DNA of 54,011 nt from a virus, in the IMG/VR virus record IMGVR_UViG_3300045966_000076, positions 1 through 54,011 of that record; one strand, 5' to 3'. The notes under the pieces were generated by a model. It searched no databases and had not been told where the DNA came from. It saw only the letters and a list, made by a program, of their open reading frames with translations. A program made the translations under genes and the position numbers. Shown here piece after piece: positions 1 through 54,011 of this stretch. Numbering within the stretch: the stretch's first letter is position 1; each line of letters opens with the position of its first letter.

Positions 1-234
1 CTCTTCAGTCGCGCGCGAGCGACTCGCCGACGTCCTGCAGACGCTTGGCGAACTCGCGCGCCTCCTTCTTCGTGTCGAACGTCACGACCGGCGGCGCCGG
101 CGAGCCGCCCTGCTCTTCAGTGAGCAGCGCGCCGGATTCGGTCGACTCGTCGTACTCTTCAATCTCGATCCACACGTTGTAGGTCTTGCTCATCGGATGC
201 CCTCGACAATCTCGGCGACGCGTTCGGCGAACAG
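1..234. repeat. Left copy of the contig-end overlap
   Basis: These bases match 53777-54011 except that a C-run is CCC here (108-110) and CCCC at the other end (53884-53887). This copy keeps the 62-residue gene 5-193 open. The simplest reading is an assembly overlap of a circular or circularly permuted genome. A genuine short terminal repeat is possible but less likely, because the overlap begins and ends inside or beside genes rather than at a packaging site. Confidence 0.9.
5..193 (-). CDS. Small acidic hypothetical protein (62 aa)
   Basis: ATG start, no recognised family. The N-terminal half is acidic (IEIEEYDESTES) and the C-terminal half looks like an amphipathic helix (KKEAREFAKRLQDVG). 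Its start overlaps the stop of the upstream 46-aa membrane protein by four bases (ATGA), so the two are translationally coupled. The same gene is present at 53781-53970 but frameshifted by one extra C. That supports this copy as the correct one. Confidence 0.7.
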   Translation of the reverse strand: MSKTYNVWIEIEEYDESTESGALLTEEQGGSPAPPVVTFDTKKEAREFAKRLQDVGESLARD

Positions 235-330
235 CGTCATCGGGTGATAGCTGGTCGCGACGTCGAGGTACGGCACGAGCACCGCCGTCAACGCCGCCAC
301 GAACAGCACGAACTGCAATACGGTCCTCAT
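190..330 (-). CDS. Single-pass small membrane protein (46 aa)
   Basis: ATG at 330, overlapping the stop of the ASCH gene by four bases. Residues 3-22 form one hydrophobic segment (VLQFVLFVAALTAVLVPYL), followed by a short tail on the other side of the membrane. One of many tiny membrane proteins in this part of the genome. No function can be read from sequence. The last 14 codons recur at the right contig end because of the terminal overlap. Confidence 0.65.
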   Translation of the reverse strand: MRTVLQFVLFVAALTAVLVPYLDVATSYHPMTLFAERVAEIVEGIR

Positions 331-710
331 GTCTGCCTCCCTGCGGCCCGCAGCACCCTCGCGACGAGCGCGGGATCCACGGGCCAGAGTCCTTGATGTC
401 CCCGACACTCGATCGGCGGCACCGGCCGGACGTCGACGAGCCGCCACGCGAAGCGGCCGGGCCGGTAGTCGCCGAGTTCCCGCTCGACGGGGTCGAGCTG
501 CGTCAACGTCTCGACGGGCACGACGTCGACCAGCTCGGCCACGGCGACGATCGCGCGCCGGGGCAGGTCCCCGACGCGGGGCCGCTTGGCCGCGTGGATC
601 GCGAGCAGTCCGCGATACCACGTCGGCCAGGTGCGGGTCTCGATGCGCTTGCGACGGTCGACGATCATCGACGCGTATGGTTGATGGATCGTCAGGGCGT
701 ACAGCTTCAC
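327..710 (-). CDS. ASCH-domain (PUA-like) protein
   Basis: GTG start overlapping the upstream stop (GTGA). The N-terminus reads ALTIHQPYASMIVDRRKRIE and then TRTWPTWYRGLLAIHAAKR, the typical beginning of ASCH domains: a hydrophobic strand plus Q-P-Y/W, K-x-I-E-x-R and a W-R-G-x-x-x-I-H-A strand. ASCH domains are PUA-like folds that bind modified nucleotides or RNA; some hydrolyse N4-acetylcytidine. At 127 aa it is a single-domain protein. It sits in the operon of the amidoligase/GATase genes, so reading or trimming of a modified nucleotide is conceivable, but that link is inference. Confidence 0.75.
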   Translation of the reverse strand: MKLYALTIHQPYASMIVDRRKRIETRTWPTWYRGLLAIHAAKRPRVGDLPRRAIVAVAELVDVVPVETLTQLDPVERELGDYRPGRFAWRLVDVRPVPPIECRGHQGLWPVDPALVARVLRAAGRQT

Positions 711-1099
711 GCTTGCCTCCAGTCCCGCCGCCCGAAGAGATCACGCACGATCCGGATCGCCGCGCGACGCGTGAACCCGTCGAAGCGGTCAGACTTCAGG
801 CCGGCGTCGAGCGCGTCTTCGATGCCCTCGACGAGCCAGTCCGGCACGTCGAGTTCGTCGAGGTCGACAGCGAACTTGCCCGACGACTGCAGCGCCTCGA
901 TGAAGTCATCGTCGTCGGTGATGTCGGCGCCGTCGATCTCGGCGGCTTCCTTCGCCTCGTCGACGTAGTCGCTGTTTGCGCGCAGCGTGCCCATCGCGTC
1001 GGCACGCGACTTGTGCAGCGAGATCATGCTGACGTCGCCGCGGTCGACGGTGTGCAGCACGCAGATCGTGTGGAGCGGTGCGGGTGTCTGATTCGGCAT
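707..1099 (-). CDS. Hypothetical acidic protein (130 aa)
   Basis: I chose the ATG at 1099 because a strong GGGAGAAGG ribosome site lies just before it; an ATG six codons upstream would overlap that site. The middle is very acidic (ADITDDDDFIEALQ, DLDELDVPDWLVEGIEDALDAG) and the C-terminus is basic. No family recognised. The leader is nearly identical to that of the amidoligase gene (4193), suggesting shared translation control. Confidence 0.65.
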   Translation of the reverse strand: MPNQTPAPLHTICVLHTVDRGDVSMISLHKSRADAMGTLRANSDYVDEAKEAAEIDGADITDDDDFIEALQSSGKFAVDLDELDVPDWLVEGIEDALDAGLKSDRFDGFTRRAAIRIVRDLFGRRDWRQA

Positions 1100-1113
1100 G
1101 TGTCCTTCTCCCT

Positions 1114-1377
1114 TCACTTCGTCAAACGGAACGCGATGCGGCCCATCTTGCCGACCGGCAGACTCGCGAAGAGCTGCCGGTTGTCGACGTTGAGCGCGTC
1201 GTAGACCTTGACGATCGCGCTGGCGGTGAACAGGTCGACCATCACGCCGTCGATCTTCGCGTAGGTCTTGCGATCGACGATGCGACGGACGGCCGCGATG
1301 CGCTGCTCGGGCGTCGCGGGCATCGTGACCTCGGTGCCCTCGACACGCGTGCGGGTCGGCTCGATGCGGCGCGTCAC
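1114..1377 (-). CDS. Hypothetical protein (87 aa)
   Basis: GTG start overlapping the stop of the upstream gene (GTGA). It contains a helical region (PEQRIAAVRRIVDRKTYAKI) and ends LPVGKMGRIAFRLTK. No family recognised. An internal ATG (residue 19) could be the true start, but coupling to the upstream stop favours the GTG. Confidence 0.6.
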   Translation of the reverse strand: MTRRIEPTRTRVEGTEVTMPATPEQRIAAVRRIVDRKTYAKIDGVMVDLFTASAIVKVYDALNVDNRQLFASLPVGKMGRIAFRLTK

Positions 1378-1709
1378 GAGCGCACCGCCCGCACTTGTCG
1401 CCGGTCAGGCGCGGCCGCGATGGTGCCGTGCTCGACCTCGAACCCCTTGTACGCGTCGAGGATGAGATCGCGGATGCCGTCGGTCGCGCACTCGCGCGTG
1501 CCGTTCGGCCGGAGCAGCGCGAACGATCGCGCCTCGCCGTTGACCTTGTAGGTCCGCGCGGGGAAGGTCACGTTCCGCCGCTGGCCGCGCGACTCCCACA
1601 CCGCGAACCCGCACAGCTTGAGACCGGCGAGCGCGCCTTCCTCGAAGTGGATCTCAGCGTCGGCCAGCTTGCCGACGACCTTGCCGTCTGCGATGAACTT
1701 GATAACCAT
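1374..1709 (-). CDS. Hypothetical beta-rich protein (111 aa)
   Basis: ATG start preceded by AAGGGAGAACGACAC, the same leader found in front of several genes in this end of the genome. The N-terminus alternates hydrophobic and polar residues (MVIKFIADGKVVGKLADAEI), suggesting beta strands; it contains VNGEARSFALLRPNG and ends in a basic tail. It overlaps the next gene by four bases. Function unknown. Confidence 0.6.
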   Translation of the reverse strand: MVIKFIADGKVVGKLADAEIHFEEGALAGLKLCGFAVWESRGQRRNVTFPARTYKVNGEARSFALLRPNGTRECATDGIRDLILDAYKGFEVEHGTIAAAPDRRQVRAVRS

Positions 1710-1761
1710 GTGTCGTTCTCCCTTCGTTTCCGATGTTGACGGTGGACGGTGACGCGCGCGG

Positions 1762-1914
1762 TCAGTCGACGCGCGTCTCGTGCAGATGCCGCAGTCGGTA
1801 GACGATCACCGACATCGTGACCGTGACGCCGGCGACGAGGCCGAGCAGCGTGCCCACGCCGATGAGTCGGATGTATTCGACGATCGGCAGCGATTCGAGC
1901 GGATTCGATGGCAT
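1762..1914 (-). CDS. Single-pass small membrane protein (50 aa)
   Basis: ATG at 1914 with an AAGGGAGAAC ribosome site. One hydrophobic helix at about residues 17-38 (LIGVGTLLGLVAGVTVTMSV) followed by a basic juxtamembrane segment (YRLRHLHETR), predicted cytoplasmic by the positive-inside rule. Flanked on both sides by intergenic gaps carrying the motif GGTTGAC/GGTGGAC. Confidence 0.6.
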   Translation of the reverse strand: MPSNPLESLPIVEYIRLIGVGTLLGLVAGVTVTMSVIVYRLRHLHETRVD

Positions 1915-1949
1915 GACGTGTTCTCCCTTTCGTGACGGTTGACGGTTGA

Positions 1950-2408
1950 CTACTCTTCGCGACGCGCCGAGCGTCGCACGGGCGGCCGCGTCTCGTGACG
2001 ACGCACGAGCATGTGGCCGCGCCAATCCAGCCGCCGATACGTCCGGCGGAACGTGCGCCGGAACATCCACACCGACCAGCGGCACGCTTGCAGCTCCGAC
2101 CGGCCGAACAGGTGATGCGCGAACTCGTGCAGCGCGGTCACGATCGACAGGTTCGACGGATTCAACGTGATGACCTGCGTGTGCAGGTTGTACGAGTCGC
2201 CGAAGAACGACACCGACGAGAACTCGATGCCGCCGAGCGGCTTGCGATAGACGACCGACAGTCGGGTCAAGAGCGCGCGCAGTGCGTCCGGGGTCCGACG
2301 TCGGCCGCGGAACTCGCGCTTCCACGCGCGCACGACGCGGACGGCCGCCGCGCGGTGCCGGATGCGACGCTTCAGGATCCGAGACTTCGACGGGTAGAGA
2401 CTGGTCAT
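1950..2408 (-). CDS. HExxH zincin-type metallopeptidase-like protein (152 aa)
   Basis: ATG at 2408 overlapping the stop of the GATase gene. The key feature is T-A-L-H-E-F-A-H-H-L-F-G around residues 91-102, an HExxH zinc-binding and catalytic motif in a helix. It is preceded by a strand-like stretch (TQVITLNPSNLSIVT), as in small phage zincins. N- and C-termini are very basic. The third zinc ligand is not obvious; a downstream histidine (H132 or H139) could serve. Directly downstream of a class II GATase and an amidoligase, so it may process or remove the conjugate they make. The peptidase fold is well supported, the role is inferred. Confidence 0.7.
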   Translation of the reverse strand: MTSLYPSKSRILKRRIRHRAAAVRVVRAWKREFRGRRRTPDALRALLTRLSVVYRKPLGGIEFSSVSFFGDSYNLHTQVITLNPSNLSIVTALHEFAHHLFGRSELQACRWSVWMFRRTFRRTYRRLDWRGHMLVRRHETRPPVRRSARREE

Positions 2409-3121
2409 CGGCCCCTCCGATTCGCCTTCACGCGACGCGCGATGTCTTCCCACGTCTTCACCGCCGGCGACCGCTTGAACAGCTCCGGCTGCGTCGGCAG
2501 CTTCGTCTTCGCCTTCGACGTCTTGACGCGTAGCGTCTCGTCGACCGTGCGGGTCATCCAGCACGGATCGGCGGCCGCGTAGCTGTCGAACCCGAAGCGA
2601 TTGCTCGCCCAGATTCCCGGCTTCAGCGTCGACCAGCCGCTGCCGAGTCGACGGATCCCGCGCGGGGTCAGCAGGACGAGGCGCTGCGTGTCGGGCACGG
2701 TCTCTTCGAGCACGTCGATCCCGTAGTTCGATCCGATGAAGGACATGGCGACGGAGTCGGACCACGGACCCGGCTCTGCGTCGATGTAGTCGATCCACGC
2801 GGACCACGTCCCGTTGTGGAAGAGCACGCCCTTCGGCGACGACCCCTGCAGACGCAGCCGACTGCCGCGCTTGTCGAGCGGGAACGGGTGACACAGCTCC
2901 GGACACACGCGGCCGATGCTCGCGATGCGCGCGTGGAACACGTACGGCAGCGGAACCGACGCGGCCAGCTCCTTCGCGCGCGCGATCGTGATGTCCTTCT
3001 CGAAGCGCACGGTCTGGCCCGCGATCCACGCGAAGCCGTTGCCGTGCGGGTTCGTGCGCACTGCGCGCTCGATCATGTCGACGGACAGTCGACGCTTTTC
3101 AGCTGTGAGAATGACGCACAT
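2405..3121 (-). CDS. Class II (Ntn) glutamine amidotransferase-like protein
   Basis: I chose the ATG at 3121 because it places Cys at residue 2, the N-terminal nucleophile of class II glutamine amidotransferases after Met removal. Further family features follow in order: NPHGNG (24-29, the loop after the first helix), HARIAS (63-68, the conserved H-x-R region), HPFP (78-81) and LFHNGTW (100-106, the oxyanion/Gln-binding HNG). Such domains hydrolyse glutamine to release ammonia for a partner enzyme. The amidoligase gene lies one small gene upstream, a natural acceptor. The C-terminal third (to 238 aa) has no recognised domain and ends basic. A stand-alone GATase in a phage is uncommon. Confidence 0.85.
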   Translation of the reverse strand: MCVILTAEKRRLSVDMIERAVRTNPHGNGFAWIAGQTVRFEKDITIARAKELAASVPLPYVFHARIASIGRVCPELCHPFPLDKRGSRLRLQGSSPKGVLFHNGTWSAWIDYIDAEPGPWSDSVAMSFIGSNYGIDVLEETVPDTQRLVLLTPRGIRRLGSGWSTLKPGIWASNRFGFDSYAAADPCWMTRTVDETLRVKTSKAKTKLPTQPELFKRSPAVKTWEDIARRVKANRRGR

Positions 3122-3123
3122 GA

Positions 3124-3321
3124 TTAGGACCCCTTCCGATCGATCGGTTGAATGCGAACCCGCGCGCTCGCGGGCGGTGTATGACGCGCGCAGCGCAGCC
3201 ACGCGGTTTCGGTCTGTCCCTTCGCGTCGAGGAACTCGACGACGTTGATCGCGAAGTCCCGGCACTGCCGCGGTCCCAGTGAGCACGTGACGACGTAGCG
3301 CGGACGCGGACGCGGGGTCAT
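3124..3321 (-). CDS. Small hypothetical protein between GATase and amidoligase (65 aa)
   Basis: ATG at 3321 overlaps the amidoligase stop by four bases, and its own stop lies two bases before the GATase start. This makes it part of the same translationally coupled set. It has three cysteines (CSLGPRQC and a WLRCARH), which might bind metal. No family recognised. Confidence 0.6.
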   Translation of the reverse strand: MTPRPRPRYVVTCSLGPRQCRDFAINVVEFLDAKGQTETAWLRCARHTPPASARVRIQPIDRKGS

Positions 3322-4193
3322 TCCGCACCCCCCGTCCGGCGACGCTTGTCGTACTGCTTCGCCATCTTGCGCAGCATCTTGATCAGCTCGCGCATCCGGC
3401 TCGGGTCGATGACGCCGACCGGAGTGCGGCCGTTCGGCGGAGTCTTCGCGCGCCATACCAAGTGGTGCAGCAGCGTCGACATCGCGAACTGTCCGTCACC
3501 GGCCGTCGCGCTGCGCTTGCGCGCGATCGCGGCGATGTCGAACGGAAGCGCGCGGCTATTGTCGAGCGCGCGGCAGACCAGTCCGAGGCACAGCTGCACG
3601 TAGGCAAGAATCTTGACGATGTTGAGCGTCCCGGCGAACACGCGGAACTCGACGCGGCGACCGCGTCCCATTTCGTTCACGTGCTGCAGGTTGATCACGT
3701 GGTAGCGCGAGAACCGCGCGGGGTCGACTTGCCCGCCCTCAAACCCGCGATAGTCGAGCGCGATTGACGAGCAGTAGTGGTTCGCATCGCGCGACGTCGT
3801 GCCGGTCGACGCGAAGAGCGCGCGCTCGAAGTGCGCGACGAGACAAACCAGACGACGCAGCTGATCAGGATTGCCGGTCCAGCCGATGTTGACGTGAAAC
3901 CCCGTCGACCGATTGACGGCGGCTCCCATGACGTTCAACGTCTCGATCATCTGCTCGATGCTGCGCAGTCCGGCGAGACCAGACATCACCGGCGAGACGA
4001 CCTCGCACGCGACATGCGAGCGGCTCGGTTGAATGCTGGCGTCCGATTCCGCTGTCCAGCCCTGATGTCCGGGAATGGCGACGCCGCGATGGTAGCCGCC
4101 GATTCTCCAGCCGCGCGCGGTCAGTGTGTCGTACGGGATCGTGCACTCGATCTCGACTCCGAAGCTCAATGTGTTGACGTCTGTTTTCCTCAT
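3318..4193 (-). CDS. Amidoligase (COOH-NH2 ligase of the glutamine-synthetase-like superfamily)
   Basis: 291 aa; ATG at 4193 with a strong GGGAGAAGG site 5 bases away. Family motifs occur in order: FGVEIE (11-16, metal-binding glutamates), WTAESDASI (46-54), EVVSP (64-68), GFHVNI (98-103), and VEFRVFAGTLN (181-191, substrate/phosphate-binding Arg). These are the signatures of the Amidoligase_2 family, which forms amide bonds between a carboxylate and an amine using ATP. Known relatives sit in operons with GATases, peptidases or gamma-glutamyl cyclotransferases and are thought to make peptide tags or small metabolites. Here a GATase and an HExxH peptidase follow directly. The substrate cannot be told from sequence. 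Confidence 0.88.
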   Translation of the reverse strand: MRKTDVNTLSFGVEIECTIPYDTLTARGWRIGGYHRGVAIPGHQGWTAESDASIQPSRSHVACEVVSPVMSGLAGLRSIEQMIETLNVMGAAVNRSTGFHVNIGWTGNPDQLRRLVCLVAHFERALFASTGTTSRDANHYCSSIALDYRGFEGGQVDPARFSRYHVINLQHVNEMGRGRRVEFRVFAGTLNIVKILAYVQLCLGLVCRALDNSRALPFDIAAIARKRSATAGDGQFAMSTLLHHLVWRAKTPPNGRTPVGVIDPSRMRELIKMLRKMAKQYDKRRRTGGAE

Positions 4194-4206
4194 GTCCTTC
4201 TCCCTT

Positions 4207-4257
4207 ATGGTCAGAATCAAACAAGACCAGTCTAGGGGGTGGCATGGTCAGAATCAA
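4207..4257 (-). promoter_or_regulatory. Possible promoter with duplicated 14-bp motif upstream of the amidoligase gene
   Basis: On the minus strand TTGATT (4252-4257), a 17-base spacer and TAGACT (4229-4234) form a plausible sigma70-type promoter (4 of 6 matches in each box). It would fire about 30 bases before the amidoligase start. The 14-bp sequence ATGGTCAGAATCAA (plus strand) occurs at both 4207-4220 and 4244-4257, so the -35 box lies in one copy and the other copy lies next to the ribosome site. The pair may be an operator. Confidence 0.4.
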
Positions 4258-4334
4258 GCTAAAACGGCAGAAACCGGCCGATTTTCTGCCGATTACAAGC
4301 CCGTCAGATCCGGGCGTTTGGACGCGGGAATTGC

Positions 4335-5621
4335 TTAGGGTTTCTGCGGGTTTCTACGGGTCGACCCGTCCGGGTGACCTGCAGGTCGACCCGTCCGGAC
4401 GTCGCGGCGCACAGGGGAACCAGGCGGGGGCACGGGGGTGCCTGGACGTCGACCCGTCCGGGTGCTCGACGTCCGGGTGCTCGGGTCGACCCGTCCGGGG
4501 GTGCTCGACGTCGCGCCGGTGATGAGCGCGCGCGCGCTGTCGACGTCGGCGAGCGCGGGGCCCGCGTACTCGAAGACCGCGCACGGTCGACCGCCGAGTC
4601 GTCGCGCGAGAATGCCGGATCCGCCCTTGCTGCCGATGCCGCCGGGCCGCTGCTTCAGCGCCCAGACCTTCGATCGATCGAAGGATCGAATCAGCGCCGG
4701 ATGCGCCGGATACGTGTGCACACGCTTCCCGATCGCGCGATACGCGGCGCCGAGCGTGTCGATGAGCGCGAGCGCCAGGCCGAGACCTTGAAAGTCCGGC
4801 AGCGTGACCAGTCGACTGCAGCCCCAGATGTCGTCGACCTTCGCGTGCGGCCGGTAGAGCATCCCGGCGAACGCCGCCATCTGCCCGCCGGTGAAGAGCG
4901 CGAAGCACGCGGCCGATCGATTCAGCTCGGCCGTCAGATAGTGAAACGGAGCGAAGCGACGCCACGCGGCAAACGGGACGCGTTCGACGGCGACCTCGAC
5001 GGGCGGGCGGCGTTGAAGCGACCTCCAGTCGACGGTCATCGTCGCGGGGTCGAGGATCCAGTCCGGCTGCAGCCAGTCGATGATGTCGTAGTGGCAGGAC
5101 GCGGCGACGAACTGCCGGCCGGGCGCTTTGCGGATGTACTTCTGTACCGCGTGGGCGCCGATCTGCGCGACCTGCCGATCGACGACGCTCGTGAACTCGT
5201 CGACGACGATCGGCGAGCTGGCCTCGAGGAGCCGCCGCGCGAGCTCGACGCGGAACCGCTCGCCGTTCGAGAGCACGGCGAACGGGCGCATCCAAGCCGG
5301 GATCGTATTGAAGCCGACGGCCTGGCAGACGGCCGCGATCGCGTCCATCGTCTGCACGTCGGCAAAGTCATCGACGACGGCGGGGGCGGTCCACGCGAAC
5401 TCAGCCGGGGGGCCGAACAGGTGCCGCAGAAGCGTCGTCTTGCCCGACCCGCTCGGGCCGACGATGAGCCCGATCTGCCAGCCCTTCGACTCGATGTCGA
5501 CGTCGCCGTCCCACTCGATGCGCGTCACTGCCCGCGGCGGCACGTCGAACATCGCCGACAGCTGCTTGACGCGCGAGCTGGCGCTCACGGGCGACTCGAC
5601 GCTCACCTTCACCTTCGGCAT
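4335..5621 (-). CDS. ABC ATPase fused to a GNAT-type (Mom-like) acyltransferase domain
   Basis: 428 aa. Residues 1-200 are an ABC ATPase without membrane segments: Walker A GPSGSGKT (55-62), signature LSNGE (117-121), Walker B PIVVDE (137-142) and switch His in ASCHYD (177). Residues about 210-345 match a GNAT fold, with the acyl-CoA loop in PDFQGLGLALAL (275-286) followed by THPALI-like YPAHPALI (305-312). This is the architecture of COG2401 (ABC ATPase fused to a predicted acetyltransferase), whose GNAT part resembles the phage Mu Mom DNA-modification protein. The tail (about 375-428) is low-complexity Pro/Arg/Thr encoded by a DNA repeat. A role in DNA base modification is possible but inferred. 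Confidence 0.85.
   Translation of the reverse strand: MPKVKVSVESPVSASSRVKQLSAMFDVPPRAVTRIEWDGDVDIESKGWQIGLIVGPSGSGKTTLLRHLFGPPAEFAWTAPAVVDDFADVQTMDAIAAVCQAVGFNTIPAWMRPFAVLSNGERFRVELARRLLEASSPIVVDEFTSVVDRQVAQIGAHAVQKYIRKAPGRQFVAASCHYDIIDWLQPDWILDPATMTVDWRSLQRRPPVEVAVERVPFAAWRRFAPFHYLTAELNRSAACFALFTGGQMAAFAGMLYRPHAKVDDIWGCSRLVTLPDFQGLGLALALIDTLGAAYRAIGKRVHTYPAHPALIRSFDRSKVWALKQRPGGIGSKGGSGILARRLGGRPCAVFEYAGPALADVDSARALITGATSSTPGRVDPSTRTSSTRTGRRPGTPVPPPGSPVRRDVRTGRPAGHPDGSTRRNPQKP
4359..4500. repeat. Four copies of a GTCGACCCGTCCGG motif in the 3' end of the ABC-GNAT gene
   Basis: Copies at 4359-4374, 4384-4398, 4448-4462 and 4483-4500, each containing GTCGACCCGTCCGG; the first and last begin with the palindrome GGGTCGACCC. 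They encode the low-complexity tail of the ABC-GNAT protein in more than one frame, so the DNA rather than the peptide seems to be repeated. Could be repeat expansion or DNA-binding sites. Confidence 0.75.
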
Positions 5622-5989
5622 GGATCCTCTCGATCGTTTACCGGATACCGGCCGTCTGGGGCGTCATATCCGGTAAGCCGCCGCTCGTCGTCGGCCTGCA
5701 TCTGGTCGAGCAGCTCGGCGGCCTGCTCGTCGTAGAACCGGGCGGCCTGCTCGTCGTAGAACCGGCGCACGGCGGCGATCCACTGTCGGTTGAGTTCGAC
5801 TATCCGGCCGGGCATGGGGTCGGTCTCAAAGCCGGACGGATCGACCGCTGTCACCGTCAGCGAGTACACGTCCGCGATGCGCAGCGGCTTGGCCGCGAGC
5901 GTCGGCGATGGCGCCGGCAGGCGGGATGCGAGGCCGACGCCGGCGGCCGCGCGCGCGAGCAGCTCGAAGAAGCGGCGACGCGTCGTCAT
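5609..5989 (-). CDS. Putative Tat-exported protein (126 aa)
   Basis: The N-terminus reads TTRRRFFELLARAAAGVGLA, a twin-arginine signal (S/T-R-R-x-F-x-x) followed by a moderately hydrophobic stretch and an Ala/Pro-rich region before about residue 33. The mature part has no recognised domain and contains a direct repeat RFYDEQAA-RFYDEQAA (residues about 76-91), with the matching DNA repeat at 5722-5765. It overlaps the start of the ABC-GNAT gene by 13 bases. Tat-exported proteins are unusual in phages. Confidence 0.65.
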   Translation of the reverse strand: MTTRRRFFELLARAAAGVGLASRLPAPSPTLAAKPLRIADVYSLTVTAVDPSGFETDPMPGRIVELNRQWIAAVRRFYDEQAARFYDEQAAELLDQMQADDERRLTGYDAPDGRYPVNDREDPCRR

Positions 5990-6195
5990 TCCAGCACCAC
6001 ACGAAAGCGCACGTACGCATCGTCGTCGGATTCGAGCACGCGGGCGACGACGACGCGGCGCAGACCGGCCCGGCTCCCGCCACGGTCGCGCGCCATCTGC
6101 AGGAACAGCTGCCAGAGATCGAGGCCGAGCGAGCGCGGGAATTGCCGGATGAAGTCTGGCGTCAGTCGACAGTCGTACACGAGATACTCACTCAA
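5986..6195 (-). CDS. Hypothetical protein (69 aa)
   Basis: Probable TTG start at 6195, overlapping the upstream stop as TTGA, which fits the stop/start coupling used throughout this genome; longer in-frame versions would run through the upstream gene. Sequence includes CRLTPDFIRQFPRSLGLDLW and ends VRFRVVLE. No family recognised. Confidence 0.5.
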   Translation of the reverse strand: MSEYLVYDCRLTPDFIRQFPRSLGLDLWQLFLQMARDRGGSRAGLRRVVVARVLESDDDAYVRFRVVLE

Positions 6196-6518
6196 TTCCG
6201 CACCCGCACCACAAGCGTCGGCGCCAGGATGACCGTGACCTCTGCGCCGGCGAGCAGCGTGATACTGCACGGCGCCGACATCGGACAGGTCCAGTCGGCG
6301 GTGTCGATCGTGCGGCGGTCGAGCGGCTCATGGCTCACGCCCGCGAGCAAGACGACCTCGACCGCGCGGGGTCGGCCGGCGGCGTCGGTCGTGTACAGCG
6401 TGACGGTCTTCGCCGCCGGCTGGACGGACGCCGAGACAATCGCCCAAATGATGAGCGCGACGACGGTGCCGATCCCGATCGCGGCCCCGTCGACCCACGC
6501 GCGCCGCCGGTCGGTCAC
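6192..6518 (-). CDS. Membrane-anchored hypothetical protein (108 aa)
   Basis: GTG start overlapping the upstream stop (GTGTGA). After a short basic N-terminus (VTDRRRAWVDG) there is one hydrophobic helix (AAIGIGTVVALIIWAIVSAS), then about 70 residues rich in beta-forming residues, predicted to be outside. The outer part has two cysteines (TCPMSAPC) that could form a disulphide. No family recognised. Confidence 0.6.
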   Translation of the reverse strand: MTDRRRAWVDGAAIGIGTVVALIIWAIVSASVQPAAKTVTLYTTDAAGRPRAVEVVLLAGVSHEPLDRRTIDTADWTCPMSAPCSITLLAGAEVTVILAPTLVVRVRN

Positions 6519-6760
6519 ACGTCGGCCCCCTGCGCCTGCGCCTTGAGCCAGCGCGCGGTGCGCCGGCGATCGCGCTGACGAGTCCACCGCTGGTCGCGTG
6601 GCGCCACGGCCGCGGGCTGACCGCGCTTGCGCCAGGCGCGCTTCAGTCGCCGCACGTCGCCGGCGGTCGGCAGTTCTGACCGGCGCGGTTCCCGGCCGAG
6701 CGCGCGCACGAGGTCCCAGTAGATCTGGCGACGCAAGGCCTTGACGCGTCGGCCGCTCAC
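6515..6760 (-). CDS. Small basic hypothetical protein (81 aa)
   Basis: GTG start overlapping the stop of the ParB-like gene (GTGA). Strongly basic and helical (VKALRRQIYWDLVRALGREP, LKRAWRKRGQP, RQRDRRRTARWLKAQ), suggesting nucleic-acid binding. Its position right after a ParB-like protein suggests a shared job, but no family is recognised. Confidence 0.55.
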   Translation of the reverse strand: MSGRRVKALRRQIYWDLVRALGREPRRSELPTAGDVRRLKRAWRKRGQPAAVAPRDQRWTRQRDRRRTARWLKAQAQGADV

Positions 6761-7359
6761 GAGATCACCGCCTTGACGGTGAGCCCGTCGGCCTCGAACC
6801 GCTCCAGCAGCAGCTTCTGATGCGCTTCGTCGTGACAGTCGACCATGATGCGGTACTCCAGCGCGCCCATCTGCGGCGACGTGTCCGGCGAGCCGGCGGT
6901 GGCGATGAAGCGTACCAGCTCGTCTTCGGTCCACAGCGCGCCGAGGTCGACGCCGGCGGCCTTGAGACCGGCGACGATGTCGGCGTCCCAGTCGAGGCCG
7001 ACTTCGGCGACTCGATTATCGGCGAGCGCCAGGGCCTTCGCGCGCGGGTCCGTGGCGAGGTCGAGGTCCTCGCGCTGATGGACGACCAGCCGGTCGCCTC
7101 GAGTTTTCACGAGCTGCAGCTTGAGGCCGAGCGCGAGCGCGCGCTTGAGCGTCTTGTTGCCGGCGATGACGCGGCCGTAGCGATCGGCCATGATGCCGCG
7201 GCCGGCGCCGCTGGTCCGGATCGACTGGTCGAGCATCGCCTGTCCGCGCGGGGTGCCCTTGTTCGCGTTGTGCGGGTCGGGCACGAGGTCTTCGAGCGAG
7301 CGGATGATGGCCGGTCGCCGCCGGCGCGCGGGCTTCTTCTTCGGTCGACGCCGGGTCAC
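6757..7359 (-). CDS. ParB-like nuclease-domain protein (200 aa)
   Basis: GTG start coupled to the upstream stop. After a basic leader (TRRRPKKKPARRRRP) come the ParB/Sulfiredoxin-fold features: LVPDPHNANKG (about 25-35), GRVIAGNKTLKRALALG (62-78, the G-x-x-x-x-G-x-x-x phosphate loop region), ALALADNRVAEVGLDWD (110-124) and LWTEDELVRFI (142-152). It lacks the helix-turn-helix and dimer domain of partition ParBs. This short ParB-like type in phages is often encoded near DNA methylases or modification genes. Here it lies about 1.1 kb upstream of the ABC-GNAT gene in the same operon. A catalytic or nucleotide-binding role in DNA modification is inferred. Confidence 0.8.
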   Translation of the reverse strand: MTRRRPKKKPARRRRPAIIRSLEDLVPDPHNANKGTPRGQAMLDQSIRTSGAGRGIMADRYGRVIAGNKTLKRALALGLKLQLVKTRGDRLVVHQREDLDLATDPRAKALALADNRVAEVGLDWDADIVAGLKAAGVDLGALWTEDELVRFIATAGSPDTSPQMGALEYRIMVDCHDEAHQKLLLERFEADGLTVKAVIS

Positions 7360-7643
7360 TGGCCGAAGACCTTGCTCAACGCGATGCAGGTTTGGCCGGT
7401 CGCCGTCGTGCGGCAGATGCGCGTGGTCGCCGCGACGTCGGCGCCGATCTCGATGCGGTCGGGGCAGAGTCGCGCAGCCATCGGCGGCTGCGTCGGATCG
7501 ACGGGCCGGTAGCAGGTCCACGCGTCGACGCGGACGATGCCGGCTGGCGTGACCGTCACGCCGTGCGGGCCGGTCACGACTTGCGCCGAGCTGGCGGCGG
7601 CGCCGGCGGCGAGCACGATCACGAGCAGCAGCAGTCGAGTCAT
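7356..7643 (-). CDS. Small exported protein with signal peptide (95 aa)
   Basis: ATG at 7643 chosen because AAGGAG lies six bases upstream; an ATG five codons earlier would place that site inside the gene. Residues 1-20 form a signal peptide (TRLLLLVIVLAAGAAASSA) with a likely cleavage after ASSA. The mature part (about 75 aa) has four cysteines (TCYRP, RLCPD, RICRT, QTCIA), consistent with two disulphides outside the cytoplasm. Unknown family. Confidence 0.65.
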   Translation of the reverse strand: MTRLLLLVIVLAAGAAASSAQVVTGPHGVTVTPAGIVRVDAWTCYRPVDPTQPPMAARLCPDRIEIGADVAATTRICRTTATGQTCIALSKVFGQ

Positions 7644-7654
7644 GCGGGTCTCCT

Positions 7655-7888
7655 TCATGGGATTCTCTGCGGGTCCCTGCCCAGCCATGCGTGCAGCGCG
7701 TCGAGCACGTCGCGCGGGTCGCCGCTGACGTCGAGGTCGGCGCGCGCCTCACCGAAGACGGTGGTCGCCTTGATGCAGAGCGGCGCGTACTCGTCGCGGC
7801 CGAACGGACGATCGCGCACGAGCACGCGCGGCGCCGCCGTCGGGTCGGGCGTGCTGCCGCCGAAGAGTTGACGCAGCAGCGTCACCAT
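7655..7888 (-). CDS. Hypothetical protein (77 aa)
   Basis: ATG at 7888, overlapping the upstream stop; a GTG two codons earlier is an alternative. Contains RVLVRDRPFGRDEYAPLCIK and a C-terminal helix (DPRDVLDALHAWLG). No family recognised. Confidence 0.55.
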   Translation of the reverse strand: MVTLLRQLFGGSTPDPTAAPRVLVRDRPFGRDEYAPLCIKATTVFGEARADLDVSGDPRDVLDALHAWLGRDPQRIP

Positions 7889-8184
7889 ACCCACGTGCCC
7901 CGCACGAAGAGCCGGCCCTGGCGGTCGCCGTTGAGCGCGGCCATGAAGTCGGCGCCGACGAGCCAGCTGGCCTTCTCATTCTCGAAGACCTTCGTCGCGA
8001 CGCCGACGGTGACGCGCGGCTTGCCCGCCGGATCCTTGTCCATCAGCATCAGAAAACCGCCGTCTTTTCCGGGCGCGATGATGTTGTCGAGCGCGCGATC
8101 GAGCGACGCGCGGAAGTCCACCGGCAACGGGCCGGGCGGCACCGTGAGGCCGGTGTCGGCGACGAAGGTCTCGTCGAGCTGCAT
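7882..8184 (-). CDS. Hypothetical protein (100 aa)
   Basis: ATG at 8184 overlapping the upstream stop (TTGATG). Reads as a folded alpha/beta protein (LPVDFRASLDRALDNI, GGFLMLMDKDPAGKPRVTVG, LVGADFMAALNGDRQGRLFV) with no cysteines or membrane segments. No family recognised. Confidence 0.6.
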   Translation of the reverse strand: MQLDETFVADTGLTVPPGPLPVDFRASLDRALDNIIAPGKDGGFLMLMDKDPAGKPRVTVGVATKVFENEKASWLVGADFMAALNGDRQGRLFVRGTWVW

Positions 8185-8522
8185 CAATGCCTCTTTTCGT
8201 CCCAGTCGTCGGGGATGTTCACGAACCGCGGCACGTCGGGCGGCAGGCCCGGCGGCGGCGATGGATTCGAGCGCCAGCCCTCGATGCCGCCGGTCATGTA
8301 CTGCCGGAGCTGCGCGAGCAGTTGGCGATTATCCGCACGCACGCTGTCGAGCTGCGCTTCGAGATGCTTGCGGGCATCCATCGAGTCCCGCCAGCCCTGG
8401 CACGCGGCGTCGCGGCGCAGCCGCATCTCGTGCAGCTCCCGCGCGCGCCGCCGCAGCGCGAGCACGAAGCGGATGTTCACGCCGAACAGCCAGACGACGG
8501 CGCAGACGAGCGCGGCCGTCAC
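8184..8522 (-). CDS. Membrane-anchored coiled-coil protein (112 aa)
   Basis: GTG start coupled to the upstream stop. One N-terminal membrane helix (AALVCAVVWLFGVNIRFVLA), then a charged helical region (LRRRARELHEMRLRRDA, LEAQLDSVRADNRQLLAQLR) likely to form a coiled coil, and a Pro-rich tail. The topology is like an inner-membrane spanin (Rz), but it lies far from the lysis genes, so I leave the function open. Confidence 0.6.
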   Translation of the reverse strand: MTAALVCAVVWLFGVNIRFVLALRRRARELHEMRLRRDAACQGWRDSMDARKHLEAQLDSVRADNRQLLAQLRQYMTGGIEGWRSNPSPPPGLPPDVPRFVNIPDDWDEKRH

Positions 8523-8779
8523 GCGTCGACCTCCGGCGCCGGCGACTCGCGAAAGACGATACGCTTGTTGGCGACGTGCCACTCGCCGCACTCGGTGCAG
8601 AGGTAGGGCATCAGGTGACAGCCGGGCATGACCTTGTCGAGCGTCATCATGTTCTCGGCGACGCGGTGCGCCTGATCGTAGCTCGCGTGGCCCATCTTCA
8701 GCGACGAGCAGCGCAGCATCGCGATGTTCCGGATCGCGGGGCCCTTGAAGCGCAGACGGGTCGGGCGCTGGCGGGCCAT
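8519..8779 (-). CDS. Zinc-ribbon-like protein (86 aa)
   Basis: ATG at 8779. Contains a compact motif GCHLMPYLCTECGEWHV with Cys/His ligands typical of small zinc ribbons that read host-like C-x-x-C-G-x-W-H. Basic N-terminus (RQRPTRLRFKGP). Probably nucleic-acid binding; no specific family. Confidence 0.65.
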   Translation of the reverse strand: MARQRPTRLRFKGPAIRNIAMLRCSSLKMGHASYDQAHRVAENMMTLDKVMPGCHLMPYLCTECGEWHVANKRIVFRESPAPEVDA

Positions 8780-8811
8780 CACGCGACCTCGGAACTCGGC
8801 ATGGGGCGCCC

Positions 8812-9165
8812 TCACTGTCCGCACGGTTGCCCGGTATCGACGACGAACATCTGCGTCCCGCACGCGACCGCCCGCGCGGTGTTGCCCTTCATCACGAAGA
8901 CGCAGACCTGGCCTTCTGATCCCCACGTGCCCTGCCCCAGCTGCGGCCATTCGCCGCAGACCGTCCACGGGCCGACGCGTTCGCCGCCGATGCGGAAGAT
9001 GCGGTACGGCGTCGAGAATGTCAACGCCGGCGGCGCCGGGGGCGTCTTCACGACCGCGATCTGGAGATCGGCCGGCACCAGCCACCAGATCAGCAGGCCA
9101 GCGACCGCGATCGCCGCGACGCAGAACGTGATCGGCCGTCGGGCGACGACCTCGACGAGGCTCAC
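8812..9165 (-). CDS. Membrane-anchored hypothetical protein (117 aa)
   Basis: GTG start overlapping the upstream stop. One membrane helix at about 11-30 (ITFCVAAIAVAGLLIWWLVP), then an extracytoplasmic domain of about 85 residues with cysteines (TVCGEW, QVCVFV, VACGTQ, QPCGQ). The cysteines suggest disulphides. Unknown role. Confidence 0.6.
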   Translation of the reverse strand: MSLVEVVARRPITFCVAAIAVAGLLIWWLVPADLQIAVVKTPPAPPALTFSTPYRIFRIGGERVGPWTVCGEWPQLGQGTWGSEGQVCVFVMKGNTARAVACGTQMFVVDTGQPCGQ

Positions 9166-9932
9166 AGCGACTCCGGATCAAGCCACCACGCGACGAAGAA
9201 CGTGACGCGGTCGGCGCGGCCGACGCTGCGCTGATACTTCGTGAGCCCCGGCTTGAGCACCTGGCCGACGACGATCGGGTCTTCGCGTCGGCCGGTGACG
9301 ACGCCGATGCGGTCGAAGATCTTCAGCGTCATCGCCCGCGCGGTGGCGTCGACGACCTCGGGCCGGATCGCCTGCACCGGGAACTCGACCGGCGTGAAGT
9401 CTTCGGCCGATTCGCGCTTCTTCTGCAGCTCCTTGCCCGGCCGGCTCGGATCCGGCTCGACCCATCGCTCGATCGTCGTCGCGTTCTGGCCGCCGACGTA
9501 GCGGCCCTCGCCGACCGGCAGCGCCTCGGCGACGGCGTTACGCACCGTCTGCGAGCCCTCCCACTCGCTCGTCGCCGGCCACGGATTCTCGCGATGCGTG
9601 CGGACGGCGATGACCTCGACGTCGAAGTTCGGCACGATGAGGTAGCCGGCGTCGACGGCGGCGCGCAGCTTCGTGTAATACGTGATCTGCGCCTCGAGTT
9701 TCCGGCAGGCCCGCTCGAAGTTGTCGGCCTTCCAGCCGTGCTCGACGGCGATGCGCGCGTTGTCGATGGCGTCCGATCGGTCACGGCCGAGCGTGTGCAG
9801 CTTGCGATCGAGCCAGACGATGAGCGCCTGCTGCTGGCGCGGGATGTCGGCCGGCGTGAGCGCGACGAGCTGCCGCGTGCCCTGCAGGTGATCGTCGTCG
9901 GCGTGCGACACAGTGAGTGGATCGTCGGTCAT
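9162..9932 (-). CDS. Hypothetical protein (256 aa)
   Basis: ATG at 9932, overlapping the upstream stop. The N-terminal half is helical (PRQQQALIVWLDRKLHTLG, ARIAVEHGWKADNFERAC, LEAQITYYTKLRAAVDAGY); the middle has IVPNFDVEVIAVRTH and the C-terminus VGRADRVTFFVAWWLDP. It looks like a well-conserved, folded cytoplasmic protein, but I do not recognise the family. Its place in the DNA-metabolism operon suggests a replication or recombination accessory role. Confidence 0.65.
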   Translation of the reverse strand: MTDDPLTVSHADDDHLQGTRQLVALTPADIPRQQQALIVWLDRKLHTLGRDRSDAIDNARIAVEHGWKADNFERACRKLEAQITYYTKLRAAVDAGYLIVPNFDVEVIAVRTHRENPWPATSEWEGSQTVRNAVAEALPVGEGRYVGGQNATTIERWVEPDPSRPGKELQKKRESAEDFTPVEFPVQAIRPEVVDATARAMTLKIFDRIGVVTGRREDPIVVGQVLKPGLTKYQRSVGRADRVTFFVAWWLDPESL

Positions 9933-10123
9933 CGGGTCCTCCGTTTCTTCGGCGATGCGGCCTCGCGCGCCCGGTCTTCGGCGTCGAGCCGGTCGTGGCT
10001 CTGCTGGTACGCGTAGTCTTCCGCTTCGTGGACGTGCGCGACGCACACCACGCGATCGGGCCCGGCGCGGAAGAGTCCGGGCCGGCCGCAGTGACACGTG
10101 CCGATCGCGCGCGACGTCGTCAT
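9929..10123 (-). CDS. Small zinc-binding protein (64 aa)
   Basis: ATG at 10123. Starts with CHCGRPGLFRAGPDRVVCVAHVH, a Cys/His cluster suited to bind one zinc ion, then a charged helix and basic tail (SPKKRRTR). Stop/start overlaps on both sides. Confidence 0.6.
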   Translation of the reverse strand: MTTSRAIGTCHCGRPGLFRAGPDRVVCVAHVHEAEDYAYQQSHDRLDAEDRAREAASPKKRRTR

Positions 10124-10371
10124 CGGCCCTCCTGCGGCGTGCCGACCGTCACGGCGAACGCCGCCAGTTCGTCTTGTAGTCCGTGTACGTACCGCTCGTG
10201 ATCAACTTCGCTTGCGTCGTCGGGAATCGTCACGAGCAGCGTGATGATCGCGGCGGCGCCGGCGTAGAACGCCCGGCGGCACTCTTGAATCTGGATCGGC
10301 GGGGCGCCGGCCAGTAATTCGCGCGTGTAGCTGTTCCACTCATCTCGTACGGTGTTCGTGGGCATCGGCAT
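10120..10371 (-). CDS. Hypothetical protein (83 aa)
   Basis: ATG at 10371 overlapping the upstream stop (TGATG); a second ATG two codons later is possible. Sequence includes a mildly hydrophobic helix (AFYAGAAAIITLLVTIPDD) and an acidic region (ASEVDHERYVHGLQDELAAF). No family recognised. Confidence 0.6.
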   Translation of the reverse strand: MPMPTNTVRDEWNSYTRELLAGAPPIQIQECRRAFYAGAAAIITLLVTIPDDASEVDHERYVHGLQDELAAFAVTVGTPQEGR

Positions 10372-10967
10372 CAGTGCACCCCCTTCTGGCGGCGGCCGCG
10401 CTTGCCCTTCTTCTGCTCGTCGAGCACGTCGCCGGCGTCCGGATCGGGCGGCGGCAGCATCGCGGCCTTCGCCGCGCGGCGTTCGGCGAACAGGTCCTGC
10501 TGCTCGGGCTCGAAGGTGAACAGCATAAAGTCGCCGAAGAACCCGCACAGGAAGTCGCGATGCGTTTTTTCGGCCGGGTCGACGAGGCAGTTGATCGTGC
10601 ACTTGAGCCGCAGGACCGGCGCGTCGTCGTCGTCGGGCCCTGGCGTCGTGATGTCGAGCGTCGGCACCCGCACGTGCCGCAGGATGCAGTGCGGGTCGGT
10701 CGTGTCGACGGCCATGCGCGCGGCGATCGCCTGCGTCTTGTCGCGCAGGCGGACCTTGACGCCCTTCATCTCGCGGCGCACTTTGCCCTGCCGCGTGAAG
10801 CAGTGCTCGGCGATCTCCGGGCCCAGCTCGCGCGCCAGCTCCAGTGTGAGCGGGTCAAGCACCAGCCCGACGGAGAACATCTTGAGACGCTCGTCGTCGT
10901 CGTCGGCTTTTACCAGCTTCAGCGCGGCCTTCTTGATCTGCAGGCGCAGGTGCGGTGTCGTGAACAT
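10371..10967 (-). CDS. Hypothetical protein of the DNA-metabolism operon (198 aa)
   Basis: ATG at 10967, lying inside the 3' end of the upstream gene (113-base overlap, different frame). Helical N-terminus (LRLQIKKAALKLVKADDDD), central strands (RREMKGVKVRLRDK, PVLRLKCTINCLVDP), DFLCGFFGDFMLFTFEPEQQ and a basic Lys/Arg tail. No family recognised. The neighbouring RusA-like gene suggests a recombination or replication role. Confidence 0.65.
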   Translation of the reverse strand: MFTTPHLRLQIKKAALKLVKADDDDERLKMFSVGLVLDPLTLELARELGPEIAEHCFTRQGKVRREMKGVKVRLRDKTQAIAARMAVDTTDPHCILRHVRVPTLDITTPGPDDDDAPVLRLKCTINCLVDPAEKTHRDFLCGFFGDFMLFTFEPEQQDLFAERRAAKAAMLPPPDPDAGDVLDEQKKGKRGRRQKGVH

Positions 10968-11559
10968 GTCGAGGACCTCCGGGGTCGGCCGACGGCGGCG
11001 CCGGCCACAGGAAGAAGACGGTGACCGGCGTCGCGCCGATCGGCGAGACGTCCTGCACGGGCGGCAGCATCTGCAGCCACTCGCGCCGGTCTTCACGGAT
11101 CAGGTGCTGGTCTTTCATCGCGTCGTACAGCTGCTTCGGGGCGCCGGCCAGCGAGTCGTCATCCTTCAGGAACTCGCGTACCGACGGCACGAGGCGCACG
11201 ATCTGCACGGTCATTCGCACGCGGCAGGCCGGCGCGCGGCCGAGCGACTCGAGGCCGGCGAAGCTGGCGACTTCTTCGGCGTCGCACACGACCAGGCGCA
11301 GGTGCGTGCCCCACTTCTTCCGGAGATAGCTGCGCTTGCGCCAGTCGTTCATCCACATGTTCACGCCCTGCAGTTTCTCGGGCATCAGGCCGACGAGCGC
11401 GTCGTCGACCTTCAGTCCGATCGGCAGGTGGTACCGCTCCAGATGCCGCATGGCCTGCCGCACGAGGACCGACAGGTTCGGATCGCCGGCACGTGCGGCG
11501 GCGACGAGCGCGGCCGCCGCCGCACGGAACACGCCGGGGCCGGTGAGCGCGAGCGTCAT
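10855..11559 (-). CDS. RusA-like Holliday junction resolvase candidate (234 aa)
   Basis: ATG at 11559, coupled to the upstream stop. RusA-like features are weak but ordered: a strand with basic residues (RVRMTVQIVRLVPSV), an acidic segment followed by a helix (LKDDDSLAGAPKQLYDAMKD) and then an acidic LIREDRREW. This resembles the D-D-N-x-x-K-x-x-D-A-L...D-D pattern of RusA nucleases. The N-terminal about 100 residues are extra. The last 38 residues overlap the next gene and look like out-of-frame sequence. A lost stop or a frameshift near 10970 is possible. Confidence 0.5.
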   Translation of the reverse strand: MTLALTGPGVFRAAAAALVAAARAGDPNLSVLVRQAMRHLERYHLPIGLKVDDALVGLMPEKLQGVNMWMNDWRKRSYLRKKWGTHLRLVVCDAEEVASFAGLESLGRAPACRVRMTVQIVRLVPSVREFLKDDDSLAGAPKQLYDAMKDQHLIREDRREWLQMLPPVQDVSPIGATPVTVFFLWPAPPSADPGGPRHVHDTAPAPADQEGRAEAGKSRRRRRASQDVLRRAGA

Positions 11560-12050
11560 CACTCCTTGAACAGCCCGTCCTGCAATAACTTCAGCATCTT
11601 CTGGGCAGCCTTCAACTGGGCCTTCCCCAGCAGCCGACCCCGGAGCTGGGCCTGCGATTCAATTTGCTCCGCTGTGGCCGCTGCCGCCGGCCAGCCGCCG
11701 CCGTCGCCGTCCTCACACTCGCACGTGCCATCGGCCCACGCCGAGTAGAAGTCCTGCGACGGTGACTCGTAAATGAAGTCGATCCAGCAGGACGCGCCCA
11801 TCGGCTCGGTGCATCGCTCGAACTCGCCGGTATTGCCGTAGGTCTCGCAGAAGTCCATGTCGCACGTGGCGGCGCAGTCGAGCAGCGCGTTGTTCGCGGC
11901 CTGCGCCTCGTCCTGATGCACGCCGTGGCCGATCAAGCCCATGATGTTGCAGCCGCTGCCGGTGCAGCGCGCGTCGACGGTGAAGCCGGGCGCGGTCATC
12001 ACGAGGCCGAACACGAGCGCGAGCGTCACGAGTGCGGGAGTCGGTTTCAT
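11559..12050 (-). CDS. Secreted cysteine-rich protein (163 aa)
   Basis: ATG at 12050 with AAGGAGGATCCG upstream. Signal peptide at residues 1-27 (ALVTLALVFGLVMTAPGF), then a mature domain with about ten cysteines in pairs (CTGSGC, CAATCDMDFC, ERC, SCW, CEC), typical of a disulphide-bonded exported protein. The C-terminal 45 residues are helical (AQLRGRLLGKAQLKAAQKML). No family recognised. A phage protein exported from the DNA-metabolism operon might act in superinfection exclusion or on the envelope, but this is inference. Confidence 0.65.
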   Translation of the reverse strand: MKPTPALVTLALVFGLVMTAPGFTVDARCTGSGCNIMGLIGHGVHQDEAQAANNALLDCAATCDMDFCETYGNTGEFERCTEPMGASCWIDFIYESPSQDFYSAWADGTCECEDGDGGGWPAAAATAEQIESQAQLRGRLLGKAQLKAAQKMLKLLQDGLFKE

Positions 12051-12181
12051 CGGATCCTCCTTGTCGCCGAGAACTTCACGTAGACCGCCGTCACGGCGAC
12101 GACGACGACGATCCAGCCGAGCGAAACGTACAGCACGAAGGCCTCGAAGTCCCACGTCTGCACCCAGTCGGTGATGCTCAT
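12047..12181 (-). CDS. Single-pass membrane protein (44 aa)
   Basis: ATG at 12181, overlapping the upstream stop. One strong membrane helix (ALVLY-type; VLYVSLGWIVVVVAVTAVYV at about 17-36) and a short basic C-terminus (KFSATRRIR) that would be cytoplasmic. Adjacent to another tiny membrane protein. Unknown role. Confidence 0.6.
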   Translation of the reverse strand: MSITDWVQTWDFEAFVLYVSLGWIVVVVAVTAVYVKFSATRRIR

Positions 12182-12297
12182 GTGTTGCCCCCTTTGTCGT
12201 TGTTCTTCCGCTGCCGCCACGCGAGCCAGATCCAGACGAGGACCCACGTGATCACGATCGGGATGACGAGCACGTCGACGAAGTCGAACAGATTCAT
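12178..12297 (-). CDS. Single-pass membrane protein (39 aa)
   Basis: ATG at 12297, overlapping the methyltransferase-like stop. Membrane helix at about 7-27 (DVLVIPIVITWVLVWIWLAW) then a charged tail (RQRKNNDKGG). The two adjacent genes of the same size and topology could form a pair. Confidence 0.6.
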   Translation of the reverse strand: MNLFDFVDVLVIPIVITWVLVWIWLAWRQRKNNDKGGNT

Positions 12298-12995
12298 GCG
12301 GCCCTCCGCTCGAAGAAGCTGGCCTCGCGGATGTCGTTGTTCGTCGAACGGATGACGGTGATCGAGCCCCAGTGATGCCAGGCCGTCTTCTGATACATCG
12401 GCGGCTGCGTGTCGAGCCAGACGACGTGCGTGCCCGCGCTGCAGGCCCGCGCCATCGCGCGGAACGCGCGCCAGGATTCGACCTCGGGCGTGCCGTAGAG
12501 CGCGCGCGCGTGGCCTTTGTAGGGCGGATCGCACAGCACGAGCCGGAACGCCCGCCGCGGCCGCATCCGCGCGAGCAGCGCGGGCAGGTCATAGACGGAG
12601 CCGTAGATGTCGGCGTCGATGACGTTCCGCACGTCGACGCGGACGTACGGGCCGGGCGGCAGCGAGCCGGAGAACAGATGCAGGACCTCGCGCGCGTCGA
12701 TGTCGGGGAACATCGCGTGCACGCGGGCGAGGTAGCTGTGCGGGTAGGCCCCCGGATAGCGCGTCGCGTTCTTGAAGTAGTTGCCGATCATCCAGTGGCC
12801 GTACACCCAGCGGCCCGACGGCGAGACGTACGGCACGGAGTCACGTGAGAAGCGTCGATGCCGCGCGTACGCGTCGCACCGCTCGTGCGGGGTCAGTCCG
12901 TGGCGCGGGGTGATCGGGAACGTGACGGTCTCGCCCCACGGAAACCGCACGGTCTCGCCGCGCGCGAAGCGGCCCGTCGCTGTCCGCAGTGTCAT
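12294..12995 (-). CDS. DPPY-type DNA methyltransferase-like protein (233 aa)
   Basis: ATG at 12995. Class I methyltransferase features: a motif I-like strand and glycine loop (VLHLFSGSLPPG), an acidic motif (VDVRNVIDADIYG) and the catalytic motif IV in LVLCDPPYKGHARALYG. DPPY at motif IV is typical of N6-adenine and N4-cytosine DNA methyltransferases. The N-terminal region (GHWMIGNYFKNATRYPGAYP) may be the target-recognition part. No target can be inferred. In context it could protect phage DNA from host restriction. Confidence 0.65.
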   Translation of the reverse strand: MTLRTATGRFARGETVRFPWGETVTFPITPRHGLTPHERCDAYARHRRFSRDSVPYVSPSGRWVYGHWMIGNYFKNATRYPGAYPHSYLARVHAMFPDIDAREVLHLFSGSLPPGPYVRVDVRNVIDADIYGSVYDLPALLARMRPRRAFRLVLCDPPYKGHARALYGTPEVESWRAFRAMARACSAGTHVVWLDTQPPMYQKTAWHHWGSITVIRSTNNDIREASFFERRAA

Positions 12996-13300
12996 CGTCG
13001 TCGCCCGGTGTAGGGCGGCACGCCGTGACGCGGGCCGGTGGATCGGGGCACGCCATGACGCGGGCGCTTGAAGCGCGCGCGATCGGGACACGTGGCCCAG
13101 TGATTCGGCGCGAGATCGACGGTCAGCATCTCGCGCTTCGTGAGGATCTCTTCCTCGGTGACGATCGCCTCGGGCATCCGGTCGAAGCACATTTGTCGAC
13201 CGGATGCCACGATCTGCGCCCACACGATCCGGCGGCGACACGTCGCCCCCCGGCAGAAGTCCCACCGGATCGTGTCTTTCCAGATCTTCGTCGTCGCCAT
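12992..13300 (-). CDS. Small cysteine-containing protein (102 aa)
   Basis: ATG at 13300. N-terminal half has a possible metal site (FCRGATC, QMCFDRM, HWATC), C-terminal quarter is a basic repeat RPRHGVPRSTGPRHGVPPYT (RHGVP twice). Overlaps its downstream neighbour by four bases. Function unknown. Confidence 0.6.
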   Translation of the reverse strand: MATTKIWKDTIRWDFCRGATCRRRIVWAQIVASGRQMCFDRMPEAIVTEEEILTKREMLTVDLAPNHWATCPDRARFKRPRHGVPRSTGPRHGVPPYTGRRR

Positions 13301-13304
13301 CGCG

Positions 13305-13736
13305 TCACCGCGCCAGGATGATCGTGCGCTTGCCCTCGAAGGCCGCCATGACCAGCTCGCGCAGCGTGAGGACCTTCTCGGCCTGCGCGCGCGCGATGAG
13401 ATCCGGATCGCGGGCGCGCAGCTCGTCGAGCAGTTCGTTGACCTGCTCGCGCAGCACGTCGAGGTCGTCGGTCGCGTGCGTATGGATGACCTCGATGAGC
13501 GATCGGCCGGCCATGACGAGCAGCTGCTGCTCATCGGGCGGCCGCTCGGCGAACGCGTCGACCCACAGGTTCGCCGCCGGGTGCACGTGCGCGAGCGCGC
13601 GCAGCACGACGGCCGAGAGCAGCCGGCCGAGTTCGCAGGTCGAGCAGACGACGCGCGTCTCGTCGGCCCAGCTGCAGCCGGTCGCACACGGCGCGTCGTC
13701 TCGGCACTCGCAGTACTGACAGACGCCGGGGGTCAT
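13305..13736 (-). CDS. Zinc-finger plus helical protein (143 aa)
   Basis: ATG at 13736, overlapping the ParB stop. Residues 6-34 carry a cysteine cluster (CQYCECRDDAPCATGCSWAD and VCSTCELG) that could bind two metal ions. The rest is helical (LREQVNELLDELRARDPDLI). A partner of ParB is possible because of the tight coupling. No family recognised. Confidence 0.6.
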   Translation of the reverse strand: MTPGVCQYCECRDDAPCATGCSWADETRVVCSTCELGRLLSAVVLRALAHVHPAANLWVDAFAERPPDEQQLLVMAGRSLIEVIHTHATDDLDVLREQVNELLDELRARDPDLIARAQAEKVLTLRELVMAAFEGKRTIILAR

Positions 13737-15262
13737 CGGCCCCCCGCTTTCGCCTGCGGCTTCGCTGTGACTCCGGACGTCTGGACTGGCTCGCAGCTCT
13801 TCACGTCGACCTTCAGCGCCTTCGCCCAGCTGACCATCTTCGCCTCGTTGCCCGACCAGTCATACCGGAACGTCTCGCCGATCGCGCGGTCGAGCAGCGC
13901 GCGCGACAGTCCGGCCGGCTTCGTCGATCCCGGCAGTCCGTACGCGGCGAGCAGCTTGGCGAAGACCGGCTTCGGCAGCGTGCCGTTCAGCTTCGCGACG
14001 GCCGCGCGCGTCGCCTTTTCCAGCGCCGGCTTGAACGTCTTCCAGCGCAGCTCGCGGGCCTCGCGCTCGGCCTTGTCGCGCGCGTCGCGGGCGGCGAGCG
14101 CGGCTTCCTGGCGCTTGCGATTGCCGGCCGCCGTGGTCTTGCCCGCGGCCTGCGCCTTCTCGCGCTTCTTCTTCTCGTTGACCTCGCGCTTCCAGTGCAC
14201 GACGCACTTGTCGCGCGCGATGCAGACGTCGAAGGCCTGGCCGCGGTCGGCGCCGGCGGCGACGACGCCCAGCGTCGCGTGCTCGCACTTCGGATTCCCA
14301 CGCGTGCCGTCGGCGCGCTTCCATGACTTCGGCCCGTAGGTGCGCTCGTCCTCGTCGCGCGCTTCCGGCTGCGTGTAGTGCTCGTGCGTGATCGCGATGA
14401 GCGCGCGGCGCAGGTTCCGCTCGGCCATCGCCGTCGATGATGCGGTGGCCCGCGCCTGCTGCTCGACGGCGGCGACGCGCTCGGCGACGTCGCCGAAGAC
14501 GAGCGGGGCGGCGTGCGCCGCGTGCTCGACGTCGAACCGCACGTGGTCATCGATCCAGTGCTGCAGTTCGCGGACGGTGACCGCCTTCAGGCCGTAGCTC
14601 GGATCCTTCTTGCGCGCGGCCTCGTCGTACGGCAGACCTTCCTCGCGCGTCCAGAGCCCGCCGCGCTTGTCGCCGTACTCGCCCGTGCCGACGTGAATGA
14701 CGCGGATCTGGTCCTCGGCCTTGAGGCGCGCGATGAGGATCGCGTGCCCGACGGAGATCCGATCGGCGGCGAGGAACTTCTTCGCGGGCGGGATGAGATC
14801 GTTCAGCTTCATCCGGTCCCACACCCACTGCGGCGACATGCCGAGGCGGGCCGCGATCGACTCGGCGCTGTGCTTCGTCGGGTTCGAGTCGATGAGCGCG
14901 CGGTAGCCCTTCGCCTGTTCGAGCGGCGTGAGATCGCGCCGCTGGATGTTCTCGATGAGCTGAATCTCGAGGACGGCCTCGTCGTCGAGCGCGCGGATGA
15001 TCGCCGGGATGTCGGTGACGCCGTTCGCGGCCAGCTTCGAGGCGCGCACGCGTCGCTCGCCGGCGACGATCTCGTAGCCGGACTTGCCGCGCACCTGGCG
15101 CACGAGGATCGGCTGCACGACGCCCTTCTGCTTGATGGATGCCGCGAGCTCGGCGAGGGCCGTCTCGTCGAAGTTCTCGCGCGGCTGCGTCTTCGAGGCG
15201 AAGAGCTGGTCGAGCGGGATGCGCTCGAAGCGGTCGGGTGTTGCCGTCTGGGGTGTAGTCAT
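13733..15262 (-). CDS. parB: ParB/Spo0J family CTP-dependent DNA-binding protein
   Basis: 509 aa. N-terminal CTP-binding domain with all three boxes: TQPR (25-28) with GVVQPILVR (47-55), GERRVRA (68-74) and ENIQRRDLTPLEQA (104-117). A helix-turn-helix follows (SAESIAARLGMSPQWVWDRM, 132-151), as in partition ParBs that load at parS and slide as CTP-bound clamps. The C-terminal 280 residues are unlike chromosomal ParB: a Cys/His group (KCEH, DVCIARDKCVVHW at about 315-350), a Lys/Arg/Ala-rich helix and a further domain. A perfect parS-type palindrome lies at 20195-20210. No ParA is encoded. Roles could include plasmid-prophage maintenance, host ParA use or regulation. Confidence 0.9.
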   Translation of the reverse strand: MTTPQTATPDRFERIPLDQLFASKTQPRENFDETALAELAASIKQKGVVQPILVRQVRGKSGYEIVAGERRVRASKLAANGVTDIPAIIRALDDEAVLEIQLIENIQRRDLTPLEQAKGYRALIDSNPTKHSAESIAARLGMSPQWVWDRMKLNDLIPPAKKFLAADRISVGHAILIARLKAEDQIRVIHVGTGEYGDKRGGLWTREEGLPYDEAARKKDPSYGLKAVTVRELQHWIDDHVRFDVEHAAHAAPLVFGDVAERVAAVEQQARATASSTAMAERNLRRALIAITHEHYTQPEARDEDERTYGPKSWKRADGTRGNPKCEHATLGVVAAGADRGQAFDVCIARDKCVVHWKREVNEKKKREKAQAAGKTTAAGNRKRQEAALAARDARDKAEREARELRWKTFKPALEKATRAAVAKLNGTLPKPVFAKLLAAYGLPGSTKPAGLSRALLDRAIGETFRYDWSGNEAKMVSWAKALKVDVKSCEPVQTSGVTAKPQAKAGGR

Positions 15263-15588
15263 CGGTCGTCGCTCCTTGTGGATTCGAGGGCTTCAGCGAT
15301 CGCGTCGACAGCGGCCTCGGGCGTCTGTCGGCGCAGCGCGGTCAAGTCGAGGCCGATCGCGGCCACCGCGCTAAAACTTTCCGCGTCGCGTTCGGCGAAC
15401 GGATCGCCGGCCGCGCGCTGTTTGTAAATCTCGGCCCAGTCGACCGGGCCCTGTGCGTGCGCGACGCAGCGCAGCATGATGCGGCGCACGCCGGTGAGCG
15501 TGATCACCTGCACCGGCTGGCCGGGCGGGATTTCGCACCAGTCGAACCCGCACCGCTCGTGTCGTTCGGCGAGTCGCCAGCTTCTCAT
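15259..15588 (-). CDS. Hypothetical protein coupled to ParB (109 aa)
   Basis: ATG at 15588, overlapping the upstream nuclease-like gene; its stop overlaps the ParB start (ATGA). The first half is beta-rich with three cysteines (RCGFDWCEIPPGQPVQVI, LRCVAH), the second half helical and acidic. No family recognised; the tight coupling suggests a function with ParB. Confidence 0.6.
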   Translation of the reverse strand: MRSWRLAERHERCGFDWCEIPPGQPVQVITLTGVRRIMLRCVAHAQGPVDWAEIYKQRAAGDPFAERDAESFSAVAAIGLDLTALRRQTPEAAVDAIAEALESTRSDDR

Positions 15589-16193
15589 CGGAAGACCTCA
15601 TCGACGTGCGGGGCGATGCAGCCCGGCTCGCCACAGATCGGACACGGCCGCTGTCGACGCTCGCGATCGCAGCGGTCCTTCAGCCAGCGCGCGATCGTCG
15701 TGCCGTCGGTGAGGTCGGCGATCGGGATCGCCCGGCCGGGGATCAGCAGCGACGTCCGCCGCTCGCGCGGCTCGTAGCAGTTCGCGATCGTCGGGTACGT
15801 CTCGATGCGGCGCCGACTCATGCCGCCGACGAGCTGCACCAACCGCGCGCCGACGGTGCACCAGATGAGCACGACGAGCTGCGCGGTGCGCTTCACCAGC
15901 ATCGAGTTCTTCACCGGCAGGAAGTACGGCCGGGCCTTGCACGCCTTCGTGTCGATGGTCACGCCGGCGACGCGGAAGTCGAAGCCCTCGTCGCCCGTGT
16001 CGCCGGTGAACTCCGGCACCGGCAGGCCGAAGAACATCGCGAAGGACCACTCGGCCGCCCAGCCGATGACGTTCTCGGCTTCCTCGACGGTGGTCATGCG
16101 CGGCGAGGTCCGCGCGGCACAGTGCGCTTGCCGGCGGCGTCCCATCTCGACGGCCAGGTCCCAGTCGGGCGCGGGCATCTCGACGTAGCTCAT
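15585..16193 (-). CDS. PD-(D/E)XK-type nuclease-like protein (202 aa)
   Basis: ATG at 16193. A helix with Glu (WAAEWSFAMFFGL, E48), then GDEGFDF (67-73) and VTIDTKACK (78-86). Together these give the E...D-x-x-F-D...D-T-K arrangement of PD-(D/E)XK endonucleases. A C-terminal CPICGEPGC zinc knuckle follows. It resembles phage Holliday-junction or VRR-type nucleases by order of motifs, but the exact family is unclear. Confidence 0.65.
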   Translation of the reverse strand: MSYVEMPAPDWDLAVEMGRRRQAHCAARTSPRMTTVEEAENVIGWAAEWSFAMFFGLPVPEFTGDTGDEGFDFRVAGVTIDTKACKARPYFLPVKNSMLVKRTAQLVVLIWCTVGARLVQLVGGMSRRRIETYPTIANCYEPRERRTSLLIPGRAIPIADLTDGTTIARWLKDRCDRERRQRPCPICGEPGCIAPHVDEVFR

Positions 16194-16993
16194 CCCGTCC
16201 TCCGATCGCGATCGAGTCGCAGCCGGCGCTGCCGCTCACGCGCGCCGCGGCGGGCGATCACCGCGTCGACGACGGCCGTCAGATCGCGCGGGTGCGGCGA
16301 GGCGCTTGTCAGCTCCTGCACGACGAAGCGGCCCAGCTCGGCGACCAGCTCGCCGGGCTTCGGGCCGAGGGCGTCGACGTAGGGCGGGCCCGACTCGATG
16401 AGCGCGTGCACCTTCGCGTGCAGGTGCCGCCGCAGTTCCCAGACTTCGAGATCCATGCGCGCCAGTCCCGCGCGTCGGCGCGGCTCTTCCGGATCTGGAT
16501 CTTCTACGGGGACGGGGACGGGATCGCGCGCGCGCGCGAGCGCCGCGGATTCCGCTCGGAGTCCGCCCGGATTCCGCTCGGAGTCCGCCCGGATTCCGCT
16601 CGGCGTCCGCCCGGACGCTGCGCCGGACTTCCGCGCCCGCGCGGCCCGCTTGCGGGCGGCATCCTGTGCCCGTTTTTCCTTCACGTCGGCGGCGTCCGGG
16701 TTGTGGTGTTCCCAGTCGTGAAACTGATAGCCCGGCTCGTCGTTGACCTGCGTCTTCTTGAACAGCCCGGCGCGCGCGCACGCATTCATCACGGTCTCGG
16801 CCCGCGCGTCGGTGCGGAAGGTCTGCACCGCGATCGCCGGGACGAAGCCGTCGGTCAGATACTTCGAGGCGTACAGGCCCGCTTCGAGCCAGACGGCGGC
16901 GACCCGCCCGATGTGCTTGGGCCCGCCGAGCATCCGCGCGGCGGCTAGGACCTTCGGATGGTCGAGGAACTGGTCATCAACCTTGAACCACAT
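16190..16993 (-). CDS. Replication-initiator-like protein (267 aa)
   Basis: ATG at 16993. The N-terminus (MWFKVDDQFLDHPKVLAAAR, then VAAVWLEAGLYASKYLTDGF) is the winged-helix start seen in many phage replication or primosome-loading proteins, here followed by FQVHDWEHHNP-like YQFHDWEHHNPDAADVKEKR. The middle is a low-complexity Arg/Ser/Pro linker containing the 22-bp repeats at 16546-16611. The C-terminus is helical. Its place just after the recombination genes fits an initiator role. No origin is visible. Confidence 0.65.
   Translation of the reverse strand: MWFKVDDQFLDHPKVLAAARMLGGPKHIGRVAAVWLEAGLYASKYLTDGFVPAIAVQTFRTDARAETVMNACARAGLFKKTQVNDEPGYQFHDWEHHNPDAADVKEKRAQDAARKRAARARKSGAASGRTPSGIRADSERNPGGLRAESAALARARDPVPVPVEDPDPEEPRRRAGLARMDLEVWELRRHLHAKVHALIESGPPYVDALGPKPGELVAELGRFVVQELTSASPHPRDLTAVVDAVIARRGARERQRRLRLDRDRRTG
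16546..16611. repeat. Three tandem 22-bp repeats inside the replication-initiator-like gene
   Basis: Unit CGGATTCCGCTCGGAGTCCG plus CC, at 16546-16567, 16568-16589 and 16590-16611 (third copy with one A to C change). Because 22 is not a multiple of three, each copy is read in a different frame within the host gene's linker. This suggests that the DNA sequence, not the peptide, is repeated. Iterons or slippage are possible explanations. Confidence 0.85.
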
Positions 16994-17004
16994 GGGGCGG
17001 TCCT

Positions 17005-17793
17005 TCAGCGGCGAGCCGCGACGTCGGGCGTCTCGAACGCGCGCAGGCCGGGGATCCGATTGAGGCCCTCGCGCATCGCGCGGGCCATTTCGTTGATCGT
17101 CATCTGGCGCGCGTCGAGCAGGTGCCGTAGTTCCGGCTGCGCGAGGCAGTGCTTGATGAGCTGCAGATCGCTGGTCGCGACCTCGCGAAGTCGCAGCGCG
17201 TGCGCGTGTTCGGGGTGCGCGGCGCAGTGCGCGACGAACGCACGCAGGTCGACGCAGCTGCCGGTCCACGTCATGCGATGCACGATGCCGGCGACCCGCG
17301 GCGGCCGCGGCGGGACGACGGGCACGGACGGGGCCGGGGCCTGGATCTGTTCCTCGACGATCTGCTCGGCCTGCTGCACGAGACCGACGTCGCCCCAGCC
17401 CTTGCCTTCCTTCTCCAGCGCGGCCGCGCGTTCGAGCGCCTCGGCGTCGGCGCGCAGTCGTTCTTCTTCCTCCCGTCGACGCTGCTGCTCGCGCGCCCGT
17501 CGCGCCTTGAGTTCCTTGTAGTCGACGAGATGGTCCTTGATGATGCGTTCGGCCTGGATGAGCGGCGTGCGCACGTCGGCCTTCTTCGCCTTCGCGGTGG
17601 CGACGGCCCGCTCGGCGTCCTTGATGATCGGATCGAAGGCCTGGTCGGCTTCGTCGAGCAGCGCCTTGATGCCCTTGAGCAGCTCGGCGGCGGCGACATA
17701 CGCGTCGTCGGTGTCGACGACGGTCGCGCGCGCGCGGTCGGGCCACGTGAGTGCCTTCTGCAGGACGGCCTGCCGGGGGTCAGAGACAGCCAT
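17005..17793 (-). CDS. Coiled-coil protein next to the recombination genes (262 aa)
   Basis: ATG at 17793. Long charged helix (FDPIIKDAERAVATAKAKKA, LKARRAREQQRRREEEERLR) forming a coiled coil, a Pro/Val linker (QAPAPSVPVVPPRPP), then a compact C-terminal domain (SCVDLRAFVAHCAAHPEHAH...). Proteins of this shape are common beside RecT/Bet annealases in phages. Their role is unknown. Confidence 0.65.
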   Translation of the reverse strand: MAVSDPRQAVLQKALTWPDRARATVVDTDDAYVAAAELLKGIKALLDEADQAFDPIIKDAERAVATAKAKKADVRTPLIQAERIIKDHLVDYKELKARRAREQQRRREEEERLRADAEALERAAALEKEGKGWGDVGLVQQAEQIVEEQIQAPAPSVPVVPPRPPRVAGIVHRMTWTGSCVDLRAFVAHCAAHPEHAHALRLREVATSDLQLIKHCLAQPELRHLLDARQMTINEMARAMREGLNRIPGLRAFETPDVAARR

Positions 17794-18424
17794 GATGTGC
17801 GATTCTCCAGCGCACGATGCGAAGTGCGGACAAGAAGATCTGCTCGTCGCCCGGCTGCTCGTACGGGACAAGCCGGTAGGTCCCGTCGCCGGGCAGGATG
17901 AGCGCCTTGCGATCGAAGAGCACCGGCACGGCGTAGAGCCGCCGCGCCATCCACGCGTAGGCCGCGAGCTGGATCGCGGTAGCCGGCGACTCGCCCGGCT
18001 TGATGTCGTAGAGTCGACGTCGACGCGGGTGATCGTTGGGATGCCGCACGATGAGGTCGAGCGTGCCGGCGACGTGATGTGTGCGGTCGGACACGATCTG
18101 CTCGCAGAACTCGACCGCGCCGCCGACTTCCTGGCGGAACTTCCGGTAGCCGGTGAGATAGCCGACGAGCCGCTCGTCGAGTCGGTCCTCGTCGAGCGCC
18201 CCTTCGTTCTCCAGCGCGACCATCTGATGAACCTTCTGGCCGCGGTCGCGGTGCCACTCCGTGAACCACGGCGCGCTGTAGTCGGTCAGCTTCACGGCGC
18301 CGAGGATGCGCGTCACGCCCTGCAGTTCGATGTCGCCGGCGAAGTACTGATGCGACGCCGAGCGCCAGACGTCGCCGAGCCCGATCGCCTGCTTCAAATC
18401 AGCGAGCGCGTCGTGTCCAGTCAT
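17780..18424 (-). CDS. RecB/Cas4-like exonuclease of the PD-(D/E)XK superfamily
   Basis: 214 aa, ATG at 18424 overlapping the Bet stop. Motifs of single-domain phage exonucleases in order: G-x-x-V-H (62-66), VSDRTHHVAGTLDLIV (111-126, catalytic Asp 123), YDIKPG (139-144, the D-x-K pair) and IQLAAYAWM (151-159). Partnered by the annealase gene directly upstream, it should provide 5'-end resection as lambda Exo does for Bet. Confidence 0.8.
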   Translation of the reverse strand: MTGHDALADLKQAIGLGDVWRSASHQYFAGDIELQGVTRILGAVKLTDYSAPWFTEWHRDRGQKVHQMVALENEGALDEDRLDERLVGYLTGYRKFRQEVGGAVEFCEQIVSDRTHHVAGTLDLIVRHPNDHPRRRRLYDIKPGESPATAIQLAAYAWMARRLYAVPVLFDRKALILPGDGTYRLVPYEQPGDEQIFLSALRIVRWRIAHHGCL

Positions 18425-19308
18425 CGCGCGCCCTCCGTGTGCTCGACGCGGCGGCAGGCCTCGTCGTAGACGTCGCGGGTCAAGTCGCGCGTGTGCTCGA
18501 TGCCGTACGTCTTCTTCAGCCAGTCGCGCAGCTGCTCCTTCGACCAGCCGGCGCCCATCGCGATCGCGAAGATGCGCTTGTCCTGCTGCTCGGAGATCTT
18601 CGCCGGGGCCGCCCCGGTCTTCCGCTCGGGCGTCGCGATCGGCGTCGCGACGGGCGCGGTCGTCGAGCTGCCGACCGGCTTCGGCTCGCGCGGCGGATCG
18701 TTCCTGGCCTGATCCATTTCCTCGAACGTGTGCAGGTCGCCGAGCTGCTGCGGGAAGGCCTTGCGCAGCGCGAGCGCCTCGGCGCACTTGGCGAGCTGGC
18801 CGTGCGGCATCTTGAGCCACATGAAGTTGTTCTTCTCGTCGGGCAAGTACTCCGCCCAGCGCGCGGTCGCCGTGAACGGGCACTTCCAGCCCTTCACTTC
18901 GCGATAGACCGTGACGGTCGCCGCGAAGTCCGGCGTGTTCTCGCCGGTGAAGACCGCGTCGTCGGTGCCCATGTGTTCACGCGACTCGGCCGCACGCGAG
19001 CGGAAGAAGTCGATCGACGTGACGGGCGTGTACTTGCCGCCGCGCTTCGTGAAGTGGATCAGCTTGTCGAGCGGGTGCACCCCGCGTCGCTTGCAGTCGT
19101 AGAAGAAGAGTCGCAGCTCGACGTCGGTCGCGTCGGGCGCGATCGTCGCCTTGATGAGGTCGACCTGCTCGGCCGTGATGACGACCTCGGGCAACTGGTC
19201 GGGCATCGGGGCAATCGCGGTCGGCTGCGCGTTCTGGCGCAGCGTGGCGGCGACGTCTTCGTCGCTCATGTGGCCGCCGCCGGGCTTCGTGATGGTGCGT
19301 TCGGTCAT
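18421..19308 (-). CDS. bet: Bet/RecT-family single-strand annealing protein
   Basis: 295 aa, ATG at 19308 (an internal ATG at residue 14 is an alternative). The core is the lambda Bet type: LFFYDCKRRGVHPLDKLIH (66-84), GKYTPVTSIDFFRSRAAESR, and GQLAKCAEALALRKAFPQQL...TFEEMDQ. A Pro/Thr linker and a helical C-terminal domain (SKEQLRDWLKKTYGI) follow. Together with the exonuclease this makes a Red-like recombination pair, useful for making circular or concatemeric DNA and for gene exchange. Confidence 0.9.
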   Translation of the reverse strand: MTERTITKPGGGHMSDEDVAATLRQNAQPTAIAPMPDQLPEVVITAEQVDLIKATIAPDATDVELRLFFYDCKRRGVHPLDKLIHFTKRGGKYTPVTSIDFFRSRAAESREHMGTDDAVFTGENTPDFAATVTVYREVKGWKCPFTATARWAEYLPDEKNNFMWLKMPHGQLAKCAEALALRKAFPQQLGDLHTFEEMDQARNDPPREPKPVGSSTTAPVATPIATPERKTGAAPAKISEQQDKRIFAIAMGAGWSKEQLRDWLKKTYGIEHTRDLTRDVYDEACRRVEHTEGAR

Positions 19309-19529
19309 CGGGATCCTTTCAGCGCGACCGTCGCCGGGCCGCTCGCGCGTTCGAGCAGTGTCATCACGAGCGGGACACCGCTGAAGGGCACGGCCGGCTG
19401 CAAGAGCCAGACGTTGCCGCGTGCGTCGACGTAGTCCCAGCCGCGCCGGTCGCCGCGGCGGGTGATGGTGTTCGCTTCTCGATGGGTGACCTCGGCCGCA
19501 GGTGGCCGATCGGCGATGTGCAGGGGCAT
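19305..19529 (-). CDS. Small hypothetical protein (74 aa)
   Basis: ATG at 19529 with the strongest ribosome site in this region (AAGGAGG, seven bases away), immediately after a terminator-like hairpin. Sequence contains RGWDYVDARGNVWLLQP and AVPFSGVPLVMTLLE. Overlaps the Bet start by four bases. Function unknown; it heads the recombination gene set. Confidence 0.6.
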   Translation of the reverse strand: MPLHIADRPPAAEVTHREANTITRRGDRRGWDYVDARGNVWLLQPAVPFSGVPLVMTLLERASGPATVALKGSR

Positions 19530-19544
19530 GACGGACCTCCTTGG

Positions 19545-19610
19545 AAAAAACGAAGGCGGGGGACGCGGCCGCGTAGAAGACAATCGCGGGCGCCGCGCGG
19601 CCCCCGCCGC
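19545..19610 (-). terminator. Terminator or attenuator before the recombination genes
   Basis: On the minus strand GGCGGGGG (19601-19608) pairs with CCCCCGCC (19555-19562) around a GC-rich loop, followed four bases later by TTTTTT (19545-19550). The T-run directly precedes the ribosome site of the 19529 gene. It could therefore end the upstream transcript or act as an attenuator. Confidence 0.55.
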
Positions 19611-19612
19611 TT

Positions 19613-19762
19613 TCAGCTGAGTAACGTGACGAGCAGGATGACGACGAGCGGGCCGAGCAGCAGCACGGCCCATGTGATCTTCGTCGCGCGCGACGCGACC
19701 GGGATCGGCCGCGACAGATAGTCTTCGAGTTCGGGCGTCCAGAGCAGTCGGGGAGTTTTCAT
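19613..19762 (-). CDS. Single-pass membrane protein (49 aa)
   Basis: ATG at 19762 overlapping the upstream stop. A cytoplasmic N-terminus (KTPRLLWTPELEDYLSRPIP) and a C-terminal membrane helix (ITWAVLLLGPLVVILLVTLL) that runs to the end, i.e. a tail-anchored protein. Unknown role. Confidence 0.6.
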   Translation of the reverse strand: MKTPRLLWTPELEDYLSRPIPVASRATKITWAVLLLGPLVVILLVTLLS

Positions 19763-19884
19763 CGCGTCACCGCCTTGTCGAGCCAGCGCAGGAAGCGACG
19801 ACCGGCGCGCGTGCCCTCCAGCACGAACCCGCCGAGCGTCCACAGCGTGAAGACGATCAGGAAGATGCCGACCGATTCGATCAT
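19759..19884 (-). CDS. Single-pass membrane protein (41 aa)
   Basis: ATG at 19884 overlapping the regulator stop. N-terminal membrane helix (VGIFLIVFTLWTLGGFVLEG) and a basic cytoplasmic tail (RAGRRFLRWLDKAVTR). Coupled to the 49-aa tail-anchored protein; the pair have opposite topology. Confidence 0.6.
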   Translation of the reverse strand: MIESVGIFLIVFTLWTLGGFVLEGTRAGRRFLRWLDKAVTR

Positions 19885-20108
19885 CGCAGGCCTCCGATCG
19901 CGGCGAGGTCCTCGCGGAACTCGGCCGCGGCGATTCCGGTGAGCTGCCAAATCTTCGACGCGAGCGTGACCGACGGCTGGCGGGTGCCCGAGAGAATCAT
20001 CGAGAGATGAGCCGGGGAGATGTCGAGCGCGGCAGCGAGCCAGTTCTGATCCTGCTTCGCGACGTCGTCGAGCCACGTGCGCAGACGGACGTGTCCGTTC
20101 GTTTTCAC
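19881..20108 (-). CDS. Cro/CI-like helix-turn-helix regulator (75 aa)
   Basis: GTG start at 20108. Helix-turn-helix of the HTH_3 type: NWLAAALDISPAHLSMILSG (22-41), then TRQPSVTLASKIWQLTGI. No dimerisation domain, so Cro-like in size. It is the first gene after the 247-bp intergenic region with the parS-like site. A candidate promoter lies so close that the message would be nearly leaderless, as for some phage repressors. Likely controls the downstream recombination and accessory genes. Confidence 0.8.
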   Translation of the reverse strand: MKTNGHVRLRTWLDDVAKQDQNWLAAALDISPAHLSMILSGTRQPSVTLASKIWQLTGIAAAEFREDLAAIGGLR

Positions 20109-20117
20109 AGTGAGCGA

Positions 20118-20147
20118 ACTTTACAAAAACGAAAGACGCCCCGGCAA
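20118..20147 (-). promoter_or_regulatory. Candidate promoter for the Cro/CI-like regulator
   Basis: TTGCCG (20142-20147), an 18-base spacer and TAAAGT (20118-20123) on the minus strand, with 4 of 6 matches to each sigma70 box. The expected start would be within a few bases of the GTG start codon, giving a leaderless or nearly leaderless message. Confidence 0.4.
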
Positions 20148-20194
20148 GCCCTTTCTGCAGGCCCCACGGCAAAAGTTCCGCCGGGCCGTGCCGT

Positions 20195-20210
20195 GGTTCC
20201 ACGTGGAACG
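20195..20210. promoter_or_regulatory. parS-type ParB-binding site
   Basis: GGTTCCACGTGGAACG contains the perfect 14-bp palindrome GTTCCACGTGGAAC (20196-20209). It matches the general bacterial parS core GTTNCACGTGNAAC at every specified position and equals the high-GC variant known from pseudomonads. Scanning for CACGTG elsewhere in the window, I found no second site with matching arms. It lies in the only sizeable intergenic region of the middle genome and the phage encodes ParB. Confidence 0.75.
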
Positions 20211-20355
20211 GCGCCGCGACGGGCGCCGCGACGTCCGGCGGGGGTCCGTCGGGCGGGTGACCTACACGGGCCCGATGGTCGGGACACACGCGCGCGATTG
20301 CAGGCAAACCCGCGAGAATCCCGCAGGAACGACGATCGCGCAGGGGGTCCGTGGG

Positions 20356-21162
20356 TCAGCTCGTCGAGGGCCCCGGCCGGCGCCTGGCGGGGACGCCGGC
20401 GTCCCGCGGGGGGTCGCCTCGAGGCGCGGCCGCGCCTGGCGCCTCGAGCTGGGCCTGGTCGGGCCGAGCTGGGCCTGGTCGGGTCTGGGTCCACGGCGGC
20501 CGGAGCAGGACCCGCTCGTACCACGCGTCTTCGTCCTTGACGAACGTGCGAAAGGCCGCGAGCGCGCGCTCGAACCCGCGCACGGTCCCGCCCCGATCGG
20601 GGTGCGCGGCCAGCATCGCCGCGCGCAGCGCGGTCCAGCGCGCGAGCGCGAACTGGTCGTGCGCCTCGATCGAGACGCACGCCTCGCCGAGCTGACGCCA
20701 GCGGGGTCGTGGCAGCGGGACCGGCCGCGTCGGACGTGTCGGCACGAGCGCGACGCGGACGGCCTCAGCCAGCCGGCGCTGTGTGCGGTACTCCCGCTGC
20801 CGCACGCGCGAGCACGCGCGACAGACGCGCTGCCGGCCGGTCTGGATCGTGTTCGTCTCGTCGAATGGATGGCCCCGCGTGCAGGTCTCCTTCGTGCGGC
20901 GGCGGTCGGCACTCGCGCGGCCGGCGGCGGCGATCGACGCGCGCATCTTGTCCGTCATCCCGCTCGGCCCGTAGCGGGCGCGTCGCGTCTCGGCCGCCTG
21001 TCGACTGCCCTCCGATCGCGTCGCGTGTCGGAGTCGCGACCAGATCTGATAGCAGCGCAGACAGTGCAGGACCCACTTGCCGATCCGGCGGTGAAAGTAC
21101 CGGCGGCCGTGCTCGACGTAGAGATGCCCGCGTCGGCATCGCTTCGCGCGCTGCCAGCTCAC
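20356..21162 (-). CDS. Double zinc-ribbon protein with J-domain-like segment (268 aa)
   Basis: GTG start coupled to the upstream stop (GTGA). Two zinc ribbons: C9/H13/C34/C37 (CRRGHLY...HCLRCYQ) and C94/H98/C114/C117 (CTRGHPF...CRACSRVRQREYR), the latter typical of phage HNH-neighbour proteins. Residues about 176-206 (TALRAAMLAAHPDRGGTVRG) look like the second half of a DnaJ J-domain with the HPD motif at 187-189. The tail is Pro/Arg/Ala low complexity. No nuclease residues seen. Could bind DNA and recruit host DnaK, but that is inference. Confidence 0.65.
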   Translation of the reverse strand: MSWQRAKRCRRGHLYVEHGRRYFHRRIGKWVLHCLRCYQIWSRLRHATRSEGSRQAAETRRARYGPSGMTDKMRASIAAAGRASADRRRTKETCTRGHPFDETNTIQTGRQRVCRACSRVRQREYRTQRRLAEAVRVALVPTRPTRPVPLPRPRWRQLGEACVSIEAHDQFALARWTALRAAMLAAHPDRGGTVRGFERALAAFRTFVKDEDAWYERVLLRPPWTQTRPGPARPDQAQLEAPGAAAPRGDPPRDAGVPARRRPGPSTS

Positions 21163-21383
21163 CGGCCTCGGCGGGCCTTCCGGCCGACGTCGATGTACGC
21201 GCCGGTCGCTTCGCGCATCACGGCTTCGTCGAGCGCGTAGTAGGTGACCTTCTGGTGCGCGTCGGCGCCGGGCGCGACGAACCAGTGCCGCTCGCGCCGC
21301 CATCCGCGACGCACGAGCCAGCGCGCCAGCGACTCGTAGGTCTGCTGGAGCGTCATCATCGGCAGGTGGTTCGTCTCGCTCAT
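21159..21383 (-). CDS. Hypothetical protein (74 aa)
   Basis: ATG at 21383, overlapping the stop of the proline-linker protein gene. Compact sequence with a helix (LQQTYESLARWLVRRGWRRE) and a beta region (RHWFVAPGADAHQKVTYYAL) ending in basic residues. No family recognised. Confidence 0.6.
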   Translation of the reverse strand: MSETNHLPMMTLQQTYESLARWLVRRGWRRERHWFVAPGADAHQKVTYYALDEAVMREATGAYIDVGRKARRGR

Positions 21384-23017
21384 CGCTTGCGCTTGCGCTT
21401 CGTCTCGCGCTGCACGAGCTCGGCCGCGGCGACCTCGCCGCCTTTGGTCTCGATGTCGACGACAGCCGAGCGCGTCGTCGTCGCGCGCTTCGGTTTCATC
21501 GTGAAGGTGACGACGCCGATCGCCCCCGCGAGCGGCCCGCTGCCCTTCGCCGTGCCCGTCCACTCGGCGGGCGCGAAGACCTCGACCTGCTCCTTCAGCT
21601 TCGCGACGGCGCCTTCGAGCAGCTCGACCTGGCCGCCGACCATCTGCACGTCGGCGAGGATCCTGCCGCTCGCCTGCGTCTGCACTTCCTTCAGCGCGCG
21701 CACTTCGTTCGCCACGTTCTGCAGTTCGTTCGTCACCCAGTCGAGTCGCTGCAGGATCGGGTACGGGTCGAGCGGCGGCGGCGGGGGCGGCGGCGGGGGC
21801 GGCGGCGGGCCCTCGGGCGCGATCGGCGGAACCCAGAGATTCGTGTCGGTCTCGCGTCCTTCCTGCGGTCGCGGGCCCCAGCTGACGCGCGCGGGCCCGC
21901 TCTTGCCCGCCGCATCGGGGCCGCCGGCGTCGCCGAAGCAATCGACGAAGACGCCGCCGGTGTGGACGATCGCATCGTGCGAGACGCGGTGCCCGTCGTA
22001 CCGCGTGCCGCCGGCCTGCCCCGGATCCTTGTGCAGCAGCCGCCAGCCTTTATCTGCTGATTCCCACAGCACGCGATTGAGGATCGCGACGAGCTGGTCG
22101 CTGGTCGGGTTGTCGACGTGCGGCTCGCCGTGTTGCGGCAGGTTCCGGCGCAGCGCGTCGATGGCGGGTTCGAGCGATTCAGGCATAACAGGCATCTCCG
22201 GATCTGGATCGGGTGGCGGTGGCGGTGGCGGTGGCGGCGGCGGCGGGTCGTCTTCCAGCGGCAGCGTCGCGAGGTCGGCGACGGTCAGCCAGAGCAGGTG
22301 CGCGGAGTCGCGGCGGGCGGCTTGCTTCCAGTACGCGATCGCGAGGTCGTCGCCGACACGGTTGAAGCGCACGAACCACGTGAACTGGCCGGGCTCGATG
22401 ATGTATCGCTTGCCGCGGTGCAGGATGAGCACGCCGCCCTCGTGGCCCTGGCCGACGACGATGTCGCCGATGGTCGTGTACTCGTGAATCAGCCGGCCGA
22501 AGTCGTCGCGCGTGTACGTGTAGGCGTGAATCTGCGGCACGCCGTCGGGGCCGATGTGACGGATGCCGCCGGCCGCGACGTCCTTGCCCTCGATGAGCGG
22601 CGCCGCCAGGCCGTCGCCGATGACGGCGTCCCAGCCCCGGATCCAGTAGACGCGGCCATCGGGCCCGAAGGCCGACGCGAAGGCGCCGGCGTGCGTCGAC
22701 GCCATCAGGTGCCAGTCGCGGTCGCCGCGCGGCCGGCGCGTCCGGTCGTAGACGATCACCTGATCGCCGCCCTGTTCGTGGCCGCAGATGCGATGCGATC
22801 CAGGCACCGGATCGAGCCGGGCGGTGATGATGCCGCCGCGCCGGATCTTCGTCACGCCGTCGCGGTCGAGTACCTCAAAGTCGAGGGGCGCGACGTCGCC
22901 GGCCCGGTTCTCGAAGACGCCGGTCTGGATCGGATCCCACGGGCCGGTAGTGCAGATCCACCGGCCATCGGGCATCGCCTCGGCGTAGGTCCCGCCCTCG
23001 ATGTCATGCGTTCTCAT
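21380..23017 (-). CDS. Probable virion (tail-associated) protein with two polyproline linkers (545 aa)
   Basis: ATG at 23017. Three blocks are separated by two runs of twelve prolines (258-269 and 404-415). Block 1 (1-255) is beta-rich with repeated Gly/Asp turns (FGPDGRVYWIRGWDAVIGDG, HIGPDGVPQIHAYTYTRDDF), like a propeller or carbohydrate-binding head. Block 2 (280-400) contains SDQLVAILNRVLWESADKGW. Block 3 (416-480) is a coiled coil (LDWVTNELQNVANEVRALKE, LEGAVAKLKEQVEV) before a small beta end. The design suggests a fibre or receptor-binding accessory, but it lies after the lysis genes. Confidence 0.55.
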   Translation of the reverse strand: MRTHDIEGGTYAEAMPDGRWICTTGPWDPIQTGVFENRAGDVAPLDFEVLDRDGVTKIRRGGIITARLDPVPGSHRICGHEQGGDQVIVYDRTRRPRGDRDWHLMASTHAGAFASAFGPDGRVYWIRGWDAVIGDGLAAPLIEGKDVAAGGIRHIGPDGVPQIHAYTYTRDDFGRLIHEYTTIGDIVVGQGHEGGVLILHRGKRYIIEPGQFTWFVRFNRVGDDLAIAYWKQAARRDSAHLLWLTVADLATLPLEDDPPPPPPPPPPPPDPDPEMPVMPESLEPAIDALRRNLPQHGEPHVDNPTSDQLVAILNRVLWESADKGWRLLHKDPGQAGGTRYDGHRVSHDAIVHTGGVFVDCFGDAGGPDAAGKSGPARVSWGPRPQEGRETDTNLWVPPIAPEGPPPPPPPPPPPPLDPYPILQRLDWVTNELQNVANEVRALKEVQTQASGRILADVQMVGGQVELLEGAVAKLKEQVEVFAPAEWTGTAKGSGPLAGAIGVVTFTMKPKRATTTRSAVVDIETKGGEVAAAELVQRETKRKRKR

Positions 23018-23133
23018 GTCGTCGGTCCCCTGTGCGCGCAGCCGCGCGACGCTGCCGGATTCCCGCCAGCCAGCCCGTTCGTGACCCGGCCAAGGCTCCC
23101 GGTGCCGAGCACACCCCAGCGAGCTGCTGTCAT
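23014..23133 (-). CDS. Possible small protein (39 aa)
   Basis: ATG at 23131-23133, stop overlapping the next start as ATGA, which is the coupling seen across this genome. The peptide (TAARWGVLGTGSLGRVTNGL...) has no recognised feature and the ribosome site is weak. Otherwise the 152 bases at 23018-23169 are unassigned. Confidence 0.3.
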   Translation of the reverse strand: MTAARWGVLGTGSLGRVTNGLAGGNPAASRGCAHRGPTT

Positions 23134-23169
23134 GCGCGGGCCGTCACATGCGTCGCGCGGCATCTCAAA

Positions 23170-23814
23170 TCACGCCGCCGGCGGCGTCGGCGGCAGCTCC
23201 TTCGTGGGCGTGTTGACGGCGTCGGACATGGTGCCGACGTTCGGGTGCGCCGAGATCGCGCCGCGCTCTTCGAGGCGTTCGAGCTTCGCGACGCTGGTGA
23301 CCTGGCTGCGCTGCCACCACGTGACGCCGGCCATCACGAGCCCGATGACGCCGTAGATCATGTTCTCCGTGACGTCGATGCCCTGCGTCTGGAGCCACGG
23401 CACGACGAGCGAGACGATCAATGCGATGACCCCGCCCCCGGCGACGGCGCCGGTGACGACCGGGTTTTCTTTCATCCTCTGCGGCAGCATGAGTGTTCCC
23501 CTTCGATGGTTGACGTACGTGATCCAGATGACGACCAGCCCGACGACAAGATACGCCCAGCCCTCCGGAGTCGTCCACGTCCGGGGCACCGTCGGCGGCA
23601 ACCAGAAGTGCGGCACGACGATCGCCCAGAAGGATGCGAAGAGCGGGGTGAAATGTTTGTAGCGCGCGATCGCCAGCCACATGCGCGAGCTGATCGTGGC
23701 GACGACGATCGTCGGCCGCCGCCCCCGCCGGCCCTGCGCGAGCGCGATCGCCTCGAGAATCGCCGCGACGCCGACGATCACCCAGAGCACCCAGAAGTCC
23801 GTGAGCCAGGCCAT
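23170..23814 (-). CDS. Multi-pass membrane protein, possible holin fusion (214 aa)
   Basis: ATG at 23814 overlapping the upstream stop (TGATG). Five hydrophobic segments: FWVLWVIVGVAAILEAIALA, a weaker FTPLFASFWAIVVPHFWLPP, WAYLVVGLVVIWITYV, VTGAVAGGGVIALIVSLVVP and MIYGVIGLVMAGVTWW, then a charged coiled tail (SVAKLERLEERG). The second half, from an internal ATG at 23491 preceded by AAGGGGAAC, looks like a complete two-helix holin or phage membrane protein. The gene may be a fusion or may also be translated from the internal start. Confidence 0.6.
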   Translation of the reverse strand: MAWLTDFWVLWVIVGVAAILEAIALAQGRRGRRPTIVVATISSRMWLAIARYKHFTPLFASFWAIVVPHFWLPPTVPRTWTTPEGWAYLVVGLVVIWITYVNHRRGTLMLPQRMKENPVVTGAVAGGGVIALIVSLVVPWLQTQGIDVTENMIYGVIGLVMAGVTWWQRSQVTSVAKLERLEERGAISAHPNVGTMSDAVNTPTKELPPTPPAA

Positions 23815-24050
23815 CAGGGATCCTCACGCCGCGCGGTCGGGGGCGGCCGCCGTTGAATCAACGCGTCGACATGTTCCTGCGGCGTCCGGTCGACGATCGG
23901 CCACGCGGCGCCGCAGTCGACACAGACAAAATGCAGCACGCCGACGGCGGCCGCCGGCGAGTGACCGCCGATCGGGCGTCGTTCGCGCACCACGCGCGGA
24001 TGCCGGCAGGCGGTCCAGAACCAGCGACGCAGCCATCGGCCCAGTCTCAC
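23814..24050 (-). CDS. Small zinc-binding protein (78 aa)
   Basis: GTG start coupled to the upstream stop. N-terminus is basic and aromatic (RLGRWLRRWFWTACRHPRVV); a C-x-x-C pair (FVCVDCGAAWP) with the earlier Cys and His could bind zinc. Sits in the lysis region; function unknown. Confidence 0.6.
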   Translation of the reverse strand: MRLGRWLRRWFWTACRHPRVVRERRPIGGHSPAAAVGVLHFVCVDCGAAWPIVDRTPQEHVDALIQRRPPPTARREDP

Positions 24051-24229
24051 GTGAGGCCCAGTCGATTGAGCACGATGAGCCCGACATAGAGCAGGAAGAG
24101 CGCGGCCGCGCAGACCGCGATCGCCCAGCAGATCGACTTGATGGTCTGCGGCACCGCCGTCCGCTCGACGAGGAATGAGAGCCCAACCAGACCGATCACG
24201 ATGAGCAGGAAGTAGAGAAAGACGGGCAT
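24047..24229 (-). CDS. Holin candidate (60 aa, two membrane helices)
   Basis: ATG at 24229, directly coupled to the lytic transglycosylase stop. Two membrane helices (FLYFLLIVIGLVGLSFLV and AIAVCAAALFLLYVGLIVL) joined by a short charged loop (ERTAVPQTIKS), the class II holin topology. Size and position next to the endolysin support the call. The larger membrane protein downstream is a competing candidate. Confidence 0.55.
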   Translation of the reverse strand: MPVFLYFLLIVIGLVGLSFLVERTAVPQTIKSICWAIAVCAAALFLLYVGLIVLNRLGLT

Positions 24230-24771
24230 CAGGGCCTCCTTGTGTCGGTGACGAGTGACTCACGCGCGCGCAGTACCTTGCCGGCGTAATTGATGCCGGC
24301 GTCGCTGTCGATGCCGCCCCAGCCGGCGTTCCACGCCGCGAGCGCGACGACGTCGACGCCCTCGGCTTTGACGAACAGCGCGTGCAGGTGCGCACAGCCG
24401 GTCGCGAGATTGGCCTCGATGCGCGTGAGTTCGTCGAGGTACGGGTGCCGGTAGCCGCGCTCGCGCGCGACAGCGCCCATGATCTGCATCAGCCCCCAGC
24501 TCGTGCGCTGGCCCTGCCACTCGGCATCGCGATGGCCGGCGATGGTCGGGAAGTCCTCGGGCGCGGCCGCGCGGGCGAGTTCCTCGGCCGTGCACCGACG
24601 GAAGGGCGCGCGCGTCTGCACGTTGTACAGCCAGCGATAGCCTGGCTCCGGCTTGAAGGCGTACGGGTGTCCGCCCGACTCGACGACGATGAGCGCCTCG
24701 ACGAGCAGCGCGTCGAGGCCGAACCGCGCCGACTGGATCTCGATGTCGCGCGCGTAGGTCGTGCGGCTCAT
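24229..24771 (-). CDS. Lytic transglycosylase (SLT-type) endolysin or virion muralytic enzyme
   Basis: 180 aa, ATG at 24771. SLT fold signatures: catalytic Glu in LIVVESGGHPYA (E31), then SWGLMQIM (91-98), ATGCAHLHAL (123-132) and AAWNAGWGG...NYAGKVL (145-166). The enzyme cleaves the MurNAc-GlcNAc bond of peptidoglycan. There is no signal peptide or membrane segment, so release needs a holin; a two-helix membrane protein follows immediately. Confidence 0.85.
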   Translation of the reverse strand: MSRTTYARDIEIQSARFGLDALLVEALIVVESGGHPYAFKPEPGYRWLYNVQTRAPFRRCTAEELARAAAPEDFPTIAGHRDAEWQGQRTSWGLMQIMGAVARERGYRHPYLDELTRIEANLATGCAHLHALFVKAEGVDVVALAAWNAGWGGIDSDAGINYAGKVLRARESLVTDTRRP

Positions 24772-25154
24772 GGGCGCACCTGATACACGACGGCGATCAC
24801 GAAGCCCCGATCGTCGAGCATCGCCGGCGACAGTTGAATCACGACGTCGAACTCGCGGCCGTCTTTCCGCTGGCCGACCAGCCTCATGTTCGGCAGGCCC
24901 ATCGTCCGCAGTCGCGGATGCTCGCGATAGCCCCGTCGATGCTCGCGGTGCGCCGCCCGCAAGTGCGGCGGCAGCAGGATGTCGACGGGTTGCCCGATCA
25001 ATTCCTCGGCCGTGTAGCCGAAGAGTGCGAGCAGCGGCGGCGACGCCGCGACGATGTTGCCCGTCGTCATGTCTTCGACGAGGATCGGCGTCGACGCCCA
25101 TAGCGCCTCGAAGAGCTGCGGTTTGTAGAGGAAGGCTTCGAGATGGGTGAACAT
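24768..25154 (-). CDS. Stand-alone PAS-domain protein (128 aa)
   Basis: ATG at 25154. Canonical PAS sequence: ILVEDMTTGNIVAASPPLLA (24-43), LFGYTAEELIGQPVDILLPP (44-63), HREHRRGYREHPRLRTMG and a C-terminal strand pair (KDGREFDVVIQLSPAMLDDR...). No kinase, GGDEF or DNA-binding part is attached. PAS domains sense small ligands, haem, flavin or redox state, or mediate protein contacts. Its start and stop couple it to the lysis genes, so a link between cell state and lysis timing is an attractive but untested idea. Confidence 0.85.
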   Translation of the reverse strand: MFTHLEAFLYKPQLFEALWASTPILVEDMTTGNIVAASPPLLALFGYTAEELIGQPVDILLPPHLRAAHREHRRGYREHPRLRTMGLPNMRLVGQRKDGREFDVVIQLSPAMLDDRGFVIAVVYQVRP

Positions 25155-25156
25155 CG

Positions 25157-25597
25157 CTATCCTCGCGCGTCGCGCTCACGGTCGCGCTGGTCCCGGTCGG
25201 CCTCGCGCTGATCACGAACCCGATCGCGGTCCCGGTCCCGGTCGCGATAATCCCGCAGCTCCTGAATCATTTGCCGCGTGAGCTGCATGTCCTTGTTGAC
25301 GGCCTCGGCCAGATGCTGCATCTGGATCTCGTGCTGCCGAAGGATCCGTTCGATCGACGCGGCGAAGTCCGTGCGCTGCTGCGCGATCGCGCCCAGCATG
25401 TCGGCCCGTTGGACCTTGAGGGCCTCGGCCATTTCGGCTTCGTGGGATGCGACCATCTCGCGTCGGCTCTTCTCCTGCGCGGGCAGGTGCACGAGCAGCA
25501 GCCAGGCGAGTACACAGCCGAGCAGGCCCGCGCCGACCCAGCCAGCGCCGCCGGAGATCGGATCACTCTGCGCGACGACGAAGACCATCATCATCAT
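25157..25597 (-). CDS. Membrane-anchored coiled-coil protein, spanin-like topology (146 aa)
   Basis: First of four consecutive ATGs (25597), coupled to the upstream stop. A single membrane helix (GWVGAGLLGCVLAWLLLVHL, about 19-38) then about 90 residues of coiled coil (SHEAEMAEALKVQRADMLGA, IERILRQHEIQMQHLAEAVN) and an Asp/Arg-rich repeat tail (RDRDRDRDRVRDQREADRDQ). This is the shape of an inner-membrane spanin subunit near lysis genes, but no outer-membrane lipoprotein partner was found. Confidence 0.6.
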   Translation of the reverse strand: MMMMVFVVAQSDPISGGAGWVGAGLLGCVLAWLLLVHLPAQEKSRREMVASHEAEMAEALKVQRADMLGAIAQQRTDFAASIERILRQHEIQMQHLAEAVNKDMQLTRQMIQELRDYRDRDRDRDRVRDQREADRDQRDRERDARG

Positions 25598-25902
25598 GTC
25601 CAGACCTCAAGCACCTGCCGACGCAGGCGATCGCGCGCCTCGCTCTTCTCCAGTTCTCGCTCGAACGGCGTACAGCCGCCCGCGTCGTAGCACTGCAGGC
25701 AGATCGGCGCCATGCACTGTCGACAAAACGCGCCCGGCTCTTCGCGCCACTGCTGCTGCGCGTCGACGACAAGGTACACCGTGGTGCCGGTGCCCGGCTT
25801 GACGAAGACGATCTGCTCGCAGTGCTGACAGCTGATCGTGTCGTTCTCGACGATGCGGCCGTCGGCCTGGATCAGCGTCGCGAGGCCATGCGGGCGGCGC
25901 AT
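25594..25902 (-). CDS. Zinc-finger protein (102 aa)
   Basis: ATG at 25902 overlapping the upstream stop. Cysteine pattern C-x-x-C (SCQHCEQ), then C-x-x-C (FCRQC), C-x-x-C (ICLQC) and a Cys (GGCTPFE) gives two zinc sites. Ends in a charged helix (ERELEKSEARDRLRRQVLEV). Between tail and lysis genes; function unknown. Confidence 0.65.
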   Translation of the reverse strand: MRRPHGLATLIQADGRIVENDTISCQHCEQIVFVKPGTGTTVYLVVDAQQQWREEPGAFCRQCMAPICLQCYDAGGCTPFERELEKSEARDRLRRQVLEVWT

Positions 25903-26354
25903 CAGTCCTCCCAGTGCAGGAGCGCCGTGATCGCGACCGCGTCGCCCGTCGGCGTCTTGATGCCGATGCCGTTGGCGGACGTCGCCGGCGTCGTGATGAC
26001 CTTCCGCTCGTCGAGCGGCGTCCACTTGAACTGGCCCGCGCGCCGGTTCCACGGCAGCGTGAGGACGACCTTGTTCGCCGTGTACGTCGGCTCGGCGCTG
26101 TGGTTCTGGCCGGCGAGCTGCTCGCTGACCGGGTCGCCGTCGATGAGTTCGGCGGGCGTCACGGCCGTCGACGTGCCGAGCGCGGTGCACCGCTGCACGA
26201 CCCAGAGGAACGCCGCATCGGCCGGCGTCGCCTCCGAGCCGAGCACCATGTAGAAGTGCCGGATCCGACGCGGCCGCGTCGAGAAGGCGCCCACGGTGCC
26301 GAGCGACTGCGAGTTGTGCGCCGTCCGCTGATGAGTCGTTGCAAAGGCTCCCAC
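25902..26354 (-). CDS. Putative virion protein at the end of the tail module (150 aa)
   Basis: GTG start at 26354 with a strong GGGAGGAC site. Sequence has no membrane or cysteine features and looks like a compact beta-rich fold (FYMVLGSEATPADAAFLWVV, KVVLTLPWNRRAGQFKWTPL, DAVAITALLHWED). It follows the tail-tip gene by 14 bases, so a small virion or tail-fibre component is likely. Confidence 0.6.
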   Translation of the reverse strand: MGAFATTHQRTAHNSQSLGTVGAFSTRPRRIRHFYMVLGSEATPADAAFLWVVQRCTALGTSTAVTPAELIDGDPVSEQLAGQNHSAEPTYTANKVVLTLPWNRRAGQFKWTPLDERKVITTPATSANGIGIKTPTGDAVAITALLHWED

Positions 26355-26367
26355 GTTGTCCTCCCTA

Positions 26368-29300
26368 TCAAACCATCCACGCGGTCTGGATCTCGTCGTC
26401 GTCTGTCGCGGTGACCGCCGCGCGCCAGCGACTGGCCCGTACCGCCGCCGCCCAGACCTGCTCGGCCGCGAGCTGCTCGGCTTCCTGCTGCGCGCCGGCC
26501 GTCGGGCTGGTCGGCGTCGACGGGAAGAACAGCCGGTGCACGTCGAGGCATTCGAGTCGCACGGTGTACGTCTGCGGGTTCGTCATGTGCCGGACGACGC
26601 GGCAGAGCCGGTCGGTCCAGCCACTCACGCCCGTGCCCTCGATGTTCGTGACCTTGATGACGTCGCCGAGTTCCGTCGACAGGCCCTTCAGGTTCGTCGC
26701 GACCATCACGTACCGCGGCGTCTCTTTGTAGAAGTCGAGTCGGCGCCGGACGATGTCGTTCGCGACGGACGCCGAGCGCACGCCGTACAGCTCGATGACC
26801 GGGCTCCGCTTTTCTTCGCGCCGGTCGGCGATCGCGGTGGCGTCAGCGAGCTCGGCCTCGAGGACGTCCCACGCCGCCTGGCCCTGGCCGACGACGTAGC
26901 GGCGGCGGTAGCTGTGGACGATGATGTTCTCGACCTCGTCCGTCCGCGGCGCCAGCTCGAACGACGCGCGGATGGTGTCGTGCAGCTGCGTGTAGTTCTT
27001 CGCGGCGGCGCCGACCGCACTCGACGTGTCGAGCGCGCTGACGAAGTACGCGCTGTTCCGATTGAAGCCCGACTGACAGTCGGCCGACAGATTCAGGCGC
27101 GCGATCGCCTGGCGCAGCGTGATGTGCTCGCCGTTGACGCCGAACGCGATCACGCCCGGATAGCCGCCGACGAGACGCACGGCGTGCACCGCCTTCAGCG
27201 CGTCGAAGCTGGCGACGTCGACCTGCGGCATGACGGTCCCGTCGACGTCGACCGGCCAGGTCGGCACCGCGAGCGGGCCGCCGGTCTTGTAGTTCTGCAG
27301 GAACCACTGCACAACGAGATCGCGGTAGATGTCGGCGAGCTGCTCGATGAGCGTGCCGGTGCCGTCGCCGGTCGTCTCCTTGCCCTTCACGTTCGCGGTC
27401 AGCGGCTGCGATCCGTCGGCGGCGACGAGCCCGTCGGGCCCGCGCACCATGACGCACGTGAACCGCTCGCCGCCGATGTCGACGTACTGCGGGTTGCCGG
27501 TGTTCGCGAAGTACGTCGAGTAGCCGGTCTTCCCCGGCACGGCGAACGTGACGCCGTACTTGCCGGGGTCGACGCGCACGCCGCCCTGATACAGGTCGAC
27601 GATCTCCTTCACCGCGTGGCCGGCGACGAGGAAGCGGTACCACTGCTGCGACGGGCTCGACAGGTCCATCACGGTGCCGACCGGGATGAGCGGGATCGCG
27701 CCGGTCGGCACGGGGGCGCCCGTGATGTACGTGACGTTCGTGTCAAGGTTGTCGTCGTCGAACTGCGTGGTTCCGACCGGCACCTGCCACACGCGATCCC
27801 ATGTCGCGGCCGGCTCGCGGCGATAGACCTTGTACGAGAGCGGCGCGATCGCGGGGGCCAGCCACTCGACGCGGAACGGGCGGCGATGGCCCTGCCAGGT
27901 GGCGGTGCCGTCGGGGGCCGAGAGCGCGGTTTCGCCGTTCGCGTAGACGGCGCTCACGGCATAGTGGTGGTACTGCCCCCACTGCGACAGGTTCGCACCC
28001 GGCGTGATGTTCGCGGCCGTCACCGGCGTCTGCCACGGCGGGCTCGTCGTGAAGGTCGCGGTCACGGTCGGCGCGGTGACCTCGATGAACTGGGTGACGC
28101 GCGCGCCGTAGTAGTACCAACTGAGATAGACGCGGTACTTCGCGGCGTTGGCGGCCGCCGACCACGTCGCGACGATCGACTGCGAGCCGTTGACGGTGAT
28201 CGTCTGCACGTTGGCGGGGAACGTGCCCCGACTGCCGTTGTGCGGGACGTTCGTGAAGCCGCAGTCGGGATCGGTCTCGCGCCCGCTCGCGTCGACGGCC
28301 GTCACGAAGACGCCGTACTTCGCATCGGGGACGTCGTCCGACACGGTCCCGCCGCCGGCGGTCGTGAGGCCGAGGCCGGTCGGCACGGCGGCATCGGAGA
28401 CGAGCGGCGCGAAGCCGAAGATCTGGTAGCCGTCGTCGACGTGCGCGCCGGTCGCGGTGCCGGTGAGCACCGGCGGCGGGTTCGAGCTGCCGGCATCCGA
28501 CAGATCGCCGTAGAGAATCGGCACCGGCTTCTTCACGGTCGCGATCGGGCAGTCGGGGAACTGCACGCGCGAGATCGTGCGCTGCGGGATCTGCTTCTCC
28601 AGATTCGCCGGGCCGAACTTCGAGGCCAGGAAGTCGCGCGCGATGAACTGCACGTGGAGCGGCGCGCGCGGCTGCACGTCGCGCACGATGCCCCGCACGA
28701 GCACGCGCGGCATCTTCAGCAGCCGGCGGCTCGCGTCGTCGATCATCCGGATGAGCGCCATGCGGTTCTCGATCGTTTTCGATCGATCGGATTCGAGCAG
28801 CGCGCGGATGAGATGCGAGGGCGTCGCGCCGATCGCGGCGTCGCTCGCCAGCCAGGACCACTCCGCCGCCTCGTACTGGCCGAGCCGGTCGGACAGGCCG
28901 CGGTTGATCTCGCCGAAGCCGATGATGCGCGGTTCCTTGTACCCGCCGTAGTAATCAATCGGATCGTTGAGGTCGACCGGCGCCCAGAGATACGTCTTCG
29001 GGTTGCCGCCGGTGTCGACGTGGTCGAGCTCGACCCACGACAGGCCGATGACTTCGCCCGACTGCTGCGGCAGCGTGCCGAAGTCGACCTCGGGCACCGA
29101 CTCGACGCGGAGCGCCAGCCAGAAGAAGTCGCGCACGGTGGCGTCGGTCGTCGTCCAGTTGAGCGTGAACCCGTCGGCGGTGAGCGCCTGCACGTCGCAC
29201 TCCGACCGCAGCGTGCTGTTCGCGTTGAAGTACCGCAGGGCCTTGGCATTCGTGTGCATCCGCTGCGCGTTGCCGAACTGCGCCTGGTCTCCGCCCTGGC

Positions 29301-30282
29301 AGAACTCCGTCACGCCGTCGCCGACGCCGAGCGCCCACTGCACGTGATCGTTATCGACGCCGTTGACGAGGCCGGCGCCGCCGAGCATCACGAGCTCGGG
29401 CTCGAAGGGCACGCCGGTGATCGTCTGCGTGCCGTTCGACGTCGGCTGATCGGCCTCGCCCGACTTACCGCGCACGCCCTTCAGCGCCAGATATAAGACG
29501 CGGCCGGCCGACACGCCGAGGCCTGCGATCTCCTGCCAGCGCACGCGGAAGCCCGACGACAGCATCGTGAGCAGCGAGCCGTGGTCGTTCGGCGAGTTGT
29601 TCGTGTCGATCCACTGGCCGAAGCCGTTGGAGTCGGCCTGCGAGGTCGAGCCGGAGCTGCTGTCGTTCGTCTCCGAGGCGAAGTACGCCTGCGTCAGATC
29701 GGCACACGACCAGCCGAAGGTGCTGGGCCGGCCGTTGCCGACGGCGTCGAAGTCGCCATGATTGCCCGGCCCCGGCCCGACCATCTGCCAGAAGACCAGC
29801 GACGGCTCGAAGCCCACGGTCGTGATGTCCTGATCGATGGATTGATTGGCGGTCGTCGACCGCGTGAACGCGGCGACCTTGGCCTCGACGCCGTTGCCGG
29901 CGATCGCCAGGTAGCTGATGACGTGCGCGGGCGGATCCGGCGTCAGCCCATTCGTCGTCCAGTTGAGCGTGAAGCCGCCGCTGTCGAATGACTGCACCGT
30001 CGCGAGCGCGAGCAGCGAGGTCGTCACGCAAATGATCGCCGCCGCCTCCGACTGGTAATACTGCCCGTTGCCGAAGGTGCCGGATTCCTTCATGCCGGCC
30101 CGCGCGACGCTCGTCACGCCGTCCGAAAAGCCGAAGCTGAAAAACTCCGTCGCGATGTAGCCGTCGGCGAGGTTGTTCCACGAGGTCCAGAAGATGATCG
30201 CCTTGGGCTGGAAGCCGAGCCCGGTGACCTGCTGCGTGCCGGTGCCGAAGCGCGGCGAGAACTCGCCGATCTTCATCGCCAT
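26368..30282 (-). CDS. Large tail-tip / central fibre protein (1304 aa)
   Basis: ATG at 30282 overlapping the upstream stop. Residues about 10-400 hold three copies of one domain, each with a G-F-x-P-x-x-(I/V)-(I/V)-F-W or P-E-L-V-M strand (GLGFQPKAIIFW, TVGFEPSLVFW, GVPFEPELVML), a G-x-S/G-D-G region and a GF-x-(L/V)-x-W...YLAL end. The middle has fibronectin-like segments (NAAKYRVYLSWYYYG, APLSYKVYRREPAATW) and the C-terminal third resembles siphophage central tail proteins (LDFYKETPRYVMVATNLKGL...). By position it takes the place of lambda gpJ: host contact and DNA passage. Confidence 0.75.
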   Translation of the reverse strand: MAMKIGEFSPRFGTGTQQVTGLGFQPKAIIFWTSWNNLADGYIATEFFSFGFSDGVTSVARAGMKESGTFGNGQYYQSEAAAIICVTTSLLALATVQSFDSGGFTLNWTTNGLTPDPPAHVISYLAIAGNGVEAKVAAFTRSTTANQSIDQDITTVGFEPSLVFWQMVGPGPGNHGDFDAVGNGRPSTFGWSCADLTQAYFASETNDSSSGSTSQADSNGFGQWIDTNNSPNDHGSLLTMLSSGFRVRWQEIAGLGVSAGRVLYLALKGVRGKSGEADQPTSNGTQTITGVPFEPELVMLGGAGLVNGVDNDHVQWALGVGDGVTEFCQGGDQAQFGNAQRMHTNAKALRYFNANSTLRSECDVQALTADGFTLNWTTTDATVRDFFWLALRVESVPEVDFGTLPQQSGEVIGLSWVELDHVDTGGNPKTYLWAPVDLNDPIDYYGGYKEPRIIGFGEINRGLSDRLGQYEAAEWSWLASDAAIGATPSHLIRALLESDRSKTIENRMALIRMIDDASRRLLKMPRVLVRGIVRDVQPRAPLHVQFIARDFLASKFGPANLEKQIPQRTISRVQFPDCPIATVKKPVPILYGDLSDAGSSNPPPVLTGTATGAHVDDGYQIFGFAPLVSDAAVPTGLGLTTAGGGTVSDDVPDAKYGVFVTAVDASGRETDPDCGFTNVPHNGSRGTFPANVQTITVNGSQSIVATWSAAANAAKYRVYLSWYYYGARVTQFIEVTAPTVTATFTTSPPWQTPVTAANITPGANLSQWGQYHHYAVSAVYANGETALSAPDGTATWQGHRRPFRVEWLAPAIAPLSYKVYRREPAATWDRVWQVPVGTTQFDDDNLDTNVTYITGAPVPTGAIPLIPVGTVMDLSSPSQQWYRFLVAGHAVKEIVDLYQGGVRVDPGKYGVTFAVPGKTGYSTYFANTGNPQYVDIGGERFTCVMVRGPDGLVAADGSQPLTANVKGKETTGDGTGTLIEQLADIYRDLVVQWFLQNYKTGGPLAVPTWPVDVDGTVMPQVDVASFDALKAVHAVRLVGGYPGVIAFGVNGEHITLRQAIARLNLSADCQSGFNRNSAYFVSALDTSSAVGAAAKNYTQLHDTIRASFELAPRTDEVENIIVHSYRRRYVVGQGQAAWDVLEAELADATAIADRREEKRSPVIELYGVRSASVANDIVRRRLDFYKETPRYVMVATNLKGLSTELGDVIKVTNIEGTGVSGWTDRLCRVVRHMTNPQTYTVRLECLDVHRLFFPSTPTSPTAGAQQEAEQLAAEQVWAAAVRASRWRAAVTATDDDEIQTAWMV

Positions 30283-31085
30283 CAGAGCACCAGCCCGCGC
30301 GAGACTTCCGCCAGCGTGAGCCGGATGCGGTTGTCGTTCGTGAAGACGCGCTGCACCGCGCGCGTCGTGTCCTTCCAGCGCATGAGGTAGCAGCGATTGA
30401 TCGCCGGGTCGGGGATGACGAGCGTCGGCACGGCGCGGCCGCCGCACGCGTCCCACCACGCCTCGATCGCGGCGATGCCGGCGTCGGATGTTTCGATCTC
30501 GCCACTCAGCGAGGCGACGCGCGCGCCGAGCTGGTAGATCGTCGAGACCAGATAGTCGGTGACGTGCTCGATGAGCGGGCGCTCGATGCCGTCCTCGACG
30601 CCCCAGAGGACGTTGTGCACGAGCTCGCGCTTCGGCACGAGCATCTTGAACTCACCGAGTTGCACGTTGACGCTGTTCGCGCCGACGACGGCCAGCCGCC
30701 AGAAACGGAACGATCGCGAGCCGATGCCGGTGAGGTCCTTGAACGGATTCACCGGCCACGGCAGGACGGGGTCGGGATCGTAGGCCGGGATCGTGATGGC
30801 CTGGTCGAGCGTCGGCGAGCCCCAGCTGTCGGTCGCGTTGCCTTGGATGCGGACGTTGAGGCCGGCGTCGAGGTTGTGATGGACGATCGCGACGAGGTCG
30901 AGCGTCTGCGCCGACCCGAAGTCCCAGACGATATTCGGCGAGGTCTGCGTCGACTTCCACGGCTTGGCCGGGTTGCCGTCCCAGAGATTCTCGACCGGGT
31001 ACTCGACGACCTGGCTCGACGGGGTCACGAGCGCGGCGTTGTCGACGACGTCGTCGCCGGGATGGGAGTAGACCAGCTTCGCCAT
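30282..31085 (-). CDS. Distal tail protein with discoidin-like fold (267 aa)
   Basis: ATG at 31085 overlapping the tape-measure stop. The N-terminal half has a galactose-binding/discoidin-like pattern (NLWDGNPAKPWKSTQTSPNI, VWDFGSAQTLDLVAIVHHNL, FWRLAVVGANSVNVQLGEFK). The second half (GEIETSDAGIAAIEAWWDAC...) is typical of phage tail proteins lying between tape measure and tip. Likely a baseplate or distal-tail component. Confidence 0.7.
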   Translation of the reverse strand: MAKLVYSHPGDDVVDNAALVTPSSQVVEYPVENLWDGNPAKPWKSTQTSPNIVWDFGSAQTLDLVAIVHHNLDAGLNVRIQGNATDSWGSPTLDQAITIPAYDPDPVLPWPVNPFKDLTGIGSRSFRFWRLAVVGANSVNVQLGEFKMLVPKRELVHNVLWGVEDGIERPLIEHVTDYLVSTIYQLGARVASLSGEIETSDAGIAAIEAWWDACGGRAVPTLVIPDPAINRCYLMRWKDTTRAVQRVFTNDNRIRLTLAEVSRGLVL

Positions 31086-33910
31086 CAGGTCACCGGGATG
31101 CCGAGAATCTGCTGCGCCGACGAGCGGCCGCCGCGGATGTTGTTGGCGAGGTAGTCGTTGAAGAGCGGGCCGATCTCTTCATAGACCAGCTGCCGGATCG
31201 TGTCGATGGTGCCGATCGGCGTGTGCACGTTGAAGGTGACGGAGCCGCCGCCGGCGCCGAGGCCGGTGCGCGCCATCGCCTCGGCCAGCGCGTTGACGAG
31301 CGCGTCCGGCGAGCCGACGATCTCCGGGCCCGCTTCGGCCACGACGCGCAGCGCCGGCCTCGAGAACAGCCCGCCGTGCTGTGCGCCGCCGACGTCGACC
31401 TCGCCGCCCCCGCCGAAGAGCCGGAACCCGCCGCGCGGCCGGTTGATGGCGCGATCGATCGCGGAGTCGTCGACGTCGATCTTCACGGTCGGCGTGTTCG
31501 TGATCGCCTTGCCCAGATCGCCGGTGATCTTCTTGATGAGTTCGTCCAGCTTGTCGATGACGCCCTTGAAGCCCTGGCCGATGGTCATGCTGAAGCTGAG
31601 GCCGGCGTCCTCGGCCGACGCGAACTTGTTGCCGTTCTCGTCGACGAGCAGGCCCAGCTCGGCCATCCGATCAGCGGTCGCCTTCAGCTCGATCGGGATT
31701 TCCTGATTCGCCTTCTTCGCGGTCTGGAAGTACTCGTTGTAGGCGCCGGCCATCTTGCGGATGACGGTGTCGTTGTCGATGCCAGAGCCGACGAGCAGCG
31801 TCATCTCTTCGAGCAGGCCCTGCGCCTGTTCGGTCAGCCGCTGGGCCTGCCACTTCGGGCCCAGCTCTTCGATCGTGAAGCCGTACTTCTCGACGGTGGC
31901 CTGCAGCTTGTCGCGCGCGTCGACCTCGGCCTGCGCCTGGTCGACCTGCTTCTTCTTCACGTCGTCGTAGAACTTCTTGACGTCCTCCATCCAGCGACGA
32001 TTGCCGGCCTCGTCCTTGCGGCCGATGACGTTGAGGCCGATGTGCGCGAGCTTCTCGCCCTCGGCGCCCAGCTTCCGCAGGTCGTCGTACAGCCCGCCCA
32101 GATTGTTGAAGCCGAGCACGTCCTTCGCGAACGACTCGCGCGTACCCTTCGTGACGTTCTTGTTGACCGACAGCAGCTTGTCGACGAGCTGCCCGCCGAA
32201 CGCGCCGACGAGCGTGCCGAGGCCGGGGATGATCGAGCCGAGCGCGCCGCCGATGGTCTTGCCGAGCCCCTTCGAGATCACGCCGCCGAAGTGCTCGGTG
32301 AACTTCTGGCCGACGAACCCGCCGGCCAGGCCGCCGACCGACTTGCCGACGTCGCCGCCGCCGGTGATCGCCGACAGGATGGTCGGGCCGAACAGCTTGC
32401 CGAACTCCGGGCCGAAGTCTCGAACGAGCGCCTGCGCGAACGTCTTGCCGACGCTCGGCGGCGGCGTGAGGCTGACCGTCGCGGCGAACGCGCCCGACAG
32501 ATCGATCGGGCCCTTGTTGATGAACGTCGATCCGAAGTCCCGAATCTGCTGCAGGACCGCCAGCTCTTCCTGCAGCGTGCGCGTCTGTTCGCGCACTTCC
32601 ATCGTGAAGGCGCGCGTCTTCGGCAGCAGCGTGTCGAACCCGCCGCCCACTTGGGCGGTGATGTCCTTCAGCGCCAGATGTTTGATGTAGAGATCGTGCG
32701 CTTCCTTCGAGAGCAGCGGCAGGCCGCCGGCGTCGACTAGCGGCTTGATCTTCGCGAGCATCCGGTCGAGGTTTTCGGGCGCGGCCTTCTGCTCGGCCGT
32801 CATCTTCGCGAAGGCGGCGTTGAGCTGGGTGATCTCGCCGCGCAGCTTCGTGCCGCTCATCTCGTCGACGAGGCCCTCGATTGCCTTGCGCTGCGCTTCG
32901 GCCGCCGCCTTCGCATCCTTCTGCGCCTGGGTCAGCTCGCCCGTCTTCCCGCTCAGCCACGCCGTCGAGTCGCTGAGTTTCTTGTTTTCCGAGGCGAGCA
33001 GTTTTTTGATGTCGGCCGCTTCGAGCTCGGCGAGCTGCTGCTGCTTCAGGTTCCCCATGTAGCCGGCGTGCGCCGCGCCGGCGCCGGCGAAGCCGCCCGA
33101 CAGAAACCCGCCGGCGGTGGCCTTCACGTCGCCGAACAACTTCTGGAAGCCTGCCGCGGCCGGCCCGATGCCGCGCAGCAGGTCGTACATGTTGCCCAGG
33201 TCTTTCGTCAGATTGCCGAGAACCGTGCCGCTCCAGATCGTGATCTGGTTGAAGAAGTTGCCCCAGGCATCCTTCGCGTCGTCGAGGCGCTTGATCGTCT
33301 CTTCCGACATGGTCGCCGCGCCTTCGGCGACGCCGAGGAAGCCGCTACGGATCGCGGGCAGTAGCGTCGCGCCGGATTTGCCGAGCAGCTCCAGCGTGAC
33401 CTGCGTCTGCTGCATCGGGTTCGGGATCTTCTCGACGGCGGCGACGATCGCCTTGAAGGCGTCTTCCGGTTTCATCTTCCGGAGATCGTCGAGTTCGAGT
33501 CGGGCGATCTTCAGCGCATCGATCGTGCCTTTCGTCGGCGAGGCCAGCACGTCGTTCATCTTGATGATCGACTTCGACACGCCCTCCAAGTCGCCGCCCG
33601 TCTGCCGAGCGGCGTGCGCGAATTGCTGCGCGGCCGTCGTGCCGATGCCCATGCGAGCCGAGAGATCAGAGATCTGCTCGGCGCTGTCGAACACGTGCTT
33701 CGTGAACCCGACGACGGCACCGATGCCGAACGTCACGCCCATCAGCCCGGCGACGCTCTTGAGCGAGCTGGTCATGCCGCCGAGCATTCCGCGCTGCTTC
33801 TCGATGTCGGAGCTGACGCCCTGCACCGACTTCCGGACGGAGTCGAACTCGCCCTTCGTCAGGTTCTTCGCTGAGACGCGGATGACGATCTCTTTGTCCT
33901 GATCAGCCAT
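31085..33910 (-). CDS. Tape measure protein
   Basis: 941 aa, the expected position after the G/GT chaperones. N-terminus (KEIVIRVSAKNLTKGEFDSV) and the block SARMGIGTTAAQQFAHAARQ with EDAFKAIVAAVEKIPNPMQQ are typical of lambda-H/phage tail-length tape measures. Hydrophobic Gly-rich segments (GLMGVTFGIGAVVGFT, ILSAITGGGDVGKSVGGLAG) and long helices follow. It sets tail length and probably helps DNA cross the membrane. From its length a tail of roughly 140 nm would be expected by the usual 1.5 angstrom per residue rule. Confidence 0.9.
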   Translation of the reverse strand: MADQDKEIVIRVSAKNLTKGEFDSVRKSVQGVSSDIEKQRGMLGGMTSSLKSVAGLMGVTFGIGAVVGFTKHVFDSAEQISDLSARMGIGTTAAQQFAHAARQTGGDLEGVSKSIIKMNDVLASPTKGTIDALKIARLELDDLRKMKPEDAFKAIVAAVEKIPNPMQQTQVTLELLGKSGATLLPAIRSGFLGVAEGAATMSEETIKRLDDAKDAWGNFFNQITIWSGTVLGNLTKDLGNMYDLLRGIGPAAAGFQKLFGDVKATAGGFLSGGFAGAGAAHAGYMGNLKQQQLAELEAADIKKLLASENKKLSDSTAWLSGKTGELTQAQKDAKAAAEAQRKAIEGLVDEMSGTKLRGEITQLNAAFAKMTAEQKAAPENLDRMLAKIKPLVDAGGLPLLSKEAHDLYIKHLALKDITAQVGGGFDTLLPKTRAFTMEVREQTRTLQEELAVLQQIRDFGSTFINKGPIDLSGAFAATVSLTPPPSVGKTFAQALVRDFGPEFGKLFGPTILSAITGGGDVGKSVGGLAGGFVGQKFTEHFGGVISKGLGKTIGGALGSIIPGLGTLVGAFGGQLVDKLLSVNKNVTKGTRESFAKDVLGFNNLGGLYDDLRKLGAEGEKLAHIGLNVIGRKDEAGNRRWMEDVKKFYDDVKKKQVDQAQAEVDARDKLQATVEKYGFTIEELGPKWQAQRLTEQAQGLLEEMTLLVGSGIDNDTVIRKMAGAYNEYFQTAKKANQEIPIELKATADRMAELGLLVDENGNKFASAEDAGLSFSMTIGQGFKGVIDKLDELIKKITGDLGKAITNTPTVKIDVDDSAIDRAINRPRGGFRLFGGGGEVDVGGAQHGGLFSRPALRVVAEAGPEIVGSPDALVNALAEAMARTGLGAGGGSVTFNVHTPIGTIDTIRQLVYEEIGPLFNDYLANNIRGGRSSAQQILGIPVT

Positions 33911-34417
33911 GTCGCTTCGGTCGCTTCTTCATCGCCGGGCTTCGCTCGTGCCGGTCCTGCAAGTCCTGATTTGCCGCCGCTTCAATCACCGCGAACGCCG
34001 CCATCGTCTTCGCCGGCTGATCGGCCGCGCCGCCGGCGACGGGCAGCGATCGGCGCCGGTACGCCAGGCCACCGAAGCCGACCGCCTCCAGCCCGTAGCA
34101 CGTGAAGAACAGCTCGACGAGCGTCTCGGCCTCGACGGTCAACTCGCGTACCGGGCATGTCGTCAGTGCGAGCCGACCAGCTGACCAGACGACGCGGGGC
34201 TCGCGGTCGGGTTTGCCGGCGGGGTGCTCGACGGTCGGTCGGCCTCGGGTGACGCGGTGTCCGTCGAGGCCCCACTCGATGCCGTCGCAGCTGCGCTGTC
34301 CGCAGAGGCCGCGGTCGTGGCACTTGCGGCAGCTGTCGCCGGTCTCGTGCCAGGCGCTTCCTTCGACGGCTCGCTCAAGGAAGCTGCGAAAGCGGACTGT
34401 GACCTCAAGACTTTTTT
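33903..34417 (-). CDS. T domain of the tail assembly chaperone GT, made by -1 frameshift
   Basis: This frame has no usable start of its own (the first start-like codon is a TTG at 34142) but is open from the A-AAA-AAA site at 34412-34418 down to the stop at 33903. That is exactly the -1 frame of the upstream G gene. After the slip the protein would continue SLEVTVRFRSFLERAVEGSA, a Cys/His cluster (CRKCHDRGLCGQRSC), then ETLVELFFTCYGLEAVGFGG and the end KKRPKRHG. Third-position GC stays high through the whole overlap, as in real coding sequence. The T part is expected to contact the tape measure. Confidence 0.75.
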
Positions 34418-34921
34418 TAGGTCGGCGCTCATCGAGTTCGCCGCGTAGATCGCAACGACGAGCGTGCGCAGGACATCGCCGCGCGCGCAGAAAAACCGCA
34501 CGAGCTGCGCGCCGGTCGTGACCGGCCGGTCCTCGTCGTCGACGATCTGCCCCTCGGGCGCGCTGATGTACTGCTCGATCGCGGCCTGCATGAAGACCTT
34601 CGAGAAGTGCTCGTCGTCTTCATCGGCCGTGCGGTAGGCGGCAAGGGCGGCCGGGTCCAGCTCGTCGCGCCGGCGCTCGTAGATGACGGAGTCGGCGATG
34701 ACGTAGCGGCCGCGCTCGTCCTTCTCCTGCTCGTCGGGCTTCCGGCCGGGCAGCAGCCGCAGCGACGGCGGGTCATTCAGCCGGCGCGAGCCGGCATCGA
34801 ACTCGGCGAACTGCTCGACGTTGAGCCGCGCGATGTGCAGCGTGACCTGTTCGGCCTGGCCGGTCTCGTCGTTGTCGAGCCAGACCGTGTGCTCGTAGTA
34901 CTTCCGCAGTTTGATCGGCAT
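34163..34921 (-). CDS. Tail assembly chaperone G
   Basis: 252 aa, ATG at 34921 with AAGGAGATCCC upstream. Conserved-looking N-terminal part (IKLRKYYEHTVWLDNDETGQ, QVTLHIARLNVEQFAEFDAG) and a helical middle (FSKVFMQAAIEQYISAPEGQ). After the slippery site the zero frame becomes Ala/Ser/Thr/Pro low complexity, while the -1 frame looks structured. So the frameshifted GT product may be the more constrained form. Position between tube and tape measure matches lambda G/GT. Confidence 0.8.
   Translation of the reverse strand: MPIKLRKYYEHTVWLDNDETGQAEQVTLHIARLNVEQFAEFDAGSRRLNDPPSLRLLPGRKPDEQEKDERGRYVIADSVIYERRRDELDPAALAAYRTADEDDEHFSKVFMQAAIEQYISAPEGQIVDDEDRPVTTGAQLVRFFCARGDVLRTLVVAIYAANSMSADLKKVLRSQSAFAASLSEPSKEAPGTRPATAAASATTAASADSAAATASSGASTDTASPEADRPSSTPPANPTASPASSGQLVGSH
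34412..34418 (-). promoter_or_regulatory. Programmed -1 ribosomal frameshift site (A AAA AAA G)
   Basis: On the minus strand the G reading frame is CTA AAA AAA GTC. The heptamer A-AAA-AAA fits the X-XXY-YYZ rule, letting both tRNAs re-pair after a one-base backward slip. The -1 frame then stays open for 171 codons into the T domain. Confidence 0.8.
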
Positions 34922-35053
34922 GGGATCTCCTTCGTGGGCGTGCACGACGAACCGAAGGAGCGCCGCCGGGGGGACGATTGCCGCCGATGACCGGGATGTC
35001 GTCGGCCGCTCTCGCGCGGGACGCAGATGCGAGCGAACGTCGAACTACGAACT

Positions 35054-36208
35054 TTAGCCGAACGCGAGCAGCAGCTCGTCGTTCTCGCCGTCAGCCGTGG
35101 CGAGGGCCAGGCCCTCGAAGCTCCAGCTGATCTCGGTGTCCGGGTCGTCCATCGTCGGCACCCGGAAGTCGACCTTCGGGCAGCGGATGGCGACGAGATT
35201 GCCCTCGGCGGTGCCGAGCTGCTCGAAGAGCGCCGCCGGCGTGCCCGCTTCAGTCAAGTCGTAGAGCACCGGCTCTTGCGCCGCGTCGGCCCACGTGTCG
35301 AGGCCGATGTCGATGTTGCGCCGGTCGTTGCGGTAGACCTCGCTCGCCTTCGACTGCCCCTGCTCGTTGTTCCGCGCGACGAGATTATTCGTGAGCGTGA
35401 CCGACAGCGTCTTCTTCTTGATGATCGTGTCGTTGATGTAGCAGGTGCCGATGATGCCGCCGGGCGGGTTCTGCGTGCCGATGACGGTGAAGGCCCCCGG
35501 TACGGCGGGAACGCCGGCGCCGGTGAACTGCTCCTTCGCCGGGCCGCTCGCCGACCAGCGTCCTTCTTCGGTCGCGTCAAACGTCAGCTCCAGCTCGTTG
35601 ACGCCGACGCCGACGAGCGCGCGCTTGAACGTGTCGAGGTAGTGCGCGATCGCGAGCGAGATCGCCAGGTTCGACGTCAGCTTGTACGTGACGCAGCCCT
35701 TGACGCTGTCGCCGTTGACGACGGCGCCGGGCAGCGCGGGGGCCCACGTGACGACGGCGCCGGCGACGCTCGTGAGGAAGCGCATGTACCGGATGCCGCC
35801 GGTGACGATCACGACGGCGTCGTTCTTCGCGAGCCCGGCGGCCGAGGTCAGCGTCGCGCCGGTCGTCGTGCCGCCCGAGGCCACGGTCGTCGCCAGCGTG
35901 ACGTTCGTCTTCGAGCCGAAGGCGGCCTCGAAGACCTCGTCGGCTTCCGGCAGCGTGTTCAATGTGCCCGACGGGCGCAGCAGCGCCTCGAGCGGGGCCA
36001 GGCCGGCGCTGACGCGGCGGTCGAAGCGGGTCACGACGGCCGGCGAGGCGCTCTTCTCCGGACTGATGACGCGGTCGAACGGCTGGTAGTCGAAGCCGAG
36101 ATTGATATGGCGCACGGCGTCCGTCGACGCGAACGCCGCGAGCGTCTCGCCGTACGCGGCTTCTTTCTTGACGTAGGTCCGTCCGCGTCGTCCGATTTCA
36201 ATCGCCAT
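35054..36208 (-). CDS. Major tail tube protein (384 aa)
   Basis: ATG at 36208, overlapping the 71-aa gene by 11 bases. N-terminus IGRRGRTYVKKEAAYGETLA and the alternating strands with Gly/Thr turns (TTTGATLTSAAGLAKNDAVV, AGAVVTWAPALPGAVVNGDS) are typical of siphophage tube proteins with an added Ig-like insert. FDATEEGRWSASGPAKEQFT and IIKKKTLSVTLTNNLVARN belong to the tube fold. Position before the G/GT chaperones agrees. Confidence 0.8.
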   Translation of the reverse strand: MAIEIGRRGRTYVKKEAAYGETLAAFASTDAVRHINLGFDYQPFDRVISPEKSASPAVVTRFDRRVSAGLAPLEALLRPSGTLNTLPEADEVFEAAFGSKTNVTLATTVASGGTTTGATLTSAAGLAKNDAVVIVTGGIRYMRFLTSVAGAVVTWAPALPGAVVNGDSVKGCVTYKLTSNLAISLAIAHYLDTFKRALVGVGVNELELTFDATEEGRWSASGPAKEQFTGAGVPAVPGAFTVIGTQNPPGGIIGTCYINDTIIKKKTLSVTLTNNLVARNNEQGQSKASEVYRNDRRNIDIGLDTWADAAQEPVLYDLTEAGTPAALFEQLGTAEGNLVAIRCPKVDFRVPTMDDPDTEISWSFEGLALATADGENDELLLAFG

Positions 36209-36413
36209 GTTTTACCTCATCGCCGCTCGCGCGCCGGCGGCGCGGCGTCGGCGCGTCCTCGGCCGGATCGAAGAACTCATCGGGGATCTGGGCGCGGATG
36301 TCCTCGGGCACCGTGTCGAGGTCGACGTGCTGGCCGACGCCGCAGCTGAGGCCGTACTCGCGGCCGGTCGCGACGACGCTGAAGCCCACGCGCACTCGTC
36401 GAATGTTCGGCAT
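36198..36413 (-). CDS. Small protein between tail completion and tube genes (71 aa)
   Basis: ATG at 36413. Starts beta-like (NIRRVRVGFSVVATGREYGL) and ends in an acidic then basic tail (FFDPAEDAPTPRRRRASGDE). Probably a minor head-tail or tail component by position; no family recognised. Confidence 0.6.
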   Translation of the reverse strand: MPNIRRVRVGFSVVATGREYGLSCGVGQHVDLDTVPEDIRAQIPDEFFDPAEDAPTPRRRRASGDEVKHGD

Positions 36414-36424
36414 GGTCGGTCCCC

Positions 36425-36901
36425 TTACCCGTTCGGCTGCCCGTAGGTGCGACGCAGCGGGATCGCCAGGTCCACGCGGGCCCAGACCTGCGAGCCGTCG
36501 ATCAGCAGGTCCTGCTCGGCCGCGACGATCTGCGTGTCGCGCGCGAGCCCGCCGCGCGTGAGGTCGGCGACGACCGCCTTCTCGATGTCGGCGCAGCCCC
36601 TGAAGAACGTCTTCATGCGGCTGTCGTCGTCGGTCGGGACGGCGATGCTGCACCAGTGCACGGTCACCGGCAGCGTGCGCTTCAGCTCGCCGGCCTGGAA
36701 GTATTCCCACGGCCCCGGTTTCACCTGCAGCACGATGAACGGGCGCGGGCCGGTCGGCTCAAACATCGACTCGATGTCGCGGTCGGGGTCGAGCCGGACG
36801 GCGGTGCCGGCCAGCGTGAAGAAGTACCCGGCTCCGACGGAGATCGCGGCGAGGGCGGCCTGCAGGTTCTTCACGATCAGGTACTCAATCGGCTCCGGCA
36901 T
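36425..36901 (-). CDS. Tail terminator (gpU-like) candidate (158 aa)
   Basis: ATG at 36901; overlaps the gpZ-like gene by 17 bases. Reads as an alpha/beta protein: an opening helix (EPIEYLIVKNLQAALAAISV), strands (PRPFIVLQVKPGPWEYFQ, LPVTVHWCSIAVPTDD) and a last strand (SQVWARVDLAIPLRRTY). In lambda order gpU, the ring that closes the tail, lies between gpZ and the tube gene, as here. Assignment rests mostly on position. Confidence 0.6.
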   Translation of the reverse strand: MPEPIEYLIVKNLQAALAAISVGAGYFFTLAGTAVRLDPDRDIESMFEPTGPRPFIVLQVKPGPWEYFQAGELKRTLPVTVHWCSIAVPTDDDSRMKTFFRGCADIEKAVVADLTRGGLARDTQIVAAEQDLLIDGSQVWARVDLAIPLRRTYGQPNG

Positions 36902-37448
36902 CGGCGGCCTTGCTCTTCGCGAAGTTCAGCTCGTGCGCCATGTTCTTGTCGAAGACGTCGAGCACTTTCTGGATGCCCTGCGGGCGGTGTTTGCCGAAGA
37001 CGTGCCCGATCGACGGGCCGAACTTCTCGTCAATCGGCAGGCGCCGCGCGCCGGGAACGCGGACGAAGACGCCGCGATGTCCGCTGCGCATCGTCGCGAT
37101 GAAGGCCTCGCGGATGCGACCGCGCCCGCCCTTCAGCCGGTAGCTCACCCCGCCGCCCTTGCCGCGCGACGGCTCGGGCCCGCGCGCGCCGAACTTGATG
37201 AGCGGGATCCGTTTGAGCGAGGCGAAGATGGCGGCCGACGGGCGCGAGATCGTCGCGTCGGCTTTGCGCATCGCGGCCTTTACGTCGCTCTGCTTGAGGC
37301 CGGTGTCGGCCGCGATCAGCCGGGCCATCAGGGTATTGCCGGCGAGGATGGACCGATTGAGCGCGCGGACCAGCGCGCGCGTGACGGCCTGCGGCTTCTC
37401 CTTGAAGTCCGCGATGATCTCCTTGTCGCCGGTCACGGTCAGCTGCAC
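36885..37448 (-). CDS. Minor tail protein Z family (gpZ-like)
   Basis: 187 aa, GTG at 37448 with GAAGGAGATC upstream. Signature of prophage minor tail protein Z: a helical N-terminus (ADFKEKPQAVTRALVRALNR), TLMARLIAADTGLKQSDVKA, and a basic GGVSYRLKGGRGRIREAFIA segment with VFVRVPGARRLPI. In lambda gpZ is needed for correct joining of tail and head and for DNA positioning. Confidence 0.8.
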   Translation of the reverse strand: MQLTVTGDKEIIADFKEKPQAVTRALVRALNRSILAGNTLMARLIAADTGLKQSDVKAAMRKADATISRPSAAIFASLKRIPLIKFGARGPEPSRGKGGGVSYRLKGGRGRIREAFIATMRSGHRGVFVRVPGARRLPIDEKFGPSIGHVFGKHRPQGIQKVLDVFDKNMAHELNFAKSKAADAGAD

Positions 37449-37458
37449 TCGATCTCCT

Positions 37459-37827
37459 TCACAGCGCGCGATTCACGGTCACGTACCAGCAGTCGTTCTC
37501 GGCCGGCTGTGGATCGCCCTCGGCGACCCAGTTCACGTTCGCGTCGCCGAGCTTCACCGGCGCGGCGATCGTCGTACCGCGTGGACACGTCGGCACGGCG
37601 GCGACGCCAGTGCCGAGTGTCGTCTTCGGCAGCACGAGGATCCGCCGCGGCTGCGCGTTCCGCCAGTCGGTGCCGTACGGCTGCGCCTCGGCGAGGGGCC
37701 GCAGCCAGAGGCCGCGCGTCGCGATCGGGGTGTCGTTCGGGGCGGGACGGGTCACCGTGACGGGGAACCCGTGGAAGTCAAGGTTCAGCCCGAGCACGAG
37801 GTCACGCGCTGGACCGAAGTCAACCAT
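37459..37827 (-). CDS. Head-tail joining protein candidate (FII-like, 122 aa)
   Basis: ATG at 37827. Beta-rich (FHGFPVTVTRPAPNDTPIAT, RRILVLPKTTLGTGVAAVPT) ending WYVTVNRAL. It lies between the decoration protein and the gpZ-like gene, where lambda has the joiner gpFII. Sequence similarity is not evident, so the call is positional. Confidence 0.6.
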   Translation of the reverse strand: MVDFGPARDLVLGLNLDFHGFPVTVTRPAPNDTPIATRGLWLRPLAEAQPYGTDWRNAQPRRILVLPKTTLGTGVAAVPTCPRGTTIAAPVKLGDANVNWVAEGDPQPAENDCWYVTVNRAL

Positions 37828-37860
37828 CGTCGACGTTCCCCGCGCCTCGCGGCGCTGCGA

Positions 37861-38211
37861 TTACGCGAGCGCCGCGCCGAGATTGACGCCGGACAGCACG
37901 ACCTTGCCCGTCGCCGACGGGTTGGCCGCCGCCGCGGCCGCAACGCCGGCCCGAAAGTTGCCGGTCGTGACGGTCGTGAAGACCTTCGCCGCCGCGTCCC
38001 AGTTGACCTGCTGCCCTTCGGTCCACGCCTGCGCGCTGACCTTCGCGTGCTCGACGACGCCGGTGCGGACGCCGGTGAACGGCAACGTCTGCGCCTTCGT
38101 TTCGGTCGCGATGACGAGGATGTCGCCGATCTTCTCGCCACGGCCCGAGACGGTGCCGCCCGTCGGGGCGGTGTAGGTGAGAACGTCGCCTTCCTGCACA
38201 AAGTTCTTCAT
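37861..38211 (-). CDS. DUF2190-type capsid decoration/cement protein (116 aa)
   Basis: ATG at 38211. Starts KNFVQEGDVLTYTAPTGGTV and continues VSGRGEKIGDILVIAT, the hallmark beginning of DUF2190 capsid-associated proteins. Ends Ala-rich before GKVVLSGVNLGAAL. Lies just after the major capsid gene, the place of lambda gpD, and probably stabilises the shell. Confidence 0.8.
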   Translation of the reverse strand: MKNFVQEGDVLTYTAPTGGTVSGRGEKIGDILVIATETKAQTLPFTGVRTGVVEHAKVSAQAWTEGQQVNWDAAAKVFTTVTTGNFRAGVAAAAAANPSATGKVVLSGVNLGAALA

Positions 38212-38260
38212 AGCTGCCTCGTCTGTGTGTTCGTGCCTCTGCTCGCCGTTCCCCCGCCCC

Positions 38261-40321
38261 TTACGCGCCGGGGTTCTTGAAGATCGAGCGGAAGTCGGCG
38301 GCCTTGAACTCGGTGTCAAGCCGCGCGCGGAACTTCACGCCGTCCACGTCGAACCCGTCGACCTGGCGCACATCGGGCCCCTCGTTGCCGTCGAGCACGC
38401 CGTAGTAGAGAACCGGCACCCCGGACGCCGCGCCGACCGCGGCGTACCACGAGAGCGTCGACGCGACGTCGAGTCGCGGCTCGACGATGAGCGTGAGCGG
38501 CGTGCGGCCGCCAGGCGCGAACGGGTTCACGTTCGAGGCCTGCTGCGCGGTGATCTGGGTGATCTGCTTCTCCGCGATCGTTTCCTTCGCGGCCGGCACG
38601 ATGAGGTACTGCATCTGCAGGTTCAGCAGCGTCAGCCCGTCGAGGCCCTTCTGCACGCGCAGCGCGGCGCGCGCGGCGCCGAGCGACGTGTCGCTGATGG
38701 CGTCGGAGCTGGCCGACAGGTTGCCGTGCGCGGCGATGAAGAGCGCCAGGCCGTCGCCCATCGTCGGGTTCGTGGTGATCTCGGCCCACGCCAGATCCGA
38801 TTCGAGGTCGCGCGCCTTGCGGCCGAACGCCGCCGGGATGTCGCCGAAGGCGTTGAGGTCGTCGTTGATCAGCGCCTGCCGGGTGATGGCGAAGATGCGG
38901 CCATAGGTCTCCAGCTGGGCCGTCTCCTTGCCCTCGGTGATGGTGCCGTGCGTGAACTCGCCGTGCTCGTTGATCTTCACGAGGCCGGGCGCGTCACCGA
39001 TCTGCACCTGTCGCGACGGCTTGAAGTCCGTCAGACTGACGAGCTTCGCGAGCGGCCGCCAGGTCTGCGGCGCCGCCTCGTACGCCGCGCGCAGATTCTT
39101 CTTCGCGACGTCTTCGAGCAGGATCGGAAAGTCCGACGTCGTGTGGTAGCCGGTGCGCGAGAGCATCGCGTCGACGAGCTGCGAGCGCGTCATCATCGTC
39201 GTCCGCGTGCCGCGCGCGTTGAGGAACGCCCGGCCGATGTCGAGGATGGTCATGCCCCGGTACCGTCGGCCGTTGTCGGTGAGCGGGAAGCAGAGCTGGC
39301 CCTTCGCGTCGACGCGCTCGGCGTCGATGCGGTGCAAGAGCGCCTCGACGATGCCGGCCCGCGCGTGCACGAGCGGATCTTCCTGGCCGGCGATCTCGAC
39401 GCGCCCGCGCGTCGCGCCTTCCGACGGCCCGACGTCCTGGCCCCCGCGCGTCTTCAGCTCGTCGAGGATCCGGGTCTGGCACTCTTCGAGTGTCAGGTCG
39501 GAGTCGATCAGCTGACGCTCCAGCTCGCGCGGCATCCGCGCGGCCTCGCACGCGTTGCGGATGCCCTGCACCCGCGCGCGTTCGGCGGCCCGGCCCCGGT
39601 CAACGTCGTTCGGGGTGAGTGATGCCGGCGGCGGCTGGGCCGGGGGATCCGGCCGCAGCGGACTGTTCTCGGCGATGGTCTCGGCGATGCGGGCAGCGGC
39701 GGTCTGTTCGCCGGCGGCGGCGGTCGGTTCCATGACGGGCTCCTTCGTGCGCGTGATGTACTCGCAGGGATGCGTGGGGACGGCTTTGCCGGAGCGCACC
39801 TGTGCGGCGGCGTCGGCAGGCATGGGAACCAGCGAGATCTCGTACGGCTCCCAGTCGGTGGCGGTGCGGACGGGGATCGAGCCGTCCTCGCCGGTGGTTT
39901 CCTCGAACTTGTGAATGATGTAGCCGACGCTGACGTTGCGGACGATCTTGTCTTTCACGTCGCGCACGATGTCGCGGACCTTCTCGCGCTGCGAGAACCG
40001 CACGCGCGCGACGGCCTTCTTGCCATCGACCTTCGCGGAGTCGTCGACGACGACGCCGATCTGCGCGGCGATGTCCCACGAGCTGTGCGAGTCGAGCAGC
40101 GGGCCGCCGTTGTTCAGGCGATCGAGTCGCACCGCCTTCGGATCCATCGAGAGGCGCTCGACGTACTTCTTGCCCGTCCACCAGTCGGTGCGCATGACCG
40201 GGGCGCCGGTCGAGAAGACGACGTCGACGCTGAGGTCTTTCTCATCGAAGGACCGCGGCTGGAGTTCGGCGAGGCGAGAGAACAGCGGCAGATCGACCGT
40301 CTGCGCTGCAGCGGGGGCCAC
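38261..40321 (-). CDS. Prohead protease-major capsid protein fusion (686 aa)
   Basis: GTG start at 40321 (ribosome site weak, so the exact start is uncertain). Residues 1-190 are a prohead serine protease: GPLLDSHSSWDIAAQIG (His 79), VRNVSVGYII (Ser 131) and PYEISLVPMPADAAAQV. A Pro/Ala/charged segment (about 195-300) could be the scaffold or delta domain. The rest is an HK97-like major capsid (GRRYRGMTILDIGRAFLNAR, DAPGLVKINEHGEFTHGTIT, VLYYGVLDGNEGPDVRQVDG). The protease probably cuts itself off to give the mature shell protein. No separate capsid gene exists nearby, which supports a genuine fusion. Confidence 0.85.
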   Translation of the reverse strand: MAPAAAQTVDLPLFSRLAELQPRSFDEKDLSVDVVFSTGAPVMRTDWWTGKKYVERLSMDPKAVRLDRLNNGGPLLDSHSSWDIAAQIGVVVDDSAKVDGKKAVARVRFSQREKVRDIVRDVKDKIVRNVSVGYIIHKFEETTGEDGSIPVRTATDWEPYEISLVPMPADAAAQVRSGKAVPTHPCEYITRTKEPVMEPTAAAGEQTAAARIAETIAENSPLRPDPPAQPPPASLTPNDVDRGRAAERARVQGIRNACEAARMPRELERQLIDSDLTLEECQTRILDELKTRGGQDVGPSEGATRGRVEIAGQEDPLVHARAGIVEALLHRIDAERVDAKGQLCFPLTDNGRRYRGMTILDIGRAFLNARGTRTTMMTRSQLVDAMLSRTGYHTTSDFPILLEDVAKKNLRAAYEAAPQTWRPLAKLVSLTDFKPSRQVQIGDAPGLVKINEHGEFTHGTITEGKETAQLETYGRIFAITRQALINDDLNAFGDIPAAFGRKARDLESDLAWAEITTNPTMGDGLALFIAAHGNLSASSDAISDTSLGAARAALRVQKGLDGLTLLNLQMQYLIVPAAKETIAEKQITQITAQQASNVNPFAPGGRTPLTLIVEPRLDVASTLSWYAAVGAASGVPVLYYGVLDGNEGPDVRQVDGFDVDGVKFRARLDTEFKAADFRSIFKNPGA

Positions 40322-40463
40322 GACACAGAAGGTGCCCGGAACTTCACGCGCTGTGAAGACAGGACCCTACGGATTGATGGCGTTTGATGGCGTTCGGCGA
40401 GAACAGGACCCGGCAAATGTGCCGGGCCCCCCGCGTGGCGCGCGGTTCTCTTCGGTTGGATGA
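40322..40463. other. Intergenic region with hairpin and short repeats before the capsid gene
   Basis: Contains a perfect 7-bp stem with a 4-base loop (CCCGGCA-AATG-TGCCGGG, 40409-40426), without a T-run, so not a clear terminator. Also a duplicated GATGGCGTT just after 40376 and ACAGGACCC twice (near 40361 and 40404). It precedes the most strongly expressed virion genes, so control elements are likely. I see no clear promoter boxes. Confidence 0.55.
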
Positions 40464-40748
40464 CTACTTGACGGGCAGCGGCGAGCCGTCGGCCTGGCAC
40501 TCGGCCGCGTCGCCGTACTTTTCCGGGTGCTTCTTGAAGTCGGCTTTCTCAACCTCGGTGATCGCGCCGGTATCCTGATTCCGGATCCACATTTTGCCGG
40601 GCGCGGTCGGCGGCATCTCCGGTTCGTCCGGCCCGGTCTGGCCGCGCATCGCGTCGTAGGTCTGGACCCCTTCAGGCGGCGGGAAGATCGCGCCCTCGGC
40701 TCGGCCTTTCTTCGCGTCGTTCTTCTCGTCGTCGGCTTTCTTCGTCAT
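40464..40748 (-). CDS. Small hydrophilic virion-region protein (94 aa)
   Basis: ATG at 40748 chosen for its GGAGGG site and ATGA overlap with the upstream stop; an in-frame ATG six codons earlier is less likely. N-terminus highly charged (TKKADDEKNDAKKGRAEGA), C-terminal part contains KMWIRNQDTGAITEVEKADF and KKHPEKYG, as in small phage head-associated proteins. Role unknown. Confidence 0.6.
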   Translation of the reverse strand: MTKKADDEKNDAKKGRAEGAIFPPPEGVQTYDAMRGQTGPDEPEMPPTAPGKMWIRNQDTGAITEVEKADFKKHPEKYGDAAECQADGSPLPVK

Positions 40749-41266
40749 CGGTCCCTCCGTCGCCATTTTACTGTCGGCGGCAGACGTCGCTGCAGTCGAC
40801 GCACGAACTCGGCGGGCAGTCGCGGCGCCGTGGTCGGGTCGAACAGGATCAGCTGGTCACGCGGCGAGCCGTCCTGGCGCGAGCCGGCCTCGAGTTTGGC
40901 CTCGACGATCCGGCACCGCGTGTCGGGCCCGAAGCCGCGCTCGGCCCACGTCGTCCAGATCGACAGCATGTGTGCGCGGTACGACGGGTCGTGCACCGGC
41001 TTGCCCTCGACGCGCAGCTGAATCACGTACTTCGGCTTGCCGTCGACGCGGAACTCTTCGACGAACATCGCCGCCGCCGACCCGACTTCGAGCCGCGCGA
41101 AGGTCGCGGCCGATTCCTTCACCTGCAGGAACGTCGGCCGACGGATACTGCCGGCGATGACCTCGATGACCCACTTCGACCAGAGCTGATTCTGGCTGTT
41201 CGGGTCCATCGAGCCGAGGCGGCCGCTCATGCCGGCGATTCTAGCCGAGAGTGGGTACTGCGTCAT
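40745..41266 (-). CDS. Hypothetical protein of the head region (173 aa)
   Basis: ATG at 41266; a later ATG (residue 20) is possible because the ribosome site is weak. Structured alpha/beta sequence: LWSKWVIEVIAGSIRRPTFL, MFVEEFRVDGKPKYVIQLRV, HMLSIWTTWAERGFGPDTRC, ending in a basic tail. No family recognised. Confidence 0.6.
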   Translation of the reverse strand: MTQYPLSARIAGMSGRLGSMDPNSQNQLWSKWVIEVIAGSIRRPTFLQVKESAATFARLEVGSAAAMFVEEFRVDGKPKYVIQLRVEGKPVHDPSYRAHMLSIWTTWAERGFGPDTRCRIVEAKLEAGSRQDGSPRDQLILFDPTTAPRLPAEFVRRLQRRLPPTVKWRRRDR

Positions 41267-41302
41267 GGGTCACAAGTCACCAGACTCGACGGCCGACTTG
41301 TG

Positions 41303-41620
41303 CTAGAGCACGCCGTTGAGGCGCACGGCGACGAGGATGACGGCGTCCTTCTCGCGCGGCGGTGATTCGTTCGTCGTCATGTGATTGACGAGCCGATAGT
41401 TGACGTCGATCGTGCCGGCGAGCACGCGCGCGGTCGCCATGCCGCCGGCGACGACCGGGTTGTCGGTCGTCAGTTGGCCGTCGGATGCGCCGCCGGCTTC
41501 GTTCGTGATCGCCCATGTCGACTGCGCGATGCCGGCGCCCTTGAGGTAGTCGGTCCAGTTGACGCCGAGGACGTCCTTGTCGGCCGGCGCTTTCACGAAG
41601 AGCAAGGTAGGCTGCGGCAT
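41303..41620 (-). CDS. Small virion-region protein (105 aa)
   Basis: ATG at 41620, two codons after a TTG coupled to the upstream stop. Sequence (PQPTLLFVKAPADKDVLGVN, WTDYLKGAGIAQSTWAITNE, VLAGTIDVNYRLVNHMTTNE) looks like an Ig-like beta sandwich, as in minor capsid or tail decorations. Function unknown. Confidence 0.6.
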   Translation of the reverse strand: MPQPTLLFVKAPADKDVLGVNWTDYLKGAGIAQSTWAITNEAGGASDGQLTTDNPVVAGGMATARVLAGTIDVNYRLVNHMTTNESPPREKDAVILVAVRLNGVL

Positions 41621-41622
41621 TC

Positions 41623-43122
41623 TCAATCCTCCGGCACGCCGACGATGGTGTCGGCGAACTTCATCACGGCGACGGGCGGCGCGGGCATCTCGACGATGGT
41701 GTCGGCGAACTTCATCACGAGGACGACGACCGGCCCCGCCGCCGGCGCGGCACCGCCGCTCACGGTGCCCGCAAACAGCTGCGTCGAGGCCACGTGCGCG
41801 CCGACGATCGCGGTGCCCGTCGAGACCGTGCCGGCGAACAGCTGCGTCGCGCTGACGTGCGCGCCTTCAATGCTGACGCTGACGCTGCCGGCGAACAGCT
41901 GCGTCGCGCTGACGTGCGCCCCAGTAATTGCCAGGCCGAGACTCCCGACGAAGACCTGTGTACTGGCGACGTGCGCGCCCTCGACGGTGACGCTGACGGA
42001 TCCCGCGAAGACCTGCGTCGAGGCGACGTGCGCACCGGCGATCGATCCGGCTTCCGTGACCGTACCCGCGAAGACCTGCGTCGACGAGACATGCGCGCCG
42101 GTCACGTCAATACTGAGACTCCCCGCGAAGATCTGCGTCGACGAGACGTGCGCGCCGGCGATCGCCAGGCCGACAGAGCCGGCGAAGACCAGCGTCGAGG
42201 CCACGTGCGCGCCCTCGACGCTGACGCTCACGGCCCCGGCGAAGATCTGCGTCGACGAGACGTGCGCGCCGCTCACGTCGAGGCCGACCGTCCCGCTGAA
42301 GAGCTGGGTGCTGGCGACGTGCGCGCCCTCGACGGACGGGCTGACTTCTCCGGCGAAGAGCTGCGTCGACGCGACGTGCGCGCCGCTCACGTTCTGGCCG
42401 GAGTCTTCGCTGACTTCCCCGGCGAAGATCTGCGTCGCGCTGACGTGCGCGCCACTCACATCGACGCTGACGCTGCCCGTGAAGATCTGCGTCGACGACA
42501 CATGCGCGCCGCCGACGTCGGCCGTGAAGGTCGACGTCGTGATCCGCGTGCCGGTCGAGCCGTCGACGCCGGTGCGCCAGTTGATGTCGGCCGTTGTCAT
42601 CCCGCCCGCGCCCGTGCGTTCCCACGCGATCTGGATGAAGAGATACTGGTTGGTGATCGTGAACGCGCCGGGGTTGACGGTCAGCGTCGAGTCGAAGTCG
42701 GCCGCCGTCGAGACGTTCGAGACGATCGAGGCGAGCTGCTGGCCGCTCGTGATCTCCGTCGCGTTCGACCCGTCCGCGTCCGCCTTGATGATGCGGAACC
42801 GGACGCGCCCGTCCTGCGCGCCGCCGTTCGTGACAGCCCGCACGACGAAGTGAAAGACCCAGTTGCCAGAGGCGAAACTGCCGGTGAAGGGGAACTGGGA
42901 TCGGAACGCGTCCTTGAGCGTCGTGTCGAGCGAGCCGTCGGGCGGCGTCGTGTTGACGAACGTCGTTGCCGCGCGTTCGACGCCGACCGCGTACTCGCTG
43001 TGCAGGGTCGCGCCGGTCGAGACGACCCAGCCGTCGTTAATCGTGGCGGCGGCTTGATTCGTTTCGGTGATGCGCCGCCAGCCGTCGTCCGTCGCATTAG
43101 CGAGAAAGAGCGTGACCGCCAT
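41623..43122 (-). CDS. Virion protein with 13 GAHV-type tandem repeats (499 aa)
   Basis: ATG at 43122. Residues 1-190 form a beta-rich head (FHFVVRAVTNGGAQDGRVRF, QYLFIQIAWERTGAGGMTTA). Then come thirteen repeats of 18-23 residues of the form G-A-H-V-(A/S)-(S/A)-T-Q-(I/L/V)-F-(A/T)-G-x-(V/L). They are hydrophobic/polar alternating, like a beta-solenoid or fibre shaft. The end holds a second duplication MKFADTIV...VMKFADTIVGV. It lies between portal-side accessory genes and the capsid gene, so a capsid fibre or adhesin that contacts surfaces is plausible. Confidence 0.7.
   Translation of the reverse strand: MAVTLFLANATDDGWRRITETNQAAATINDGWVVSTGATLHSEYAVGVERAATTFVNTTPPDGSLDTTLKDAFRSQFPFTGSFASGNWVFHFVVRAVTNGGAQDGRVRFRIIKADADGSNATEITSGQQLASIVSNVSTAADFDSTLTVNPGAFTITNQYLFIQIAWERTGAGGMTTADINWRTGVDGSTGTRITTSTFTADVGGAHVSSTQIFTGSVSVDVSGAHVSATQIFAGEVSEDSGQNVSGAHVASTQLFAGEVSPSVEGAHVASTQLFSGTVGLDVSGAHVSSTQIFAGAVSVSVEGAHVASTLVFAGSVGLAIAGAHVSSTQIFAGSLSIDVTGAHVSSTQVFAGTVTEAGSIAGAHVASTQVFAGSVSVTVEGAHVASTQVFVGSLGLAITGAHVSATQLFAGSVSVSIEGAHVSATQLFAGTVSTGTAIVGAHVASTQLFAGTVSGGAAPAAGPVVVLVMKFADTIVEMPAPPVAVMKFADTIVGVPED
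41755..42525. repeat. DNA repeats encoding the 13 GAHV units
   Basis: Thirteen imperfect units of about 54-69 bp, each containing a version of GACGTGCGCGCC (plus strand) next to a CTGCGTCG-type block. Unit length is always a multiple of three, so the repeats keep frame and act at protein level. Such arrays can expand or shrink by recombination, changing fibre length. Confidence 0.8.
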
Positions 43123-43125
43123 CGA

Positions 43126-43311
43126 CTAGAGCTCCGGCAGCGTGATGTCAGGGAAGCCCTGCCGTCGATAGGCCTCGCGTTCGGCGTCGGTGAGTTTGAC
43201 GCGCCACCAGACGAAGTCCATCAGCTGCGCGAGCTGCTCACGGTAGTGTTCCACGCGCTGCTCCAGCGGCAGGTCGGGGCGCTCGCGAAGCGGGTGCGTG
43301 CTCGTCGACAT
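43126..43311 (-). CDS. Small helical protein (61 aa)
   Basis: ATG at 43311. Contains LPLEQRVEHYREQLAQLMDF and VWWRVKLTDAEREAYRRQGF, two amphipathic helices. Three bases separate its stop from the repeat-protein start. A small assembly or chaperone role is possible; no family recognised. Confidence 0.55.
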   Translation of the reverse strand: MSTSTHPLRERPDLPLEQRVEHYREQLAQLMDFVWWRVKLTDAEREAYRRQGFPDITLPEL

Positions 43312-43356
43312 GGCTGGCCGGCGGGACCGTCCCGGAGTCCGGCCCCGCCGAGCGAG

Positions 43357-43767
43357 TTAGAGCGCGAACCAGCCGGAGCTGTGGACGGCGAAGTTGATGT
43401 TGCCGCCCGACGGCGTCACCGGCATCCCGGTCATGCCCGTATCGTAGAAGATCATCAGCCGGCCGTTCGTGACCGTCGTGTCGGCCAGGATCACGGCTTC
43501 GGACTGGTCGCCCGTGACGCTCGCCCACGCGAAGTCGGCACTGTCGAAGGCGCCGTTCGTGCAGGTCTTCGAGGCCAGCGTCGCCTCGGCCACCTTCGCC
43601 GCCGCGGGGACGTCGGTGGCGCCGCCGGAGTACTCATCATGCGCGGCCGAGAACGTGTAATCAGCCAGGTCGATCAGTGCCGCCACGACGGTGTCACCGT
43701 CGAGATCGAGCGCCGTCGAGTTGTCGAGCAGCTGCTGCTTGAACGGGTTGTACAGCGTGTTCGCCAT
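43357..43767 (-). CDS. Virion structural protein (136 aa)
   Basis: ATG at 43767. Begins ANTLYNPFKQQLLDNSTALD and continues LADYTFSAAHDEYSGGATDV, a pattern of small phage structural proteins with a jelly-roll-like beta sandwich; ends INFAVHSSGWFAL. Likely a capsid or neck decoration by position. Confidence 0.65.
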   Translation of the reverse strand: MANTLYNPFKQQLLDNSTALDLDGDTVVAALIDLADYTFSAAHDEYSGGATDVPAAAKVAEATLASKTCTNGAFDSADFAWASVTGDQSEAVILADTTVTNGRLMIFYDTGMTGMPVTPSGGNINFAVHSSGWFAL

Positions 43768-43792
43768 CGGGGGGCCCTTTCGGTCAGCGGGA

Positions 43793-44026
43793 CTACGACA
43801 TCACGATCGACGACGACCCGGCGGCCTGCGTCGCCGCGTCGGCGCGGGCTCGCGGGAAGAAGTGCGCCTTCACCGGGCCGAGCGTGCGGTGCTCCGGGTC
43901 TTTCCAGCACGGCGTGCAGATCGACTTGTGCACGAAGCGGCCATCGTCGCCGCGCACGACGGCGACGTAGTCGGTTGGTTCCTTCTCGACGATGCCACAG
44001 CCGATGCACGCATTCGGGTGAGCCAT
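43793..44026 (-). CDS. Zinc-ribbon protein (77 aa)
   Basis: ATG at 44026 with GGAGGATTC upstream. C-x-x-C (ACIGCGI) and C-x-x-C (ICTPCWKDPEHR) give one zinc ribbon with KAHFFP after it. Small nucleic-acid- or protein-binding protein of unknown role. Confidence 0.65.
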   Translation of the reverse strand: MAHPNACIGCGIVEKEPTDYVAVVRGDDGRFVHKSICTPCWKDPEHRTLGPVKAHFFPRARADAATQAAGSSSIVMS

Positions 44027-44034
44027 GAATCCTC

Positions 44035-44238
44035 CTACTCGTACGGGCGGCCATAGCGCCGCGCGTCATCTCGACGAATCCGGAAGCGCCCGCTCGGCAG
44101 TCGGAACGCCGGCAGCGCGCCCTTGCGGATGTCGCGGTAGACGGTCTGCACGTCGACGCCCCACTCTTCCGCCAGGCGCGACGGCGAGACCGCCGGCTCG
44201 CTCGGCGGCGACACGTCGAGGGCGCGGTCTCGGCTCAC
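44035..44238 (-). CDS. Excisionase-like winged helix-turn-helix protein (67 aa)
   Basis: GTG start coupled to the upstream stop. The core VSPSRLAEEWGVDVQTVYRD, IRKGALPAFRLPSGRFRIRR is the MerR/excisionase (HTH_17) fold: a helix-turn-helix then a beta hairpin wing. No integrase is seen, so a regulatory or packaging-accessory role is as likely as excision. Its place amid virion genes is unusual. Confidence 0.75.
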   Translation of the reverse strand: MSRDRALDVSPPSEPAVSPSRLAEEWGVDVQTVYRDIRKGALPAFRLPSGRFRIRRDDARRYGRPYE

Positions 44239-44492
44239 GTCGTCTCCGGCTTCGGGCCCTCGATGACGGCGATCGCCGCCTTGACGCCTCGCTGGTAGCA
44301 GTCCGCGCAGTGCGCGGTGTTCGGGTTCGGGTCGTGGTCGAGTGTGCGCGCCGTCTCGATCCGGGCCCGCATCGCCGCGAGCTGCTCGGCCGCCGTGTCC
44401 TCCGGATCCTCGAGGCGCGGCGCGCGACGGCGTGTCGTGAGATCGATCGCCTGCTCGGGCGTCTGCAGGTCGGCGGCTTTGACGGCGGCCAT
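44235..44492 (-). CDS. Hypothetical protein (85 aa)
   Basis: ATG at 44492. Helical (DTAAEQLAAMRARIETARTL) with a small Cys/His site (HCADCYQRGVKAAIAVIEG). Eleven bases separate its start from the portal stop. Function unknown. Confidence 0.55.
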   Translation of the reverse strand: MAAVKAADLQTPEQAIDLTTRRRAPRLEDPEDTAAEQLAAMRARIETARTLDHDPNPNTAHCADCYQRGVKAAIAVIEGPKPETT

Positions 44493-44503
44493 CGGTCACT
44501 CTC

Positions 44504-46126
44504 CTAGCGCGCGATGCGCTGCGGGCCGACGCGGACCCGGCGCTCGTCGGCGGCCGGCGCGTCGTCATCGGGTTCGGTCGGCGGTGTGGGTTCGGGTGTC
44601 GTGCTCGCGGCCGCAGGTTTCGCGGTCGGGTCGGCGAACTTGCCGGGCGCCGGCGGCAGCGTCCCGGCCGGGCGGCCCTGCGTCAGTCCGGCCTGGCTCA
44701 TCTGACGCGGGTCACAGTCGAGGATGATGCCCAGCTCGTCGAGCTTCTTGTTGCCGGCCGCGACTTCGTCGAGGAACTCATCCGGATCGTACCCGCGCTC
44801 GCGGATGGTCTCGTACAGCGTGATGAGCCCCGCGCGGATGTTCCGCATGTAGGCGAGGCCTTCGGTCGACGGGTCGACCATCGGCGCCGGCGGCGCCGTC
44901 CATCGCACGTCGGGGATCTCCGACGGAGCCTGATTGACGACGGCGGCCGCGCGCATCGCCCAGCGCCAGACCGGATCGCAGAACTGCGGGATCACGATGC
45001 GCCAGCGCCAGTCTTCGACCCGCGCCTGATGCCGCAGCCGCGACATCCGCGCCGCGCTGAAGGGCATGTCGGTGTAGTCGCCGGTGAGGTCCTCGTACGG
45101 GACGCCGAGGCCGGTGGCGATCGCGCGCAGATTGACCTTCACGTACTCCGGGTACTCGTTGACGGTGGGCGGATTGATGACCTCGACCTTCCGGCCGGCC
45201 GGCACGTTGCCGATCCAGCCGGGTTGGATCGTGTCGAGCGGCGGATCGGCCTCGTCGTCGGTCTCGCCGAGGCCGGCGCCGGTGCTGCTCTCTTCGGTCG
45301 TCAGCACGGCGAGACACGCGGCGATCTTCTGCTTCACGAGCGTCGCATCTTCGTACTCGTCGAAGTCCTTGAAGCGCAGCAGCACCGCGGCGAACCACGT
45401 GAGCCCGCGCACCTGGCCGGGCCGGATCGGGCGGAAGATGTGCCGGATGCCGTCGGCCGGCACGCGCACCGACTGATACGTGAAGCCGAACGTCGAGCCG
45501 GGGTGATCACGGAAGAGCCAGTACGCGACGCGTCGGCCGATGCCGTCGTACTCGACGCCTTGGATGATGCGCGTGCCGTTCGCCCGGATCTCGTCCTTCG
45601 TCGTGTCGATGAAGTCCGGCTCGATCACCTGAATCTGCAGCGGCAGCGCGAAGCCGTCCGACAGACGGCGGATGCGCTCGCGCACGAGGACCTCGCCCGA
45701 CTCGACGACGGTGCGCATGACCAGCTTCTGCAGGCCGTAGAAGTCGTGACGCCCATCGGCATCGCAGTCGGTCGACTCGGCCCAGCGGCGCCAGGCCTCG
45801 TACGTCTTCGGGTTGGGTTTCTTGAGTTTGGCGGTGATGCCCCAGCCGACCGTGTGATCGGCGATCGTCGAGACGGCGCTCTCGGCGTACGGGTTGTTCC
45901 GGACCAGCTCGCGCGCGTGCTCGCGCAGGCGACTGATCGCCGGCCCGATGACCGCGTTCGCATCGCCGCGACTGCGCGGCCAGCCAGCCGTGCGTCGGCC
46001 GGCGCTCGCGGCGTCGTAGTGCCGCCGCCAGACGTCCATCGCGGCGCGCGCGCGCAGACGACGCAAGGTCCAGCGCGGCGCGATCGGGGCGGTGATCTTG
46101 TCGAGCAGCGTGGGCGTGACAGCCAT
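44504..46126 (-). CDS. Portal protein, lambda family
   Basis: 540 aa. Lambda-type portal features: ARAAMDVWRRHYDAASAGRR near the start, RLREHARELVRNNPYAESAV, VSTIADHTVGWGI, and the stretch TGDYTDMPFSAARMSRLRHQ with GVPYEDL just before it (around residues 340-370). The C-terminus is Pro/Thr/Ala rich. The portal forms the dodecameric ring for DNA packaging and connects head and tail. Directly after the gpW-like gene, as in lambda. Confidence 0.9.
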   Translation of the reverse strand: MAVTPTLLDKITAPIAPRWTLRRLRARAAMDVWRRHYDAASAGRRTAGWPRSRGDANAVIGPAISRLREHARELVRNNPYAESAVSTIADHTVGWGITAKLKKPNPKTYEAWRRWAESTDCDADGRHDFYGLQKLVMRTVVESGEVLVRERIRRLSDGFALPLQIQVIEPDFIDTTKDEIRANGTRIIQGVEYDGIGRRVAYWLFRDHPGSTFGFTYQSVRVPADGIRHIFRPIRPGQVRGLTWFAAVLLRFKDFDEYEDATLVKQKIAACLAVLTTEESSTGAGLGETDDEADPPLDTIQPGWIGNVPAGRKVEVINPPTVNEYPEYVKVNLRAIATGLGVPYEDLTGDYTDMPFSAARMSRLRHQARVEDWRWRIVIPQFCDPVWRWAMRAAAVVNQAPSEIPDVRWTAPPAPMVDPSTEGLAYMRNIRAGLITLYETIRERGYDPDEFLDEVAAGNKKLDELGIILDCDPRQMSQAGLTQGRPAGTLPPAPGKFADPTAKPAAASTTPEPTPPTEPDDDAPAADERRVRVGPQRIAR

Positions 46127-46335
46127 CAGGTGCCTTTGCTCGTGACGGCGTACCGGAACGTCGGCGGCCCGTCGCCGGCGAGCGCCGCGGTGCCCTCGAT
46201 CTCGGCGAGCAGGTCGCGCATCTGTTTGAGATCGTGGAAGGTGATCGTCTGGTCGCTGAAGGTGATCGTCTTCGCGCCCTTGGCGGCGACGATTGCCGCC
46301 CTCAGCGCATCAGCGTCGGCTTGCGTCCACGGCAT
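46126..46335 (-). CDS. gpW-like head-tail joining protein (69 aa)
   Basis: ATG at 46335. Size and layout match lambda gpW: a helix (TQADADALRAAIVAAKGAKT), a beta hairpin (TITFSDQTITFHDLKQM) and a second helix (RDLLAEIEGTAAL). It lies between terminase and portal as W does. It fills the portal channel exit after packaging. Confidence 0.8.
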   Translation of the reverse strand: MPWTQADADALRAAIVAAKGAKTITFSDQTITFHDLKQMRDLLAEIEGTAALAGDGPPTFRYAVTSKGT

Positions 46336-46349
46336 CTATCACCTGCCAT

Positions 46350-46389
46350 AAAAAAAACCCGACACCCTGCGGTCAGGCAGGATGCCGGG
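46350..46389 (-). terminator. Rho-independent terminator upstream of the gpW gene
   Basis: Minus-strand RNA folds into a 13-bp stem (46377-46389 with 46358-46370, two G-U pairs) and a 6-base loop, followed by eight U (46350-46357). This is the best terminator in the window. It would stop messages from the terminase side before the portal genes, so the portal-to-tail block probably has its own promoter or needs antitermination. Confidence 0.85.
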
Positions 46390-46449
46390 CTTCTCCACTT
46401 GCGCCAGGCGGCAACGGATCGAGCGGTTGTCGCCGCCTATTCTACGCGA

Positions 46450-46686
46450 TCAGCGCACGACCGGCTTCGTCCCGCCCTTGAACGGGCGCGGACGGCTCTT
46501 GAACTCGGGCCGCAGCACGACGGCTCGCGGCTGGTACTTTTCGCCCTCGAAGTAGACCTGCACGATCAGAGCCTCCATGCCGATCGCCTCGAGAATCTGC
46601 GGGCGTTGTTCGAGTTCTTCACGGATCGCGGTGACGATGATGTCGACGCGGGTACTTCGATCAGGCCGGGTATCAGGGTTGCCCAT
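46450..46686 (-). CDS. Hypothetical protein (78 aa)
   Basis: ATG at 46686. Contains STRVDIIVTAIREELEQRPQ and a beta strand (LIVQVYFEGEKYQPRAVVL) with a basic tail. Last gene before the terminator. Function unknown. Confidence 0.55.
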   Translation of the reverse strand: MGNPDTRPDRSTRVDIIVTAIREELEQRPQILEAIGMEALIVQVYFEGEKYQPRAVVLRPEFKSRPRPFKGGTKPVVR

Positions 46687-46697
46687 GTCGCCCGCTA

Positions 46698-47273
46698 TTA
46701 TGCGGTCCCACTCGGCGGCGGCAGCGACTGGATGACGAACGGGCCCCGCACGCCGGCCGAGAACCGCTCGGCGGCCTGCAGCGCGATCTCGATCTGCCGT
46801 CGCCCCGGCACGACGCCGTCGGGGGTCATCAGGTCGCGCAGCGCGAACAGCGCGCCGTGGGCAATCTGCGCGCCGCAGCCGACCGCACAGAACCCGTCGG
46901 CGGGGCAGCCGACCTGATAGTCGCCCTCGATGACGAACAGACGGGCCGCGTACCCGACGACGAACGTGCCGCCGTGCTCCTGCTCGTTCTCTTTCCGCGC
47001 GAACCCCTTCGATTTGAGGCACTCGCGGACGGCGTCGACGAAGATGCTGCTCATGTACTTCTCGATGTCCTGCCGGGGATCGTGGTCGGGCACCGTGAAG
47101 CTGTAGCGCAGGATCTGCCCCATCCGAAACGACGACGTAAAGCCGAAGAGCATCGGGCCGTTGCGGAAGAGTTTTTGATCGGCGCGCACGCTGAGGTCGT
47201 AGCCGGCGACGCCGGCGCTGTCGGCGCCCATCCAGACGGTGCCTTGCTCGACGAAGCCGGCGACGCAGGTCAT
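46698..47273 (-). CDS. Proteasome-beta/HslV-like Ntn hydrolase (191 aa)
   Basis: I chose the ATG at 47273, coupled to the upstream stop, because it leaves Thr as the residue after Met. Counting that Thr as 1, Asp 17 (GADSAG) and Lys 33 (ADQKLF) fall at exactly the positions of the proteasome/HslV catalytic Thr1-Asp17-Lys33. Later features also fit: GGTFVVGYAARLFVIEG and CAVGCGAQIAHGALFAL resemble the second sheet and the S129-G-G region. A self-compartmentalising peptidase in the head-gene block is unusual; it could trim virion or host proteins. No ATPase partner (HslU) is seen. Confidence 0.8.
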   Translation of the reverse strand: MTCVAGFVEQGTVWMGADSAGVAGYDLSVRADQKLFRNGPMLFGFTSSFRMGQILRYSFTVPDHDPRQDIEKYMSSIFVDAVRECLKSKGFARKENEQEHGGTFVVGYAARLFVIEGDYQVGCPADGFCAVGCGAQIAHGALFALRDLMTPDGVVPGRRQIEIALQAAERFSAGVRGPFVIQSLPPPSGTA

Positions 47274-47491
47274 AGATTCCACCATCGGGTCAGCAGTTTG
47301 ATCTCGTACGCGTCGCGCAGACCGCGCAGCCGACGCAGCTCGATCGCGGCCGCGACCGCGTCGAGGTCGAGGAAGGATGGGTTGTAGTTGACGTCGTCGA
47401 TCGCGTCGTCGATGACGAGCGCCTCTTGTAGAAACGGATCATCGTCCGGGTAGTGGCGCCGGAGTTCTTCCAGTTCGTCGTCAAGGTTCAT
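47270..47491 (-). CDS. Small acidic protein (73 aa)
   Basis: ATG at 47491, coupled to the terminase stop. Acidic, helical (NLDDELEELRRHYPDDDPFL, DAVAAAIELRRLRGLRDAYE). Links terminase and the Ntn hydrolase; might be a head-assembly or hydrolase partner. No family recognised. Confidence 0.6.
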   Translation of the reverse strand: MNLDDELEELRRHYPDDDPFLQEALVIDDAIDDVNYNPSFLDLDAVAAAIELRRLRGLRDAYEIKLLTRWWNL

Positions 47492-49413
47492 CGTCGACCT
47501 CGGAACCACTCGCGCTTCGGCACCCACGGCGTGCGCGCCGGCTTCGGCGGCTTCGGTTTCGGCGGGATGCCGAGCCGCGCGGCCAGGACGTCGAGCTTCT
47601 GATCGAGCAGACGCATCGCCGCGAGCGCCATCACGGCGCAGTCGAGCATCTCGTTGTGCCGGATCTTTTTCCAGAAGGTGATCGGGAATCCGCGCTGGAA
47701 CTTCCGCACCAGCTTTTCGCTCGTGAGCTGCAGCGCGAGCCCTTCGTCAGCCCATGTCGAATGCGGGATATGGACGTAGCCGGGGCCGGGCTCGCCGACT
47801 TTGAAGCGCGCGTACCAGAGCGCCTTTGCCGAGTCGACGCCGAGCGTCCAGAGGGCGACCTCGCGCTCGGTGTTCCCGTAGCGGCGAGCCGACGGCGTGA
47901 ACTTCACGATCGGGCGCTCGCCGGCGCGACCGATGCTCGCGTGACAGCGCAGCGTCGCCTTCTTCGCGGCGTACTCATAGACCTCGTCGGTGCGGTGCCC
48001 GGCCGAGTCGATGAAGGACGCCGCGATCGGCAGCTGCACGCCGACCGGATGCCGGTAGCTTTTTTCGAGCAGCTGATCCAATTCCTTCCACGGCTCGGGC
48101 TGCGACGTGTCGCCGTCGAAACGGCGGCGGTCGACGAGCCACGCTTCTTCGCCAGGGCCCCAGCCGATCACGAGGGCCTCGAGGCGATCGTCCTGCGTGT
48201 CGATGCCGGCGGTGATGAGACACACGCCGGCCGGCACGTCGAACGCGTCCGGGTACGACTCCTTCCGCAGCAGCAGCACATGTGACTCGACGCCCTCGCC
48301 CTTGTCCTGCTCGACGGGCTCGCCCAGCGTCGTGTTCTCCCATGTGTGCATCTCGCTGGGATCGCCGGCCTCCTGCTTCGCGTGCGCGTCGAGGAAGCCG
48401 GCGACGATGTCGGCCAGCGACGACAGCGGCGAGTACGCCTCCCAGATGTGGAACGACACGATGCGGCGATCGCGGCGGTCGGGGTTCGTCGGCCGCCACT
48501 CCCCGCGCGCGAGCACCGCGATGCGCTCGGCTTCGTTGATGTGGTGCTCACAGGCCGGACACTTCAGATACGCCGTCGCCGGATCGTTGTCCTGCCAGCG
48601 CACGTTCGCCCACTCATACGTGTGCAGGTGCGCGCAGCTCGGGCAGGGCACGAAGTACCGGCGCTGGTCGCCGCGGTGGAACCACGTATCAATCGGCGCC
48701 CCGACGAGCGTCGGCGAACTCAGCATGAGAATCCGTCGCCGGCGCTTGAAGGCACCCGTGCGCTTGCGCGCGATCGCGATGGTGTTGCCCTCGCCGGGGA
48801 GCTGATGCGGGTAGCGGTCGATCTCGTCGAGGACAAGGAACCGCGTGGGCCTGGCCGCGAGCGACGCGGCCGAGTTCGCGCCGCCGATCGCGATGCTCCC
48901 GCCCTTGAACGTCTTCTGCAGCGTCGTGTTCGACGCGTCCTTCTGTCGCTTGTGGCCGACGACCTCGGCCAGCGCCGGACTGGCTTTGATGACGGGTTCG
49001 AGCCGGTTCTTCGAGAAGTCCTCGGCCATCGGCTTCACGGTCGGCTCGACGACGAGGATCGGGCAGGGGTCGTGCTTGATGTGGTACGCGACCATGTTCA
49101 CGGCGCAGGCCGTCTTGCCCCACTGCGAGCTGCCCATCACGACGGCCGTCTCGACGCCGGGCTCGTGGAAGACGTCGAGGATCCCGCGCTGGTAGGGGGC
49201 GAAGCTGGTCTGCCACTTCGAGCCGGCGAGCGGCCCGGTCGTGTTCACGATCTCGCGGTCGGAGAACTCGCTGACGCGAAGGCGCGGCGGGGGCGCGAAC
49301 CCGGCGAGCGCGCGCCGTCGCACGATCTCGATCGGCGACGCGCCGAGGAAGAGCAGCTCGGGCGCCGCCGTCGGCGGGAGTGGCCCGATCTCGCGGGTTT
49401 CGACGTGTGTCAT
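47488..49413 (-). CDS. Terminase large subunit, GpA family
   Basis: 641 aa, ATG at 49413. GpA-type ATPase: QTSFAPYQRGILDVFHEPGV, Walker A-like MGSSQWGKTACA and Walker B FLVLDEIDRYP; zinc-binding C-x-x-C pairs (VPCPSCAHLHTYE, KCPACEHHI); and a nuclease region beginning ITAGIDTQDDRLEALVIGWG with the acidic EVYEYAAKKA that follows. It packages DNA into proheads and cuts concatemers. The family is used by both cos and headful phages. Confidence 0.92.
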   Translation of the reverse strand: MTHVETREIGPLPPTAAPELLFLGASPIEIVRRRALAGFAPPPRLRVSEFSDREIVNTTGPLAGSKWQTSFAPYQRGILDVFHEPGVETAVVMGSSQWGKTACAVNMVAYHIKHDPCPILVVEPTVKPMAEDFSKNRLEPVIKASPALAEVVGHKRQKDASNTTLQKTFKGGSIAIGGANSAASLAARPTRFLVLDEIDRYPHQLPGEGNTIAIARKRTGAFKRRRRILMLSSPTLVGAPIDTWFHRGDQRRYFVPCPSCAHLHTYEWANVRWQDNDPATAYLKCPACEHHINEAERIAVLARGEWRPTNPDRRDRRIVSFHIWEAYSPLSSLADIVAGFLDAHAKQEAGDPSEMHTWENTTLGEPVEQDKGEGVESHVLLLRKESYPDAFDVPAGVCLITAGIDTQDDRLEALVIGWGPGEEAWLVDRRRFDGDTSQPEPWKELDQLLEKSYRHPVGVQLPIAASFIDSAGHRTDEVYEYAAKKATLRCHASIGRAGERPIVKFTPSARRYGNTEREVALWTLGVDSAKALWYARFKVGEPGPGYVHIPHSTWADEGLALQLTSEKLVRKFQRGFPITFWKKIRHNEMLDCAVMALAAMRLLDQKLDVLAARLGIPPKPKPPKPARTPWVPKREWFRGRR

Positions 49414-50237
49414 TACGTGTCCGTACGCGTGATGACGCGCTCGGCGTCGGCCAGGTCGACGAGCAGTTCGTGCATCGCCACTTCGAGCTCGGCCTCGAGG
49501 CCGGTCACGCCGCCGAGCGTGAACGCGCGGGCCAGTCGGTCGGCAATCATAGCCGGGCACGCGAGAATCCGCGCTTTGATCGCCTTCACGTCGTCGCCCC
49601 AGCGGCGCTCGACCTCGTCGGCGGGCAGCAGTTTGCCGGCGCGCATCTGATACCGCTGCTCCGACTCCATCGCCTGCGCGCGTTCCTTCCGCGCGCGCTC
49701 GATCGCGACCGATGCGGCCGGGTCGCCGCCCTTGGCCTGCGTCTCACGCTGCGCGAGCCAGCCGCGGACCTCCAGCTCGCGATACTTCGAGGCCTTGCCC
49801 TTGCGCCCGCGCTCGGCCGTGGGCATTCCGTCCTGCTCCCACTTCGTGACGGTCATCATGTGGACCTTGAGCCGGGCGGCGAGTTCGCGCCGGGTGAGCA
49901 GCTCGCCGGCGGCGCTCGCGTCTGGTCCCGCATCGGCCGACGACGCGGCCGCATCCAGGCCGAGCCGCCCTTCGAGGGCGCGCAGCTGCGCGGCGGCATC
50001 GCGCGCGATCGCGATGAGCGGGTTCGGCACCGTGTGCCCGCGCGAGTTTCTGACCAGCTGACTGGTCTTCGCGATGCCGTCCTCGGCCTGCCGCCACCGC
50101 GCCCAGAGCTGACAGTACGCCGCGAGCAGCTCGACGTCGACGGGTCCGCGCTTCTGGAGTTCGCGCGCGATCTGGAGCCAGCGCGCACGGGCCGCGCCGG
50201 CCAACTCCGGCGGCGGCGGGGGCGTCTTCGCGCTCAT
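49413..50237 (-). CDS. Terminase small subunit, P27-like plus Nu1-like fusion (274 aa)
   Basis: ATG at 50237, overlapping the large subunit by one base. N-terminal part (13-95) is P27-like: ELAGAARARWLQIARELQKR, GPVDVELLAAYCQLWARWRQ and NSRGHTVPNPLIAIARDAAA. The C-terminal part (115-274) is Nu1-like: a winged helix-turn-helix (LTRRELAARLKVHMMTVTKW) then KYRELEVRGWLAQRE and a long charged helix. Each half alone would be a normal small terminase of a different family. Confidence 0.75.
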   Translation of the reverse strand: MSAKTPPPPPELAGAARARWLQIARELQKRGPVDVELLAAYCQLWARWRQAEDGIAKTSQLVRNSRGHTVPNPLIAIARDAAAQLRALEGRLGLDAAASSADAGPDASAAGELLTRRELAARLKVHMMTVTKWEQDGMPTAERGRKGKASKYRELEVRGWLAQRETQAKGGDPAASVAIERARKERAQAMESEQRYQMRAGKLLPADEVERRWGDDVKAIKARILACPAMIADRLARAFTLGGVTGLEAELEVAMHELLVDLADAERVITRTDT

Positions 50238-50508
50238 CGGGGGCCCCGGACGTGCACCCGTTACCCCTTAAGACCGGCAAGAAAGTGCCAAAATGCCGCG
50301 GTCCCGTTCACCCGCTCGGCGACGATCTCGGCGGAGAACCTAAAGCGCGGGGGGGTCCCCCTGTCTCGGCCGGCGGCGGCGCGGCCCGGCCTGGCTCGCG
50401 CAGGAGCCGCGATCGAGGTCGGGGTTGATGGAAGACTCGCGCGGCCGCGCGAGCGCGGCGCAGGCGGGGTGCAGGGGGTGCAGGGGGCCATCGGGTGCGG
50501 TGTCGGAT
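50238..50508. other. Intergenic region next to the terminase: candidate packaging or late-promoter region
   Basis: No convincing gene. It holds a G-run palindrome (GGGGGTCCCCC around 50351-50361) and a direct repeat GTGCAGGGG twice (50469-50486), amid very GC-rich sequence. Packaging sites often lie beside the small terminase gene; the Nu1-like HTH would be the reader. A frame at 50261-50521 exists but looks like composition-driven noise. Confidence 0.4.
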
Positions 50509-50724
50509 TCAGACCGGCCACGGAAAGACCACGGGCGACGGGGGCGCGTTCTGCAGACGCTCGACCTCGCGGGCCTGCAGGCGGCGCCGCTCACCGGACA
50601 ACCAGAGCACGGCGGCGATGAGGCCTTCTTCGCGTGTGATCTCGCCGCGCTCGACGCGCGTGCACATGTGATGCAGCACCGGGCAGTCGCGCGCGGCCTG
50701 CAGGACATCGGCCCACGTTCTCAT
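50509..50724 (-). CDS. Hypothetical protein (71 aa)
   Basis: ATG at 50724, overlapping the upstream stop (ATGA). Helical with two Cys (RDCPVLHHMCTRVERGEITR) and a Pro-ending tail. Ends next to the terminase-side intergenic region. Function unknown. Confidence 0.55.
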   Translation of the reverse strand: MRTWADVLQAARDCPVLHHMCTRVERGEITREEGLIAAVLWLSGERRRLQAREVERLQNAPPSPVVFPWPV

Positions 50725-51284
50725 CGCAGCACCAGCCACGGGCCGGCGAGAATCATCTGCACCGTACTCCCGTCACTGAGACGCAGCTCGCGCCACCGGG
50801 TCCCCCCCTGCTCGAAGTCCCGACACTCCAGAATCGTGAGGCCGTGCAGCCACGGCTCGGGCGTGATGGCGGTGTCGGGTGCGGGTGCGCTCGATGGGAA
50901 TTGCCGATCGACGTGGCCGCACACGACGCACACGTGCGGCGGGGCGGGCGGGCCAGGAAGCGGGATGATCTCGGATCGCATGGGGGGGCCTGCTCGACGG
51001 GGCAGACGATCGTCGCGCGTGGTGCGCTGGTCCTCGACGTGGATGAAGGCGGGGGCCTGTCCGTCGATGATAGTGCGGCGGATTGTCTCGGGTCGCCACC
51101 ACATGCGGCGCGCGTCGTCACCGTGCCAGACGACGTTGCACCCCTTGCAGCAGACGGCCCCGTCGTAGGCGTACAGCCGAGAGTGGCGACACTCAACGTC
51201 GCCGACGACGGGGTCGGGATCGGCGCCGACGGCGGATCGAATCGCGTCGTCGCGGGAGTTCGGGGAAGGTGGCGGTCGGTCCAT
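50721..51284 (-). CDS. Double zinc-finger protein (187 aa)
   Basis: ATG at 51284 (92-base overlap with the next gene, so the start is uncertain). First metal site: ECRHSRLYAYDGAVCCKGCN; second: VCVVCGHVDRQF, then the end RELRLSDGSTVQMILAGP. The two small domains are joined by a Pro-rich linker. No enzyme motifs. Confidence 0.55.
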   Translation of the reverse strand: MDRPPPSPNSRDDAIRSAVGADPDPVVGDVECRHSRLYAYDGAVCCKGCNVVWHGDDARRMWWRPETIRRTIIDGQAPAFIHVEDQRTTRDDRLPRRAGPPMRSEIIPLPGPPAPPHVCVVCGHVDRQFPSSAPAPDTAITPEPWLHGLTILECRDFEQGGTRWRELRLSDGSTVQMILAGPWLVLR

Positions 51285-51639
51285 ACGTTCTCACGAGCGC
51301 CTCGCCCAGATCGGAGAAGCCCTTGCCGGTTCGCGCTCGTGCTCGTTCCAGAAGACGCGCTTCACGGCCAGGCATCCGGATCGCCAGGACGTTCTGCGCC
51401 TTGCCCGGATAGACGGGGCCGTCGACCGCGTCGAAGTGCAGGTCGGCGGCGTGCAGTCGGGCGAGCTGCGTGAGGATGTTATTGCGACTCAGTCCCGATC
51501 GGCGCTGCAGCCGCGCGAGCAGCTGCAGGCCGACCGGGGTGAAGTCCATTGGCACCTTCACGTGCGCGCCGGGAAAGGCGGACTTGCGGCCCGCGTTTTC
51601 CCGGCTGCCGCCGTGTTCGTGCTTCATGGTCAGATTCAT
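51193..51639 (-). CDS. Ribbon-helix-helix-like small DNA-binding protein (148 aa)
   Basis: ATG at 51639 (a second ATG four codons later). Starts EHGGSRENAGRKSAFPGAHV, a common phage leader, then KVPMDFTPVGLQLLARLQRR with SGLSRNNILTQLARLHA, the strand-helix-helix of RHH/Arc-type regulators. The middle repeats the pattern weakly (NVLAIRMPGREARLLERARA). The Arg-rich end overlaps the next gene and may be non-functional readthrough. Confidence 0.6.
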   Translation of the reverse strand: MNLTMKHEHGGSRENAGRKSAFPGAHVKVPMDFTPVGLQLLARLQRRSGLSRNNILTQLARLHAADLHFDAVDGPVYPGKAQNVLAIRMPGREARLLERARARTGKGFSDLGEALVRTYGPTATFPELPRRRDSIRRRRRSRPRRRRR

Positions 51640-51663
51640 CGTGGCACCTGATGGCCGGCGACG

Positions 51664-51972
51664 TCAATCAAGCCACGTGCGGTCGAGCGACACCCACTTG
51701 CGACGCTCGGCCTTGTCGTCGTGCGTGGTGACGCTCGCGTGCATCCCGTCGTGGCGCTTGAACAGCGTGCAGCGGTGGCCCCCACTGCGCGCCTCGCACC
51801 GATGCGCTTGCGGCGGCGGCTCCGGATTCGCCTCGGCCACCGGCGACCGGGCGAGCATCGAGCGATCGACGCCGTCGGCCAGTCGTTCCAGCGCGTGCGC
51901 GATGCGCGGCAGCGTGCTCTCGTAGAACTTCTGGCCCATGCGAGTCTGAAAAAACTGTGTATCGTCGGGCAT
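51664..51972 (-). CDS. Hypothetical protein (102 aa)
   Basis: ATG at 51972 with AAGGAGGCC upstream. Helical first half (RMGQKFYESTLPRIAHALER) and a Cys/His region (HRCEARSGGHRCTLFKRHDG) that looks like a small metal site shared with host proteins of the same pattern. Function unknown. Confidence 0.55.
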   Translation of the reverse strand: MPDDTQFFQTRMGQKFYESTLPRIAHALERLADGVDRSMLARSPVAEANPEPPPQAHRCEARSGGHRCTLFKRHDGMHASVTTHDDKAERRKWVSLDRTWLD

Positions 51973-51995
51973 CTGTGGCCTCCTTCGCGAACAAA

Positions 51996-52080
51996 GTGGA
52001 TCGCCGGGGGGCTGGCGATCCACGGTCATCGAATCACCCCCGTTTTTTCAGGTGGGATCGCCGGGGGGCTGGCGATCCAC
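51996..52080. repeat. Duplicated 25-bp hairpin element
   Basis: GATCGCCGGGGGGCTGGCGA plus TCCAC occurs at 51999-52023 and 52056-52080. The left copy is a perfect 10-bp stem (GTGGATCGCC / GGCGATCCAC, 51996-52023) with loop GGGGGGCT; the right copy has an 8-bp stem. The 32 bases between contain CCCCCGTTTTTT. The stop of the upstream gene touches the right copy. Could be a terminator pair, a mobile hairpin or a protein-binding site. Confidence 0.8.
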
Positions 52081-52620
52081 TCAGCGGGCACGGGGGTGCA
52101 TCCGCGCGAGCGCGTGACAGCGCAGGCAGGTCGGGTTCTCGGGCCCGTCGACCTCGACCCAGCAGGTCGCCGTCTGCCCGATCGGGCCCTGCGGTCGGAC
52201 GCCGCAGAGCGCCGACGCGAAGCGTCGCGGCGCGAGCTGATGCGAGAGCGTCACCGGCACGAGATGCGTCACCGGCGGCGGCCCGCTGGTCGGCTGGTCG
52301 ACCTCTGAGACGCGACGCAGCCAGCAGATCGCGAAGATCTCCGGTACGGCGACGTCCGGCGGCGGCGTGCGCGCGGGAATGATGACCGCGTCGCACAGGT
52401 CGCACGTCAGGCCGTCGTGCCAGTCCGGCTGCTCGGCATCCTGCCGGGTGACAACGGCGTTGCTCGTGCCCTGGCCGAGTCGCACGCGGGCCACGAACGC
52501 CTCATGCTTCGTGCAGACCGTGATGGTCTTGAGCGGGTCGTGCGGGTGCTCGATGAGAAACCCGATGACCTCGTGATCGTGAAACGTGATCGCGTTCTGG
52601 AAAATGTCTTGCAGCTTCAT
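52081..52620 (-). CDS. Zinc-binding hypothetical protein (179 aa)
   Basis: ATG at 52620. N-terminal beta-rich part (ITFHDHEVIGFLIEHPHDPL, TVCTKHEAFVARVRLG), then C-x-x-C sites (LTCDLCDAVIIP, TCLRCHAL) and further Cys in ALCGVRP and TCWVEV. Probably two zinc sites; no family recognised. Confidence 0.6.
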   Translation of the reverse strand: MKLQDIFQNAITFHDHEVIGFLIEHPHDPLKTITVCTKHEAFVARVRLGQGTSNAVVTRQDAEQPDWHDGLTCDLCDAVIIPARTPPPDVAVPEIFAICWLRRVSEVDQPTSGPPPVTHLVPVTLSHQLAPRRFASALCGVRPQGPIGQTATCWVEVDGPENPTCLRCHALARMHPRAR

Positions 52621-53030
52621 CGGTCGCCTCCTTGGACGTGGTCGTTGATGACCCGCGCGCGGTCTTCGGCCTCGCCGCGCGTCGGGCAGGTTTCGGTCTC
52701 GATGGCCGCGTCGTCGTAGCAGATCACGACGAGGAAGCCGCCGCTCTTCTTCGGTTCGACGTGCGCGCCCTTGACGGTGCGCGCGTCGCGGGGTCGTTCC
52801 TGCTCGATGGTGCGCGCCCACTCGATGCCGGGCGTGGCGACGGGGGCGCCGAGCGCCACGAACGCGTCGGGCGAGAGCTGCACGATCGCGAACGGGTACT
52901 GCGCGGTCGGCGTCTGCCAGATCTTCAGCTCGACGCCGGCCGCGTGCGGGGCGAACTCGAGGCGGGCCTGCCGGTGGATGCCGTTCCGGCCGGTCACGTC
53001 GAGCGTGATCGGGATGATGCGCGTGGTCAT
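52617..53030 (-). CDS. Hypothetical beta-rich protein (137 aa)
   Basis: ATG at 53030 with GGGAGGATCC upstream. Strands RIIPITLDVTGRNGIHRQAR, GVELKIWQTPTAQYPFAIVQ and SGGFLVVICYDD alternate with helices (RGEAEDRARVINDHV). No cysteine pattern or membrane segment. Function unknown. Confidence 0.6.
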   Translation of the reverse strand: MTTRIIPITLDVTGRNGIHRQARLEFAPHAAGVELKIWQTPTAQYPFAIVQLSPDAFVALGAPVATPGIEWARTIEQERPRDARTVKGAHVEPKKSGGFLVVICYDDAAIETETCPTRGEAEDRARVINDHVQGGDR

Positions 53031-53419
53031 CGGATCCTCCCGTCGGTGTCGCGGATGGTTCGACCGCCGCGCCGCAGAATGGCGGCGATGCGGTCCAGCG
53101 TGTCGGCGTCCCACTCCTGCCCATCGAGCTGCTTGACGATCGCGTTGACCAGATCCGCCGGGGGCGCCGGCGGAAGTCGTCGACGGGTGATCGCGTTCGC
53201 GCCCTTCGCCCATGTCTTCGCGGTGGCGCGCACGGACGCTGCGGCACGGCGATAGATCCCGAAGAACTCGCGCCGGTAGGCGCCGCTGTTCCGCGTGAAG
53301 CGGAGCAGGTCATCCGACACGGCCAGGAGCACGTTGTAGGCGCCCCAATAGTCGACCAGTCGGCGGATTGTGAAGTGCAGGTCCAGCTCGTCGTCGGGCA
53401 CGTCGGCAAGGCGGCTCAC
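53027..53419 (-). CDS. Hypothetical protein (130 aa)
   Basis: GTG start coupled to the upstream stop. Mostly helical: DDELDLHFTIRRLVDYWGAY, NVLLAVSDDLLRFTRNSGAY, RREFFGIYRRAAASVRATAK, with a basic end. No family recognised. Confidence 0.55.
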   Translation of the reverse strand: MSRLADVPDDELDLHFTIRRLVDYWGAYNVLLAVSDDLLRFTRNSGAYRREFFGIYRRAAASVRATAKTWAKGANAITRRRLPPAPPADLVNAIVKQLDGQEWDADTLDRIAAILRRGGRTIRDTDGRIR

Positions 53420-53736
53420 AGGTCCTCCGATCTCGCGCGGGTGCGGTACTCGCGGTCGACGGGGTGCTCTTCGACGGGCTCGTCGTCGTCGATCTCGTCC
53501 TCGTCGAGATCCACGATCGCGACGAGACCGGGCCCCGCGAGGCCGGGCAGGTCGGGCTGCTCGCGCTTGCGCTCGACCTGCTCGACGCGCTCGATCTGCG
53601 CGTTGATGCGATCGAGAAACTCCAAACATTCGAGCCGCAGCGCGTAGAGGTAGTCGAGCGTGACCGGATCGGCGAAGCTGCCGGTGCGGGCGTCGATCAT
53701 CCGGAAGCGGGCATCTTGCGGTGTCAGATTCGGCAT
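53416..53736 (-). CDS. Acidic hypothetical protein (106 aa)
   Basis: ATG at 53736; the longer in-frame reading upstream is the frameshifted end copy of another gene and is not part of this one. Contains a helix (LDYLYALRLECLEFLDRINA, QIERVEQVERKREQ), a hydrophobic strand and an acidic cluster (LDEDEIDDDEPVEEHPVD). First gene after the contig junction in genome order. Confidence 0.6.
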   Translation of the reverse strand: MPNLTPQDARFRMIDARTGSFADPVTLDYLYALRLECLEFLDRINAQIERVEQVERKREQPDLPGLAGPGLVAIVDLDEDEIDDDEPVEEHPVDREYRTRARSEDL

Positions 53737-53776
53737 GGTGTGCTCCAGTCTTCGATTGATGGTTGACGGTGTCGTG

Positions 53777-54011
53777 CTCTTCAGTCGCGCGCGAGCGACT
53801 CGCCGACGTCCTGCAGACGCTTGGCGAACTCGCGCGCCTCCTTCTTCGTGTCGAACGTCACGACCGGCGGCGCCGGCGAGCCGCCCCTGCTCTTCAGTGA
53901 GCAGCGCGCCGGATTCGGTCGACTCGTCGTACTCTTCAATCTCGATCCACACGTTGTAGGTCTTGCTCATCGGATGCCCTCGACAATCTCGGCGACGCGT
54001 TCGGCGAACAG
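53777..54011. repeat. Right copy of the contig-end overlap, with a frameshift
   Basis: Repeats 1-234 with one extra C at 53884-53887. The insertion breaks the 62-aa gene (copy at 53781-53970) after about residue 29. The final 45 bases copy the 3' end of the 46-aa membrane-protein gene. Confidence 0.9.
53781..53970 (-). pseudogene. Frameshifted end copy of the 62-aa gene
   Basis: Identical to 5-193 but for one inserted C, which shifts the frame after residue 29 and fuses the rest out of frame into the next gene. Most simply a sequencing or assembly error at a homopolymer in the overlap rather than a true second gene. Confidence 0.8.

Follow-up and report, generated by a model that had tools for sequence, protein, structure and literature searches.

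In phage Mu, the DNA-modification gene mom encodes Mom (family phrog_1384), whose product is N6-carbamoylmethyladenine (momylation). In ergothioneine synthesis, the GS-fold ligase EgtA is paired with EgtC, a protein with the fold of class II glutamine amidotransferases (GATases). A phage pair of amidoligase and glutamine amidotransferase was reportedly described by Iyer et al. in 2009. Proteins combining an ABC ATPase with a GNAT domain have also been predicted to acylate a DNA base, with phage pT24 named in the relevant passage (PMC7824862).

Organization of the locus

The window analysed here, a stretch of 54,011 nucleotides, is a near-complete circular-map tailed-phage genome with a 234-bp repeat common to both ends, and the junction of these ends is spanned by one near-identical contig. 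All the open reading frames named in the original prediction are present on the minus strand (Table 1). They form two joined modules: module A comprises a ParB-like protein, an ABC-ATPase–GNAT fusion (ABC-GNAT) and an ASCH protein, and module B comprises an amidoligase, a class II GATase and a small HExxH-bearing protein.

Table 1. Features of the locus and the evidence for each
Feature	Position	Strand	Evidence or remark
ParB-like domain protein	6757..7359	-	200 aa, GTG start; phrog_620 2.1e-14
Four small orphan genes	6515-6760, 6192-6545, 5986-6190, 5609-5989	-	ORFs between ParB-like and ABC-GNAT (span 5609..6760)
ABC ATPase + C-terminal GNAT acyltransferase fusion	4335..5621	-	428 aa; PF00005, PF00583, phrog_11143
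Intergenic gap, 141 bp	4194..4334	.	14-bp direct repeat inside
Amidoligase_2, GS-fold carboxylate-amine ligase	3318..4193	-	291 aa; PF12224 2e-18; conserved motifs intact
Small protein, 65 aa	3124..3321	-	Overlaps amidoligase stop; no family match
Class II glutamine amidotransferase-like protein	2405..3121	-	Catalytic Cys2; MCV N-terminus
Small zincin-like protein with HEFAH	1950..2408	-	Motif and predicted fold
ASCH-domain protein	327..710	-	PF04266 1.7e-6, phrog_3193 2e-32

The genes had been read as one operon with coupled starts. Coupling holds from the ParB-like gene to ABC-GNAT (7359-4335) and from the amidoligase to the HExxH protein (4193-1950), but not between these blocks, which are separated by the 141-bp gap. 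This gap carries the direct repeat TTGATTCTGACCAT, with copies at 4207-4220 and 4244-4257, and the whole window holds these two copies of ATGGTCAGAATCAA and no other. Because the repeat-bearing gap splits the locus, the single-operon reading was rejected. The gap with its repeat is a possible promoter or operator for the amidoligase block; sigma-70 promoter and terminator patterns were sought within it and neither was found. Among the small genes, no homologues of 5609-5989 and 6192-6545 were found in the fetched loci, a family profile search of 6515-6760 and 5609-5989 gave no match, and the 65-aa protein has a homologue only in the near-identical contig. PADLOC gave ABC matches of a generic kind, to mad3 (6.5e-11) and mad8, and for the ParB-like gene a weak match to MTase_II; since these are generic or weak, no known defence system was assigned.

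Components of module A

ABC-GNAT matches PF00005 (2.5e-8), PF00583 (1.6e-4) and phrog_11143 (6e-94). Its Walker A (residue 55), LSNGE (117) and Walker B IVVDE (138) make a complete set of ABC motifs followed by a GNAT domain, as family phrog_11143 requires, which bears out the predicted fusion. A Tenacibaculum phage pT24 protein belongs to the same family (36% identity, E 7e-45). An AlphaFold2 (AF2) model of the GNAT domain (pLDDT 90) yielded GNAT-fold matches in Foldseek, the best PDB matches being protein and small-molecule acetyltransferases and Mom ranking only 43. The domain had also been called Mom-like, a description that did not survive at the sequence level: hhalign against two Mom profiles gave a probability of 0.2%, that is, no detectable homology, and a search for a phrog_1384 match found none. 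Because sequence relatedness to Mom is undetectable, "Mom-like" can be kept only as an analogy. An HY pair at residues 227-228, after GNAT helix 1, is invariant across the aligned ABC-GNAT set and, together with an Arg before an LPD motif, resembles by eye residues that we take to have roles in Mom.

The ParB-like protein owes its label to a PHROG match, whereas Pfam searches for ParB and HTH domains in it found neither; a canonical ParB (ParB_N plus HTH) sits elsewhere in the window (13733-15262). ParB profile matches occur in 90 of 94 ABC-GNAT loci, making such a protein a standing partner, and in locus L096 the ParB-like domain is fused to ABC-GNAT. The ASCH protein scores 29.1 bits against PF04266 (cut-off 21.2), and ASCH proteins occur in 17/43 ABC-GNAT records versus 2/43 amidoligase records without an adjacent ABC-GNAT. 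It is a candidate reader of a modified base.

Components of module B

The identity of the amidoligase was confirmed by a PF12224 score of 67.6 bits (cut-off 22) and by active-site motifs that are invariant in the A2 alignment, the conserved motifs being GVEIE, DAS, EVVSP, GFH, RYHVIN and VEFRVFAGTL; a search against PDB sequences gave no match. The GATase begins with MC (Cys2) and carries HARIAS and HNGT, in agreement with the predicted class II enzyme with an N-terminal Cys. A five-sequence profile (A3, which includes the window's protein) matches GlmS and PurF at 1e-9 and EgtC weakly, while the single sequence gave no match in a Pfam search; the near-identical contig alone supplied a close relative. 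For the third protein, predicted to be an HExxH peptidase, the motif is indeed there as HEFAH, and its AF2 model (pLDDT 92.6) gave weak minigluzincin matches (best E 0.1). The "peptidase" label is nevertheless weak because about half of the family has lost HExxH, and an HExxH peptidase was ruled out as a defining part of the locus.

Exchange of ABC-GNAT and mom

In three cases, mom and ABC-GNAT are alternative occupants of the same locus. Among Porphyromonas phages, 012a carries mom and 006a carries ABC-GNAT with a formyltransferase; identity between the two across the tail genes is 90% and 85%, and the last 87 bp are 83% shared. In Pseudomonas phages, a 206-bp stretch before the ABC-GNAT of Komp_PAO1_1 is 70% identical to one before mom in JD024. 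In locus L103, ParB-Mom (phrog_1384 5e-45) lies where relatives have ParB-ABC-GNAT and faces an amidoligase-GATase-ASCH set, so that the swap falls inside the amidoligase cassette. Relatives of the L103 Mom sought in viral contigs were two short ParB-Mom contigs, with no amidoligase within reach. ParB-like genes are paired with Mom in Appa, L103, L311 and L312. Comparative genomics thus gives good support to ABC-GNAT as a putative DNA-base acyltransferase that would do Mom's job.

Recurrence of the joint set

A neighbourhood search for co-occurrence in other phages, as had been proposed, recovered the joint set in at least 14 divergent phages, in codirectional or convergent arrangement. The joint set is present in 14 of 86 amidoligase loci, identities among joint loci fall to about 26% (amidoligase) and 34% (ABC-GNAT), and the amidoligase tree forces five or more gains or losses of ABC-GNAT. 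Where ABC-GNAT is at least 62% like that of L101, an amidoligase is present in 6/6 loci. Joint loci are environmental contigs, some from the same metagenomes, and several from 3300047160 form clades. Locus L104 was scored as lacking ABC-GNAT, which contig truncation may explain, its amidoligase being nearly identical to that of L111.

Each module is usually found without its counterpart: 142 of 175 ABC-GNAT loci have no searched partner enzyme within 4 kb, and 21 of 33 loci with both amidoligase and GATase have no ABC-GNAT nearby, so neither module requires the other. Other partners of ABC-GNAT are an aspartate decarboxylase (PanD) with a CoA-transferase, or a formyltransferase. Among cultured phages, Gordonia phage Jace has the former combination and Gordonia phage Sisko the latter enzyme; Arthrobacter phage EastWest has only the core genes. 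In a pooled Pfam scan of genes downstream of ABC-GNAT, most matches were to terminase small subunits or to individual metabolic enzymes.

Proposed function and alternative explanations

We consider it somewhat probable, judging from sequence comparisons, that the cassette is a phage DNA-hypermodification system in which ABC-GNAT would write the base and the amidoligase and GATase would make or finish the group. The two-part modification system originally predicted is thereby retained in part: the three mom swaps and the recurrence of the set argue for a GNAT writer with amide-making enzymes, but the modules usually occur apart. The earlier base-acylation prediction, the pairing of ParB-like genes with Mom and the acyl-metabolism enzymes found beside ABC-GNAT elsewhere also speak for it; the undetectable sequence similarity to Mom, the low rank of Mom in the fold search and the environmental, partly shared origin of the joint loci speak against it. 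For DNA as the target, the acyl donor, the amide step and protection from restriction, we infer the following scheme. The GNAT domain would transfer an acyl (or aminoacyl) moiety carried by CoA to the base; the ABC ATPase, together with the ParB-like protein, would load or position this domain on DNA, and the ASCH protein would bind the modified base. Module B may make or amidate the transferred group: the GATase would free ammonia from glutamine, and the amidoligase would use ATP to activate a carboxylate for amide formation, whether on the donor or on a base that is already part of the DNA. The phage DNA would then be resistant to host restriction. No chemistry of virion DNA is known to us for the family members examined.

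More tentatively, the locus may belong to a modular DNA-acylation platform, in which a ParB-like protein and a GNAT writer (ABC-GNAT or Mom) work with exchangeable acyl-group cassettes: aspartate decarboxylase plus CoA-transferase (e.g. for beta-alanyl), formyltransferase, or amidoligase plus GATase (for amides). Such a platform would imply a family of undescribed hypermodified phage bases, read by ASCH proteins.

A possible but less likely explanation is that two functions lie side by side, the ParB-like, ABC-GNAT and ASCH proteins modifying DNA and the amidoligase and GATase, with or without the zincin-like protein, acting separately, either by altering the host cell wall or by producing a small peptide or amide, roles of the kind put forward for phiEco32 and Marvin. 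The many amidoligase-GATase pairs without ABC-GNAT and the repeat-bearing gap between the blocks are consistent with this, as is the occurrence of the pair in LUZ24-like, OM43 and phiEco32 phages, for which passages of PMC3890496 and PMC10580990 suggest cell-wall or superinfection roles. Against it, ABC-GNAT is present in 65 of 50,697 phage records, compared with 9 of the roughly 79 loci that were retrieved through their amidoligase alone; it is also strongly associated with the HExxH-type cassette (Fisher 7e-7, computed without kinship correction), and L103 has the same cassette with Mom.

It is improbable that the target of ABC-GNAT is a protein (e.g. one of the host or of the packaging machinery) instead of DNA, with the ParB-like protein and the terminase neighbourhood reflecting a role in packaging. 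A usual order, ParB-ABC-GNAT followed by a terminase small subunit (Terminase_4 in 14 of 86 sampled downstream genes), would suit such a target, as would the best PDB matches of the GNAT domain, but mom exchange at the same sites and the ASCH association of ABC-GNAT speak for DNA. As mom is a late gene in Mu, the late-gene and terminase neighbourhood fits a DNA or a protein target.

Hitch-hiking of functionally unlinked genes in an accessory region inherited by related phages is very unlikely: the clades from 3300047160 and the clustering of labels on the tree agree with it, but the divergence of the proteins, the differing orientations, the repeated forced gains or losses and the substitution of Mom for ABC-GNAT do not. 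Chance neighbourhood was rejected on account of the set's recurrence across divergent phages.

Comparison with known systems

DNA base acylation by ABC-GNAT has until now been a prediction only, and the mom exchange makes the claim directly testable in cultured phages that grow on laboratory hosts. Partner enzymes hint at the attached group, which may be an amide here and beta-alanyl or formyl elsewhere. If the cassette does hypermodify DNA, this would add to the known hypermodified bases and give a function to at least some of the phage amidoligase/GATase pairs that have been puzzling.

The EgtA/EgtC pathway resembles module B in pairing a ligase with a GATase-fold protein, and the window's GATase profile touches EgtC weakly; however, EgtC hydrolyses a gamma-glutamyl amide rather than supplying ammonia, and the pathway differs. 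Mom, like ABC-GNAT, is a GNAT-type enzyme that some phages pair with ParB-like proteins. It takes the ABC-GNAT locus in Porphyromonas and Pseudomonas phages as well as in the L103 amidoligase cassette, and judged by eye it seems to have a comparable HY pair following helix 1 and a comparable Arg in one of the later strands. Mom lacks the ABC ATPase, however, and its locus in Mu lacks amidoligase and GATase. The phages phiEco32, LUZ24-like, Marvin and OM43 have the same two enzyme families adjacent, as in the window, but the relevant passages on them report no ABC-GNAT, ParB-like or ASCH protein alongside. The corresponding passage of PMC7824862 mentions neither the combination of amidoligase, GATase and ASCH, nor the exchange with mom, nor the PanD, CoA-transferase and formyltransferase partners, all of which may be in the source it cites; the ABC-GNAT predicted by Iyer and colleagues to acylate bases (phrog_11143) is of the same family and domain order as that of the window.

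Organization of the cassette

The window is a phage record of 54,011 bp from IMG/VR. Its ends (1-234 and 53777-54011) have a common 234-bp repeat (99.6% identity), and a near-identical contig (L083) spans the joined ends, which indicates a circular, nearly complete map. The genome is that of a tailed phage, in which capsid, portal, tape measure, RecT-like and replication genes were found, and the cassette sits upstream of the terminase genes when the ends are joined. All six genes of the original prediction were recovered on the minus strand, including an ABC ATPase fused to a C-terminal GNAT acyltransferase (ABC-GNAT).

Cassette genes and other annotated features of the window
Feature	Position	Strand	Basis
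ASCH	327-710	-	Pfam match
Small HExxH protein	1950-2408	-	HExxH motif
Class II GATase	2405-3121	-	motifs and five-sequence profile
Amidoligase	3318-4193	-	Pfam match
ABC-GNAT	4335-5621	-	Pfam match
ParB-like	6757-7359	-	PHROG match
Canonical ParB	13733-15262		
Capsid/protease	38261-40321		
GpA-type terminase	47488-49560		
Terminase small subunit	49413-50237		

The amidoligase, ASCH, ABC and GNAT matches exceed the Pfam cut-offs, and the modelled GNAT domain (pLDDT 90.4) clearly has a GNAT fold. The GATase gave no Pfam match in a single-sequence search; its assignment is borne out by Cys2, HxR and HNG and by a five-sequence profile containing it, which matched GlmS and PurF at 1e-9. For the ParB-like protein, matches were confined to PHROG ParB-like families; no ParB HTH was found in it, and it is not a canonical ParB. 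The HExxH motif behind the predicted peptidase is present in the window but missing from about half of the family members, and the protein model (pLDDT 92.6) weakly resembles minigluzincins. The C-terminal ~60 residues of the ABC-GNAT (4335-4500) are low-complexity, with coding repeats (GACGGGTCGAC) in four copies there and one elsewhere in the window.

ABC-GNAT is accompanied by ParB-like and ASCH proteins and replaced by Mom

A profile search found a ParB-like gene in 90 of 94 ABC-GNAT loci, examples being Gordonia Jace and Sisko, Arthrobacter EastWest and Streptococcus Javan523; terminase genes often adjoin the pair. In one locus (L096:8947-10785, minus strand) the two form a single 613-aa open frame, the sole fusion case, which supports their physical partnership. 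Short ORFs directly before the ABC-GNAT in Pseudomonas Komp_PAO1_1 (L303:4717-4914) and Porphyromonas 006a (L307:8747-8905), with weak ParB-profile matches (7.5e-6 and 0.035), are perhaps ParB remnants. ASCH tracks ABC-GNAT, occurring in 17/43 ABC-GNAT records versus 2/43 amidoligase records picked for having no ABC-GNAT nearby (Fisher 1.5e-4, kinship being ignored in our Fisher tests); one of these two (L119) has an ABC-GNAT elsewhere in the record.

Mom, the DNA-modification GNAT enzyme of Mu, replaces ABC-GNAT at the same place. Porphyromonas phages 012a and 006a match at 90% and 85% identity across 5.0 and 3.2 kb to the tail-gene end and have the final 87 bp in common (83%); between these stretches, one carries a Mom homologue and the other an ABC-GNAT plus a formyltransferase. 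A 206-bp stretch ahead of the Komp_PAO1_1 ABC-GNAT aligns at 70% identity with the one preceding mom in Pseudomonas JD024. In locus L103, a ParB-Mom pair (Mom matching phrog_1384 at 5e-45) lies opposite an amidoligase-GATase-ASCH block, where relatives have ParB-ABC-GNAT, and a ParB-like gene also precedes Mom in Appa, L311 and L312. Aeromonas phage PX29 has both an ABC-GNAT (GU396103.1, 53140-54318) and a Mom homologue (NC_023688.1, 36309-36881), so the two are not strictly exclusive within one genome.

The amidoligase is a lineage-restricted partner

The original prediction proposed a neighbourhood search for this gene set, in which amidoligase and ABC-GNAT did recur, but in certain lineages only. 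An ABC-GNAT lies within the fetched flank of 14/86 amidoligase loci (9 of the 14 from the amidoligase search alone), and an amidoligase scores above cut-off in 2/49 ABC-GNAT records, counts that take in related phages. These joint loci, known from uncultured phages only, share roughly 26-62% identity among amidoligases and 34-73% among ABC-GNATs. Their gene order differs, and the two genes run in the same direction in the window, L018, L100 and L113 and in opposite directions in L079, L096, L101, L106, L111, L154, L157 and L160. Mapped on the amidoligase tree, ABC-GNAT presence switches nine times; supported branches force at least five of these switches. When the L101 ABC-GNAT was used as query in a separate search, an amidoligase was present in 6/6 loci at least 62% identical (in L219 as pieces only) versus 0/73 remaining loci, showing that the link is real but confined to certain lineages.

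Within 4 kb of 175 ABC-GNAT loci, an amidoligase occurs in 16, aspartate decarboxylase (PF02261) plus short CoA-transferase III (PF02515) in 14 (about six distinct kinds) and a formyltransferase in 3; 142 have none of these, and no locus has two of the three kinds at once. The PF02261/PF02515 genes are always paired, on the downstream side of ABC-GNAT or, in other phages, on its upstream side (L091:7056-8167; L071, L072, L076, L252, L264-L269). Joint locus L018 additionally has a MaoC-like gene. Handling amino acids, CoA esters and one-carbon units, these partners would fit acyl-group makers.

Amidoligase and GATase make up a second module, distinct from the ParB-like/ABC-GNAT/ASCH one; they co-occur in 33/86 amidoligase loci, only some of which also have the HExxH-type protein. 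Such pairs are known from other phages, with cell-wall or superinfection roles suggested (PMC3890496, PMC10580990). A big amidoligase group (L107-L163) lacks GATase and ABC-GNAT; in the four loci checked for this neighbour (L105, L112, L121, L126), a ParB-DNA methyltransferase protein (phrog_498) is found a few kb from the amidoligase and is encoded on the other strand. HExxH-type homologues, mostly with an amidoligase, also occur in MAGs (L297-L301) carrying the labels Planctomycetota, Phycisphaerales/Phycisphaerae or unassigned bacterium, which may point to hosts or else to misbinned phage contigs. Beside the amidoligase of L041's phage, two proteins (L084:824-1435 and 462-1130, minus strand) resemble AIG2/gamma-glutamylcyclotransferases by eye (YGSN, YGSL motifs), and from its annotation the phage C75C1 GATase may have a similar C-terminal domain.

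Proposed function and comparison with known systems

The GNAT domain would acylate a DNA base, with CoA as the acyl donor, the ABC and ParB-like parts would handle DNA, ASCH may read the mark, and GATase and amidoligase could supply an amide. The domains, their conservation and the exchange with mom are direct observations; that ABC-GNAT modifies DNA is quite probable, and the scheme as a whole, including amide supply by amidoligase and GATase, is slightly favoured. Parts of the joint set may already have been described. An ABC plus GNAT combination has been predicted to acylate a DNA base (PMC7824862), and its example phage, pT24, is among our ABC-GNAT matches. Sequence comparison found no homology between the GNAT domain and Mom, contrary to the originally predicted relationship; by eye only, an HY pair follows the first helix in both. 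The modification product of Mu itself has an amide, making the amide step plausible here.
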